NCBI GenBank assembly: GCA_947172415.1
Contig: OX359194.1
Coordinates: forward strand, 2,046,001 to 2,110,000
Direction of reading: 5' to 3'
Origin: Chondrosia reniformis
Lineage: Eukaryota > Porifera > Demospongiae > Chondrillida > Chondrillidae
Length of the DNA: 64,000 nucleotides
The notes under the pieces: model-generated
What the model was told of the DNA's origin: nothing
What the model saw: the letters and a program-made list of their open reading frames with translations, nothing else
Databases searched by the model: none
Part shown: positions 1-64,000 of the stretch, in pieces
How positions within the stretch are numbered: the stretch's first letter is position 1
Layout of the letters: each line of letters opens with the position of its first letter
Position numbers and translations under genes: made by a program

Positions 1-280
1 GCCTAGCCCAACAAATAATAGAGGTTGAACACGGGTCGTTCACCCCACTCATTTTCCGTACCACAGGTGGTATGGGTCGACTGGCATCCATCTTCTATAG
101 CAGATTGGCCTCAAAGCTAGCTGACAAACAGCAATAACCCTATGCATCAACAATGGGCTGGCTAAGATGCCATCTCTCATTCTCACTTCTAAGGTCATCC
201 ATCCTATGCATCCGAGGTTCACGACAAAACTACATCCCTCATTTTCCAACCTCTACTGATCTGGCAGTCAATGAATCTCT
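1..280 (+). mobile_element. Decayed retroelement ORF tail, copy 1 (cut by window start)
   Basis: This matches positions 11,012-11,296 and 26,552-26,836 almost base for base. The conceptual peptide includes EVEHGSFTPL, then TTGGMGR and a SRLASKLADK segment. This is the style of the C-terminal region of reverse-transcriptase ORFs in sponge and cnidarian retroelements. An in-frame stop follows ADKQQ near 136, and translation is open again beyond it (MGWLRCHLSFSLLRSS), so the ORF is dead. The family assignment is by recognition only. Confidence 0.6.
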
Positions 281-390
281 TATATCACTCTAAACCAGAC
301 TTTTTGTCAACTTATAATCATCATTCCTCTACATGCTACAAACTGTTAAAAATTTATACTACACCAGACTATTTTAGTAGTTACTACCAT

Positions 391-568
391 ATAGTAGTAC
401 AATATAGTAGTACCATATAGTAGTACTATATAGTAGTACCATATAGTAGTACCATATAGTAGTACCATATAGTAGTACCATATAGTAGTACCATATAGTA
501 GTACCATATAGTAGTAATATATAGTAGTACCATACAGTAGTACCATATAGTAGTACCATCTAGCATAT
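391..568. repeat. 13-bp minisatellite (unit 1)
   Basis: Tandem copies of CCATATAGTAGTA with few variants. The same array occurs at 11,395-11,528 and 26,937-27,197 with different copy numbers. The open frames on the minus strand (repeated WYYYMVLLYGTT) are by-products of the repeat. Confidence 0.95.
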
Positions 569-670
569 AGTAATCTAATCATGACCTATATGTGGCTGAT
601 TAAAAAGTGAGTGGCAGTCAAAATTGTCACTCATAAGTTATTTGTTGTAATGTAAATTATCATATACCTC

Positions 671-800
671 TGTAGCTCTAGTGACATCACCTCCACCTAC
701 TGTAGCTCTAGTGACACCACCTCCACCTACTGTAGCTCTAGTGACATCACCTCCACCTACTGTAGCTCTAGTGACATCACCTCCACCTACTGTAGCTTTA
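671..800. repeat. 30-bp tandem repeat, about 4 copies
   Basis: The unit begins TGTAGCTCTAGTGACATCAC and continues CTCCACCTAC. Units 2 and 3 of the segmental duplication keep only about one copy (about 11,606 and 27,311), so the expansion is specific to unit 1. Because 30 is a multiple of three it yields a spurious repetitive ORF. Confidence 0.9.
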
Positions 801-1491
801 CTTTCAGTAGTACCCATCTCAAATCAGATAAGGGACACTGCCTCACACCTAATAAGGGAATGACAGAAGTGCACTTGATCACACCATCTGACACATTTCC
901 AAAGTGTAACAGTATGTCTGGAGACAGCCCTCCTCTAAGAATAACACTTTATGAATATCATGAATCAGTTTACTAATACAATCAAGACAATGAATTTAAT
1001 TAACAAAAAGAAGAAATCTACCATCTTTCACATTTCTACAGTCTATCCTCTATCTACTTATGTGTTATCTGTTCCCTCGCTTAGTCAAATGATTGAGTTA
1101 CAAAGCTTTTTAAACACACAAGTAGTGTGGCTAGCACAATATGACAAAGGTGATGATACTCTTAGTTTTCACTTACTGAACTTTAGGAATGGAGTAACAA
1201 TGAAGTAAAGAGAAAGTCAGGATAAATAACAGAACAATCAGACATTAAATGAACTATGAGGACTCTAGTGAAGGTGAGAGATTGGCTACTCCAAATGGGA
1301 TGTAATGTTTGAGAGAATGACTTAACTGAATATTGACCTTGTTGTTCACTTACTTTCTCAGATTTTTGATTTCTTTCTCTAAGACATTCTCAACGTCTCT
1401 GTTAAACTCATTTCATCCTAACCTGGTTCAGTAGAAGCAGAGACTTTACAAACAAGAAGATCGAGGAGATTCACCTCTATAAAGAAGTGGG

Positions 1492-1572
1492 AGTGTACTA
1501 AGTACACTGGACCATATATAGACACTGGACACACCCCCTAGATACTCTATACTATGTAGTATAGAGTATCTA
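1492..1572. promoter_or_regulatory. Two perfect palindromes upstream of LYAR copy 1
   Basis: 1,492-1,508 is a palindrome of AGTGTACT arms around one base. 1,539-1,572 has 16-base arms (TAGATACTCTATACTA) around a TG. Both lie 90-170 bases upstream of the LYAR start codon. The first is kept in all four copies of the region. The second is perfect only in unit 1, slightly shortened in unit 3 and mutated in unit 2. Function is unknown: a promoter element or simply a hairpin. Confidence 0.5.
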
Positions 1573-1639
1573 TGGACACACCCTGCAAGCAAATCATTAG
1601 TTGTGATTACTTTGCGATATTGCGGGACTTTCCCTTGAA

Positions 1640-1645
1640 CACGTG
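1640..1645. promoter_or_regulatory. E-box CACGTG at LYAR copy 1
   Basis: A canonical E-box 19 bases before the start codon. It is present at 12,486-12,491 in copy 2 but reads CACGCG at 28,192-28,197 in copy 3. E-boxes are common at ribosome-biogenesis genes; a role here is inference. Confidence 0.4.
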
Positions 1646-1663
1646 TTAAAGATTTGAGTGGAA

Positions 1664-3520
1664 ATGATAGTCTTTATCTGCAACGCTTGCGGACAGAGTA
1701 TTAAAAAGAGCAAAGTTGAAAAGCATTTTCAACTTGAATGTGCCAACTGCAATGTGCTCTCTTGTATCGACTGTGGAAAAGAGTTTGTTGGAGAAGAATA
1801 TGCGGGTTAGTTTTATAGATAATTATTTCATGATTGTCTATTTCCCTTTTTATGTAATCGCACTTGCCAGATATCCCCAGTGTTAACTGTTGGTTGTGGG
1901 TTGACTACTGTGTCCAAGTTTATAACAATTAACAAACGTTTTATAATAATTATCTTGAACGTAATTGCAATAACTTCCTCTCCCCGAGTAACTTAGAGCC
2001 GTGTTCACAATTACCATTCTCTCACTCTCTGTGAAGTACATAATGACTTTATGTAGCGTATTAAAGTGACATGATTGTATTTTACTTTCCAAGTTGCCCT
2101 TCCTTCATCAACCCTTAACATCTTTGTTGCTGATCTAACAATAATCCATATATAAAGGTATCAACTAATCTCTATTGCCACTAGACCCTTCCTCCCATAA
2201 CAGCCCCTAGTCCCCTGTAGGATGGTCTAGCACACCAGACTAGGTGATCACTAACAGAGATTTTACTGTATTCTCATGATTTGCATGGTGGGAGGTTTGT
2301 TTTGGGGAATGAGTTCTTTGTTGGTCATCTGATTCTTCTGTTGTCTGTAGTGCATACCTCCTGTATCTCAGAGGGGGAGAAGTACCAAGGGAAGCTGTAC
2401 AAGGGACCCACTGTGGGCACGCCCACAAAGGGAGTGAGGAAACAGGAGCAGTGGCTTCAAGTAAGTGTGAAAACTACTATAGTCTTGTGTCTGTACAGTC
2501 TCCATTTGTATGCATTCTATTGGGCTCCTTGAAGTAGCAAGTTCCAAATGGAGTGTGCACCAATATTATAGTAATGATTTAATTAGATCATTAATTTTTT
2601 TGTTCTTCAATTAAGTCCTTGGTACACGTTTAATGTATTGCTAATATAGTATCCATAGTCCTAATCTTGTGCATGAACTATGGAGTTGTTCTATTTAATT
2701 GTACCTTCAGGACAGTCATGCATTATAATCCTGTTGATCTATTTTAATTGTCTATGAATATAATTATTTTTAGAAAATTCAAGACACTGCTAAAAGCACT
2801 TCATTGGACCCCAAGATTGCACAACTGATGGAAGCTATTGCATCATACCCTAATGTACCAAGAAAGAGGAAGAAATTTGAAGTTAGTAAAAATGTATTTG
2901 TTTTTCATGCTGTATATGGTAGCCATTTTTAAATGCCATATATAGGGACTGATACAGCTAAGAAAATTGTTACTTTTGATAATTGCCATTTGTGATGTCA
3001 CTGTCAAATATTTATGTGATGTATGCATGTCATTTATCAAATGTGTCTCAATTATGTTAGAATTTTGCAAGAAATTCTCTTCATGTATTTAATGCTGGAG
3101 TGATGGACCAGTTATGGGATACCTTCAGTGAAACTACCACTTCATGTGATCTCTTATCATCACAAGGTGCATTGAGTGACCCGTTGGAAGGTACATTGAA
3201 TAATCCTAAAATGAAAGGAGAAAAACGCTTCCCAAAAGTATGACTCAAATGGTGGCAGTGACCTTGAAGTTGCTAAGGTGGAAAGTTGCCAATCAGAAAG
3301 TGTTGCAACTAACAAAAAGGAAAAAAAGAAAAAACTAAAGAAAGAAGATGTACCTCTCACAGAAGATTTGTCTGACCAAGGAGAAACAGTTAGTAAACCA
3401 AAGAAGAAGAAATCAAAACAAAAGAGCAAAAATGTGTTAGAATCAAAACTAGCAGCGGAATCTATAGAGTTACCTAAGGCAGACAGGCCAACAGAAGAAA
3501 GGGACACAGTTATGGCCTGA
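1664..3520 (+). pseudogene. LYAR: LYAR-like nucleolar zinc-finger gene, copy 1, frameshifted and 3'-truncated
   Basis: LYAR is a nucleolar protein with tandem C2HC zinc fingers linked to rRNA synthesis and cell growth. Exons: 1,664-1,805 (CNACGQSI finger, then LSCIDCGKEF), 2,351-2,460 (HTSCISEGEKY; it keeps Trp in QEQWLQ), 2,774-2,881 (LYAR-type linker ending PRKRKKFE) and 3,061 onward (NSLHVFNAGVMDQLWDTFSE). All junctions are GT-AG. The last exon hits a TGA at 3,241. The lysine-rich tail continues in another frame (3,257-3,520), consistent with one extra A near 3,214, unless a short intron removes the shift. The tail stops at 3,518-3,520, where copy 3 reads on for another 350 codons. Homology ends near 3,680, at the junction with the ankyrin gene. 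The family call is firm; calling it a pseudogene assumes no sequencing error. Confidence 0.85.
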
Positions 3521-4065
3521 AGAAAGAGACAGAGAGCAAGATGGAAAAGGGAAGAAACTAACCAGTTATCCGAAGACATTTTCCCAGAGCATTCAATAGA
3601 CCAATGAACCTCACAACAAAAGGAAGAAGAAGAAAAAAGTAAAAAAGGAAACAGAAATACCAGAAGTGCTAGAACTCACCTTCACAGAGAATGCTTGTAC
3701 ACTTCACTTCACTAGTAGACAAGTTATATTCCAATTATTAGATTACTGACTGTTGATCCATCTATACCGCAAACAAGTCGAATGTCACGTGACATATAAT
3801 CAGATTCATTCATCTGAAAACATATCAATACTAGAACACACTCAAAATTTGATCGCATACAGTGGTGGTCAATGGTGTAGTATCGGGTGAAGGGTTAAGG
3901 TCTTTGAAGAAGTTAACATTGTGAGATGAACCAACTGTAGACTGATCAGTTGACCAATAAGATCACTAAAGATCTAGTTGCTCTGCTGACTGTGGAACTG
4001 AAATGGAAAGGTTTGGTTAAATCTTCTACCTACAACTAACTAAATGTATCTAATTAGGGCTTACC
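3521..4065. other. Duplication junction between truncated LYAR and ankyrin gene tail
   Basis: Up to about 3,680 this is degraded LYAR tail that can be aligned with copy 3. Beyond it comes sequence shared only with 14,110-14,574. No coding exon is seen. A 14-bp perfect palindrome, ATGTCACGTGACAT (3,782-3,795; also 14,212-14,225), contains GTCACGTGAC, the form of an extended E-box. Confidence 0.6.
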
Positions 4066-7000
4066 TCAAGTGGCTGGTGAGTGATGTTGTTCAATTCTCT
4101 CTTTGATCTCATCATACACAACACCAGAACAGGACACTTCTACTGCTTGTAAAATCATTTCCCAGCTCCTCTCCTTCTTACCAGTTCCATCAGTAAAAGC
4201 AAGCCATCTCTCAACTACACTAGAAAGACAATTCCTGGGGTCACCGCGTTTGTGGAGCTCAATGGCTTCCAAGACAAAGCAGTCCACTCCAAGATGGACT
4301 CCAAAGTGACGCCAAGAGGCTTCTACCTTGTAACCAAGAATTTGCACTACATCAGCTGATCTAACTGCAAAGGAATGGATTAGAGGAAAACCATTACACA
4401 CATCAGTTCAATCATTCATCATACAGTATATTTGTAAGGCACAACTGACTACACAGTAGTAGTGTGGAAAGTATAATATAATTACTCACTGTTAGTAGAT
4501 GGACTTGGCTCGGGAGTAGCTTTTACATCCTTGATTACCGAATATCCAGAAGATAAAGGCTGCAGTGAACACTACAGAACACACAATATACTTTAAAACA
4601 ACAGACAGTGTATCATATTGTCTAGCCTATATACATATTAGATACTAAACCTCTTAGAGTTACATTTTGCATATACTAGTTTACTCATTCACAGTAAACT
4701 TACATTCACAACGGGTTCCGTCCAAAGTCTTGTCTTCACATTTAAGGACATCACGTCCTTGGACAGAGAACACAGAAATGAGCCATGCTTGACTGCAGCT
4801 AAATGAGAGTTGTCTTTACCACACTCGCACAGAAACCCAACCTGGAGATGAACTGCATTCAGAAAGGCTTCACCAAGGAGTGCCTTGCAAGCTGTTTTGA
4901 TACCTTCCTCTAAATCAGTCCTTAATGCTACGCACTCCTCATGAAGTGCTTTGATGCGTGAAGCTGACTCAGCATTCGGTAGAAAGTACTCTTTACAGAA
5001 GAGTGCTGCCTCAATCCTACCAGGTCTCTCTAGCAAGTAAACTTCTAGGTTGTTGCGTGTAAACTTTACTGTCACTTTATCTGAAGCACCTGGACAGGCT
5101 TCATATTTTCCACGATTTACCAAGTAAACTGCCAACTTGCAGAAGATTCCTCTTGGAATGTCGAGCAGGTCTTCTGACAGTGAATGGTCTTTGTAGTCAA
5201 AGGCAAGGCAAAGGTTGTCCACTGCAGAGTCTTGAGGAATCTCAGTGTTTCCAAAAGGCAACACAATTGGCATGAAATACACATCAGGATCTGATCTCAC
5301 TTTGGCAGAGAGACCAAGACTGTGAAGAACTTGTAGGAGCCACTCTGTTGGGACGTCCTCACTCACTCCAACCTCCTCAAAGAGGTTAAGATGGTCATCA
5401 AATCGAATGATACCAGAGGCTTTAAACTTTTTACTTGCAGGACAATGGAGATTGGAGTTATATTCTACTGTAAGTATCTTTGCCAGCTCCTTGTAGAGGA
5501 AGGTTACATCAGTGCAGATCCAGTTCTTCTCTTGTGGAACCTCCTTTAGCTCAAAGTAAGCATAAAGCCCCAACATTTAAAATAGTCCCAGCAATGCCCG
5601 AAACTGCCCATCTGCCCCATCCTGGTCTATACAGTTACATTGACGGCAGAGATTCTTGAAGTCTTCAAAACGGAAAAACTTTTGTGAAATGGAGCTTGTA
5701 AAGGTCTTTAGCAAGAGCCAGGCCAGTGGCATTTTCACCTTGAAGCGCCCCTTGTCTGTTGAGATGAGTGAACGAAGTTTGTTAATGGACTGCTTTTCTT
5801 CACTAGAACAGCTTACACTGCCAGGCAAGCACATTAAATTGTTGATGAGAAAAGCAAAACTTTTATCTGCTTGGACAATGTTCTTGAAGTATGGCTTTGA
5901 AGATAGCCCTTTCATGTGATTTTCAATGTCCTGAAGAATAGTCTCAGAATTGTCTGCTTCCATGATCTTGTCCTTGAATGTGCCAACCATAAAGATTCGG
6001 AAACCTGGAGGTGTGACTCCTTCGGGTAGATGAGGTCTCTTGAAGGACATAGTGTACACACCGGATAGCAGGTACTGCATCATTTCTAGACCACTCTGAG
6101 AGGATGGAACACTTTGAGTGGTTTGGCTGTCTGGACGGTAGGTCACTTCTATTGGTTGTCTGAGGTCCTTGGAAGCATTGAACACATTTATGTATGTGGC
6201 TGGTAGGTTAAGTAAAAATGGCAGAGCATCTTGAAACACAGGCTGACCTCCTGTATCTAGGAGATGAACAAAGGTCTTGTTTTCTAATTCCAACTGTCCT
6301 TTATTGGTATGCTTTACAAATAGCTTGTACTCTTGAACTAGAGAGGAGATAGGGTCTATTGGCTGATTTGATTCATGGACAATGGTGAGATCATCAGGAG
6401 AGATTTGATTTTTCTCTGAAGAATATTTGATTTTTGTAAGAGAAGTAGATTTAGGTGATTGTGGATTTATACTAGCTCGGGACTGCCTATCTGTATGTAA
6501 ATGGGATTGGTCGGTGGAAGCTGGTGGTAGATCTTGAACAGTTGCTGTTGCAGTTGTACCTGTTTGTCTGTCACTGGTTGCTGTGAGTACAGGTAAGGTC
6601 TCTTTTGCATCATATGAAGTGTCTTGAATAGCCTTTCGCACAGATTCTCCCATTTCTGCATCTGTCACTAGCTTCCAAATGGAATCATCTACCAGATATG
6701 TCTCAGAGGTAACTGTCAACACTACCGGTCGCTCAAGTGGTCCTGTGCTTTGTTGGATGATCTTGGATTCATTGTTGGCTAATAAATACTTTAAAGAGGA
6801 CTTGCCCACATACGGGGAACCAATCAGTAAACAGTGGACGAGATTAACAATAACAGATGCTCGCCTCTTTACAGCATTTTCATATTCTTTGAACCATATC
6901 TGAGTAGAGAAAGAAGTCATAAATTGTTATTTCAATAATACCAATTTGCATAAGGCTAAGAACAAGTGCAGCGCATAGTTTACTGCCGATTTTTAAATTG

Positions 7001-7552
7001 TGATTTTCCCCTATTTAAGTACTAATACCTAAACCTACATGAAGACCAACCACAGTATACAACAAGTATATACAGTCCTCCACATCTAGAGAGGGCACTA
7101 TTCACTACTCTTTGACATGTAATAATGACAGTTATGATCAATATCCAAAATAAGTGGATGGGAGAAGCTACGTGATGTTATGGCAAATAATTTAGTAGAT
7201 TAATTTTAGTGTGACTTTTTGAACTGCAGCTGAGCTGTGATACAAGTAGGAAATAATGTCATTGTTGCACTGAAGTAACAAATTTTCAGAAATTTACTAT
7301 TATAAGTGTCCAACAAGAAGGTATTAAGCAAAAACCTGTTTTTGGTACCAAAAGATTTAGAAGAGTATATAATATTGCAATTTTGTCAACTGGAAACTTG
7401 CTAGCAGAGGGCTAATAGAGTGGAAATTAGCACACATTAATTTTGTAGAGATTGTGTTTTACAGCACTGAGTGGCAATGACAAATATTCCTGCAACTTCT
7501 TACTCTATAATTAATGTGTGAATGATGGCACACAAAAATGCCTATATACTAT

Positions 7553-7587
7553 AATCCCATGCTATGGTGTAGGAATAGCATGGGATT
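7553..7587. repeat. Intronic hairpin
   Basis: Perfect 12-base arms (AATCCCATGCTA) around an 11-base loop, in the intron before the Roc exon. It is conserved in unit 2 at 21,417-21,451. Confidence 0.6.
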
Positions 7588-8524
7588 TAAAAATTGAGTC
7601 AAAGTAAATTGAAAAGGCCAGCTTTCTACTTTGTATATTGAATGTGTTTAAGATTAAGTCTGCAAACATCATTACAGTATGCGTAGAGTGTCCTCTCTAG
7701 GCTTAGATGTGTAGATAGATTATAAAGAGACTTACTATGTTTTGGGTAGAGGACAGGTCAACCTTATCAGTGTCCTCTTCCTCCTTAAGCAATGTAGCTG
7801 GTTCATCCTACGTATAACAATACACATATGTATGTACATTACTGTCATTTTAAACAATTAGTGGATAATAAAACTTACATGCTTATTAACAGGAGATTGT
7901 GATAGATATTCCAAAATTTGGAGATGATTCTCCTCTTTAGCTAAATCGAGTGCAGTTTTACCATCCTGGAGACAAATAAAAAACATGTCCTTTCATATCT
8001 AGTCATTAGATTGCTAAAGTTGTTATACACTCTACACACTTTATTAAGTAGAATAAAACTGGAACACATACACTAGAGTAAAATATCTGGATAACTACGT
8101 AATGCAAAGAAAATAAAAATCTCTTAAACAACTGATCAGTATATACAAACAAGCAAACTATACAAATACCTTTGCCAGTAACTATCAGTGGCAGAAGTTA
8201 AAGGAACACCTCAAATCTTGTATTATTACAAAATTTAGGCAGTTCAGCAGTTCAGCAGTTCATATATAGTCCGACAAGAGTTGAATACAGAAGTCATTAA
8301 GCAAGAATCTATTATCAGTAAATTAATTATCTTGTTATTTATCTCATCACTCTCATAATTGGGAATAAAATTCTTATGCTTTATGTAATCGAGTTCCCAC
8401 CTACTTTTGAGAACACACCAACTAAAAGAAACATATATTTGTTGAAAATCTGCCACTTTCAGATGACGATACATTTAAAAATAGCTATAGTTTTGGTACT
8501 TTGTAAGATAGTAATTTTACACTA

Positions 8525-8846
8525 CAGTAGAACCTCACCTATCCGATTCAAACGAGGCCAGACCATTGCCAGATAAGTGAAACTGCCAGATATGTGAATC
8601 ACAATATTCTTAATACATTGTGCACAATATAAACCTTATTAATACAGTGTGCGAGTACTCATTCGCAAGTTGTTCCATCCTTCAGGTGGTCGATTAGTGC
8701 AATTTTATCCTCTAGGGTAAGAACTACTCGCTTTCTTTCCTGAAATTACTCTTCTCACTGCTCAAAGTATCCATTTTGTATCGCCACGAAGACCGGATAA
8801 TTTCAGCAGCTGGTTAATTGGGGTGAGGATAAGTGAGGTTCTACTG
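8525..8846. mobile_element. Pogo/Tigger-like MITE (unit 1)
   Basis: 322 bp bounded by CAGTAGAACCTCAC and its inverse GTGAGGTTCTACTG, flanked by TA on both sides. Terminal sequence and TA target fit the pogo/Tigger branch of Tc1/mariner elements. No coding capacity. It sits in the intron between ankyrin exons 8,938-9,039 and 7,879-7,965. The same insertion is at 22,390-22,721, so it predates the duplication. Confidence 0.8.
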
Positions 8847-8937
8847 TATATACCTAGTTAATAAAACGCTCTAGTTCTAATAATACATACTACAATAACA
8901 ATACTTCTTTGATGGTGCATTAATCCTCCCACCTTAC

Positions 8938-10054
8938 CTTATTCACAGTCTGAGGATCCATTTTGTGTACCACCATCAGATACTTAACTATCTCAAGAGA
9001 ACCTGATTGTGATGCCTTATGTAATGTATTCCATCCACCCTAAAGTAATAGAAATGTCATCATGGTCAATAGAGGAACATGCCTACATCATATGTACTAC
9101 TGTAACTGCTTCTTTGATGGTGTATTAATCCTCCCACCTTACCTCATTCACAGTCTGAGGATCCATTTTACACTCTTCAATGTAGTACTTTACAACAATA
9201 AACTGACCATTATAAGCTGCTATATGTAGTGAATTTGATCCATTCTATATACAAATCAGTGTTCAGAAACACATTTATAATTAAAGTGCAACTATACATT
9301 ACAGGGTTCACTTTGCTAAAGCACATCAGTGCATGTCGTACCTTCTTCACAGTCTTTGGATCCATTTTGTGTACCACCATCAGATACTTAACTATCTCAA
9401 GAGAACCTGATTCTGATGCATTATGTAATGTATTCCATCCATTCTAATATAATAGAAATACCATCATGATCAATAGAGGAACATGCATACATCATATGTA
9501 CTACTGTAACTGCTTCTTTGATGGTGTATTAATCCTCCCACCTTACCTCATTCACAGTCTGAGGATCCATTTTACACTCTTCAATGTAGTACTTTACAAC
9601 AATAAACTGACCATTAGCAGCTGCTATATGTAGTGAATTTGATCCATCCTATATACAAATCAGTATTAAGAAACACATTTATGAATAAAGTGCAACTATA
9701 CACATTACAGGGTTCACTTTGCTAAAGCACATCAGTGCATGTCCTACCTTAATCACAGTCTTTGGATCCATTTTGTGTACCACCATCAGATACTTAACTA
9801 TCTCAAGAGAACCTGATTCTGATGCACAATGTAATGTATTCCATCCATTCTAATGTAATAGAAATACCATCATGATCAATAGAGGAACATGCATACATCA
9901 TATGTACTACTGTAACTGCTTCTTTGATGGTGTATTAATCCTCCCACCTTACCTCATTCACAGTCTGAGGATCCATTTTACACTCTTCAATGTAGTACTT
10001 TACAACAATAAACTGACCATTACCAGCTGCTATATGTAGTGAATTTACTCCATC
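8938..10054 (-). repeat. Array of six ankyrin exons, two alternating types
   Basis: Each exon is 102 nt (34 residues, phase 0) and each exon plus intron is about 205 bp. Type A reads like NGSNSLHIAA with IVVKYYIEECKMDPQTVNE. Type B reads like NGWNTLHNAS with LEIVKYLMVVHKMDPKTV. Order in the transcript is A-B-A-B-A-B. Introns are as similar as exons, so the dimer of about 410 bp is the duplicating unit. A remnant B exon without acceptor lies at about 10,151-10,205. Confidence 0.92.
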
Positions 10055-10865
10055 CTATATACAAATCAGTATTCAGAAACACATTTATAATTAAAGTGCA
10101 ACTACACATTACAGGCTTCACTTTGCTAAAGCACATCAGTGCATGTCGTACCTTCTTCATAGTCTTTGGATCCATTTTATGTACCAATACCAGATACGCA
10201 CATAAATTGGCTCAAAATGTAATACTGTTTATAATTCTCTAATTCTGAAGTATGTAGGACCTTGATACTTGCTTACTCTACTAGTACTTATGATACAGTG
10301 TGATCATTAATATCCAGACAGCTAGTTAAAACATGTTTTTATCATGTGACATCAAAGGGTCACAGAACATCTGTACATACATCTCTGCTGTAATCACAAA
10401 GTCTGTAGGAATGTGATGTTTGCTTACATTAGCCGTATCCAAGGGATCCATACGATACTCAGTTTGCAGACACTTTACTATATCAATGCTACCAGCACCA
10501 GTTGCCCAGTGTAGACAACTCCATCCTCCAGCATCTCTCCATGACAACAGATTAGGATGACTGTGAAGCAGCTGTTTCACTGAAGACACATTTCCAGATT
10601 TTACAGCTTACTTTAGAGCTTCCTGTAGACATGTTAACAAGAAAGAGCATAAACTATTAAGAAAATTGTTTTATTTATTAGTCTATGTGACTCAGTAAAC
10701 AAGTTTTACTAATGTCATAAGATCTGAATGTTAATCTCTCTAAATTTATTATATTTGCATACACTTTATTACATAATATGATTAAATGGTATCTTTATAT
10801 GAGCACAAATTGTATTCAAAGCAGAAAAGGGATGTTTAACCATATAGTAGTACCATATAGACAAA

Positions 10866-11296
10866 CAAGAATATGAAGCTAGAGCGGACATAGCTGTCAG
10901 AAACTTCTGGGGCAATGGACAAAAGGCATTTTTCGATATCAAGGTTTTCAACCCGCATGCCAAGTCCAACCAGAAGTTTGCTTCACCCATCACGAAAGAC
11001 AGAAAAAGAGAGCCTAGCCCAACAAATAATAGAGGTTGAACACGGGTCGTTCACCCCACTCATTTTCCGTACCACAGGTGGTATGGGTCGACTGGCATCC
11101 ATCTTCTATAGCAGATTGGCCTCAAAGCTAGCTGACAAACAGCAATAACCCTATGCATCAACAATGGGCTGGCTAAGATGCCATCTCTCATTCTCACTTC
11201 TAAGGTCATCCATCCTATGCATCCGAGGTTCACGACAAAACTACATCCCTCATTTTCCAACCTCTACTGATCTGGCAGTCAATGAATCTCTTATAT
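10866..11296 (+). mobile_element. Decayed retroelement ORF tail, copy 2
   Basis: Translation gives EYEARADIAVRNFWGNGQ, then AFFDIKVFNPHAKSNQKF, then in another frame EVEHGSFTPLIFRTTGGMGR and a C-terminal LRCHLSFSLLRSS. The layout (acidic FFDIKV strand, later Glu and a GG motif) resembles the C-terminal region of RT ORFs and possibly a PD-(D/E)XK-like nuclease; that last point is inference. It lacks the residues LSSCF present in copy 3 and has stops. It is embedded in the 13-bp minisatellite, remnants of which lie just before it (10,840-10,858) and just after it. Confidence 0.65.
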
Positions 11297-11394
11297 CACT
11301 CTAAACCAGACTTTTTTGTCAACTTATAATCATCATTCCTCTACTACAAACTGGTAAAAATTTATACTACACCAGACTATTTTAGTAGTTACTA

Positions 11395-11528
11395 TCATAT
11401 AGTAGTACAATATAGTAGTACCATATAGTAGTACTATATAGTAGTACCATATAGTAGTACCATATAGTAGTACCATATAGTAGTACCATATAGTAGTACC
11501 ATACAGTAGTACCATACAGTAGTACCAT
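11395..11528. repeat. 13-bp minisatellite (unit 2)
   Basis: Same CCATATAGTAGTA unit as at 391-568, fewer copies. Confidence 0.95.
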
Positions 11529-12511
11529 AATTAAAAAGTGAGTGAGTGGCAGTCAAAATTGTCACTCATAAGTTATTTGTTGTAATGTAAAATATCATAT
11601 ACCTCTGTAGCTTTAGTGACACCACCTCCACCTACTGTAGCTTTACTTCCAGTAGTACCCATTTCAAATCAGATAAGGGACACTGCCTCACACCTAATAA
11701 GGGAATGGCAGAAGTGCACCTGATCACACCATCTGACACATTTCCAAAGTGAGACAGTATGTCTGGAGACAGCCTCCTCTAAGAATAACACTTTATGAAT
11801 ATCATGAATCAGTTTTACTAATATAATTTAGACTATGAATTCAATTAGCAAAAAGAAGAAATCAACCATCCTTCACATTTCTACAGTCTATCCTCTATCT
11901 ACCCATGTGTTATCTGTTCCCTCACTTAGTCAAATGATTGAGTTACAAAGCTTTTACACACAAGTAGTGTAGCAAGCACAATATGACAAAGGTGATAATC
12001 CTCTAAGTTTTCACTTACTGAACTTTAGGAATGGAGTAACAATGAAGTAAAGAGAAAGTCAGGATAAATAACAGAACAATCAGACATTAAATGAACCATA
12101 AGGACTCTAGTGAAGGTGAGAGATTGGCTATATACTCCAAATGGGAGATAATGTTTGAGAGAATGACTTAACTGAATATTGACCTTGCTGTTCACTTACT
12201 TTCTCAGATTTTTGATTTCTTTCTCTAAGACATTCTCAACATCTCTGTTAAACTCATTTCATCCTAACCTGGTTCAGTAGAAGTAGAGACTTCACAAACA
12301 AGAAGATCGAGGAGATTCACCTCTATAAAGAAGTGGGAGTGTACTAAGTACACTGGACCATATATAGACACTGGACACACCCCCTAGATACTCTCTACAA
12401 TGTAGTATAGAGTATTTATGGACTCACCCTACAAGGAAATCATTAGTTGTGATTACTTTGCGATATTACGGGACTTTCCCTTGAACACGTGTGTTAAAGA
12501 TTTGAGTGGAA

Positions 12512-13950
12512 ATGGTGGTCTTTATCTGCAACGCTTGCGGACAGAGTATTAAAAAGAGCAAGGTTGAAAAGCATTTTCAACTTGAATGTGCCAACTGCAA
12601 TGTGCTCTCTTGTATCGACTGTGGAAAAGAGTTTGTTGGAGAAGAATATGCGGGTTAGTTTTATAGATAATTATTTCATGATTGTATATTTTCCCTTTTT
12701 ATGTAATCGCACTTCCCAGATATCCCCAGTGTTAACTGTTGGTTGTGGGTTGACTACTGTGTCCAAGTTTATAACAATTAACAACCTTTGTTGCTGATCT
12801 AACAATAATCCATAAATAAAGGTATCAACTAATTTCTATTGCCACTAGACCCTTCCTCCCATAACAGCCCCTAGTCCCCTGTAGGATGGTCTAGCACACC
12901 AGACTAGGTGATCACTAACAGAGATTTTACTGTATTCTCATGATTTGCATGGTGGGAGGTTTGTTTTGGGGAATGAGTTCTTTGTTGGTCATCTGATTCT
13001 TCTGTTGTCTGTAGTGCATACCTCCTGTATCTCTGAGGGGGAGAAGTACCAAGGGAAGCTGTACAAGGGACCCACTGTGGGCACGCCCACAAAGGGAGTG
13101 AGGAAACAGGAGCAGTAGCTTCAAGTAAGTGTGAAAACTACTATAGTCTTGTGTCTGTACAATCTCCCTTTGTATGCATTCTATTGGGCTCCTTGAAGTA
13201 GCCATTTCCAAATGGAGTGTGTATCAATATTATAGTAATGATTTAATTTTAAAGCTATTGCATCATACCCTAATTAATGTATCAAGAAAGAGGAAGAAAT
13301 TTGAAGTTAATAAAAATGTATTTGTTTTTCATGCTAGTATATGGTAGCCATTTTTAAATGCCATATATAGGGACTGATACAGCTAAGAAAATTGTTACTT
13401 TTGATGATTACCATTTGTGATGTCACTGTCAAATATTTATGTGATTTATGCATGTCATTTATCATTTAATGTGTCTCAATTATGTTAGAATTTTGCAAGA
13501 AATTCTCTTCATGTATTTAATGCTGGAGTGATGGACCAGTTATGGGATACCTTCAGTGAAACTGCCACTTCATGTCATCTCTTATCATCACAAGGTGCAT
13601 TGAGTGACCCATCGGAAGGTACATTGAATAATCCTAAAATGATAAGGAGAAAAACGCTTCCCAAAAGTATGACTCAAATGGTGGCAGTGACCTTGAAGTT
13701 GCTAAGGTGGAAAGTTGCCAATCAGAAAGTGTTGCAACTAACAAAAAGGAAAAAAAGAAAAAAACTAAAGAAAGAAGATGTACCTCTCACAGAAGATTTG
13801 TCTGACCAAGGAGAAACAGTTACTAAACCAAAGAAGAAAAAATCAAAACAAAAGAGCAAAAATGTGTTAGAATCAAGACTAGCAGCGGAATCTGTAGAGT
13901 TACCTAAGGCAGACAGGCTAAGAGAAGAAAGGGACGCAGTTATGGCCTGA
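12512..13950 (+). pseudogene. LYAR: LYAR-like gene, copy 2, exon 3 lost, nonsense codon in exon 2
   Basis: Exon 1 (12,512-12,653) is intact with both zinc-finger cysteine sets. Exon 2 (13,015-13,124) has TAG at 13,116-13,118 where copy 1 has TGG (Trp). A deletion near 13,250 removed the acceptor and the first half of exon 3. The remaining half (about 13,254-13,310) ends in degraded linker sequence. The last exon (13,489-13,950) is open throughout, but only because its middle part is read in a different frame from copy 1 and a later A-rich indel restores the lysine-rich frame. It ends at the same truncated stop as copy 1. Non-functional as a LYAR gene. Confidence 0.85.
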
Positions 13951-14574
13951 AGAAAGAGACAGAGAGCAAGATGGAAAAGGGAAGAAACTAACCAGTTATC
14001 CGAAGACATTTTCCCAGAGCATTCAATAGACCAATGAACCTCACAACAAAAGGAAGAAGAAGAAAAAAGTAAAAAAGTAAACAGAAATACCAGAAGTGCT
14101 AGAACTCACCTTAACAGAGAATGCTCATACACTTCACTTCACTAGTAGACAAGTTATATTCCAATTACTAGATTACTGACTGTTGATCCATCTACACCGC
14201 AAACGAGTCGAATGTCACGTGACATATAATCAGATTCATTCATCTGAAAACATATCAATGCTAGAACACACTCAAAATTTGATCGCATGATCATCGTCAT
14301 TAACTGATCAATATTCACTGACTAATATAACTCATGTACATGTACAGAACAATACATACAATGGTGGTCAATGGTGGTCAATGGTGTAGTATCGGGTGAA
14401 GGGTTAAGGTCTTTGAAGAAGTTAACATTGTGAGATGAACCAACTGTAGACTGATCAGTTGACCAATAAGATCACTAAAGATCTAGTTGCTCTGCTGACT
14501 GTGGAACTGAAATGGAAAGGTTTGGTTAAATCTTCTACCTACAACTAACTAAATGTATCTAATTAGGGCTTACC

Positions 14575-17500
14575 TCAAGTGGCTGGTGAATGATGATGTT
14601 CAATTCTCTCTTTGATCTCATCATACACAACACCAGAACAAGACACTTCTACTGCTTGTAAAATCATTTCCCAGCTCCTCTCCTTCTCACCAGTTCCATC
14701 AGTAAAAGCAAGCCATTTCTCAACTACACTAGAAAGACAATTCTTGGGGTCACCACGTTTGTGGAGCTCAATAGTGTTCAAGACAAAGCTGTCCACTCCA
14801 AGATGGACTCCAAAGTGACGCCAAGAGGCTTCTACCTTGTAACCAAGAATTTGCACTACATCAGCTGATCTAACTACAAAGGAATGGATTAGAGGAAAAC
14901 TATTACACACATCAATTCAATTATTCTTCATATAGCATATTTAAGGCACAACTGACTACACAGTAGTAGTGTGGAGTGTATAATATACGTAATTACTCAC
15001 TGCTAGTAGATAGACTTGACTTGGTAGTGGCTTTTACATCATTGATTACCAAATATCCAGAAGGTAGAGGCTGTAGTGAACACTACAGAACACACAACAT
15101 ACTTTAAAACAACAGACAGTGTATCATATTGTCTAGCCTATATACATATGAGGTACTAAACCTCTTAGAGTTACATTTTGCATATACTAGTTTAGGAGCA
15201 TACTCATTTAACATAATTAAAGGTGTATAAGATGTGACCTGGTAAGATCCTGTCAAACAAACCCTGCAGTAAACTTACATTCACAACTGGTTCCATCCAA
15301 AGTCTTCTCTTCTCATATAAGGGCCTCAAGTCCTCAGACAGAGAACATAGAAATGAGCCACTCTTGACTGCAGCTAAATGAGAGTTGTCCTTGCCACACT
15401 CGCACAGAAACCCAACCTGGAGATGAACTGCATCCAGAAAGGCTTTACCAAGGAGTGCCTTGCAAGATGTTTTAATACCTTCCTCTAAATCAGTCCTTAA
15501 TGATGTGCACTCCTCATGAAGTGCTTTAATGCGTGAAGCTGACTTAGCGTTCGGTAAAAAGTACTCTTTGCAGAAGAGTGCTGCCTCAATCCTACCGGGC
15601 CTCTCTAGCAAGTAAAGTTCTAGGTTGTTGCGTGTAAACTTTACTGTCACTTTATCTGAAGCACCTGGACAGGCTTTATATTTAGGAATACCTCCAGGCT
15701 TCCTATTTATCAAGTAAACTGCCAACTTGCAGAAGATTCCTCTTGGAATGTCCAGCAGGTCCTCTGACAGCGAATGGTCTTTGTAGTCAAAGGCAAAGCA
15801 AAGGTTGTCCACTGCAGAGTCTTGAGGAATCTCAGTGTTTCCAAAAGGCAACACAATTGGCATGAAATACACATCGGGATCTGATCTCACTTTGGCAGAG
15901 AGACCCAGACTGTGAAGGACTTGTAGGAGCCACCCTGTTGGGACGTCCTCACTCACTCCAACCTCCTCAAAGAGGTTAAGATGGTCATCAAATCTAACGA
16001 TACCAGAGGCTTGAAACTTTTTACTTGTAAGACAATGGAGATTGGAGTTAAATTCTACTGTAAGTATCTTTGCCAGCTCCTTGTAGAGGAAGGTTACATC
16101 AGTGCAGATCCAGTTCTTCTCTTGTGGAACCTCCTTTAGCTCAAAGTAAGCATAAAGCCCCAACATGTGAAATAGTCCCAGCAATGCCTGAAACTGCCCA
16201 TCTGCCCCATTCTGGTCTATGCAGTTACATTGACAGCAGAGATTCTTGAAGTCTTCAAAACGGAAAAACTTTTGTGAAATGGAGCTTGTAAAGGTCTTTA
16301 GCAAGAGCCAGGCCAGTGGCATTTTCACCTTGAAGTGCCCCTTGTCTGTTGAGATGAGTGAACGAAGTTTGTTAATGGACTGCTTTTCTTCATTAGAACA
16401 GCTTACACTGCCGGGCAAGCACATTAAATTGTTGATGAGAAAAGCAACACTTTTATCTGCTTGGACAATGTTCTTAAAGTATGGCTTTGAAGATAGCCTT
16501 TTCATGTGATTTTCAATGTCCTGAAGAATAGTTTCAGAATTGTCTGCTTCCATGATCTTGTCCTTGAATGTGCCAACCATAAAGATTCGGAAACCTGGAG
16601 GTGTGACTCCTTCGGGTAGATGAGGTCTCTTGAAGGACATAGTGTACACACTGGATAGCAGGTACTGCATCATTTCTAGACCACTCTGAGAGGATGGAAC
16701 GCTCTGAGTGGTTTGGCTGTCTGGACGGTAGGTCACTTCTATTGGTTGTCTGAGGTCCTTGGAAGCATTGAACACATTTATGTATGTGGCTGGTAGGTTG
16801 AGTAAAAAAGGTAGAGCATCTTGAAACACAGGCTGACCTCCTGTGTCTAGGAGATGAACAAAGGTCTTGTTTTCTAATTCCAACTGTCCTTTGTTGGTAC
16901 GCTTTACAAATAGCTTGTACTCTTGAACTAGAGAGGAGATAGGGTCTATTGGCTGATTTGCTTCATGGACAATGGTGAGATCATCAGGAGAGATTTGATT
17001 TTTCTCTGAAGAATATTTGATTTTTGTAAGAGAAGTAGATTTAGGTGATTGTGGATTTATACTAGCTCGGGATTGCCTATCTGTATGTAAATGGGATTGG
17101 TCGGTGGAAGCTGGTGGTAGATCTTGAACAGTTGCTGTTGCAGTTGTACTTGTTTGTCTGTCACTGGTTACTGTGATTACAGGTAAGGTCTCTTTTGCAT
17201 CATATGCAGTGTCTTGGATAGCCTTTCGCACTGATTCTCCCATTTCTGCATCTGTCACTAGCTTCCAAATGGAATCATCTACCAGATATGTCTCAGAGGT
17301 AACCGTCAACACTTCCGGTCTCTCAAGTGGTCCTGTGCTTTGTTGGATGATCTTGGATTCATTGTTGGCTAATAAACACTTTAAAGAGGACTTGCCCACA
17401 TACGGGGGACCAATCAGTAAACTGTGGACGAGATTAACAATAACAGATGCTCGCCTCTTTACAGCATTTTCATATTCTTTGAACCATATCTGAGTAGAGA

Positions 17501-20500
17501 AAGAAGTCATAAATTGTTATTTCAATAATACCAATTTGCATAAGGCTAAGAACAAGTGCAGCGCGTAGTTTAATGCTGATTTTTAAATTGTGATTTTCCC
17601 CTATTTAAGTACTAATACATAAACCTACATGAAGACCAACCACAGTATACAACAAGTATATACAGTCCTCCACATCTAGAGAGGGCACTATTCACTACTC
17701 TTTGACATGTAATAATGACAGTCATGATCAATATCCAAAATAAGTGGATGGGAGAAGCTACGTGATGTGATGGCAAACAATTTAGTAGATTAATTTTAGT
17801 GTGACTTTTTGAACTGCAGGTGATTGTAGCTGAGCTACGGTACATGTCACAAGAAACTTTACAAAATCCGACGAATTCTGCGGAAATTCCGTGCGGATTC
17901 CGTACGGATTCCACACGGAATCCGCGCAGCTAACCTCGGCGTTACCGTACTATTTCCGCGGAATGTCTGTAGCCTTTCCGCGGAACGTCTCTTGCCTTTC
18001 CGCGGAACGTCTTCCCTGTCCGCGGATTGTCTTTGTCCTTATCCGCGGAACGTTAACGCCTCTGCCGTATTGCGCACAAGGTTTGTACTGGTACGTATCT
18101 GCACACTACGCGGTCTAAGCCAAGCATTTCCACAAACAATAACGTTTAATAACGAGCAACAACGTAATATTAATAATAGTAACTTTACAATAGAACAATC
18201 GTAACAAAGGTTAAAAGTTAACAATTTTCTATTTCTTCTGGAGGCTTTGTCTTGCGGCAGACTTCGTCAATCGCGCACCTCATTTCCTTCTCCGACGTAG
18301 TTGCCGACTCCAGCCGTTGCAGAGGGAAATGCTGCATGCACACAGCGTAGATAGCTTTGATTTTCGGGCCGTTTAAGGCTTTCTTGCCCAGGACTCCTCT
18401 GCAGTTGCTTCCAACACGTTCTCGTGGCGGGAACATCCTGGCTGCAAGCCTTGCAGCCAGGTTTCTACGTGACCTGCAAGCTTGCAGGGCAGAACTGATG
18501 TCTTCTGGTGGGATGCATACGTCTCCTACGTTCATCCGACTCGTAATGTCTTGCAGAGGCATATCATGAGGAGACTCCAGTTGTGTCGGGGGAATTTCTT
18601 GCCAGAAGTAAGGAGGCACTGGTGTCGCCATCTCCATGGGGGGTGCACGCATAGGCGTTTCCTGTAGCAGTGGATACTCGCTTACTGGAGGCTGCAGAGT
18701 GTACACTTTCTCCTCTAATGTCCGAAGACGGCACACCAGTCGGGCTTCAACGCCAGACACCGTGTCTGACAAACTGTCCAACTTCTCTGACAAGCTTTCT
18801 AGCTTCTGCAAGATAGTATAAAACCTATCATCCTGCTGTCCTTCGGGTGCACGCGAATCTGTGGAAGTTGAAGGAGCTGGAGCTGCCAGTTCAAAAGTAA
18901 ACTGTTCTTCAGGCTCATTCCTGGTAGTGGCAGGTGATGCTGGTGCTTGAGCGCCGTTGACATCGATCACTTCAGCGTTGAAGTTTTTCTTTGATTTTCC
19001 CCAAGAGACTACTACCTTCTCCCCAACAACGATCGTCCCTTTTTTGACGGCGCTCTTCCTCACGAGGGACGTCGTTCCCTTGGATTTTCCGTCGCTCCAT
19101 CGTACAAGGATCTTTTCCATCTCTCCAAATGATAACTCACAAAGGCAGTATAATTCGCAAAAGGCAGGAACACGCTGAAAGGTGGGTGAATTACTTATCA
19201 AATTAAGTTGTATTTATACGTACGTGCACACTCGAGGTGCGAGATTATCCGCAGCCAATCAGATAAAAATATTATTTACATTCTGGTCCGCTTAATATTA
19301 AACATTAAATAGACCGAAGTGTAATATTAAAATGTTATCTGATTGGTCGAAATCAACGTGAAAGTATCCTTTATACGTATACGTACGTGCACACTGGAGG
19401 TGCGAGATTATCCCCAGCCAATCAGATATAATATTATTTACATTCTGGTCCGCTTAATTAGACCGAAGTGTAATATTAAAATATTATCTGATTGATCGAA
19501 ATCAACGTGTTTTTTCAGTGTGTGTGTGCCTTTTGCGACTTTGACCATTAAGATGCCTTTGAATGAATATCAAAGAGGAAGAATAGTAGCCCTTTGGACC
19601 CAGTGTGAGGGTAAATGGACATTGGCACAGATGAGAAGAATCCTGGCCTTGGAGGGGATAATCACCACTTCTCCGATGATTAGCAATACAATTTCAAGAT
19701 GGCATTTAACCAAGAGCACAAGAGACTGTCCAAAAAGTGGGCCCCCTGCGAAAGTTCCTGAAAGCCACTCTCGGTGTATCGATGATGCCATGGCAGACAA
19801 TGATGAATTGACTGCTTCAGATCTGAAGGACATACTCATCAAAGAATTTGGAGTGGAGAAAGTCCAATATGGAGAAAGAACCATAGCAAGGATCCGTAAT
19901 GAGCTCGGATGGACATTTACAACAGCGAGATACTGTCAGGCAATTAGGGATGCCAACAAACAGAAGAGGCTTGACTGGTGTACAAAGCTCATCGCTGAGA
20001 AAGAGAAATTTGATGATGTCATTTTCACAGATGAGTCCACTTTCCAATTGGAGTGCCATCGAAGGAAGTGCTTCCGGAAGAAGAATATGCCCAGAAAACT
20101 GAAGTACAAACACAAACACCCACCGAAGATACATGTGTGGGCTGGAATATCGAAGAAAGGTGCCACTCAAATTGTGATGTTTAGCGGGATCATGAATGCC
20201 ACCAGGTACTCGGACATCTTGTCAGCCTCTCTCGTGCCATTCCTGAAAGAGATGTACCCACATGGTCATCGGCTGTACCAGGACAATGATCCTAAGCACA
20301 CAAGCAAATATATTCAGCGTTACTTTGAAGCCAATGGAGTGAACTGGTGGAAGAGTCCAGCAGAGTCCCCAGACCTTAACCCCATAGAATTGGTGTGGGG
20401 GTCGATGAAGAACTTCATCAGAGACAAGCTCAAGCCAAAAAATCTTGGTGAGTTGAAAGAGGGTATCAGAAAGTACTGGTCCACGCTTACCCCTGAAGTA

Positions 20501-23500
20501 TGTACGCGCTACATCGATCACCTGCAGAAGGTGATGCCTGTGGTAGTGCAAGTAGAGGGAGCCCCTTCAGGGCATTAAACTATTTCTTTTTATTGCAGTG
20601 ACTATTCTTGTATTGTTTGTTATTACTTGTACAAGCTTAATTGATTCTAATTGTATTCCAGGTGACACTTGACCTTTTGCGCTGTTAAACAAATATTGCG
20701 CATTAAATAAACATTGGTTGACCACAACTATGCCGTATGTGACACTTGACCTTTAGGGCTGTTAAACACGTTAAGTAACTATCGATCGACTATTCTAGGT
20801 TACCTTTCGACGATTCCACGACTACAGTAGCCCTGCGACGATTTCACGACTACCCTTTGACGATTCCGCGGATGCCCTTTGACGATTTTGACTATTCCTC
20901 GGATGCCTTTTGACGATTCCGCAGATGCCCTTCGACGATTCCGTGGATGCCTTTTGACGATTCCGCAGATGCCCTTCGACGATTCCGCGGGACCCTTGGA
21001 GGAATCTGCGGATATTCTGCGAGGATTCCGCAGAAGAGCCGCGGATTACCTACGCGGCAGATCCGCGGAATTCGTAAAGTTACTTGTGACATGTACCGTA
21101 TGATACAAATAGGAAATAATGTCATTGTAGCACGGAAGTAACAAATTTTCGGAAATTTACTATTATATAAGTGTCCAACAAGAAGGTATTAAGCAAAAAC
21201 CTGTTTTGGTACCAAAAGATTTAGAAGAGTATATAATATTGCAATTTTGTCAACTGGAAACTTGCTAGCAGAGGGCTAATAGAGTTGAAATTAGCACACA
21301 TTAATTTTGTAGAGATTGTGTTTTACAGCACTGAGTGGCAATGACAAATATTCCTGCAACTTCTTACTCTATAATTAATGTGTGAATGATGGCACACAAA
21401 AATGCCTATATAATATAATCCCATGCTATGGTGTAGGAATAGCATGGGATTTAAAAATTGAGTCAAAGTAAATTGAAAAGGCCAGCTTTCTACTTTGTAT
21501 ATTGAATGTGTTTAAGATTAAGTCTGCAAACATCATTACAGTATGCGTAGAGTGTCCTCTCTAGGCTTAGATGTGTAGATAGATTATAAAGAGACTTACT
21601 ATGTTTTGGGTAGAGGACAGGTCAACCTTATCAGTGTCCTCTTCCTCCTTAAACAATGTAGCTGGTTCATCCTACGTATAACAATACACATATGTATGTA
21701 CATTACTGTCATTTTAGACAATTAGTGGATAATAAAACTTACATGCTTATTAACAGGAGATTGTGATAGATATTCCAAAATTTGGAGATGATTCTTCTTT
21801 TTAGCTAAATCGAGTGCAGTTTTACCATCCTGGAGACAAATAAAAAACATGTCCTTTCATATCTAGCCATTAGATTGCTAAAGTTGTTATACACTCTACA
21901 CACTTTATTAAGTAGAATAAATCTGGAACACATACACTAGAGTAAAATATGTGGATAACTAATGCAAAGAAAAGAAAACTTTTAAACAACTGATCAGTAT
22001 ATACAAACAAGCAAACTATACAAATACCTTTGCCAGTAACTATCAGTGGCAGAAGTTAAAGGAACACCTCAAATCTTGTATTATTACAAAATTAGGCAGT
22101 TCAGTAGTTCAGCAGTTCATATATAGTCCGACAAGAGTTGAATACAGAAGTCATTAAGCAAGAATCTATTATCAGTAAATTAATTATCTTGTTATTTATC
22201 TCATCACTCTCATAATTGGGAATAAAATTCTTATGCAATGATTCTTTATGTAATCGAGTTCCCACCTACTTTTGAGAACCCACCAACTAAAAGAAACATA
22301 TATTTGTTGAAAATCTGCCACTTTCAGATGACGATACATTTAAAAATAGCTATAGTTTTGGTACTTTGTAAGATAGTAATTTTACACTACAGTAGAACCT
22401 CACCTATCCGATTCAAACGAGGCCAGATCATTGCCAGATAAGTGAAACCTCCAGATATGTGAATCACAACATTTTTAATACATTGTGCCAATAATAACGT
22501 TTAATACAGTGTGCAAGTACTCATCCGCAAGTTTCTCTTGAGTTGTTCCATCCTTCAGGTGGCCGATTACTGCAATTTTATCCTCTAAAGTAAAAACTAC
22601 TCGCTTTCTTTTTCTGAAATTACTCTTCTCACTGCTCAAAGTAGCCATTTTGTTATCGCCATGAAGACCGGATAATCTCAGCAGCCGGTTAATTGGGGTA
22701 AGGATAAGTGAGGTTCTACTGTATATACGTAGTTAATAAAACGCTCTAGTTCTAATAATACATACTACAATAACTATACTTCTTTGATGGTGCATTAATC
22801 CTCCCACCTTACCTTATTCACAGTCTTTGGATCCATTTTGTGTACCACCACCAGATACTTAACTATCTTAAGAGAACCTGATTGGGATGCATAATGTAAT
22901 GTATTGCATCCATACTAAAGTAATAGAAATACCATCATGATCAATAGAGGAACATGCATACATCATATGTACTACTGTAACTGCTTCTTTGATGGTGCAT
23001 TAATCCTCCCACCTTACCTCATTCACAGTCTGAGGATCCATTTTACACTCTTCAATGTAGTACTTTACAACAAGAAACTGACCATTACCAGCTGCTATAT
23101 GTAGTGAATTTGATCCATTCTATATACAAATCAGTATTCAGAAACACATTTATAATTAAAGTGCAACTATACACATTACAGGGTTCACTTTGCTAAAGCA
23201 CATCAGTGCATATCGTACCTTAATCACAGTCTTTGGATCCATTTTGTGTACCACTATCAGATACTTAACTATCTCAAGAGAACCTGATTGTGATGCATAA
23301 TGTAATGTATTCCATCCATTCTAATATAATAGAAATACCATCATGATCAATAGAGGAACATGCATACATCATACATATGTACTACTGTAACTGCTTCTTT
23401 GATGGTGCATTAATCCTCCCACCTTACCTCATTCACAGTCTGAGGATCCATTTTACACTCTTCAATGTAGTACTTTACAACAATAAACTGACCATTAACA

Positions 23501-26147
23501 GCTGCTATATGTAGTGAATTTGATCCATTCTATATACAAATCAGTATTCAGAAACACATTTATAATTAAAGTGCAACTACACATTACAGGGTTCACTTTG
23601 CTAAAGCACATCAGTGCATGTCGTACCTTAATCACAGTCTTTGGATCCATTTTGTGTACCACCATCAGATACTTAACTATCTCAAGAGAACCTGATTGTG
23701 ATGCATTATTTAATGTATTCCATCCATTCTAATATAATAGAAATACCATCATGATCAATAGAGGAACATGCATACATCATACGTATGTACTACTGTAACT
23801 GCTTCTTTGATGGTGCATTAATCCTCCCACCTTACCTCATTCACAGTCTGAGGATCCATTTTACACTCTTCAATGTAGTATTTTACAACAATAAACTGAC
23901 CATTAACAGCTGCTATATGTAGTGAATTTACTCCATCCTATATACAAATCAGTATTCAGAAACACATTTATAATTAAAGTGCAACTATACACATTACAGG
24001 GTTCACTTTGCTAAAGCACATCAGTGCATGTCGTACCTTAGTCACAGTCTTTGGATCCATTTTGTGTACCACCATCAGATACTTAACTATCTCAAGAGAA
24101 TCTGAATGTGATGCATTATGTAATGTATTCCATCCACCCTAAAGTAATAGAAATGTCATCATGGTCAATAGAGGAACATGCCTACATCATATGTACTACT
24201 GTAACTGCTTCTTTGATGGTGTATTAATCCTCCCACCTTACCTCATTCACAGTCTGAGGATCCATTTTACACTCTTCAATGTAGTACTTTACAACAATAA
24301 ACTGACCATTATAAGCTGCTATATGTAGTGAATTTGATCCATTCTATATACAAATCAGCGTTCAGAAACACATTTATAATTAAAGTGCAACTACACATTA
24401 CAGGGTTCACTTTGCTAAAGCACATCAGTGCATGTCGTACCTTAATCACAGTCTTTGGATCCATTTTGTGTACCACCATCAGATACTTAACTATCTCAAG
24501 AGAACCTGATTGTGATGCACTATGTAATGTATTCCATCCACCCTAAAGTAATAGAAATACCATCATGATCAATAGAGGAACATGCATACATCATATGTAC
24601 TACTGTAACTGCTTCTTTGATGGTGTATTAATCCTCCCACCTTACCTCATTCACAGTCTGAGGATCCATTTTACACTCTTCAATGTAGTACTTTACAACA
24701 ATAAACTGACCATTACCAGCTGCTATATGTAGTGAATTTGATCCATGCTATATACAAATCAGTGTTCAGAAACACATTTATAATTAAAGTGCAACTACAC
24801 ATTACAGGGTTCACTTTGCTAAAGCACATCAGTGCATGTCGTACCTTCTTCATAGTCTTTGGATCCATTTTGTGTACCAACACCAGATACGTACATCAAT
24901 TGGCTCAAAATGTAATACTGTTTATAATTCTCTAATTCTGAAGTATGTAGGACCTTGATACTTGCTTACTCTACTAGTACTTATGATACAGTGTGACCAT
25001 TAATACCCAGACAGCTAGTTAAAACATGCTTACGGTACGCGTCAAAAGTAACGCTTATACTCGCGAGATTCGAGTGCGAGTGCCTCGACGAGGCGAGTGT
25101 TAACGAGTGGCTTTTAGCTCGAGATTTTAGCGAGGGCCAAATCGAGTGCGCACGACAGGCCCTGAAAGCGATAATGGTATAAATACGTAGGTGGCGATTT
25201 TTCGCATCTTTTCTTCGCAAGGTTTTGCTCTGTCGATACTTCTTAAGCAATCGATATATCGCCGAAATCGATACTTCAATTGATTCTTAGCTAATTCTTT
25301 CTTAATTCAGCCATGTATGTTCGGTCGCAAGGACTACGATACGTTGTCTAGCATAAAGAGATAGTGGCGTCACTTGTCTAGTATAAAGAGATAGTCTTGG
25401 CATAGCGGCGTCACTTGTCTAGCATAAAGAGATAGTCTTTGCATAACGGAGTCACTTGTCTAGTATAAAGAGATAGTCTTGGCATAGCGGCGTCACTTGT
25501 CTAGCATAAAGAGATAGTCTTGGCATAGCAGCGTCACTTCTCAAATCTTGAATATCTCACCTAAAAAAGTGTTGCTTTTAGCACTCAATGCGAACGTATT
25601 TTCCCAATGATATTAGATCGAGGTGTAGTCGAGTGATGCTTGAGATGATTTCTTGCCACACCGAGTAATTCGCCCTCATTTCTCAAAATCGTCATCTAAA
25701 CGTGTCGATTTATATCACTTGGTATAATAGTCAATTTACCCCACGATGAGCACCTTTCGAGATCGAGAATTTATCGAGTGATCATTCGAGGTTATCACTC
25801 GTCTCGTCGAGGCACTCGCACTCGAGTCTCGCGAGTATAAGCGTTACTTTTGACGCGTACCGTATATCATTTGACATTAAAGGGTTACAGAACATCTGTA
25901 CATACATCTCTGCTGTAATCACAAAGTCTGTAGGAATGTGATGTTTGCTTACATTAGTAGTATCCAAGGGATCCATATGATACTCAGTTTGCAGACACTT
26001 TACTATATTAGTGCTACCAATACGAGTTGCCCAGTGTAGACAACTCCATCCTCTAGCATCTCTCCATGATATCAGATTAGGATGACTGTGAAGCAGCTGT
26101 TTAACTGAAGACACATTTCCAGATTTTACAGCTTGCTTTAGAGCTTT
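14575..26147 (-). CDS. Ankyrin-Roc-COR-Death protein, copy 2 (open, start exon not found)
   Basis: Exons in transcript order: 25,953-26,147; ten 102-nt ankyrin exons (24,646-24,747, 24,441-24,542, 24,242-24,343, 24,037-24,138, 23,836-23,937, 23,627-23,728, 23,428-23,529, 23,219-23,320, 23,018-23,119, 22,813-22,914); 21,743-21,829; 21,600-21,671; 15,279-17,489; 15,001-15,070; 14,575-14,873. Phases agree and give about 1,317 residues without the start. The 737-residue exon holds GPPYVGKSS (P-loop), a Ser/Thr-rich insert, LLDTGGQP (switch II), GTFKDK in the NKxD position, then a COR-like region. The last exon is a Death domain (ADVVQILGYKVEASWRHFG). The order equals DAPK1 without its kinase, so a signalling scaffold or sensor in death or defence pathways is a fair inference. 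Two transposons lie in introns (17,490-21,599 and 24,748-25,952), leaving the frame open. The upstream acceptor at 26,148 implies an unseen 5' exon. Confidence 0.88.
17838..17862. repeat. Left terminal inverted repeat of the composite element
   Basis: 25 bases that match the inverse of 21,074-21,098 with one mismatch. Preceded by the TA target. Confidence 0.92.
17870..18056. repeat. Left subterminal repeats with TTCCGCGGAA core
   Basis: At least five spaced copies of a CTTTCCGCGGAACGTC-like unit, preceded by palindromic variants around GGATTCCGTACGGATTCC. The core is self-complementary. The cluster lies between the left terminal repeat and the 3' end of the BEN gene. Likely protein-binding sites (transposase or BEN protein); inferred. 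Confidence 0.75.
18218..19120 (-). CDS. BEN-domain protein carried by the transposon
   Basis: 300 residues from the ATG at 19,118-19,120. The frame is open 27 codons further up, but this start directly precedes the folded N-terminus. Residues 3-55 look like an SH3-like chromatin-reader fold (ILVRWSDG, then VVGEKVVVSW and NFNAEVIDV). Residues 60-98 are low complexity and residues 100-143 a predicted coiled coil (LQKLESLSEKLDSLSDTVSG). Residues 219-290 fit a BEN domain (RRNLAARLAARMFPPRERVG, then GKKALNGPKIKAIYAVCMQHFP). BEN domains bind DNA or chromatin and usually repress transcription. The gene is uninterrupted, divergent from the transposase and separated from it by a 432-bp shared promoter region. 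It may bind the element's own repeats, silence it, or shield it from host repression; none is shown by the sequence. The domain call is by recognition. Confidence 0.8.
   Translation of the reverse strand: MEKILVRWSDGKSKGTTSLVRKSAVKKGTIVVGEKVVVSWGKSKKNFNAEVIDVNGAQAPASPATTRNEPEEQFTFELAAPAPSTSTDSRAPEGQQDDRFYTILQKLESLSEKLDSLSDTVSGVEARLVCRLRTLEEKVYTLQPPVSEYPLLQETPMRAPPMEMATPVPPYFWQEIPPTQLESPHDMPLQDITSRMNVGDVCIPPEDISSALQACRSRRNLAARLAARMFPPRERVGSNCRGVLGKKALNGPKIKAIYAVCMQHFPLQRLESATTSEKEMRCAIDEVCRKTKPPEEIENC
19205..19520. promoter_or_regulatory. Bidirectional promoter made of a duplicated palindromic module
   Basis: Two direct copies (about 19,214-19,363 and 19,380-19,509) begin ACGTACGTGCACACT and share GGTGCGAGATTATCC, CAGCCAATCAGATA and TTACATTCTGGTCCGCTTAA. 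Within each copy the CCAATCAGATA end is complementary to the TATCTGATTGG end and the middle also folds back, so each module is an imperfect palindrome with a CCAAT box at both ends. Placement between divergent genes suggests shared control of BEN protein and transposase. Confidence 0.65.
19553..20578 (+). CDS. Tc1/mariner DD34E transposase, intact
   Basis: 341 residues from MPLNEYQRG, the usual length for Tc1-type transposases. The frame is open 11 codons upstream, but this start fits the family. N-terminal helix-turn-helix region (about residues 5-125) with TLAQMRRILALEG and TISRW. The catalytic triad is present: D160 (FTDES), D244 (QDNDPKHTS) and E279 (SPDLNPIELVW), with 34 residues between the last two. 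HVWAGIS and related family motifs are also in place. No stop or frameshift, so the enzyme may be active. It catalyses cut-and-paste transposition into TA. AT-rich 3' flank without further genes until the right subterminal repeats. Confidence 0.96.
   Translation: MPLNEYQRGRIVALWTQCEGKWTLAQMRRILALEGIITTSPMISNTISRWHLTKSTRDCPKSGPPAKVPESHSRCIDDAMADNDELTASDLKDILIKEFGVEKVQYGERTIARIRNELGWTFTTARYCQAIRDANKQKRLDWCTKLIAEKEKFDDVIFTDESTFQLECHRRKCFRKKNMPRKLKYKHKHPPKIHVWAGISKKGATQIVMFSGIMNATRYSDILSASLVPFLKEMYPHGHRLYQDNDPKHTSKYIQRYFEANGVNWWKSPAESPDLNPIELVWGSMKNFIRDKLKPKNLGELKEGIRKYWSTLTPEVCTRYIDHLQKVMPVVVQVEGAPSGH
20810..21080. repeat. Right subterminal repeats, GACGATTCCGCGGATGCCCT unit
   Basis: About eight to ten variant copies of a 20-22 base unit with GACGATTCCGCGG. 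They are in opposite orientation to the left cluster (17,870-18,056), where the unit reads CCGCGGAACGTC, so the clusters form inverted subterminal arrays sharing a TTCCGCGGAA-like core. Confidence 0.8.
21074..21098. repeat. Right terminal inverted repeat of the composite element
   Basis: Inverse of 17,838-17,862 with one mismatch; followed by TA. Confidence 0.92.
22390..22721. mobile_element. Pogo/Tigger-like MITE (unit 2)
   Basis: Same element and same intron as 8,525-8,846, about 10 bases longer. TA-flanked with CAGTAGAACCTCAC ends. Confidence 0.8.
22813..24747 (-). repeat. Array of ten ankyrin exons, two alternating types
   Basis: Five A-B pairs of 102-nt exons, against three pairs in unit 1. 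The terminal B exon (22,813-22,914) is the most divergent (YGCNTLHYAS). One B exon (23,627-23,728) has TLNN instead of TLHN. A remnant exon at about 24,843-24,900 again lacks its acceptor. Confidence 0.92.
25033..25862. mobile_element. 830-bp non-autonomous TA-inserted element
   Basis: Terminal inverted repeats of about 65 bases with very few mismatches, beginning CGGTACGCGTCAAAAGTAAC, flanked by TA. It is absent from unit 1 (compare 10,325-10,340). No coding frame. The first 20 bases match the composite element's terminus at 17 positions, so the composite's transposase, or a relative, may mobilise it. CpG-rich, like the composite element. Confidence 0.9.
25345..25536. repeat. 41-bp tandem repeat inside the 830-bp element
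   Basis: About four full copies plus a partial one of a unit containing GTCTAGCATAAAGAGATAGT and CTTGGCATAGCGGCGTCACT. Confidence 0.9.
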
Positions 26148-26389
26148 CTGTAGACATGTTAACAAGAAAGAGCATAAACTATTAAGAAAATTGTTTTATT
26201 TATTAGTCTATGTGACTCAGTAAACAAGTTTTACTAATGTCATAAGATCTGAATGTTAATCTCTCTAAATTTATTATGTTTGCATACACTTTATTACATA
26301 ATATGATTAAATGGTATCTTTATATGAGCACAAATTGTATTCAAAGCAGAAAAGGGTTGCTTAACCATATAGTAGTACCATATAGACAA

Positions 26390-26836
26390 CCAAGAATATG
26401 AAGCTAGAGCAGACATAGCTGTCAGAAACTTCTGGGGCAATGGACAAAAGGCATTTTTCGATGTCAAGGTTTTCAACCCGCATGCCAAGTCCAACCAGAA
26501 GTTTGCTTTATCATCTTGCTTCACCCATCACGAAAGACAGAAAAAGAGAGCCTAGCCCAACAAATAATAGAGGTTGAACACGGGTCGTTCACCCCACTCA
26601 TTTTCCGTACCACAGGTGGTATGGGCAGACTGGCATCCATCTTCTATAGCAGATTGGCCTCTAAGCTAGCTGACAAACGGCAATAACCCTATGCATCAAC
26701 AATGGGCTGGCTAAGATGCCATCTCTCATTCTCACTTCTAAGGTCATCCATCCTATGCATCCGAGGTTCACGACAAAACTACATCCCTCATTTTCCAACC
26801 TCTACTGATCTGGCAGTCAATGAATCTCTTATATCA
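26390..26836 (+). mobile_element. Decayed retroelement ORF tail, copy 3
   Basis: The most complete copy. It keeps QKFALSSCFTHHERQKKRA, missing in part from copy 2, before a TAG stop and the frame change into EVEHGSFTPL. Same minisatellite context as the other copies. Confidence 0.65.
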
Positions 26837-26936
26837 CTCTAAACCAGACTTTTTTGTCAACTTATAATCATCATTCCTCTACATGCTACAAACTGTTAAA
26901 AATTTATACTACACCAGACTATTTTAGTAGTTACTA

Positions 26937-27197
26937 CCATATAGTGGTACAATATAGTAGTACCATATAGTAGTACCATATAGTAGTACCATATAGTAGT
27001 ACCATATAGTAGTACCATATAGTAGTACCATATAGTAGTACCATATAGTAGTACCATATAGTAGTACCATATACGTAGTAGTACCATATAGTAGTACCAT
27101 ATAGTAGTAATATATAGTAGTACCATACAGTAGTACCATACAGTAGTACCATACAGTAGTACCATATACGTAGTAGTACCATATAGTAGTACCATAT
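26937..27197. repeat. 13-bp minisatellite (unit 3)
   Basis: The longest of the three arrays, with two positions where GTAGTAGTACC is preceded by an extra ACGTA. Confidence 0.95.
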
Positions 27198-28216
27198 AGC
27201 ATACTAGTAATCTAATCATGACCTATATGTGACTGATTAAAAAGTGAGTGAGTGGCAGTCAAAATTGTCACTCATAAGTTATTTGTTGTAATGTAAAATA
27301 TCATATACCTCTGTAGCTTTAGTGACACCACCTCCACCTACTGTAGCTTTACTTTTAGCAGTACTCATCTCAAATCAGATAAGGGACACTGCCTCACACC
27401 TAATAAGGGAATGACAGAAGTGCACCTGACCACACTTATCTGACACATTTCCAAAGTGAGACAGTATGTCTGGAGACAGCCTCCTCTAAGAATAACACTT
27501 TATGAATATCATGAATCAGTTTTACTAATATAATTTAGACTATGAATTCAATTAGCAAAAAGAAGAAATCAACCATCCTTCACATTTATACAGTCTATCC
27601 TCTATCTACCCATGTATTATCTGTTCCCTCACTTAGTCAAATGATTGAGTTACAAAGCTTTTTAAACACACAAGTAGTGTAGTAAGCACAATATGACAAT
27701 AGCGATAATACTCTTAGTTCTCACTTACTGAACTTTAGGAATGGAGTAACAATGAAGTAAAGAGAAAGTCAGGATAAATAACAGAACAATCAGACATTAA
27801 ATGAACCATAAGGACTCTAGTGAAGGTGAGAGATTGGCTACTCCAAATGGGAGATAATGTTTGAGAGAATGACTTAACTGAATATTGACCTTGTTGTTCA
27901 CTTACTTTCTCAGATTTTTTATTTCTTTCTCTAAGACATTCTCAATGTCTCTGTTAAACTCATTTCATCCTAACCTGGTTCAGTAGAAGCAGAGACTTTA
28001 CAAACAAGAAGATCGAGGAGATTCACCTCTATAAAGAAGTGGGAGTGTACTAAGTACACTGGACCATATATAGACACTGGACACACCCCCTAGATACTCT
28101 ATACTATGTAGTATAGAGTCTATGGACACACCCTACAAGCAAATCATTACTTGTGATTACTTTACGATAGTCTACGGGACTTTCCCTTGAACACGCGTGT
28201 TAAAGATTTGATGGAA

Positions 28217-31200
28217 ATGGTTGTCTTTATCTGCAACGCTTGCGGACAGAGTATTAAAAAGAGCAAGGTTGAAAAGCATTTTCAACTTGAATGTGCCAAC
28301 TGCAATGTGCTCTCTTGTATCGACTGTGGAAAAGAGTTTGTTGGAGAAGAATATGCGGGTTAGTTTTATAGATAATTATTTCATGATTGTATATTTTCCC
28401 TTTTTATGTAATCGCACTTCCCAGATATCCCCAGTGTTAACTGTTGGTTGTGGGTTGACTACTGTGTCCAAGTTTATAACAATTAACAAACGTTTTATAA
28501 TAATTATCTTGAACGTAATTGCAATAATTTCCTCTCCCCGAGTAACTTAGAGCCGTGTTCACAATTACCATTCTCTCACTCTCTGTGAAGTACATAATGA
28601 CTTTATGTAGCATATTAAAGTGACATGATTGTATTTTACTTTCCAAGTTGCTCTTCCTTCATCAGCCCCCTAACACCTTTGTTGCTGATCTAACAATAAA
28701 GGTATCAACTAATTTCTATTGCCACCCTTCCTCCCATAACAGCCCCTAGTCCCCTGTAGCATGGTCTAGCACACCAGACTAGGTGATCACTAACAGAGAT
28801 TTTACTGTATTCTCATGATTTGCATGGTGGGAGGTTTGTTTTGGGGAATGAGTTCTTTGTTGGTCATCTGATTCTTCTGTTGTCTGTAGTGCATACCTCC
28901 TGTATCTCTGAGGGGGAGAAGTACCAAGGGAAGCTGTACAAGGGACCCACTGTGGACACGCCCACAAAGGGAGTGAGGAAACAGGAGCAGTAGCTTCAAG
29001 TAAGTGTGAAAACTACTTTAGTCTTGTGTCTGTACAATCTCCCTTTGTATGCATTCTATTGGGCTCCTTGAAGTAGCCATTTCCAAATGGAGTGTGTATC
29101 AATATTATAGTAATGATTTAATTAGATCCATAATTTTTTGTTCTTCAATTAAATCCTTGATACATGTTTAATGTATTGCTAATATAGTATCCATAGTCCT
29201 AATCTTGTGCATGAACTGTGGAGATGTTCTATTTAATTGTACCTTCAGGACAGTCATGCATTATAATCCTGTTGATCTATTTTAATTGGCTATGAATATA
29301 ATTATTTTTAGAAAGTTCAAGACACTGCTAAGAGCACTTCATTGGACCCCAAGATTGCACAACTGATGGAAGCTATTGCATTATACCCTAATGTACCAAG
29401 AAAGAGGAAGAATTTGAAGTTAGTAAAATGAATTTGTGTTTCATGCTGTATATGGTAGCCCTTTCAACCTATAGGGACTGATACAACTAAGAAAATTGTT
29501 ACTTTTGATAATTGCCATTTGTGATGTCATTGTCAAATATTTATGTGATTTATGCATGTCATTTATCTAATGTGTCTCAATTATGTTAGAATTTTGCAAG
29601 AAATTCTCTTAATGTATTTAATGCTGGAGTGATGGACCAGTTATGGGATGCCTTCAGTGGAACTGCCACTTCATGTGATCTCTTATCATCACAAGGTGCA
29701 TTGAGTGACCCATCGGAAGGTACATTGAATATATCCTAAAATGAAAGGAAAAAAATGCTTCCCAAGTTGCCAATCAGAAAGTGTTGCAACTACCGAAAAG
29801 GGAAAAAAGAAAAAACTAAAGAAAGAAGATGTACCTCTCACAGAAGATGTGTCTGACCAAGGAGAAACAGTTACTAAACCAAAGAAGAAAAAATAAAAAC
29901 AAAAAACTAGAAATATGTTTGAATCAAAAATAGCAGAGGAATCTGTAGAGTTACCTAAGGCAGACAGGCCAATAGAAGAAAGGGACACAGTTATGGCCAA
30001 GAAAAAGAAGAAAAAGACAGAGAGCAAGATGGAAAAGGGAGAAACTAACCAGTTACCAGAAGACACTATCCCAGAGCATTCAATAGACCTGTCCATTAAC
30101 AAAAGTAAGAAGAAGAAGAAAAAAGAAAAAAAGAAAACAGAAATACAGGACATGGAAGAACAAAGTCCAGAAGTGCTAGCTGATGAGCAAGTTTTCAAAA
30201 AAGAAAAAAATAGAAAAGGCAAGCATCAGGCTGTCTCTGAACAAGCACTAACTGAGGTCTCTGATGTGGAAGAGATTCCTTCTAGCAAAAAGTCAAAAAC
30301 AAAGAAGAAGATTAGCAAGTTGCAAAAGCCTGAAGTTATTAGTGACCTCCAAGAAGAATTGATGGAGGTAGATAATGTGGATATTTCTAAAGAGGAGAAC
30401 CCTGTCAATAAGGAGAATGTGAGTCAGTCTAGCAATGAGATTCCAAAAAAAGAAATTAAAATGAAGAAAAAAGAAAAGAAGATTATTCAACATAAAGGTT
30501 CTTACCCAGTGGACCAGAAGGAGGAGAAGTCACAAGTTGAAGATTGTACCATGGAAACGAATGATAAGCAAGAAGGAAAAAAGAAGAAAAAGAAGAGAAA
30601 AGCTACTAAGGAGACTCCAGTTGATCCTGGCGAGGGAGCCAAAACTAGGAGAGATATAGTTGAAAAGGAGGAAACTAATGGCAAAGGAATGGACGAAATT
30701 CATATTGAAGAGAGAGAGGATTCAAAGAAGGATGAGTCTAAAGGAGTTGGCAAAAAGAAGAAGCACAAAAAGGGAGTCTTATGCATTTCTCCTCAAGCAG
30801 TAGTACCATCTCCAGAAGATTCCTCTGCTCCTGTGAAACCTTTATCTGAAGAAAGCCAGGGCACGAAACAGAATCCAAAGAGCTTAAAATCCACTAGTGA
30901 AATATTAGACAGATCAACCATAAAGAAACTTGATGGCAATGAGACAGAAAAGGGAATTATGAAATCTATAAAGGAAGAAAATGTTGAATCAGCCACTATT
31001 CCATCTGAGGATTTAATGGAAACAACCACAGAAGATTTGCCTAGAGAAAAGAGAAAAAGGAAATGAATGTGGAACAAGAAGCTCCTGACAATGCCCCAAC
31101 AAAAATGTCAGTTATTCAAAAGTCTGAAAAAAAGAAGACGACTGAGAAGGATGGAAAAACTGAAGATAGAGAAGCAGCCACAGGAAAATTGCATGGAAAG

Positions 31201-31464
31201 AGACAGAAGTTTATATCTGACGATGCCCAGTTAGGGCAGAAAGCTAAGAAGTCAAAAAGGAAGTCAGAGCAAGTTAAGGACACAGTAATTGAAATTCAGA
31301 AAGATGATCCAATAATAACCACATCTTCTGAGTCAGCTCCAAAACTAGGCAAGAGATCCAGGAAAGAGGATGCCCCTCTCACTAAAGATGTTAACTACGT
31401 TGATACATTGCCAGACCAAGCCAGTGAAACCTGTCCCAAGAAGGCAAAGAAGATCAAGGGGTAA
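28217..31464 (+). pseudogene. LYAR: LYAR-like gene, copy 3, longest tail but several lesions
   Basis: Exons: 28,217-28,358 (zinc-finger exon; an in-frame ATG also lies at 28,211), 28,890-28,999, 29,312-29,418 and 29,590 onward. Lesions: TAG at 28,991-28,993 in exon 2, where copy 1 has Trp; exon 3 is 107 nt instead of 108 because an A is lost before its end; TAA near 29,711 after a small deletion; TAA at 29,894-29,896. A 383-codon lysine/glutamate-rich frame (29,915-31,066) ends at TGA, and a further frame (31,063-31,464) continues it after a shift. The basic tail with runs such as KKKKKTESK is typical of LYAR and nucleolar proteins. This is the only copy with an untruncated 3' end. It may be a dead gene, or the assembly may hold base errors in A-runs, but the TGG-to-TAG change is shared with copy 2. 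Confidence 0.82.
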
Positions 31465-32955
31465 TGCTTGTCATGTCACTGGTGAGATTGACGTCAGTTA
31501 AGCTGCAGCTACTGCATGTGGGTAGGCTGGTAGACGATGCCAGAGAAGCTACATCTCCTGGTAACAGGAGTGACAGTGGTTAACCAAGGGCTGAATACAG
31601 AGATGCCATTTGTAGATTTTCTTGATTTTTTATCTTGCTTATAAATCAATATTCAAATAACCAATTTCATTTCAACGGAGCAAAACTCATGCATGTTATG
31701 TGTCATCAAAAGCGATCTTTTTGAAAGCTTCCTGCTGTACAAGTATCAATTAGTATTACCGTATATCAGGAATTGAATGCCTGTGTTTAAGAATGCATGA
31801 TTACATGCATGAGTTTTGTCCACATCCGCCATCTTCAATTTGATTTCTACAGTACATTCTTTCTAACTATACGTATAGTCTGTACACCTTAAGCTTAAAC
31901 TTCACTTTATGTTAACCTATATATACCTGCAATTTTGATAAACACAATCCCCATACATTTGATTATGTACAGTAGTTGTAACTTGTGCATGGTGTCAGCA
32001 TTCACAGACATGTATATTATATGCAACATTTCCAATGAGTTTTAGAAATGTCTGTAATATACTTACATTTCCCCTGTCTCTCACCAATGCATACATTTTA
32101 TAGCAGTCTTTTAAATTGTGAAATGTGAAGCTGAATCTTTGCATGTGTCAGCATTCACAGATCTAGATCTAGACATGTATGCAATATAGTGTAATCTTCA
32201 ATCTATCCCTCTGTAAACTTATAACGTCAATGTATGATGAAGCAGATGGTGGTTCAGAGTCCTCAATAGTTATCTGGCCTATATATACTGTATATGTAGG
32301 CTTTGTGGCAGTTGTGACATGAGATTATGTATAGACTATATATAAGCCAGTTTGTTTTTTGAGAGGTGATATCTATATATACGTATTGTATATGCATGGG
32401 TCATGCCAGTAAGTGCATGGTAGAACATGTCATTAAGGAAGACCACAAGATGATTGGAGCAATTCCAAGGTTATGGACAGATTGATACTTCCGGTACCAC
32501 CTGATGTGGTCGACTCCTTGAATCAGAATCAAGGATCATGAATAGGTAGGAAGTTACATTACTAGTATTAAGGTATACATTACCCCAAAAAACTGACTTT
32601 ACATTCATTATTTTCCCTTTCTCTTTCTTTTTCCTTTTTCCATCTATATACAATCACATGCATGCAACAACCCATACACACTCCATTTTTGTATATACGT
32701 ATACCCACTCATATTTCTTGCCCTATATCATGTCCACATGCATGTAAGAAACATGCATTACTTTTTGCACCCATTGATAAGTTTAAGACCCTCTGTCAAT
32801 GACATTAATCATATAATACATGAACACTCCCACACGATACCGGCCATATAAGCTACAACTAATTATAAAGTTTCATAATATTATTTGAATACATAATTAT
32901 ATTGTTAAATTCATTCTTTCCTGAAGGGGCTTTGAATATAATATCAATTACATAC
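31465..32955. other. Non-coding AT-rich stretch
   Basis: No exon, RNA gene or element end is recognised. Two related segments around GTGTCAGCATTCACAGA (31,993 and 32,145) suggest a small local duplication. Confidence 0.5.
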
Positions 32956-33971
32956 TTAGCTTGATGTTGCAGGACCTCCTGAAGATGTATGTGTTGCAAT
33001 TGTATAATTTGAATGTAGCAAGTTGACACAGTGTGCACAGGGATAAAGAATTCTTTTTATTCTCTGTCTAATTGCGGGAAAATATAACATTATTAAAATG
33101 GGTGACGGCAGTAAAGATAGGTATACCAATGCCCCTTCTAGCTTGACAATGATATTGTCTAGGGTTTTACTTTTATTTGATTCTAAAAATGTTGCAATTA
33201 GAATTGGAATGACTTGTCCAATCACGCTAATGGTATTGCCAATTAGAAGAAAGAAAGTAAACCTCACTAAGGCCTTCTTGATCTCGCCATGCATCTTCTG
33301 TGATAATCTTACCACGAATGTAGCATGTGGCCATTATGGGTACAGTGATTGTAATGATATAAACTGAAATGCAATAAATCAGAAAGTAAATTGCTACAAA
33401 GATGTATGACTCAAACCCAGATGTATCAGAAAGACAAGTAGCACCTTCAAACACAATTACCTTCAAAACTCTTGGTGAATACAAAGCACTACTGATGGCA
33501 GCAGCCACTATCCATATAAGGATGCAGGATATTAGCAGAGAGTACGCATTTATCACTGGCTTTCTAAATCTCACCATGGTGTAAACTATTACGGCAAACA
33601 CTGCCATATAGCTTAGTCTACCTGCTCCACCAGTTAGTATAATCCAAAGAATAAACCTGCAAAGGCCTTCATTGGTATTAAGAGTAGGGCTTGCACTAGT
33701 AATAACAGCTGTTAAATCAACTAATAATACCTCCAATTGCAACAATGATGCAGCCAAGTGTCACATTGCTGAGTACCAAGCGAATATTCTTGGTTAAGCT
33801 CTTTTCAGAAATACCCATTACTCCTGCTAAAATATTTAGGATCAAGGCTGGACAAAGGATAATAATAAACTCCACCAGAGGATACACCCCAAAATCATTT
33901 AAATCGGTATCAGTATCGTTATAATTTGGTAACACAGAATTGGTAAAGTTGGCAGAAGACAGATCCTCCAT
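32956..33971 (-). pseudogene. Seven-transmembrane receptor, frameshifted
   Basis: Three overlapping frames together form one GPCR-like protein of about 330 residues. The first (from ATG at 33,971) has N-glycosylation sites NFT and NDT, then two membrane segments (EFIIILCPALILNILAGVMG; SNVTLGCIIVAIGG). The second (33,227-33,757) has GLCRFILWI and membrane segments around YMAVFAVIVYTMVRF, LLISCILIWIVAAAIS and IYCISVYIITITVPIM. The third (32,956-33,315) has KALVRFTFFLLIGNTISVIG and LLPSPILIMLYFPAIRQRIK. The frame changes at about 33,720-33,745 and 33,290-33,315 are too close for introns of normal size. So it is a pseudogene, or there are two base errors. The GPCR subfamily is not assigned. Confidence 0.75.
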
Positions 33972-34018
33972 TCTGGCTTCGTAAACAAAGTCATATACTT
34001 GTTGAAGATGTGTAATTG

Positions 34019-34908
34019 GTCAAATCAGATAAGGGACACTGCTTCACACCTAATAAGGGAATGGCAGAAGTGCACCTGATCACACCATCAGACACATTTC
34101 CAAAGTGAGACAGTATGTCTGGAGACAGCCCTCCTCTAAGAATAACACTATCATGAATCAGTTACTAATATAATTTAGACTATTATTCATAAGTAATTTT
34201 AATATATATTTTCTCATTCATAATCTAATGTATAGTTATGATGTTTGTTTTGTCTTCCCTGTATTATTGTCACCAATCCATCTAATTATGTATTGTATGA
34301 AAGACAATTAGGTCTTTTAATTTCATCACCAATCAGTTATCCATATATAATTCATGTTATCTTTATCCATCTATCATTGTTTTACCATACTACCCTGGTG
34401 TATAAACGAATTAACAAAAAGACTAGGTTATAGAAATCTAAAATACTTCACATTTCTACAGTCTGCAATATCTGTTATCTGTTCCCTTGCTTAGTCAAAT
34501 CATGAGTTACAAAAACTTTTAATATGGCAAAGGTAGGCATGGAGTAACAATGAAGTAAAAGAGAAAGTCAGAGAACCGGAAATTAATTAAATAAACTACA
34601 CAAAATCATGAGGACTCTAGTGAAGGTGAGAGATTGGCCAAATGGGAGATAATGTTTGAGAGAATGACTTAACTGAATATTGACCTTGTTGTTCACTTAC
34701 TTTCTCAGATTTTTGATTTCTTTCTCTAAGATATTCTCAATGTCTCTGTTATCTCATTTCATCCTAACTTGGTTTAGTAGAAGCAGACTTTACAAACAAG
34801 ATGATCGAGGAGATTCACCTCTATAAAGAAGTAGGAGTGTACTAAGTACACTGGACGATATATAGACACTGGACACACCCCCTAGATACTCATACACTAC
34901 TGTACGTA
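34019..34908. repeat. Partial fourth copy of the LYAR upstream region
   Basis: Aligns with about 27,371-28,105 (and 815-1,555), from CAAATCAGATAAGGGACACT through the GAGTGTACTAAGTACACTGG palindrome to CACCCCCTAGATACTC. Divergence is higher than among units 1-3, and it has an insertion at about 34,180-34,430. No LYAR exon follows. Confidence 0.85.
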
Positions 34909-35195
34909 TAGTATAGGACTATGAGGTGCCATTTGTTCCAGTCCAAAACTATCATTTCTTGTCTATTTAGCTACAAGGGACCGATTTAGTATATCGACTA
35001 AATGATTGCCGATTTAGTAAATCCACCTGTCGATTTACGCTCTTACCCCTTAAGAAGCCTTATGCCACTACATACACACTATAAGGACATAACAATTACA
35101 ATAATTTTTTTTGCTCGCCTGACCAAGGCTTATATCACTGCTACACCCATGAACATCAAGACCTTTCCACAACACCGTTATATATAAACTGTTAT

Positions 35196-35345
35196 ATTGT
35201 TAGATGATAAGGATTTCTTCCAACTGGACCCAACCTATAAATCTTTGAGGTGGTTCATCTTTTAGTCTTTAATGCTCAAAAGACAGTAACTCATGCATGT
35301 GTCACTGAAGAAATCCCTCAGGGTCGAAAAAGAACTAACTGCTGT
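35196..35345. repeat. Foldback-family repeat, partial
   Basis: Begins with the inverse of the family tail (GATAAGGATTTCTTCCAACT), then the ATCTTTGAGGTGGTTCATCT arm and the core CACTGAAGAAATCCCTCAGG. See the full copies at 49,228-49,395, 50,181-50,367, 57,183-57,291 and 57,855-57,967. Confidence 0.7.
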
Positions 35346-35490
35346 GCCCAGTTAGATCTGACTATAAGTTCTAGATCCTGAGATATATCTTTCAAATTTG
35401 TGAGGAAGAAAGTGGAAGTGCCCAATCATCCAGGTATTCACAAATCAATAGAACCACTGTACTTGAATGTAAAGATATATTTTCGATTAG

Positions 35491-35568
35491 GAACAATGCG
35501 AGTTGTTTTTTGAGATTATTCCAGAACATCTCATTTTAAAAATAATTTATCGTATGATTAGCATGTAG
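35491..35568 (+). pseudogene. Orphan terminal exon of a second receptor tyrosine phosphatase
   Basis: An acceptor (CGATTAG) is followed by EQCELFFEIIPEHL, which matches the last exon of the downstream gene (EQFKLCFEIIQEHM at 45,403) in phase, position and motif, and by a TAG stop at 35,566. No other exon of this copy is seen upstream. It is best read as the stub of a tandem paralogue. Confidence 0.7.
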
Positions 35569-36191
35569 TGGTAGTGACAAGTAAGTGTTTGTGTTAACAT
35601 TACGCATCCAATCAAATCTACCTTAAATTGGCGTCAGTTTCCTGTAATCGGAGCGGATATATTTATAATTCCAGATTATACGATATTATATATGCCATAT
35701 ATGTATACGGAGCTGATGGACATACATATACGTATCCAAAATAGGAGCACTTACACATATCGACATAATTATATTGTTTGCGCTAAATTGCACACGCCGC
35801 CGCTCGCTTGCGGTCTCTGTATAGCTAAGTGTCCAACTGTAGAACCGTGACAGTCAGACTATCAAAGTGAGTCGATTAACTTGTAGTTTGTAAATAGCTA
35901 GCGTGTAGTCTATTGTTATTTTTTTATTCATGCTATGTATGTTCAGAGAAGTGCAGTTTTTCTTAGTCTATATAGATCTGTGTAAAGATATTACAATTTC
36001 TAGGACTACCGCTTTGATCTCTAATTTAATTGAAAGTATAATTGAAGTATTTTCAAAAAAATCTCGGTCTGTGTATATACGGATTATAAATAGATAATAT
36101 ATATATCATTAAGGATTTAACTGTGCAATATTATTTATGCATAGATATAACTTCATAATTGTAAAGGCCAATAGTGTGAAATTGAAAGAAA

Positions 36192-39100
36192 ATGAAGTAT
36201 ACATTTCTGATCCAGTGTTTAGTGGTACTCCTCTCCGTGTATGCAACACTAACAGGTAGGGCATGGTTGAATTCTTTAAGAGCTAGACAATGATACATTC
36301 AAAAATGTACTTTTCAACTGATATTGTTGGAAATTAAACATGCCAGTTGATATATACAGTGCAAGTTACAATATATATACTAAGGTAATCTAATATATGA
36401 TATATAAATATATATATACATCTTATGCTTTATGTATATACATACATACATATACTGCAATGCATCAATTGTCACATTATCACTAAACTAATTATATAAT
36501 CCTGTATAATATAGGTTAAAGTCATGAGGTTCGCATATATATATAATAACTCACTCTATATCTCTCTTGTAGTCTGTCAGAACATAACAGTAGGTGGGAT
36601 AAATGAGACCCTGTCCATTTCACCCACATTTGGTGGCTTAGTACTACTGATTTGCTCACAGAGCACACCTAGAAGAAAGGATTGGTATACAGATTATACT
36701 CGTGTAATGAACACATCTGGAGTAATAGCTACAACTCCAGGACAAACTAGAACGTTGGCATTCCTTAACTTTGATACATCACATGAAGGAACTTATAGTT
36801 GTGTACTTTCAAGTAATGCTTCTCGTAATATTAATGAAACTACAGCTTATACTGTTATATTAGGTTAGAGCTATATATATATGATATGAATTATACTGAA
36901 GGTATATATATAAGCTAATATATATAACAGTCTATAATAGCTGAGAATATATATATGTGTGTGTGTGTATTATGTATATCCTTTGTATAAAATATATTGT
37001 GTCATATTATATATACAAAATACTGTAAAAGGGCAGGATTATATACATCAGTCTTTACGCTAAGACCTGATGTAAGTAAACCTGTAATGTTGGAGTGGGA
37101 CTCACCTGACAGAGATATGGGATCACCATTATACACTATAATAGAATCATAGTTATTTATATACTCCACAAGTTGGACAACTTAACACTATACAGATGTA
37201 ACTGGAGTCATGACATTGTCCATCGATCTCCACCTTCAATGTAATTTATACTGGAACATCTGTATCTATGTTTATTTCCTTGAAGTGGTTTGCAGGGGAG
37301 GATCATATTGTATATATATATTATGTACAAACATGTATAAATCACTTGTATAGTGCTATATAGATGGGGTCAAGTAACCCTAGTGTGCATGTCAAACAGT
37401 ACACTTAAACCAATGATAATTATAATATTATTGCATATTTCCCTTCAGAGACACCTCAGCCAGATAAGCCTTCTAACCAATTGCTACCAAACGATAAGCC
37501 ACTTGTCATCCCAGCTGTAATTGTGCCACTTCTATTAGTTTTAATTGTAGTGATTATAATTGTAATACTTGGAATTATTCTCTACTTAAAGTGAGTGTTA
37601 ATACAAATTTATATATGTATATATACTCAATATAATATATACTTCCTATTGTAAAGGCGAAACAACAAATTATCGAATTTAAACCTAAGGAGTACAATGT
37701 ATCTAGCAACTAGAAAACTTAATATAAAGTCAAAAGTAGAATATCTAGACTCTGGTATGTTTAAACTGTTATATAATTAAGAGATAATTATGTCATAATG
37801 AACTATTTTTACATCTCCATGCATCCATTATCCTGCATGCATACACTACAACAAACAGGTACAGATACAGAATCTGGTTACAAAGAAAGAAGTATGTTTG
37901 TATATACAGTACAGTGGATGTATATTATATACATTGATTATGTATATAAATATATACAGTAGCTTGCAAGTGTATATACATGTTGTTACGAAGATATAGT
38001 CATATCCATAAATTATATACTATTAGGCAAACTTCTGTTTCTTCCATTCATATAATATTAAAATTCACTTCAGCTTATAAATGTTCAATGTGTGCAATAA
38101 CTTGATCTCATTATATATATATTCCTCCTGCAGTGAGTGTTGAGATTTATGCAAGGAGAAAAAAGGAAATGTCAGCAACATCTGTACCCTTGAAAGGTGA
38201 ACTCTGTTCATATATACATACGTACTATAGAGACTATAGAGAAATGGCCATGTTAGAGAGGTACATTTAGAGGAATGGCCATGTTAGGGTGGTACATTAA
38301 GAGGAATGGCCATGTTAGAGAGGTACATTAAGAGGAATGGCCATGTTAGAGAGGTACATTTAGAGGAATGGCCATGTTAGAGAGGTACATTAAGAGGAAT
38401 GGCCATGTTAGAGAGGTACATTAAGAGGAATGGCCATGTTAGGGTGGTACATTTAGAGGAATGGCCATGTTAGAGAGGTACATTAAGAGGAATGGCCATG
38501 TTAGAGAGGTACATTAAGAGGAATGGCCATGTTAGAGAGGTACATTAAGAGGAATGGCCATGTTAGAGAGGTACATTTAGAGGAATGGCCATGTTAGAGA
38601 GGTACATTAAGAGGAATGGCCATGTTAGAGAGGTACATTAAGAGGAATGGCCATGTTAGAGAGGTACATTAAGAGGAATGGCCATGTTAGAGAGGTACAT
38701 TAAGAGGAATGGCCATGTTAGAGTGGTACATTAAGAGGAATGGCCATGTTAGAGAGGTACATTAAGAGAAATGGCCATGTTAGAGAGGTACATTAAGAGG
38801 AATGGCCATGTTAGAGAGGTACATTAAGAGAAATGGCCATGTTAGAGTGGTACATTAAGAGGAATGGCCATGTTAGAGTGGTACATTAAGAGGAATGGCC
38901 ATGTTAGAGAGGTACATTTAGAGGAATGGCCATGTTAGAGTGGTACATTAAGAGGAATGGCCATGTTAGAGTGGTACATTAAGAGGAATGGCCATGTTAG
39001 AGTGGTACATTTAGAGGAATGGCCATGTTAGAGAGGTACATTAAGAGGAATGGCCATGTTAGAGAGGTACATTAGTGAAGTAGTCACATTAGGGAAGTAT

Positions 39101-42100
39101 ATATAATCACATTATCATATTATTACATTAGCAAAGTAATTATATACTTAAGGAATAAAACAATTGAAGTATATGATATATCTCTTAAATGAATATATAT
39201 TAATTATTGAGTACTAGATTCTTTAGTGTACCCATTTACATACAAGTAATTAGACACTTTGAATAATACATACGTAATATGTGTACGTATATAAATAAAA
39301 TAATTGTGTAAAGCCATTCAAAATTTAAGTAGTTTATTTTATTTTTTCTACTTGGATTAGATGACGACAGTTTGAATAGACCAGTTACTATAGGAAAGTT
39401 TCCTAATCATGTCAAAAAGCTTAGTAAAAATAACTTCAAAGGTTTTCATGAAGAATTTGAGGTACGTATAAATTATCCACATGCATGTAAATATGTATGT
39501 ATTTATATATTTGTATAATTATAATTGTATAATTGATTATATATTGTTTACCCCCTAAGCATTGTGTATTATTATTTCTTTCTCATTTTGTAGACCTTTG
39601 TCAAAGATCCAAATGAAATCGGCACTGCTTCAATAGCAGAGTCTAACAAAAACAAGAATAAATATCAAAACATATACACGTGTAAGTATTATTGGTATAC
39701 CATTAAAATACCTTCCTCTTAATGCATAATAATGTAACTGACCTGTGGTGATAAAAGAAGCACAAAAAGTCACAGTCATTAGTCCCTATATTTGTGTATG
39801 TATCCACTGAGCCATATTTTATTTAATATCTATGTATAGATATGTATACGTACTTATTGTGATGGCCCATACAATGATCTAGGAATATATAGTACGTATA
39901 TACACTTGATTATCTGAACCCTCTTCTCTATATAGTTGACCACTCCAGAGTTGTCTTAACAGTTCCAGACAGAAATGGCAGTGAATATATTAATGCTTCC
40001 TATATTTATGTGAGGGTCCTATGTACGTATGCATCCCATGGAGGCATGCGGGCATTCTGTGTAGACTGGTCACTATATATATATACATATTGTCCTTTGT
40101 TTCCTACCAAATGGAGGCCTAAATAAAAATTCCCTTAATTTAAAATGCGTTACACCCTGGATTTTATGATAATGTGCCCATTCTGTTTCTATAGGTCCTT
40201 TCTTGGAGCTATATGAATTATATATTTAAATTATATTATATTACCATGGTATTTTGTAATTAACTTGCACTGTATGATCATTACCATGAGTCCATGAGTC
40301 CATGCAAATATATGTATTGATTATGTATATATTATTAGGTCTATTATTATGTATATCAATCACATTCATATATATACGTATATCACACATACGTATCTGT
40401 ACACAGGGTTACAAAGCAAAGAATTATTATATTGCCACAGAAGGTACAGTATCTTTAGATTGTATGCATAATCTTTGCATTACATCTTGAATTGTAATAA
40501 AATTTTCTTTTATATATGTACTTTCAACTGATTATTGTCATTGATATTTATGATAGCAAGGCTTTATAGTCTAATATAATATCTGATTTCTCACCTTCTG
40601 TGTACATACCTGACATAAATATGGCTACATAATTGCCTACAGTCATGTGTATATGTATACTCTTCACCGACCAGGTCCCACTCCAGATGGAGTAGCAGCC
40701 TTTTGGCAGATGGTTTGGGATAATAAATCTCCAGTCATTGTCATGTTGACCCAACCCGAAGAGAAGGTAAAGGTAGAGAGTATTTATCTTCATCCTTCAC
40801 AACAGAATATCTTCTTCCTTCACCACTTATATAAACATATACGTGCATAAATAATTCATGTAAGTACCATATAATAAATTGCTATAAAGCTAGGGAATTA
40901 ATAATATTAATTAAAGGTGTTCTATGAATTGGTCCAGAATTAATGCAATTCTTTCAATAACCTCAGAAAATTTATATGTGAGGTCCTATACTGAGCACTT
41001 AATATATATAAATGAATGACTTTGTGTCTTTGAATCAATATTTGGATGTTTACATGCATTAAAATATAAGTATATTTACGTATCTTGTTTTTACGTTTTA
41101 CTTAATTTTTTTATATATAGTTAATATTTTGTGCTACGTGTATAAGTGTTAGACCTATGTATGTAGCAAGCAAAGTTGGTTTGTTTATGCTCTTTTTCTT
41201 TTCCCATATTCTCAGGGTGAATGCAAGCCATACTGGAACAGTAACCTGTCAGAGACCTTTCAGACTAGGAATAATATGACAGTAGTAGTGAACAACTACC
41301 TTGGGTTTGCTGATTATGAAGTCAGAACCATGACAGTCCTAAATGTAAATGTCTTTTTCTAGGCTTGCATTGAAGATGTAATACTTATATAGCTTTTCCC
41401 TTACTTACACAGATGGCTGATAAACGAGCACATAGCCACAATCTTCATCACTTCCTGTATACCGGATGGCCAGACCATGGTGTCCCACAATTTCCATATT
41501 CACTGGTGAAGCTGAGTCAGCAAGTGAGGAAAAAGGACAGCAGAAGTACTGCACCAATCGTTGTGCATTGCAGGTATAGAATAAAATATACTTTTATGCT
41601 GTATAGCCGGAAAATTTAACGGCATATAAATTTGACAGTTTAAACTGGCTCAGCTAGATTCGTGACATTATCCAGTCAATAATGATCATGTATGCGCTGC
41701 CCGGTGTCATTGTCACATATAGCTATACAGCCGTAACTTTGTTTTATGCAGACAAAAATATCAACGGATCTAAATTTGGCAAAAATCTGTGAGATTACCA
41801 AACTGTAAAATTAAAATCCCTGTAACATTATCTGGCTATATATTAATCCTCCTCGGAGCCATGTGAATAACTTACATTATCTACTCTCTTCATCTTGATA
41901 TGTATATATTCCTATATACATGTATACGAATACGTATATATACTATAATAGGCCTAGGGATTTGATCTTATATAAATACAAATACATATGCTCTAAACTT
42001 ATATAGATGTTTTGATTTCTCTTCCAGCAATGGAGCCGGACGTACTGGTATGTTCATTGCTATTGATGCTATGTTGCAGAGATTGAAGGAGAGAGATGAT

Positions 42101-45100
42101 CTCAATATTTATGAGTTTGTTACTGAAATGAGATCAGCGAGAACTTTCATGGTTCAGACCAAGGTTTACATGTGTATACTATAACTATATACACTATACA
42201 TAAACATTGGACCCTTTAAAAGTATTCAATTTGCACTGTATCTAGGAGCAGTATATCTTCATACATGATGCCCTACAAGACTATTTGGCTTGCGGAACCA
42301 CTTCTGTAGCAGCTAATGATTTGAATGAGTTGATATCAAGAATGTGTAAAGTAACAGAAGATAGAAGGAAGACTGGATTTGAGAAGCAGTTTGAAGTAGG
42401 TATTATGAGAAAATTATAGACAATTATATATATGATAATTGATTGTCTTTGTGCATCGGCACGCTACTGTACTTGGATACAAAAATTGAATGTTTCGACC
42501 CATAGGTCTTAATCAGCATGTATATTAATGTTGCTAATTACGTACATACATATGTAGATAATCAATTTTCTATTAGGTGCTTCGGCGCATTTGTCAGTCC
42601 ACCACTTCAGAGGATAAGGCTTATGCAAAGAAAGCAAGTATAGCAAAAAAGAACAGATATTCTGACAGATATCCGTGTGAGTCATTATATGAAATATTTA
42701 TTTACATTAAGTGCATGCTAAGGATTCACAGAAGATCAAGATAAAGAAAAAGACAGGATCACTGATGAAGGATGGAATTCCCAGAAACGGCTGTCTGACC
42801 CAGTGGAGAAGAAGATGAAAAAGGGAAAAGAAGGAAGAAAAGACTCCTGTATCTTCATCCAAAGCTCTCTTCAGGTTTAGTTCCCCTATAGGCTCTTTTA
42901 CAGAATAGGTATAGCATGTAGGAAAATGGTATCTTTTTCATGCATATACATAGGCCTAAAGTGGCAATTAAATAGCATAATACAGTATATACATATTAGG
43001 TGAAAGGGACAAATTTAAAGACAGAGACACTTTGTTATATATTGCATGAGTTATTCTACAAATCAAGTTGTCCTTATTATATATGATACATAGACTCTAT
43101 GAAGCATCTGTCAGTATTAGGGAATTCACAAAAGAGTGGACATGTCTACATAAATGCTTCCCAAGTGCAGGTACATATATATAACTGTCTGTCAACTGTT
43201 CTCATCCCTCGTATACGTATATCCAAATATACAGTTTTGTGTTGTATTACCCACTAAAAGCCATTATGGCTTTTTCATTACTCTTTATTGACTTTTACAT
43301 CAGTTTCTGCTCTTGGTGGTGCAGTTAATATATACTTAATCAAAGTGTTTTATATGCCTGTATGTAGAGTTACTCCAATCCTCGAGCCTTCATAGCTGCT
43401 CAGGCTCCAACGAAGAACACAAAAGAAGAGTTTTGGGAGCTTGTGTGGCAACATAAACCTCTCACAATAGTACTTCTGTGCGACTTTGTTGAAGACAACC
43501 AGGTTATCATTGCACGTGTACATGTATTTTTCATTTTTAATAATAATACCCCCAAATAGAGTATTATATAATATTTAAAATATTATGATGACTGTATATC
43601 TATCTATCTATCCATCTATTCATCTATATCTTTTATCATATATTATATTTAGAGTACATGTATTCCATTTTGGCCAAGTGTGGAGCATGGATCAGAATCA
43701 TACGGTTTAATTGATGTAGCTCCAAAGGCTGTTAGGAATCAGCACGGCTTTGTCCAATACACACTGGCACTCACAAACTCTAAAGAGGTTAATAATATTA
43801 TATTTGGCGGGCTTCTACGCTACGGCGCGTTGTACGCCGGCGTCTCCCACGCGTGCAAGTGACTTCCACATCCTTGGGATAAGGAATTGCACAACTGTAC
43901 GCAGCATGGAAGTATTTACATGTTACGAACAACGATAAAAAATGGCGTCTTTACGATAAAACATGGCGTCTTACTGCGGGAATTCGAGACTGGACGCTCT
44001 TCTCCGCAGCGGCGAATTTTCGTAAATGAAATACTTCTGGTCACTTCCCAATGCATTTCGTCCAGAAACGACGGAGTAAAGCGGTAACAAACAAACAAAC
44101 ACACAGACTCTACTAAATTATATATAATCTAATCTACAATACAGGAGTCTTTTCTTTTCTCTCTTTTTTCTTCTCTTCCTTCTTCTGCTCCACTGGGCAG
44201 ACAGCTCTTTATATATACACACATGTACACATATATACACACATACACCCATGTATGGAGCTCTGTTTATCATGTGTTAATTATAAATACCATAGTCGAT
44301 GTGTGCATATACATAGTACATATATGTACACATATAATTAATAGTTATAATTATATATATGGTATGGTTTATAAAAAAAGTCAATGTAGTATAATATATT
44401 ATGTACTTTTCCTTAACTTAGATCAATTCTATACCTTTTGAGGTGAATCTATTCCACACCAAATTATGGAAAGCTGACAGTTATCCTAAATTCTCTTCAC
44501 TGTTGAGAATAATGTCAAAAGTGCAGTCTATCCAGAAAGGACATTCAACACCTTGCGTAATTGCCTGCGAGTAAGCAGTGCTTGCAACAACCTAAGAATG
44601 TATCTATCTTACAATTTATATAATATATATATAGAAACCTAGTACATGTGGAATAATTAATGGACATTGTATAAGGGTGTATATAATTTGTTTTACTATA
44701 ATCTATACTATATCTATTAACCTTATTATAATATACGTATATATAGTGATGGTATGGGACGTACTGGTGTCTTCATAACTGTTATGTCTGAGATTGAAAG
44801 AATCACTTATGATGGAGAAATTGATGTATTTCAGACTATCAAAGCTATTCGGACACAGAGACCAAATATGGTTTCTACTGATGTGAGTATGTTACTTTAG
44901 TATAATATCTTTATTGAAATCCGAAGGTATTGTATATTCAATGGGAATTACAATTAGTTATTGAACTTTCCATATGTAACAGCACAAACAATTTCAAAAG
45001 TTTCAGAAAAATGATATTAAATTTTATATATTAATTATAAAGTTTCAATTCTCAGATCTTCATCAGCTGAAATGCATAATATTATACGTATATAGTTATT

Positions 45101-45504
45101 AACTATTATACTGAAACACTTCAATTAATTATAATTAAACTATACAATATCATGTATGTATATGTGGCATACCATGTAATGTATTATATAATATTATGGA
45201 TTATAAATTTTGAAAGATCTCACAGAAAAAAGATGCATGTATATATATATATTATATCTACTGTATGTACAATAAATGAAACACTTTCAATTGTGCATGT
45301 GGAATTTTCATACAGTGCACTTACTGTATATACTGTATGTATTATTTCACATTATACGTACACATGTATACATAATTATTATGACTTTATTTTCAATTAT
45401 AGGAACAATTCAAGTTGTGTTTTGAGATCATTCAGGAGCATATGCATTCATTTGATAATTACGAAACCTTAAAAAGAGCTTCTTGCAATAATTTGAGATG
45501 TTAA
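36192..45504 (+). CDS. Receptor-type protein tyrosine phosphatase, Ig-TM-D1-D2
   Basis: 830 residues in 22 phase-consistent exons: 36,192-36,255; 36,573-36,863; 37,449-37,590; 37,657-37,754; 37,859-37,891; 38,134-38,196; 39,361-39,461; 39,594-39,681; 39,936-40,009; 40,407-40,443; 40,675-40,766; 41,216-41,344; 41,413-41,573; 42,028-42,163; 42,246-42,395; 42,577-42,676; 43,094-43,170; 43,368-43,502; 43,653-43,787; 44,422-44,570; 44,747-44,882; 45,403-45,504. Exon 1 is a signal peptide (LIQCLVVLLSVYA); exon 2 one Ig-like domain (LICSQS, EGTYSCVLS); exon 3 the membrane helix (IPAVIVPLLLVLIVVIIIVI). D1 has YIATEGP, TGWPDHGVP, VHCSNGAGRTG and QTKEQY, so it should be active. D2 has ACDDGMGRTG (His lost) and no WPD motif, so it is probably a regulatory pseudophosphatase. 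It would dephosphorylate phosphotyrosine at the plasma membrane. The short ectodomain is unusual and a ruined FN3 exon lies in intron 2. Confidence 0.93.
37052..37152 (+). pseudogene. Ruined fibronectin type III exon in intron 2
   Basis: After an acceptor (CATCAG) and in the right phase for exon 2, the sequence reads LRPDVSKPVMLEWDSPDRDM then GSPLYTIIES and a TAG stop. This is the first half of an FN3 fold (LEW, GSPL). Related frames (DVTGVMTLS) follow. Skipping it joins exons 2 and 3 in frame because both introns are phase 1. Confidence 0.6.
38240..39073. repeat. 31-bp minisatellite in receptor phosphatase intron 6
   Basis: About 27 copies of a unit with AGGAATGGCCATGTTAGAGA and GGTACATTAAG. 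Variant positions (AGAGAGG or AGAGTGG or AGGGTGG; TTAAG or TTTAG) recur in blocks, suggesting several duplication rounds. Confidence 0.97.
42733..42965 (+). repeat. Dispersed repeat R1, copy in receptor phosphatase intron 16
   Basis: Contains CACTGATGAAGGATGGAATT, CAGTGGAGAAGAAGATGAAA, CTCTCTTCAGGTTTAGTTCC and the end GCATGTAGGAAAATGGTAT. Related copies are at 56,340-56,560, 56,748-56,912 and, inverted, 44,142-44,205. No coding frame; probably a short interspersed or miniature element. Confidence 0.75.
43797..44100. mobile_element. GC-richer SINE-like insertion in intron 19
   Basis: Starts near GGCGGGCTTCTACGCTACGG, is much richer in CpG than its surroundings and ends in a run of ACAAACAAACAAACACACAG, as short retroposon tails do. 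No ORF of note and no clear tRNA boxes recognised. The element class is a guess. Confidence 0.45.
44142..44205 (-). repeat. Dispersed repeat R1, inverted fragment
   Basis: Inverse of the CAGTGGAGAAGAAG to AAAAGACTCCTG part of R1. It abuts the SINE-like insertion. Confidence 0.65.
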
Positions 45505-45734
45505 ATTGTTATAAAATTATGCTTAACAGTTATAGTAGTTTATAATTATAGCAGGTATATATAATAATTCATTGTGTGTATTGGATATACACGAAATTAT
45601 GTAATTGTGGTCCATCTGAATATGTAAGAAGAGGATTTGACTATACTTTCGATTCAAAACTGATACTGAATTGTTAAAATCACACATAATATAATATTTA
45701 TTTAAATATAATAGTAAATGCAGTCTATATATGG
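45505..45734. other. Short convergent intergenic region
   Basis: 230 bp between the stop codons of the receptor phosphatase (+) and CEP290 (-). The two 3' ends probably share or overlap their untranslated parts. ATAATATAATATTTATTTAA is a likely AT-rich polyadenylation region. Confidence 0.5.
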
Positions 45735-48700
45735 TTACTGTTGTTCAGGCATAGATGTTCCAAATTGCCTTGAAATAATCTTTAGCTGCTGTTCATAGTT
45801 AGCTATCTTCTGTAGTGCCTCATGATAATTATACTTTAAATCTTCAATCTCTTCAAAAAAATTGGAATCAAAGTTATCCAATTCCTTGCGTAGCTAATAG
45901 AACAGCAAGCATATATAATATCATATTAAGCATCAGATTCTATGGCTATAGTCAAAGTATGCAACCCAAAATATAGTTATATATGTATATATATAAATGT
46001 ATATTTATAGAACCAGTGCATGGGTAACTATATTAATCTGTGAGTATGGTATTCATAGCTACATATAGGGTAGAATAGTAGATCTGAAATTAAATGGAGG
46101 TCCACACACTAACAGGCTGGCTAATTATAGGCATTAACTCACTCCTTAATTTCCACAATTACATATTTCCTCTCTAATAATGTACACAAATTTATTAAAA
46201 ACAATCATAATGTACAAATGCATATACGTACGTACGCATATGTTTATATGTATATGTAGATTACAACATACGCACATCTTTATTTTCTTGGAGAAGCTGA
46301 TTTCTCTCTTTCTTCATTTGATGCAGTTGTTCTCTTGCACTGTCCATTTTAGACAGCTCCTCCTCTCTTTTGATAGACATCTTCAAACCTTCTTCAGCAT
46401 CTTTCAAAGTTTTTGTCTAAAAAAGTAATTTAAAAGGTAAAAAATCTTTAAACATATGCTTCACACTCTGAAAAGTGTATATATACAAATGATTGCAAAT
46501 AGTACAATGTATACCATATACAGTACATAAGTAGTGCTACAATAGTACATGTATATAGATACATGTTAAATAATGGTTAAAGGTATCAGAGTTTCTAGAT
46601 ATACTTAAAGTACCTTCTCTTCTAGTTTAGCCTGCAGTTTCAAGACAGTCGATTCTAAAATCTTCACCTGATCAGATTTCTCTCTTTGATCCTCTCTTTT
46701 CTTATGAGCTACTTCAAATTTTGAAACTTTGGCTTGCAAAATGGACACTTTTTCCCTTTCCTATAGTTAGATGAAACACAGATAGCAATGTGCTTGTAAG
46801 TACATGTAACATGTGATTACCCTGACCTCCTGCAAATCTTTTATGAGTGTGTCCCTTTCTCCCTTGATTTTGGTATTTTCAGCTTTCAGGACCTCTAAAG
46901 AGTCCTTTTTAGCTGTCCCTTCTGATTCCTCTCCTCCTCTGGACCTCCTAGAAGACTTCCTTTTCAGTTCCTCATTTTCTGATTTTAACTTTTCTGTTCA
47001 ATTCAGATCAAAGAGAATACCCAACACTAACTACCTATTCTAGAATACATTAAAAAGGGTATTGCATGTACATACGTATGTATGTGCTTAATAAGAAACA
47101 AAAACGGTCCTGGAAACTAAGATAAAAGAGTAGACATTACAAAATTTCCTGACTGCCAGCAATTGACATACCAGAATTAAGGATAGTAGATTATTTTAAC
47201 CATTGAATGTGCTAGCCATGGTTTTGGAGCAAGTTTAACAGATGAGCTATATACTTAACAGTTACAGGCATATAATATTGTCAGATGATGATAATAGTTT
47301 GTTAGAGATGAAAATCAAGATAGAACATCAAATATACAGAACATATTAAAGAATAGTTTGGGCTTGCAAAACCTACCGATGACACGTTTCATGGCATTTA
47401 CAACTCTTTCTAATTCGGCAGCTGATTTTGAAGTGACTTCCTTCTTTTCACCAGACTGGGAAGACAAAGCTTTCTTCTCTGCTTCAGTTAGGGACCTTTT
47501 AAGAACTTCAATGTACTCTTCCAAATCAGTAACTCTAGTCTACATGCAAGTTAAGGGACAATTATGAGCCATTTTGCCATCCTCAAGGTTAAAATACTAC
47601 TTGGTCTAAACTCATAAACAGCCAATAAGTAGCTTGAAATCATACTTCAGTTCAAGCTAATTGTACCCTTTAGGCCTTACATTTACTGAGTAGCTCCATG
47701 GCAATGTATGTATACTGTACATATGTATGTACCTTTAGTATTATCCCATAGAATTGCTTGTATATATGAATATACTGTTAGTAGATATACGTACTTGTCC
47801 CATAATAGTGTATAAATATATATGAAAGAATGTACCTTTAGTCTTGGTAAACTTGAGACGGCCTGCTCATGTTCAAACTGAAGCATCATGTTTTCCTTCT
47901 GACATTTCAACAGCTGATTTTGTAAACATTCAATCTGTTCAAGGAGACTAGAAAAGTCCTCAACATCAGAGAGTACTTTCAGTTTGGATATGGTATGTTG
48001 CAGGTCAGCCTCCGCTTTGGACAAAGCACTTGTAGTTGAGTTATCACCTGACAAGCCATGCTGAAATTTAAGCTTTTGAAGCTGTAGATTGTAAATAACA
48101 ACAATAATACTACAATTTTAAAACTTGTACACTACATGCTCTAGAAAGATCTTCAATATGCATGGACTATTCAACACTAGTAATAATTATAGTAAATCCA
48201 TAGACAAATGATATGTATATAAAAATAAATATTAAATCTATAGTCTACTAATATACATATATAAATGTAATTCAGATACAGATGTATATATAATAGGATG
48301 TCAAAGTTGCTCACATTCTATTCAAAATTATCACGTTATCATACCATGCAATCTGTCAAGTTATACTACGTACTACAATTAACAAAGTGAGCAATGCCTT
48401 ACGCAAGAAGCCTAATATAAGGGATACAAGGAGTACAGTACCTCATTCTCAAGCTCAAATATTCTGCTTTTCATCTTAAATGCTTCCTGGTGATGTTCCA
48501 GTGAAGGAAGCTGAGCTCCTACGGGATGTGTTAGCTTAGCATGTGGCTCTTTTGTGGTAGTGTGGTCTTGTGTACTGTCTGCCACATGAGCTCTCTGGAG
48601 GGATTTCAGTTTCGACTGCAACTGAGATCGTTCTCTCTCAGATCTGGTTAAAATAAAGGGAATGACTTAAATGGGAAAAGTAGGCGAAAAGAATTCAAAC

Positions 48701-51700
48701 TGCATGAAAATATATATGATGCCAAATGTACATAGATGATGCTTAATCTTATTTCCTAGCAGTGACCTACATTATGTCCTAAAATTGTTAGGAAGAAGGA
48801 CATTATACTGAAAGGGCAACAAGAGTTGGGTTATTTGGCTGGCCCAGATTAGTTAACTTGTATACTGCATGTATTTTAATGTTGCAGTTATGTATGATTC
48901 ATAAGAAAAGATGTGTTTATTCTGTCAAGAATACCTTTCAATGGTTTCTCTAAAAGATTTAATTTGTTTCTGGTTCTCTTCCAATTCTCTTGTTTTCTCT
49001 GATAACTTAGCCTTCACACCTTCTAACTTTCTTTGCCATTTTTTACTTTCTTCCCAGCGAATCACTTCATCAGAGGACTCCTATGATAGTAAATGCAAAA
49101 GGAATACGTAGGACTGGATTCCTACGTATTTTGAAATGAGATATGAATATGTATTGATGGCAGGTATCAATAAATAGCAATTGGATATACTGTCCATACA
49201 TACATATATACGTATGTAAAATAGATCTTATCTTTGAGATGGTACATCTTTTAGTCTTTTGAACATCTCGAGATGCAGTTGGTTCTTTTAGGATTTGAAC
49301 ATTTTGACCCTGCATGGGGTCTTCTACAGTGACTGAATCAACTAAGAACCAACTGCATCTCTAAAAGCTCAAAAGACTGCCATCTCAAAGATAAGTTTGG
49401 CACAGTAAGGTGAAATTTCTATCATCTAAAAGTATTAATTTAGTTGGAAGTATTGAAGTTGGAAGCAGTCGATATATTAATATTAACCAGTAAATGTCAA
49501 ATACCCAACACTACATGAATGTCAGTATATACATATGTAGTGTGTGTGGTACAGAAGGGAGTGATTGTAATTTTAGACACTTGAGTACCTTTAAGGTGTG
49601 CTTGACTTGTGCAGTTCCAGATGGGCCACCACTCCCTGAGGTTAAAGTCACATTTATTAGCTGTTCTCGAGCTGCTTTCAGAGCGTCTTCCAATTCACGA
49701 CATTTCTGCTTCTCCTTGTCTAATTTTGCTTGGAGAATTTTAACTCTTTTCTGTAGCTCCTCAACTTCTGAATGGTGTTCTATTCTCTGCTGCAACTACG
49801 TATGTATATTCATGTACATATGCATAAGATTAAAGTATCACTGATATTATGAAAGAGAGATATAATTCAATCTGTGCTACTTACCTTTTCCATCTCTTCA
49901 GTCATCTTTCTCTCCCTGTCATGGACCTGGTCAATCACTTTTTGTCTGCTTCTCACTTCAGCTTCTAAATTGGAGATTCTACTGTCACGCTGAAGTAGCT
50001 TCTCTTCCAGCTGATCAATTATTGCAATATTCCTCTCTCTAGCTTGCTGGCTCTTCAGCATCTGTTCCTCAAGTGACGTAACCTGAGACTGTAACATGTC
50101 CACTTTAGCCTATACAATGCAAGATGGATGACGAAAGAGAATAGAGCATGTATAGATATTTATCCAATTAATTATTTTCATCTTTGAATTGGTTCATCTT
50201 GAGTCTTGTGAGTGTCTAGAGACGCAGTTGGTTCTTCTTCTTCTTCAGACGTTTCAACCCTAAGGGTCTCTTCAGTGAACCCTCAGGGTCGAAACGTCTG
50301 AAGAAGAAGATAATAAACCAACTGCGTCTCTAGATGCTTGCAAGACTCAAGATGAACCAATTCAAAGCATTGGCGCAGTTAGAAGAAACCCTTATCATCT
50401 AATCAGTGTGTGAAATGATACAGAGTACCTCTTACAGTCATGATCCCTCAAGCATTAGCAAATGATTATCATTGACATATTTATGAATTATCTCTCTATA
50501 CCTGCAGTTCAACACATCTCCTTTCCAGTTCAGCTTCTTTCCCACTCTCTTCACTCTCCAATTTACTTTCTCTCTTCCTATCCATAGCCTTTTGGGTCGC
50601 CTCTATCAGTTCACCTCTAACTTGAACAAGAGCTTCTGTCAGCACCTACGTATGCAACACAATCACAGATTTAACCAATGACCTCATATTCAACAGTCCT
50701 GATACTAGCAATTAAGTAAAGTTCTTAAATTACTACCCCCATTTGCTAAAATTGTGGATCCACCTCTCGCTCTGTACCACAGAATGTTAATTAAGAGAAT
50801 ATACGTGCAATAGGTTATAGTATACAAGCTTAGCCAACAAATGGTTAGCCAACAGTTATCTAAATACAGTGTATTAACTTTGTATTGCTGGTCTTTAGAC
50901 AGGAGCTCCTTCTTTAGTCTTTCAATAACTGATTGACTGGCTCTCAGAGGTGACTTTAATGCTTCCTGTCTTGAAGCCCTCAATTCTCCTTCCATCACTT
51001 CAACCTACAAAACGAGAAAGAGTTAATTTGTATACATAATATGTATACGTATGTGAATGTATATGTACGTATTATATAGATACGTACTTCTGTTTCCAAA
51101 TGTGCAATTCTCCTAGATTTCTCAGTAATCACTTTTTCCAATTGTGCAATTTGATGCTGATGTTCTGATTCACAGCTAAGTTAAAAAAAACATGGCACCA
51201 TGTAAAACGAAGTGATATGTTACAAGACTGCAAATGCAACAATACAAAAATGTGAAAATAAAGCAATACTAGTGTAGTATAGCAGTAAATATTCATGCTG
51301 GAGCATGTACATATACTAGTGTGCTGCATATAGCCAACAATACTGTAGATTGGAAATACTGTTATCTTAATAAAGCAGTTGAGAGGTAGCTAATATGTAA
51401 ATGGTACATAAGTTTGCTACTAATCAGTTCGGATACTTGTTTGCTTCTTGTTTGAGTCTATTGATGTGCTGCTGATACTGCTCCGAAGAGACCTGCTGAT
51501 CCTCCCTCATCACCTTCACTTTAGCCATCACCTCTGTACACTGAATCTCCTTTTGTGCCAACGTGTCCTCAAGCTCATGAATCTTGGCTAGTAGTTCATC
51601 ATATTTGGATTCTGATGGTATCTTGTGTATTGCATCCTAAGGGATATGGTTAGTCAACGATCAAACACACTTGAGGTACATGAGACATCAAAGTTTTGTG

Positions 51701-54700
51701 TCGAGAACTACATTATGGTGAACCACTACTATTGCATTGTATACGTACGTATGTAGAGAGTATATTTGATTATTTGTGAATCTTTTATAGTATATATACA
51801 CTACATACGTATGACCAATTTAGAACACTACAGTATATTCTATTCAATATCTCTTTTGAGCAGTTGTTGAAGAAGACACCAGGGTCAAAACATCAAACAA
51901 TACTACCCAACCAAAACATTGTGTCTTTAGAAAGTGGAAATAGATCAACCCTTTAAACCTTTATTATATCTACTGTATATTCAAATAGTAAATCTATACG
52001 TACTATACAGGTGTACGTAGATTCTACATAGACATGTAGATGCTATAAATAATGTATGGACATGCAGACAAGTCATACATATAAAATTACAAAGTTACCT
52101 AAAAAGCTATAAGTTTTACACTATTGCAAGGAGACACTGCACCATACCATGCTAGCCTGTTTAAACTTCATAAAGGCAGTATCCTTTTCTTTTTGAAGCT
52201 TTTTGATGACTGACGTCATTTCCTTCTTATGTTCATGAGTGAGAGTGTGAGCCTCCAGGTGGGCATGTTGCAACATTCCCTGATACTTCTCCACCTGCGC
52301 TTCCTTCTGCACTATTATACTCTATAAAGGATACATGGAGACATAAGTTGAAGATTTTGCTATGAAGCTACTGTACATACAGAAGCATGTCAATTTATTG
52401 TTTAAGTGTTTGGTGAATGAATCAAAAATGATAAAAAACATAGTATTGGTTCGTTTACTAGATATAGTGCTAATTCAATTAATACTTATTTCAGTAGCCC
52501 TGTGTAGTACATATATACAGCATCCAATCAGGCAGCAAAAATATGTTCAAAGTAGAATTGACTTTCAAATTAACCATTTATTAATATATGATGAGGATAC
52601 AGTGGGAAATTTGAAAGTATCCAAAAGCATAATATTTAAAAATTCCAATTAATTTGATTCCATAGTACAATGATACCTTCAAGTCGTTAATAGTCTGCTG
52701 AGCTACGTTGATGGTAACTAGATCCTTCTCTGCAGTTGCATGGTGTAGAGGTGAACTGTCTCTTAGTCTACCTAGTTGGATACGCATTTCTGCCATTTCT
52801 GTCTCCCTCTTTAACAAGACACTCCTAGTCTCTTGAAGAACTTTCTCCAAAGCTGAGGCATTCTAGAAGAAAATATGGAAAACAGTTGTGTGCTATAATA
52901 AGAATGAAATAATTATAACTTACCATTTTGCTTGTAGCTAAGTCTGATTTCAAAACAGCCAATTCTGAATCTTTAACTTGAATTGCATCTTTGTGCTGAC
53001 CCTTACTGGACATAGCAGCATCTACCTCATGTTGCAACTTCAAAATTGAAGATTTCTGATCATCAATAACCTTCCTGAGATGAGTAATTTCAATCTTCGG
53101 ACAAGAAAACAATTGTGACTGATAGAGTAGTGCATGCAGCTTATCTTAAAAAAATAGTTAAATACTGTAAAAGATTGACTGCTATGCATCAGTTCTAAAT
53201 TTGTCTTGATGCACTTATAATGGTTTTACAACAACAGAATAGTTATCCTGCTTGCTCTCTTTCACTTGACGTTCGTACAATCCCTAATTCTGTACTTATC
53301 TCACAAATATATGACATATGTACGTACAGTAGCTGTAAATAACCTTTACAAAGTTGAACACACCTTAGTGGAGTTAAATTGTGTTCCACTTTCAACACCG
53401 GCTGGCCACGCTTCCCTTCTAAACTCAAGGCTTGGCACATCTGATGACAGTCTCTTGATACTGTCTGATGTAGGCATTGCAAGAGTATACTTCCTGTGCA
53501 AGGCCTACAGAGACAGGAAGTATAATTATAGAGAACTGAGAACATTAAGAATAAGCGCATATTGATGGCCATTTAAATGAGGGCTCACTCTGACATCTCC
53601 TTGGAGCTGGGTAATCTTTTCAGTATAATCTTGTTTGACTTGTCTCAGCTCCCGTTTCTGATCATCTAACTGCCGCTCGGTCTTCAGTAGGGAGGACTCT
53701 AAAGCAATCTTTTCCAACCTCACAGCTTCAAACTTCTGAAGAGCAGAGGCTTCGCTAGTTTGAAGAGCACTCAAGTACTGATTGAGTTTGGCTACATGAT
53801 GTCAGGCAATAGTATGGCCACAAGGCATAGCCCATTTATTATAGATATATACATATGTCTAAAGTGTATATGTACATACATGTTGTAAGGGAAAGTTTAA
53901 AAGTGGATTTGAAAAGCTTGCTATATGTATTGGAGACTATAGTAAAGGTGCCTATAATTGATGGACATCTAATAAAGAATTTGAATCAACCGACATTTTT
54001 AGCTGTACAATTAGCTGTATTGCATGCTGTGGTATTGTGAACAAGAAGTATTTTGTAACAGGAAAAGCAGAAATCTACAGTTTTTCAAGCAAGCATGTCT
54101 ATGTATACATACTTATATATACATATATGTATGTAAGGGTTTAATAACATATAGGTGACCTTATTTTATTATATACAGACAATGTGTATAATACCCAATG
54201 TACAAAATATATAAACTTATTTTATTTGCTCACCAATAGTGACTCCGGCATCTGATTTACTTTGAAAGTCTAGCAGCTGCTGTTTGAGTAGTGTTATCTC
54301 TTGTTCCTGTGATTGGCTAATGGTTGCCATGGCAAGGCACTGCTCTCGGCTGAAGGCTTCCATTTCCTTTACCTCTTCAAGCTCCTTTGTTAGCTGCTGT
54401 CTCAGATGCTCTGAAGACTGCAACCTTTGGTGCAATTGGGTAACTTTACAGTTTCCATCTGCCAAACCTATGTCAGTTGTAGTAGCAATCAAAATAACAG
54501 ACAAACTATTTGCCACAAGTAAAGCTACATAGATACATATTAATCATTTTAAAACCTGCTATTATGGGATTTATGGGAGTAAAAGCACATAACCTAGACA
54601 AAAATTGGAATGTATTCTATATTCTAAATAATATTGGAAACACACACATATCTACAGACTCCTAATCAGTAAGGATAGAATACCAATGGAAATTCATTAA

Positions 54701-57700
54701 ATCTAATAAAAGTATTAAATAAGCAAATGGTCATAGTTCCAAGACACTATTACCTGATATATCCTGTCTGAGCTGTAGCTCTGCTTTTTGCATGTCAATA
54801 ACTTGCTGTGCAAGCTGTGTGTGTTGTAAAAGAGAAAGAAGCTGACATGTTATCTAAAGCAATGTAAGCAGTTTGATTACTAATCTATTTACACACCTCT
54901 GTACATCTGTCTTCAAGAGTTTTACATCTTGACTCCAAATGTGTCACAACTTCATTGGCCTGAATAGATTGTAAAAATAAAATTCTCAAACAAGATAGGA
55001 AAACATAATAAAGTGTTAGGTGTACATCCAACATATTGAAGTATAGTATATAAATAGAATGCTAGGTACCACACTATGCCCGTACATTGTGGGAACGTCT
55101 GTAAGAATGACTAGGAATGTTAATTGGACTTGCTAACCTGTACATTTGGTGTGCTTAGTCTTTCTGCTAAGGCAGTCTTCTCAAGTAGCAGATGCTGCTT
55201 ATTAATGGAAGCTTGCAGTTTACCACTCAAATCAGAGTATTCCCTTTCTAAGGATTGTAATTCAGACTTTGGAATCCAATCCAAAAATTTGGATTCAAAA
55301 TCACTCAATTTATGTTCAGCGTCAGCTTTCCATTCCAGTAGGTATTTTAACTTTTTAGTTTCAGTTTTGGAAGTAGGTTTTTCCTCTTTCAAGACAGAGA
55401 ACCTCTAAATTGAGAAGCAAATACAAACTGAAAGATTATTCTATTTGAAAATTATGGAAGGAATAATATTCAAATTCCTTTAAGCTGGAACATCATAAAC
55501 AGTAACCTAGCTCTGTAACACAAGGACACAAAGATTGTGAATGTATGTATGATTCCTAAGTGAATTAAAACCTTTTGGAGCTGTGATGCTTCATTTTGAA
55601 CAATCTCTAACTTCTTGGTTAACAATGCATTTTCCTCTTTCAATTGAGTTACAATATGACCAATTTCTTTCAGATTTTCATCTGAATCAGGAGTTATGTG
55701 CTTGTCTGTTACTGGATTCTATAGGTAGTAAATTAGATTAAAATACAGTGAAGGTTCTGTAATACACAGAGAGAGGCTGCACGTACACTACATATGGAGT
55801 ATTACAGTACATTACCATATAAGATACAGTATGTCATATATGTATTACATTTAAGTTAAATATAATCATCTCATATGAAAAATATGTATATTTATTAATG
55901 TAGGCATAGTCTAACTTATTAACATGTTAACATGTCAGCTTCATAGTGTATTAGTTACATTTACATTTCCTACTGTTTGCAGTATGTAGATTTCCATACG
56001 AATGCTAAGAAAAGAACTTAATATTGTATTACATTAGGAAGTCCATTAGTGGTTGAAACTAAGCATTAAAGGTACATTCCAGAAAGGAAAACAATTACCT
56101 TTATAGTTCCCATAGGACTGGATGTAACTGACTGCTTTTGTGTCTGCTTCAAATCATCCAGAAACCTGTTAAGCTGCGTTTCCCACTGATTTTTTGCTTC
56201 AAATACAGCCTAACAATGCAATTTTGGTATAACACGTAAACAAACAAATACTGTACATACGTTCCACTGTATCATTTTTAAAATTATATGCAACAAATTT
56301 TGATAGAAAATGACAAAGCAAGCATAAAGGATTCACCAGGGCCAAGGTCTCACAAAAGAAAAGACAAAGACTCCCAGGGTCACTGATGAAGGGTGAAATT
56401 CACAGAAACAGCGCTGTCTGGCCCAATGTAGAAAAAGAATAAGGAGAAAACACTTGTATCCTCATCCAAAACTCTCCCCAGGTTTAATTCCCTATAGGCT
56501 TTCCAATTTATTACAGAGTAGGCATAGCATGTAGGAAAATGGTGTATTAGGCTATTCATGAAAAAATCCATTGCATATCTGTAAACTTATGAAAACAAAC
56601 TCTCTACGTTTACTCCCTAGTGTTAGTTAATTAGGCATTAGTAGCTAGAACTAATATGACAATTGGGTGCTATAGAATGTTGTATAATGTAAGATAAAGA
56701 ACTTCTTGAGCTGATTTAGTGTACACTTGTGGTTATGTTACAATCAGTCTGACCCAGTGGAGAAGAAGATGAAAGAAAGGAAAAGAAGGAAGAAAAGACT
56801 CCTGTATCCTCATCCAAAAGCTCTCTTCAGGTTTAGTTCCCCTATAGGCTCTTTTACAGAATAGGCATATAGCATGTAGGAAAATGGTATATTAGATTTT
56901 TCATGTACAAACACAGTGGTATACTTTGCTATGTCTTAGTTGTTTACATCTGTTTCAGTGCTTACTAAATACCCATAAAGTGAAATGGGAAAGCAACAAG
57001 CAATAATGTATACAGACAAGGCAATATAACGGTAACCATGGTAATCATACAACTACATAGGTACAACACCTAACAATATACATAGGTCAATGGGAGTATA
57101 GGATAAAGTTTAAAAGTTCACTATAAATCAGGCCAGATTAATCATAATGTGATTAAAGAGTCATTTTAGAAAAATAAATAAGTATCTTTGGGATGGTACA
57201 TCCTTCGACTTCTTGAGCATTCGACCAAGAAACGAAACCAGACTGCGTTTTTAAACGCTTAAAAGTCGAAGGATGTACCATCTCAAAGATAAGTTTGACA
57301 TAGTTAGAAGGAATCCTTATTCTATTAATAAATAAGTACATGGCTGAATGACTTTGCAGTAAAATAGGTAGGCATAATTGTACACACGTAGCATATCACA
57401 GCTAACTCCATTGAGTAATCGAAACAATTGTTGCATATTAATCGACATTTCAATTGGCAAAAACAATGATTATACAATAGTTGACATATTAATGGTTAAA
57501 GCTGTGGTAGATCCATAAAAGGGTGATCTTTCCCAAAAGTGCAATAGCTTAATTAAATTATGTTAAAGAAGCAAATGTTCTTGTTCATTGGATGGTTATA
57601 GAAAAGGAAATTAGTTCAGCAAATATTTTAATTAGATTAAATGGCTAATTAAACAGGTATGCATGGCATGCTTATGAAATATAAAATACAATTGAATAAT

Positions 57701-58907
57701 TGAAACATACACAATTACATTATTCTCAAGAAGAGACAGAACTGATGGTGTTTTTATGAAATAAATTTCAAAAGAGAAACACCAGCACTACACCTGTAAC
57801 AATTATGTTTAGATACAGTAACATTTAGCAGACTGCCTCCAAACACACATTTACATATCTTTTGAAAGGATCATCTTTTGCAGTCACTGAAGAAGACCCT
57901 CGGGGTCGAAACATCTAACATCCAAGAAGATTGCATAAAAGTCGATAGATGATCCTTTCAAAAGATAAATTCGACGTAGTTGGAAGAAATCCTTATTGTA
58001 TTACAATGCAGGGTGTTCAACTAAGTAGATACTACGATACTTAGAACTACAGACTGTGTGTGTGTGTGTCAGTATTACGTAATACAATTATTATAATACA
58101 ATATTATGTCTAAATACAATGATAAATAATCTAAATATAAAATAATTGTTCACTTGAAAATTGTAACACTATATTTTACATTGAAAATGGCCATTGAACC
58201 AAAATATTATCAAGTAGAATATGAATAGAAATACATACGTATATATAATCAATCCTAACTATTCTCTAAACTAAGGTGTTGACTAGTTAGAGCAATCTAA
58301 ATGATTCGCATATACGTAGTATGTCACAGTTACAAGGTACCTTCATACGTACAGTACGTACGTATACATTTATATACAAAAATAACTGCACATACATACA
58401 AATGCATAGCAGATATTCAGTGATATACGTAAGTATATTCATGTATGTACAAACAACTTACCTTAGTGATCATGGACTCTTGATCAGCTGTTAAATCTTT
58501 ATAAGACAAGGGAAAGTATAAAAGTCAACATACCAAAAGTTATGCATATATATATATATAATCAAAAATTACGTACAAATTGGTTAAACATACTTTTGAA
58601 AAGGAAAAGAAAAAAATGACTGTACCCTTAGATGGTTAAAAGGTGAGAAACTCATGAAGCATTTAAAAGAGTTTTTTACACAGTTAGAAGAATCCTTATT
58701 ATACTAAGTATATACGTCTGCATACTAGTTGTAATAATATATACATTACATTAAATTGAGGCTTAAATTTAATAAGACACGTACTGTAGCTAAGGTCAAA
58801 TGAATCATTTTACCATTTCCATCAACTTCTTCTTTTCCAAGAAATGGAACTGACTGTTCTTTTAATTGAGTCTTAAGCTTTTTATTCTTTTGTTGCTGCT
58901 TAAGAAC
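45735..58907 (-). CDS. CEP290: CEP290, C-terminal half (27 exons)
   Basis: CEP290 is a long coiled-coil protein of the ciliary transition zone and centriolar satellites. In transcript order, exons run 58,814-58,907; 58,462-58,496; 56,099-56,209; 55,572-55,718; 55,138-55,404; 54,897-54,959; 54,754-54,814; 54,234-54,467; 53,589-53,791; 53,364-53,504; 52,924-53,094; 52,677-52,862; 52,148-52,321; 51,437-51,636; 51,088-51,175; 50,879-51,004; 50,502-50,645; 49,885-50,109; 49,589-49,795; 48,935-49,080; 48,442-48,643; 47,836-48,081; 47,377-47,539; 46,827-46,993; 46,614-46,760; 46,276-46,416; 45,735-45,893. All phases agree, giving about 1,415 residues of coiled coil. Diagnostic stretches: LKQQLLDFQSKSD, INVAQQTINDLK, EVIRWEESKKWQRKLEG, and the C-terminus FDSNFFEEIEDLKYNY, nearly identical to the vertebrate end. 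The first exon starts with an acceptor, so the N-terminal half (roughly 800-1,000 residues) lies beyond 64,000 or is absent. No lesion seen. Confidence 0.93.
49228..49395. repeat. Foldback element F2 in a CEP290 intron
   Basis: Arms beginning TTATCTTTGAGATGG and ending CCATCTCAAAGATAA, with AACCAACTGCATCTC near the centre. The core has an imperfect GACCC-GGGTC hairpin. A shared tail (GTTTGGCACAGTAAG) follows. Confidence 0.8.
50181..50367. repeat. Foldback element F3 in a CEP290 intron
   Basis: Long arms from TCTTTGAATTGGTTCATCTT to its inverse. The centre carries two opposite core motifs (50,251-50,277 on the minus strand). The tail GGCGCAGTTAGAAGAAACCC follows. Confidence 0.85.
56340..56560 (+). 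repeat. Dispersed repeat R1, copy in a CEP290 intron
   Basis: CACTGATGAAGGGTGAAATT through GCATGTAGGAAAATGGTGTA; about 200 bases upstream of a second copy. Confidence 0.75.
56748..56912 (+). repeat. Dispersed repeat R1, second copy in the same intron
   Basis: Starts at GTCTGACCCAGTGGAGAAGA and lacks the first part. Very close to the receptor phosphatase copy at 42,733-42,965. Confidence 0.75.
57183..57291. repeat. Foldback element F4 in a CEP290 intron
   Basis: Nearly perfect arms (TATCTTTGGGATGGTACATC to its inverse), with AAGTCGAAGGATGTACCATC on the right. Family tail CATAGTTAGAAGGAATCCTT follows. The hairpin core motif is lost. Confidence 0.85.
57855..57967. repeat. Foldback element F5 in a CEP290 intron
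   Basis: Arms TATCTTTTGAAAGGATCATC and inverse. Core at 57,885-57,912 reads CACTGAAGAAGACCCTCGGG then GTCGAAAC. Family tail follows. Confidence 0.85.
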
Positions 58908-59498
58908 CTAATCATAAACAAAGTACATCTACGTACATACGTGTGGAGACCACATTGGTATGAGAACAAACTTAAAAATATGTACAACAAGAAATGATTA
59001 ATTTCTCCCTTACCATAATGTGATTATATAACTGGGACATTGGTACTCAAGATCATGTGTTACAGGTCAATTCACATAAACACTTATGTATAAATACATA
59101 TACGTACGTATATACAAATGTACTAGGTATAGCATACAGTAGGTTTGTATACACTTGAAAAGTCTGTTAATAAGAGGATGATTACAAGGTATTGGTGCCA
59201 ATGTTATAGAATGTTAAGCACCGCTAATCCTATATACGGAGTTACACATCAGTGGCATTATAATCATATTAGGAAATAAGACCTTCCTTATTTTGAAATT
59301 TAGTATATTAAGATGCATATGAATAACAGGGGCGGAGGCAGCTCCTAAAAAGTGGGGGCTCCATCTTTCATGGAACTGGACCAGTGGCAAAACATTTTGC
59401 TACCACTACACTACTACTACTACTGAATTTGTTGAAAATTCTCATTAGTGGGAGCCTCGGCTAAGCTTCAGAATGAGGGGCTAAAGTCCCCCTGCTCC

Positions 59499-59703
59499 CT
59501 GTCCCCCCCCCCCCCCCTGCCCCACCTGCCCCACCTGTCCCCCCTGCCCCCCCCCCCCCCCCTGCCCCACCTGCCCCACCTGTCCCCCACCTGTCCCCCC
59601 TGCCCCACCTGCCCCACCTGTCCCCCCTGTCCCCCCTGTTCCCCCTGCCCCACCTGCCCCACCTGTCCCCCACCTGTCCCCCCTGCCCCCCCCCTGCCCC
59701 ACC
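59499..59703. repeat. C-rich/G-rich minisatellite
   Basis: Plus strand consists of CCCCACCTGCCCC and CCCCCCTGT units, minus strand of long G-runs. The glycine- or proline-rich frames across it are artefacts. On the minus strand, which is the sense strand for CEP290, the runs could form G-quadruplexes. Confidence 0.93.
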
Positions 59704-59958
59704 TGCCGCTACCCTGAATAATTTGAAGAAGAATAGGAAACTTTCAATATTACTACTGATGGTCTTTAATATATGATCTGACAAGTGATATGGTACTCAA
59801 GCCCCCTAAAAGGCAACAACAAGCATGTCTAAATAAGATTAGGATGGTCACTTAAGCCATATAATGAGCGGAAATATAAGATTATGCAGTGACTAAGTTA
59901 TGACTAGTAATTATATCCCATAGTCAAATTAATTGGTATAGTTTTGGTGCAATCCTTC

Positions 59959-60004
59959 TAGTTGAAAACAGGTCTATATTCATATATAGACCTGTTTTCA
60001 ACTA
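59959..60004. repeat. Perfect 21-bp inverted repeat
   Basis: Arms TAGTTGAAAACAGGTCTATA plus T around a 4-base spacer. Weaker complementarity extends outward on both sides (GCAATCC against GGACTGC), so it may be the centre of a decayed foldback element. Confidence 0.85.
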
Positions 60005-63000
60005 ATAGGACTGCAAAATTTTGATTAAGTTCTCTTCTAATCAAATTTTGTTTATGTATTCACAAAATAAGCTAAACAAAACCTCAATAAAAACGTGACA
60101 TGAAAATTCTAATTATTACTATCCAAGGACTGTCTAGAAATTCTAACAGAGAGAATAAATTTAGAAGGCAAGATCCCCAAAGTCAAACTTAGAGGGATGC
60201 TTCAGTACCCGAAGCATGCCCCGAAATCTGCTACTGCTGTGTGTATATGTAAGTTTAAGTATTCAAAGATGAAAGTACTGAATACTATATATAGGTGAGA
60301 TAATTTAAGAAAAGCAATCAAAAATAAACTGCATATCCAGTACTCATGTATAACATGTATGGCTTGTATGAGTATATTTTAAAAACAACTCCTGCCTTTT
60401 TAGTTTCATTAAAAGATACATACGTATGTATTCTAAATACACTAATAAAGAAATGGTGTTCTTTGAGAGTTAGATGTGGGGATGTAGGAAAAAAGTATTA
60501 GGTCATGTGTGAGAGACAGTGGTGGTAACTTCCCACTGATCAAAGTGCGAAACTACGTACTTCAAACACAATATCAGACAATTCTACTTGAAATGGAAAC
60601 AAAAAACAATGTTTACACCATACTACACTCACCAAAATGCCTACAAATACACTTCACATGGTGTAAGAATAAAGTACGTAGTAGTAGCTATTAGATGTAA
60701 GGGAGTATATCTAGAGTTCTATATAGGGAGTATTGGAATGGATGTAGCACGTATACATACATAGTAAGAACATAGGTATGTAGGGAAAGTTACATAGGAA
60801 TATATACGTACATCTTAGTATTGTATATGTACATGAAGAGTTTAAAAGTCCACATAATTGAGTAGGAATGGGGAGAGGTTATGTAGATGTTCCTATACCC
60901 ACTAAACAAGTGTGGGTGGATGGGTTTGTATAATTTTGTTAAGAGGGTTTGCGTGAGATACTTATTGGGTGTAATCATAACACTAAGAGATAGCATATAT
61001 TCACTACATGTTGTGGCCATAAATGTCTATTACTATATATTAGTAGGCTAAAAAAAACAATAAACTACAGTAACATGGGCAAAAACTGCATTTAGATGAC
61101 GCTTTAGCTGTAGTTGATAGGGTTTCTTTCAATATGTAGAGACACAAAGGTGCTAAATATGGTAAACAGGCAAAAAGCAATAGTCAGAAAACTTCCTCTA
61201 AGACTAGCACTCTTACACATCTGCTATGAGAGAAACCAAGTTCAAAACTAGCTGCTAGATTTGGTTAATTCTCCTTTGCCATTGATAATGAGAAGCAATT
61301 ACGTGTCAACCAACTCTGTTTGACACATTCAAAGTATAAACATTCCTCTATATTTGTAGACAATTAAGATTCAACCAAATTACATTGGTCTCAGTGTCTT
61401 CCCTGGAATTGGCAATTATAAGACCAGCCTCGCCTTATCACTTTTGAAACATAATGTCATGGCAGTATACTGATATATATTAGGTTAATTACTCAGACAT
61501 ACCATACATGATATCATAGTTATCAAAAATTATAAAATTTGGCATGTAATGTCCAAAATTTGGAAGACTAGATTATGCACATTATATGGAACAAAGACAA
61601 ATGCTTGCTTGTTAATTTATTAAACCTACAATTTAGCACAAAGTCTAGGAGAATTCAGTTACTGTGCATACGTACAGTACATATATGCCATGCATGAATG
61701 CAGATTGATAAAACATATTGCAATTGGTAATTAATTCTACATTGTAAACACTGTTAGAAAATATATTACAATTTCCTAGTTACACATTAGTATATAGTTA
61801 AAATGACTAAACACACCTACGTAAGAGGTGGCTTATTTGCATCTGAGAAAACATCTATATACTGTGATAAGTAAATCATCATTGCTTATCATCACAGCCT
61901 TTGCACGTCTCAGTGCAATTAACTCCCCTTTTTCATCTACGTATATACTGTACCTACGTATACTTGGAGATATTGCACATTTACTAATGAACATGTAATA
62001 CTAAGAGGATACAGTGAAAGGTAGAACTAATGCCAATAATAAAACATGTTATCTATAGTGCATAATATGATTATATTATCAATTTCAGATTAGCATGAGT
62101 GGCTAGATATAAGCAGTGATGCAGAAATGCAATACATGAACAGATATAGCAACTGTGAAAGTACAACAAATTAATGTATTACAAATCCTATATAGCTACA
62201 ACAAGATATACCAGAATTACTAGACTAGCTAGATGATATTTCACTATGTAAGTTGGAATGCTACTAGTTGAAGGCTTAAGTAACCTAATGTACACAAAAA
62301 GAAATAACACAAATCACCATACTGTACAACTTTACAAATATTCTAATGCACATGAAAGAAATTACGTAATTAATTACAAAACACATGCAATAGTACAAAA
62401 GTACAAACAAGCTTCATATGACCACACAAGCCTTATCTTCAGTGTACACATATGGAATATCACAAAAAGGTTTCTAAATATTAAGAGACTATAAGATAAC
62501 TATGTAGGAATTTAGAAAATAAATTTACTATATTAGAATCAAAAACAATTTTCTGTACAGGAGTACACATTGCCAAACAACGACATACAGCCTATAGTTG
62601 CTTGGGTGCATAAGACTGCAAGCCTATTACATTGACTATGCATCGGAAGACATTGTTATATGGTAAGTCCCTAGCAACTACAGATATTCAAAAACTAAAA
62701 TGTGTATTAGCATACAAATGACTTGATTTTTCTGACTAAGAAAGAGAGATTCAAAACATGACTCAATATCCAATTAAAATATTCACAATACAGTAAAATA
62801 AAATGAAAAAAGTGTTCGGTGGAAGTAAATTATATAGGATGCTGATCAGCTGTTGCCAGTTTCAAGGTTACCTCACAAACCACAATATCAGGCGATACAC
62901 TGGATGCGTTTAAATTTATATTACTAGAATAGGCTACACTATACGTATTAAATATGGGCGGCTACTATGTATTTAAGTTCATGTACTAGGAATCGGATGA

Positions 63001-63740
63001 CTTTATTAATTTATGAAAAACGACGACGACGTATCGTCTCCTCAGGCAGAAAGCTTCAGCTAGTTTATTTCAGAGAGGCAATACACGAAAGGGGATCTTC
63101 GTAAGAATCCGAAGAGTACTACGACGGAGCTACAAGTGGTCCTACCAAATTTAACTGTTGAGAAAACAATTTATCAATCCGTGAGTATAGCAGGGCAGAG
63201 CTACGTACGTACATTAATATACCTATTATTAACATATAACTAAGACTAATTTAAAATTACACTGTCATATATTGGAAGTCAATTCGTATAACTTGTTTAA
63301 TAAGTCATTTTTCTCAAGATCTGTAAGACAATCCGAAAGTCTACTCAATCGAGTTGTCTTCAAATGCAGTGACATTCTGGATTATAATGCTAAATCATAG
63401 GTGTAGCCGGCTGAATAATCTAATACATTTATCTTCAATCTGGCTCCAAATGAATACGAATGTACACATATATACGTATACATCGGAGTACGGATCATGT
63501 ACGAATTTGTAGAAAGTTATAAGTAAAACGGTTTTGTAAATTACCAAACTGATCAGGAAATTTTAGCTTTGCAAAGTGAAGCCATACAGAACAGGTAGAC
63601 TTTGTTGTACACTTGAGTGATCCTTACCACTATCTAAATGCTTGAGTGATCCATACCACAGGATACTGTAAACATGTGTACACTGTCAGGTTATATTTGG
63701 TATATAGGCTATACATATATATGTGATATTTATATATAGA

Positions 63741-63824
63741 TATTCCGGGTCATATAGAGAGAGCGGACCAAAGGGTTAGCATTAGGGTTATAGGGTCGGC
63801 TCTCTCTATATGATCCGATATTTC
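63741..63824. repeat. Hairpin with TTAGGG-like loop
   Basis: Arms TCATATAGAGAGAGC and inverse, extended imperfectly through CGGACC/GGTCGG. The loop reads AAGGGTTAGCATTAGGGTTA. No gene context. Confidence 0.75.
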
Positions 63825-64000
63825 TTAATCATTATTTCTTTAATCCAGTTATAAAACTAATGCTGTGATAATGTTATGCATAATTGTAGATTAATTTTGC
63901 ACCTTAAATAGTGAATATATGTACATATATATATATATGATGACTGGTTAAGTTAATTTTATGGTGTTTATATAACACAAACAAATAATGTTGTAAAGAG

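Follow-up and report, generated by a model that had tools for sequence, protein, structure and literature searches.

The 64,000-nucleotide stretch of Chondrosia reniformis DNA that we analyzed (hereafter the window) contains, at 17838-21098, a TA-flanked Tc1/mariner element with two divergently transcribed ORFs, one for a DD34E transposase and the other for a BEN-domain protein (Table 1). The inverted repeats are 35 nt long and 91% complementary, the outer end of each being TA, and a further 29-nt inverted repeat (19152-19180 and 19513-19541) adjoins the two starts. An earlier note on this DNA had described two uninterrupted genes between matching TA-flanked termini, with the BEN gene divergent from the transposase, and this is what the window copy contains (ORFs of 341 and 300 aa, on opposite strands).

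Table 1. Features of the two-gene element and its empty target site, in window coordinates.
Feature	Position	Strand	Basis or detail
Unoccupied insertion site within the earlier duplicated unit; bases 7236-7237 are TG (TA in the occupied copy)	7230..7245	+	Flank alignment
Left terminal inverted repeat, including TA target duplication (17836-17837)	17836..17870	+	Repeat comparison, shared ends of other copies
Left subterminal array	17877..18049		7 sites within one mismatch of the palindrome TCCGCGGA, 5 exact
BEN gene, 300 aa, single uninterrupted ORF	18218..19120	-	ORF, profile, fold
Intergenic stretch between both start codons	19121..19552		Presumed two-way promoter (putative function)
Tc1/mariner transposase, 341 aa, uninterrupted ORF, HTH and DDE with DD34E spacing	19553..20578	+	ORF, domain search
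Right subterminal array	20865..21069		10 sites within one mismatch of TCCGCGGA, 2 exact
Right terminal inverted repeat, including TA target duplication (21099-21100)	21066..21100	-	Repeat comparison, shared ends of other copies

The transposase matches DDE_3 (E = 2.6e-20), with weak, below-cut-off matches to HTH_32 and HTH_33, and a profile of 30 transposase relatives matches Sleeping Beauty (E = 1.6e-34) and Mos1 (E = 8.8e-10). Its D-to-E segment aligns without gaps to that of Sleeping Beauty, with 34 residues in between (counted by eye), as in DD34E enzymes. The family thus shares with Sleeping Beauty, Mos1 and other Tc1/mariner elements the TA target, an HTH plus DD34E transposase, short derivatives with the same ends, and short inverted repeats (here starting with TACGGT or TACAGT), but differs from them in adding a conserved BEN gene and arrays of subterminal palindromes.

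The BEN protein comprises a putative Tudor-like barrel (residues 1-57), a long helix (residues 96-142) that is probably a coiled coil, and a BEN domain at about residues 200-292; relatives are present in the protein collection. Its match to the Pfam BEN family is weak and below the cut-off (19.2 vs. 23.2 bits, E = 1.5e-3). Despite this, the BEN identity was confirmed by the fold and by a profile of 24 relatives searched against PDB (BEND3, E = 1e-6), so that the protein belongs among BEN-domain proteins by both fold and sequence. The domain is related in sequence to those of BEND3 and BANP, with about 22-29% identity over the BEN domain. Unlike these host CGCG-binding chromatin proteins, it is encoded by a transposon and carries the extra, putatively Tudor-like barrel. 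BANP and BEND3 bind CGCG and select unmethylated sites, and BANP contacts its CGCG site through Arg316 in the last helix (PMC11472053). The 24-row alignment of BEN relatives contains near-invariant residues, and Arg289 of the window protein is conserved in at least 90% of its rows. Arg289 lies in IDEVCR, which parallels IDSKCR in the sequence of BANP around Arg316; the register Arg316/Arg289 is our own reading of this shared motif, and the correspondence is putative.

The insertion can be read against an earlier duplicated unit in the window, which the earlier note had taken to be the empty site. Both flanks of the element (800 bases each) align to it, at 97.3% (6445-7233) and 98.3% (7238-8036), which supports that claim, though TG stands there in place of the target TA: CTGAGC-TG-TGATACAA is the sequence of the empty copy and CTGAGC-TA[element]TA-TGATACAA that of the occupied one, with 10 extra bases in the occupied left flank immediately before CTGAGC. 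TA stands at both outer ends of the window copy and, as read by us from their end sequences, in the other copies for which both terminal repeats are listed.

We surveyed the 117.4-Mb genome assembly (15 contigs) for further copies. The 18-mer of the left terminus occurs 231 times at two or fewer mismatches, against 10 for a reversed control. Four other copies have ends of the window type: C6:3614673-3618077 has both genes between them with both ORFs uninterrupted, C7:2418686-2421835 and C10:2408469-2411816 have both genes with the transposase uninterrupted and the BEN gene in pieces, and C12:2292489-2295270 is a decayed copy with the transposase in pieces and the BEN gene lacking its start. 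The flanks of the window copy differ from those of the C6, C7 and C10:2408469 copies, and its homology with each of them breaks off no more than about 10 bases from the inverted repeats. Both ORFs are also uninterrupted in three copies of another subfamily (on C1, on C3 and at C10:1545157), and a deletion derivative of 1.09 kb still has the 5' portions of the two genes between its ends.

Typical Tc1/mariner members encode only the transposase, a usual trait but not a defining one. Here BEN-coding DNA lies within 3 kb of 47 of the 57 transposase loci that are 800 bp or longer, and of 78/110 of all loci; random placement gave a mean of 0.95 BEN-linked transposase loci, with a maximum of 6 in 1000 trials. 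BEN accompanies 63 of 79 DDE_3 matches inside the family vs. 1 of 15 outside it. An initial tally with a smaller set of BEN queries and a limit of 2 kb had linked 36/110 loci, and three added queries together with the 3-kb limit raised this to 78/110. The BEN matches kept for the linkage count with the five queries were 40/71, 17/19, 41/45, 20/39 and 10/43, N-terminal-only matches of the 40/71 query and matches already counted being left out. The two genes thus co-occur as repeated two-gene units, which the earlier note had proposed to look for in full-length copies, and the BEN gene is not confined to one copy. The earlier observation was right and understated: the two-gene element is not one odd copy, and the transposase and BEN gene move as one unit between the same ends. 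Another way in which the earlier note could have failed, namely that two separate insertions happen to flank a BEN gene of the host, is hardly credible; it is refuted by the single insertion with its empty site, by the repeated units with shared ends and by the genome-wide linkage, and nothing in this analysis supported it.

Outside the assembly, four contigs (sizes 3334, 9804, 470110 and 1105668) are common to the transposase and BEN matches, among the 120 transposase and 76 BEN matches listed and with contigs paired by equal size; proximity of the pair is forced only by the two short ones (3334 and 9804). Searches for relatives with DNA context outside the assembly gave none in viral contigs (transposase, BEN and transposase-alignment queries) and none in genome contigs (BEN-alignment query), and co-occurrence elsewhere is therefore read from shared contig sizes only. 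The shared contigs could partly derive from another assembly of the same species.

The divergent layout of the window copy, the one described in the earlier note, is only one of two arrangements; in the other group, which is the larger, the BEN gene and the transposase are convergent. One branch of the tree splits the two layouts. Distances between transposases and between BEN proteins are correlated across 18 two-gene families with a mean transposase identity of 48% (Mantel r = 0.863, none of 9999 permutations as high), and also in the 14 convergent families alone (r = 0.901), showing that the two genes diverge together. In both genes, pooled close copies show a lower rate of change at amino-acid sites than at silent ones (eight pairs, whole ORFs: dN/dS = 0.57, P = 0.011 for BEN; 0.475, P = 0.0009 for the transposase), so that the dN/dS check suggested for the BEN gene gave a value below 1. 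Some close pairs have no excess of silent change, and the whole ORFs were taken from stop to stop, thus including short upstream stretches. Limited to the profile-matched part, the values are 0.43 for BEN and 0.45 for the transposase; we prefer the weaker BEN value of 0.57 because one pair (13-16) distorts the profile-limited figure. In this pair, 26 silent and 24 other changes stand against 6 and 2, and our guess is that an internal repeat was aligned out of register.

Within the ends of the window element there are 17 sites close to TCCGCGGA, with a spacing of mostly about 22 bp (four of six gaps of 20-23 bp on the left, six of nine of 21-22 bp on the right), the final site of the right array extending into the terminal inverted repeat. 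Sixteen near-TCCGCGGA sites fall in the two subterminal stretches, compared with five or fewer for the best palindrome over both ends in 60 shuffles, and every exact or one-mismatch match to TTCCGCGGAW in the window falls in the ends of the element. Judged from sequence, the arrayed palindromes are candidate BEN sites. A helical-phase rule for the arrays was rejected, there being no excess over controls. CpG observed/expected is 1.83 in the left subterminal stretch, 1.44 in the right and 1.42 in the intergenic stretch, and the remaining DNA is CpG-depleted (0.24 and 0.37) with TpG/CpA in excess, the usual trace of methylation. Eleven families agree in having CpG-rich ends, and four short derivatives range from 1.01 to 1.66; three of the eleven families were read on one side only and some others within approximate limits because the outer ends of several convergent families lay beyond the DNA examined. 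Three BEN-less loci, with ends mostly undefined, also have CpG-rich stretches, which weakens the idea that CpG-rich ends distinguish the elements with BEN.

These data show a two-gene Tc1/mariner lineage; in our preferred reading, which we hold to be rather probable, its BEN protein would serve as an accessory factor that binds the ends and aids the transposase. The linkage, the two-gene units with shared ends, co-divergence, constraint, domain make-up, palindromes and the Arg289 motif speak for this, as does a fusion of the two partners in an ORF (transposase-type HTH plus BEN) that has public relatives. Among the functions guessed at earlier (control of transposition, counteracting silencing, and binding of subterminal repeats), we infer that end binding is the best supported. 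The BEN protein would oligomerize through its long helix and bind the short palindromes repeated in both subterminal regions, CGCG-centered in the subfamily of the window, and so may assist the transposase in recognizing, pairing or reaching the ends. The cuts at the terminal repeats would be made by the transposase. The Tudor-like N-terminus may contribute a histone or DNA contact. The protein may additionally tie transposition or expression to unmethylated ends, since oligomeric BANP, to which it is related, does not bind such sites once they are methylated.

The same CpG-rich sequences could point to a chromatin tool against host silencing that acts outside the cutting complex, binding the ends and promoter and keeping them unmethylated and open for expression of both genes. 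The contrast of ends and intergenic stretch with otherwise CpG-depleted DNA, its recurrence in the eleven families and short derivatives, the Tudor-like N-terminus, and the selection of unmethylated CGCG by BANP and BEND3 (PMC11472053) all fit, but some CpG-rich stretches occur in BEN-less relatives too, and convergent copies retain CpG-rich ends though their starts cannot share an intergenic promoter; we consider this role unlikely. A further reading is a repressor of the element itself, controlling copy number by binding the shared promoter and the ends and thereby lowering transposase expression or end pairing. BEN proteins often repress, and the divergent starts have one intergenic stretch with symmetrical repeats in common, but the convergent group retains BEN without a shared start region and, as an argument only, a pure self-repressor is hard to maintain by selection on single copies, making this reading less likely still. 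DNA transposons are known to capture host genes, and the close pairs without excess silent change would suit a passenger captured once from the host; that the gene is such a passenger is very improbable given two arrangements, 18 deeply divergent families still holding both genes, pooled dN/dS below 1, co-divergence and the near-invariant BEN residues.

For an accessory end-binding factor there is precedent of organization: in other superfamilies, some DNA transposons are known to encode a DNA-binding partner apart from the transposase. TnpA of En/Spm (CACTA) and similar subterminal-repeat binders are accessory proteins believed to work through repeats within the two ends; BEN would resemble them in this, but their protein and transposase families are unrelated. 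As a working analogy we take PIF/Harbinger, in which a Myb-like protein, separate from the transposase, brings the latter to the ends, as BEN would here; the Harbinger protein interacts with the transposase as well as binding the terminal repeats (PMC9179366) and, like BEN, shows lower conservation than the transposase and diverges in step with it. The likeness is in organization only: the element has a Tc1/mariner-type transposase with TA-targeting ends, and BEN instead of Myb/SANT. A full-text literature search returned, among the matches listed, no described family with the BEN plus DD34E layout, in agreement with the earlier note, which knew of none; Repbase, Dfam, preprints and most subscription papers were outside its scope.

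Tc1/mariner elements are very widespread and in much use as tools, and it is assumed that a transposase is all they need. The family offers a testable case of a transposon that may recognize or protect its own ends through a second protein and, with the partner retained in both gene layouts and despite great sequence divergence, why it is retained can be tested directly. Here, too, nature may have set a transposase and a CpG-binding chromatin module to work on shared ends, amid DNA that is CpG-depleted. A bolder and less probable version is a methylation-sensing transposon: oligomeric BEN would read unmethylated CGCG palindromes arrayed in both ends, licensing excision or expression only while the ends are unmethylated, or keeping them in that state, and at least one host gene, a fusion of transposase HTH and BEN, would have been domesticated from the lineage. 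If this were so, one would have to ask if transposons were the source of some BEN chromatin genes in animals. The ORF in which BEN is fused to an HTH of transposase type is single-copy, has relatives in public sequence, and suggests one route by which BEN chromatin proteins could have originated.

Searches of the 117.4 Mb assembly that holds the window returned 121 matches to the transposase, 71 to the BEN protein, and 19 to Pfam BEN; the fetched loci were merged into 57 stretches and annotated with iterated profiles. Within the DNA retrieved, a BEN ORF is present in 29 of the 30 transposase loci L001-L030, the exception (L012) being badly decayed. When position alone was counted, with Pfam BEN and further BEN queries added, BEN lay within 3 kb of 47 of the 57 transposase loci measuring 800 bp or more (33 convergent, 12 divergent, 2 tandem; 10 none) and of 78 of all 110 (58 convergent, 17 divergent, 3 tandem), against an expectation of 0.95 and a maximum of 6 in 1000 random placements; conversely, a transposase lies no more than 3 kb from 77 of the 116 BEN loci. 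Among DDE_3 control matches, BEN is nearby in 63/79 within the family vs. 1/15 outside it, the BEN queries being themselves derived from the family. Both genes lie inside common ends in window-subfamily units on contigs C6, C7, and C10, two-gene units with common ends occur in other subfamilies on C1, C3, C10, C11, and C12, and TA-flanked repeats enclose both genes in convergent units on C10 and C13. Homology between copies stops at the repeats or within about 10 bases of them (locus 28 vs. 30, 32, and 46; loci 0, 20, and 45 mutually). The earlier note had proposed an element carrying both genes, and the two do recur together in multiple copies. Of the 19 Pfam BEN matches, 17 have a transposase, or what is left of one, next to them; hardly any host BEN gene free of transposon association is seen in the genome, where intron-split genes could escape the search.

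In the window, the element's flanks (800 bases each) are 97.3 and 98.3% identical to an earlier duplicated unit. The empty junction reads CTGAGC-TG-TGATACAA and the occupied one CTGAGC-TA[element]TA-TGATACAA, so that the empty copy has TG in place of the target TA. Matching flanks and an empty junction mean that the two-gene unit inserted whole, as the earlier note had held, and that BEN is not a host gene caught between two insertions. The element sits upstream of a 768-aa ORF, whose first part is duplicated together with the element flanks.

Coordinates of features in the window and on contigs (C) of its assembly, G000
Feature	Location	Strand	Remarks
768-aa ORF	window 15204-17510	-	uninterrupted; weak COR-A and Roc matches below cut-off
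Duplicate of ORF first part and element flanks	window 6445-8036
TA-flanked inverted-repeat element, 336 bp	window 22388-22723		minus strand reads ...FRKRKRVVFTLEDKIAVIGHLKDGTTQEKLADEYLH...
Two interleaved direct-repeat families, five repeats	window 22764-24891		period 404-410 bp, copies 75-98% alike
Window-subfamily unit	C6:3614673-3618077		both ORFs uninterrupted
Window-subfamily unit	C7:2418686-2421835		BEN in pieces
Window-subfamily unit	C10:2408469-2411816		BEN in pieces
Convergent unit	C10:1093342-1096119
Convergent unit	C13:2607393-2610400
Intergenic imperfect palindrome	G000:C3:7166830-7167311		C1/C3/C10 subfamily
295-bp derivative	C5:8012928-8013222
295-bp derivative	C5:8053019-8053313
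L059 ORF, HTH-BEN fusion	L059:1327-2688 = G000:C3:8964306-8965667	-	uninterrupted

An unrooted tree was built from 34 transposases of this genome and 23 of the best 120 listed database proteins (1016 relatives). A single branch (support 100/98) parts all 24 convergent elements from the 10 divergent ones and the 23 database proteins, so one rearrangement suffices for the two layouts. When 18 families are compared through a single representative of each, transposase and BEN-domain distances between pairs co-vary (r = 0.863, 0/9999 permutations), as they do in the 14 convergent families alone (r = 0.901); mean identity over the 18 is 27% for the BEN domain vs. 48% for the transposase, BEN being the less conserved. 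Across eight close-copy pairs, pooled dN/dS, which the earlier note had asked for in BEN, is below 1 (BEN: 0.57, P = 0.011; transposase: 0.475, P = 0.0009); single pairs scatter, with pair 11-42 above 1 for both genes and several pairs free of silent change in BEN. Restricted to the profile-matched part, the values are 0.43 (one BEN pair being distorted) and 0.45. In the protein collection, 1016 transposase relatives (best 120 examined) and 76 BEN-profile relatives share four contigs, matched by size (3334, 9804, 470110, and 1105668) and none in this assembly; contigs 3334 and 9804 are so short that the two genes are necessarily close there. Scans of viral contigs with both genes and of genome contigs with BEN found no relatives in DNA context elsewhere.

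In the window element, near-copies of the palindrome TCCGCGGA (at most one mismatch) occupy both subterminal stretches, seven left and 10 right, mostly 20-23 bp apart, and every exact or one-mismatch match to TTCCGCGGAW in the 64 kb falls within these stretches. The best palindrome has 16 sites vs. at most five in 60 dinucleotide shuffles. With pieces of actual window DNA as the control, the window element's excess has P = 0.025 and that of the other ten families is weaker (P = 0.05-0.52); the combined P is 0.0023. A related subfamily on C11 has the same palindrome (eight sites), and other subfamilies carry different ones. A common helical spacing of the sites was rejected, not exceeding the control. 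In the C1/C3/C10 subfamily, a single imperfect palindrome takes up much of the intergenic DNA that separates the two starts (C3 copy: 387 alignment columns, 82% self-complementary; one C10 copy: 240 columns, 87%).

Among BEN proteins with solved structures, BEND3 and BANP come closest by sequence profile. BANP, a coiled-coil and BEN protein, binds palindromic CGCG through two head-to-head BEN domains, reads bases with Arg316 and Ser313, and as an oligomer binds CGCG only if unmethylated (PMC11472053). Where BANP has IDSKCR at the base-reading place, the window BEN has IDEVCR, and this common motif suggests that its Arg289 corresponds to Arg316; Arg289 is conserved in at least 90% of a 24-row BEN alignment, and Ser313 has no counterpart. 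In some diverged convergent BEN domains, Lys or Gln replaces the arginine, and their ends carry other palindromes.

The DNA around the element (window 1-17834 and 21101-64000) is CpG-depleted, with CpG observed/expected of 0.24 and 0.37, and has TpG/CpA in excess at 1.27 and 1.22, which points to heavy CpG methylation in the germline. The element's ends reach 1.83 and 1.44 and its intergenic stretch 1.42. Means over 11 families are 1.62 for ends, 0.61 for transposase ORFs, 0.44 for BEN ORFs, and 0.42 for flanks (nine families); ends exceed the transposase ORF in 11/11 (P = 0.0005), the values for some families coming from a single end or from rough limits. Some 300-base windows in three BEN-less DDE_3 loci are CpG-rich as well (up to 1.1-1.5), so CpG-rich ends may not be specific to BEN elements. 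In the right array, the differences at several variant sites are CpG-to-TpG or CpA changes, as methylation would leave.

The analysis shows one mobile unit, two genes that are under pooled constraint and diverge together, a BEN fold, and palindrome arrays at the window element's ends. BEN oligomers probably line the subterminal arrays and assist the transposase in locating, pairing, or gaining access to the ends, perhaps in a way that depends on end methylation. BEN might instead be an anti-silencing factor with no part in cutting, or a self-repressor of its own element. L059 is a locus whose ORF matches the transposase HTH at its N-terminus (E = 1.7e-5, profile built without L059; 26.0 bits vs. 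6.7 as the best of 500 shuffles) and is BEN at its C-terminus (91 residues, 43% identical to the window BEN). Neither a second full-length match in the genome nor flanking repeats were found, six of seven database relatives are 59-64% identical over the full length, and L059 is likely a domesticated gene. This conserved fusion of both partners' DNA-binding parts supports both acting on the same DNA.

Harbinger elements likewise set a second, DNA-binding protein beside the transposase, a Myb-like end-binding one (PMC9179366), so the kind of arrangement is known; here, in contrast, BEN accompanies Tc1/mariner. That pairing, in two layouts, is not described in the literature found. No such element turned up among the full-text papers listed, several lists being capped or on side topics (and Repbase, Dfam, preprints, and most subscription papers lying beyond the search), or among papers on BEN with transposase, judged by titles and abstract starts; BEN with Amphimedon returned no paper.

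The end 18-mer occurs at 231 places in the genome. The 100 listed include 27 pairs that face each other at no more than 6 kb; 23 of these span 295-1608 bp and are short derivatives. L085, a locus in the C1/C3/C10 subfamily, has been reduced by deletion to about 1.09 kb and retains the 5′ parts of both genes, and about a dozen near-identical N-terminal-only BEN matches elsewhere look like similar derivatives. Two 295-bp derivatives on C5 have the same ends, lie 40 kb apart, are each followed by another end some 2.9 kb away, and look like a duplicated segment. The window also holds two interleaved direct-repeat families and a 336-bp inverted-repeat element, whose minus-strand reading appears to resemble the HTH at the N-terminus of pogo/Tigger transposases.
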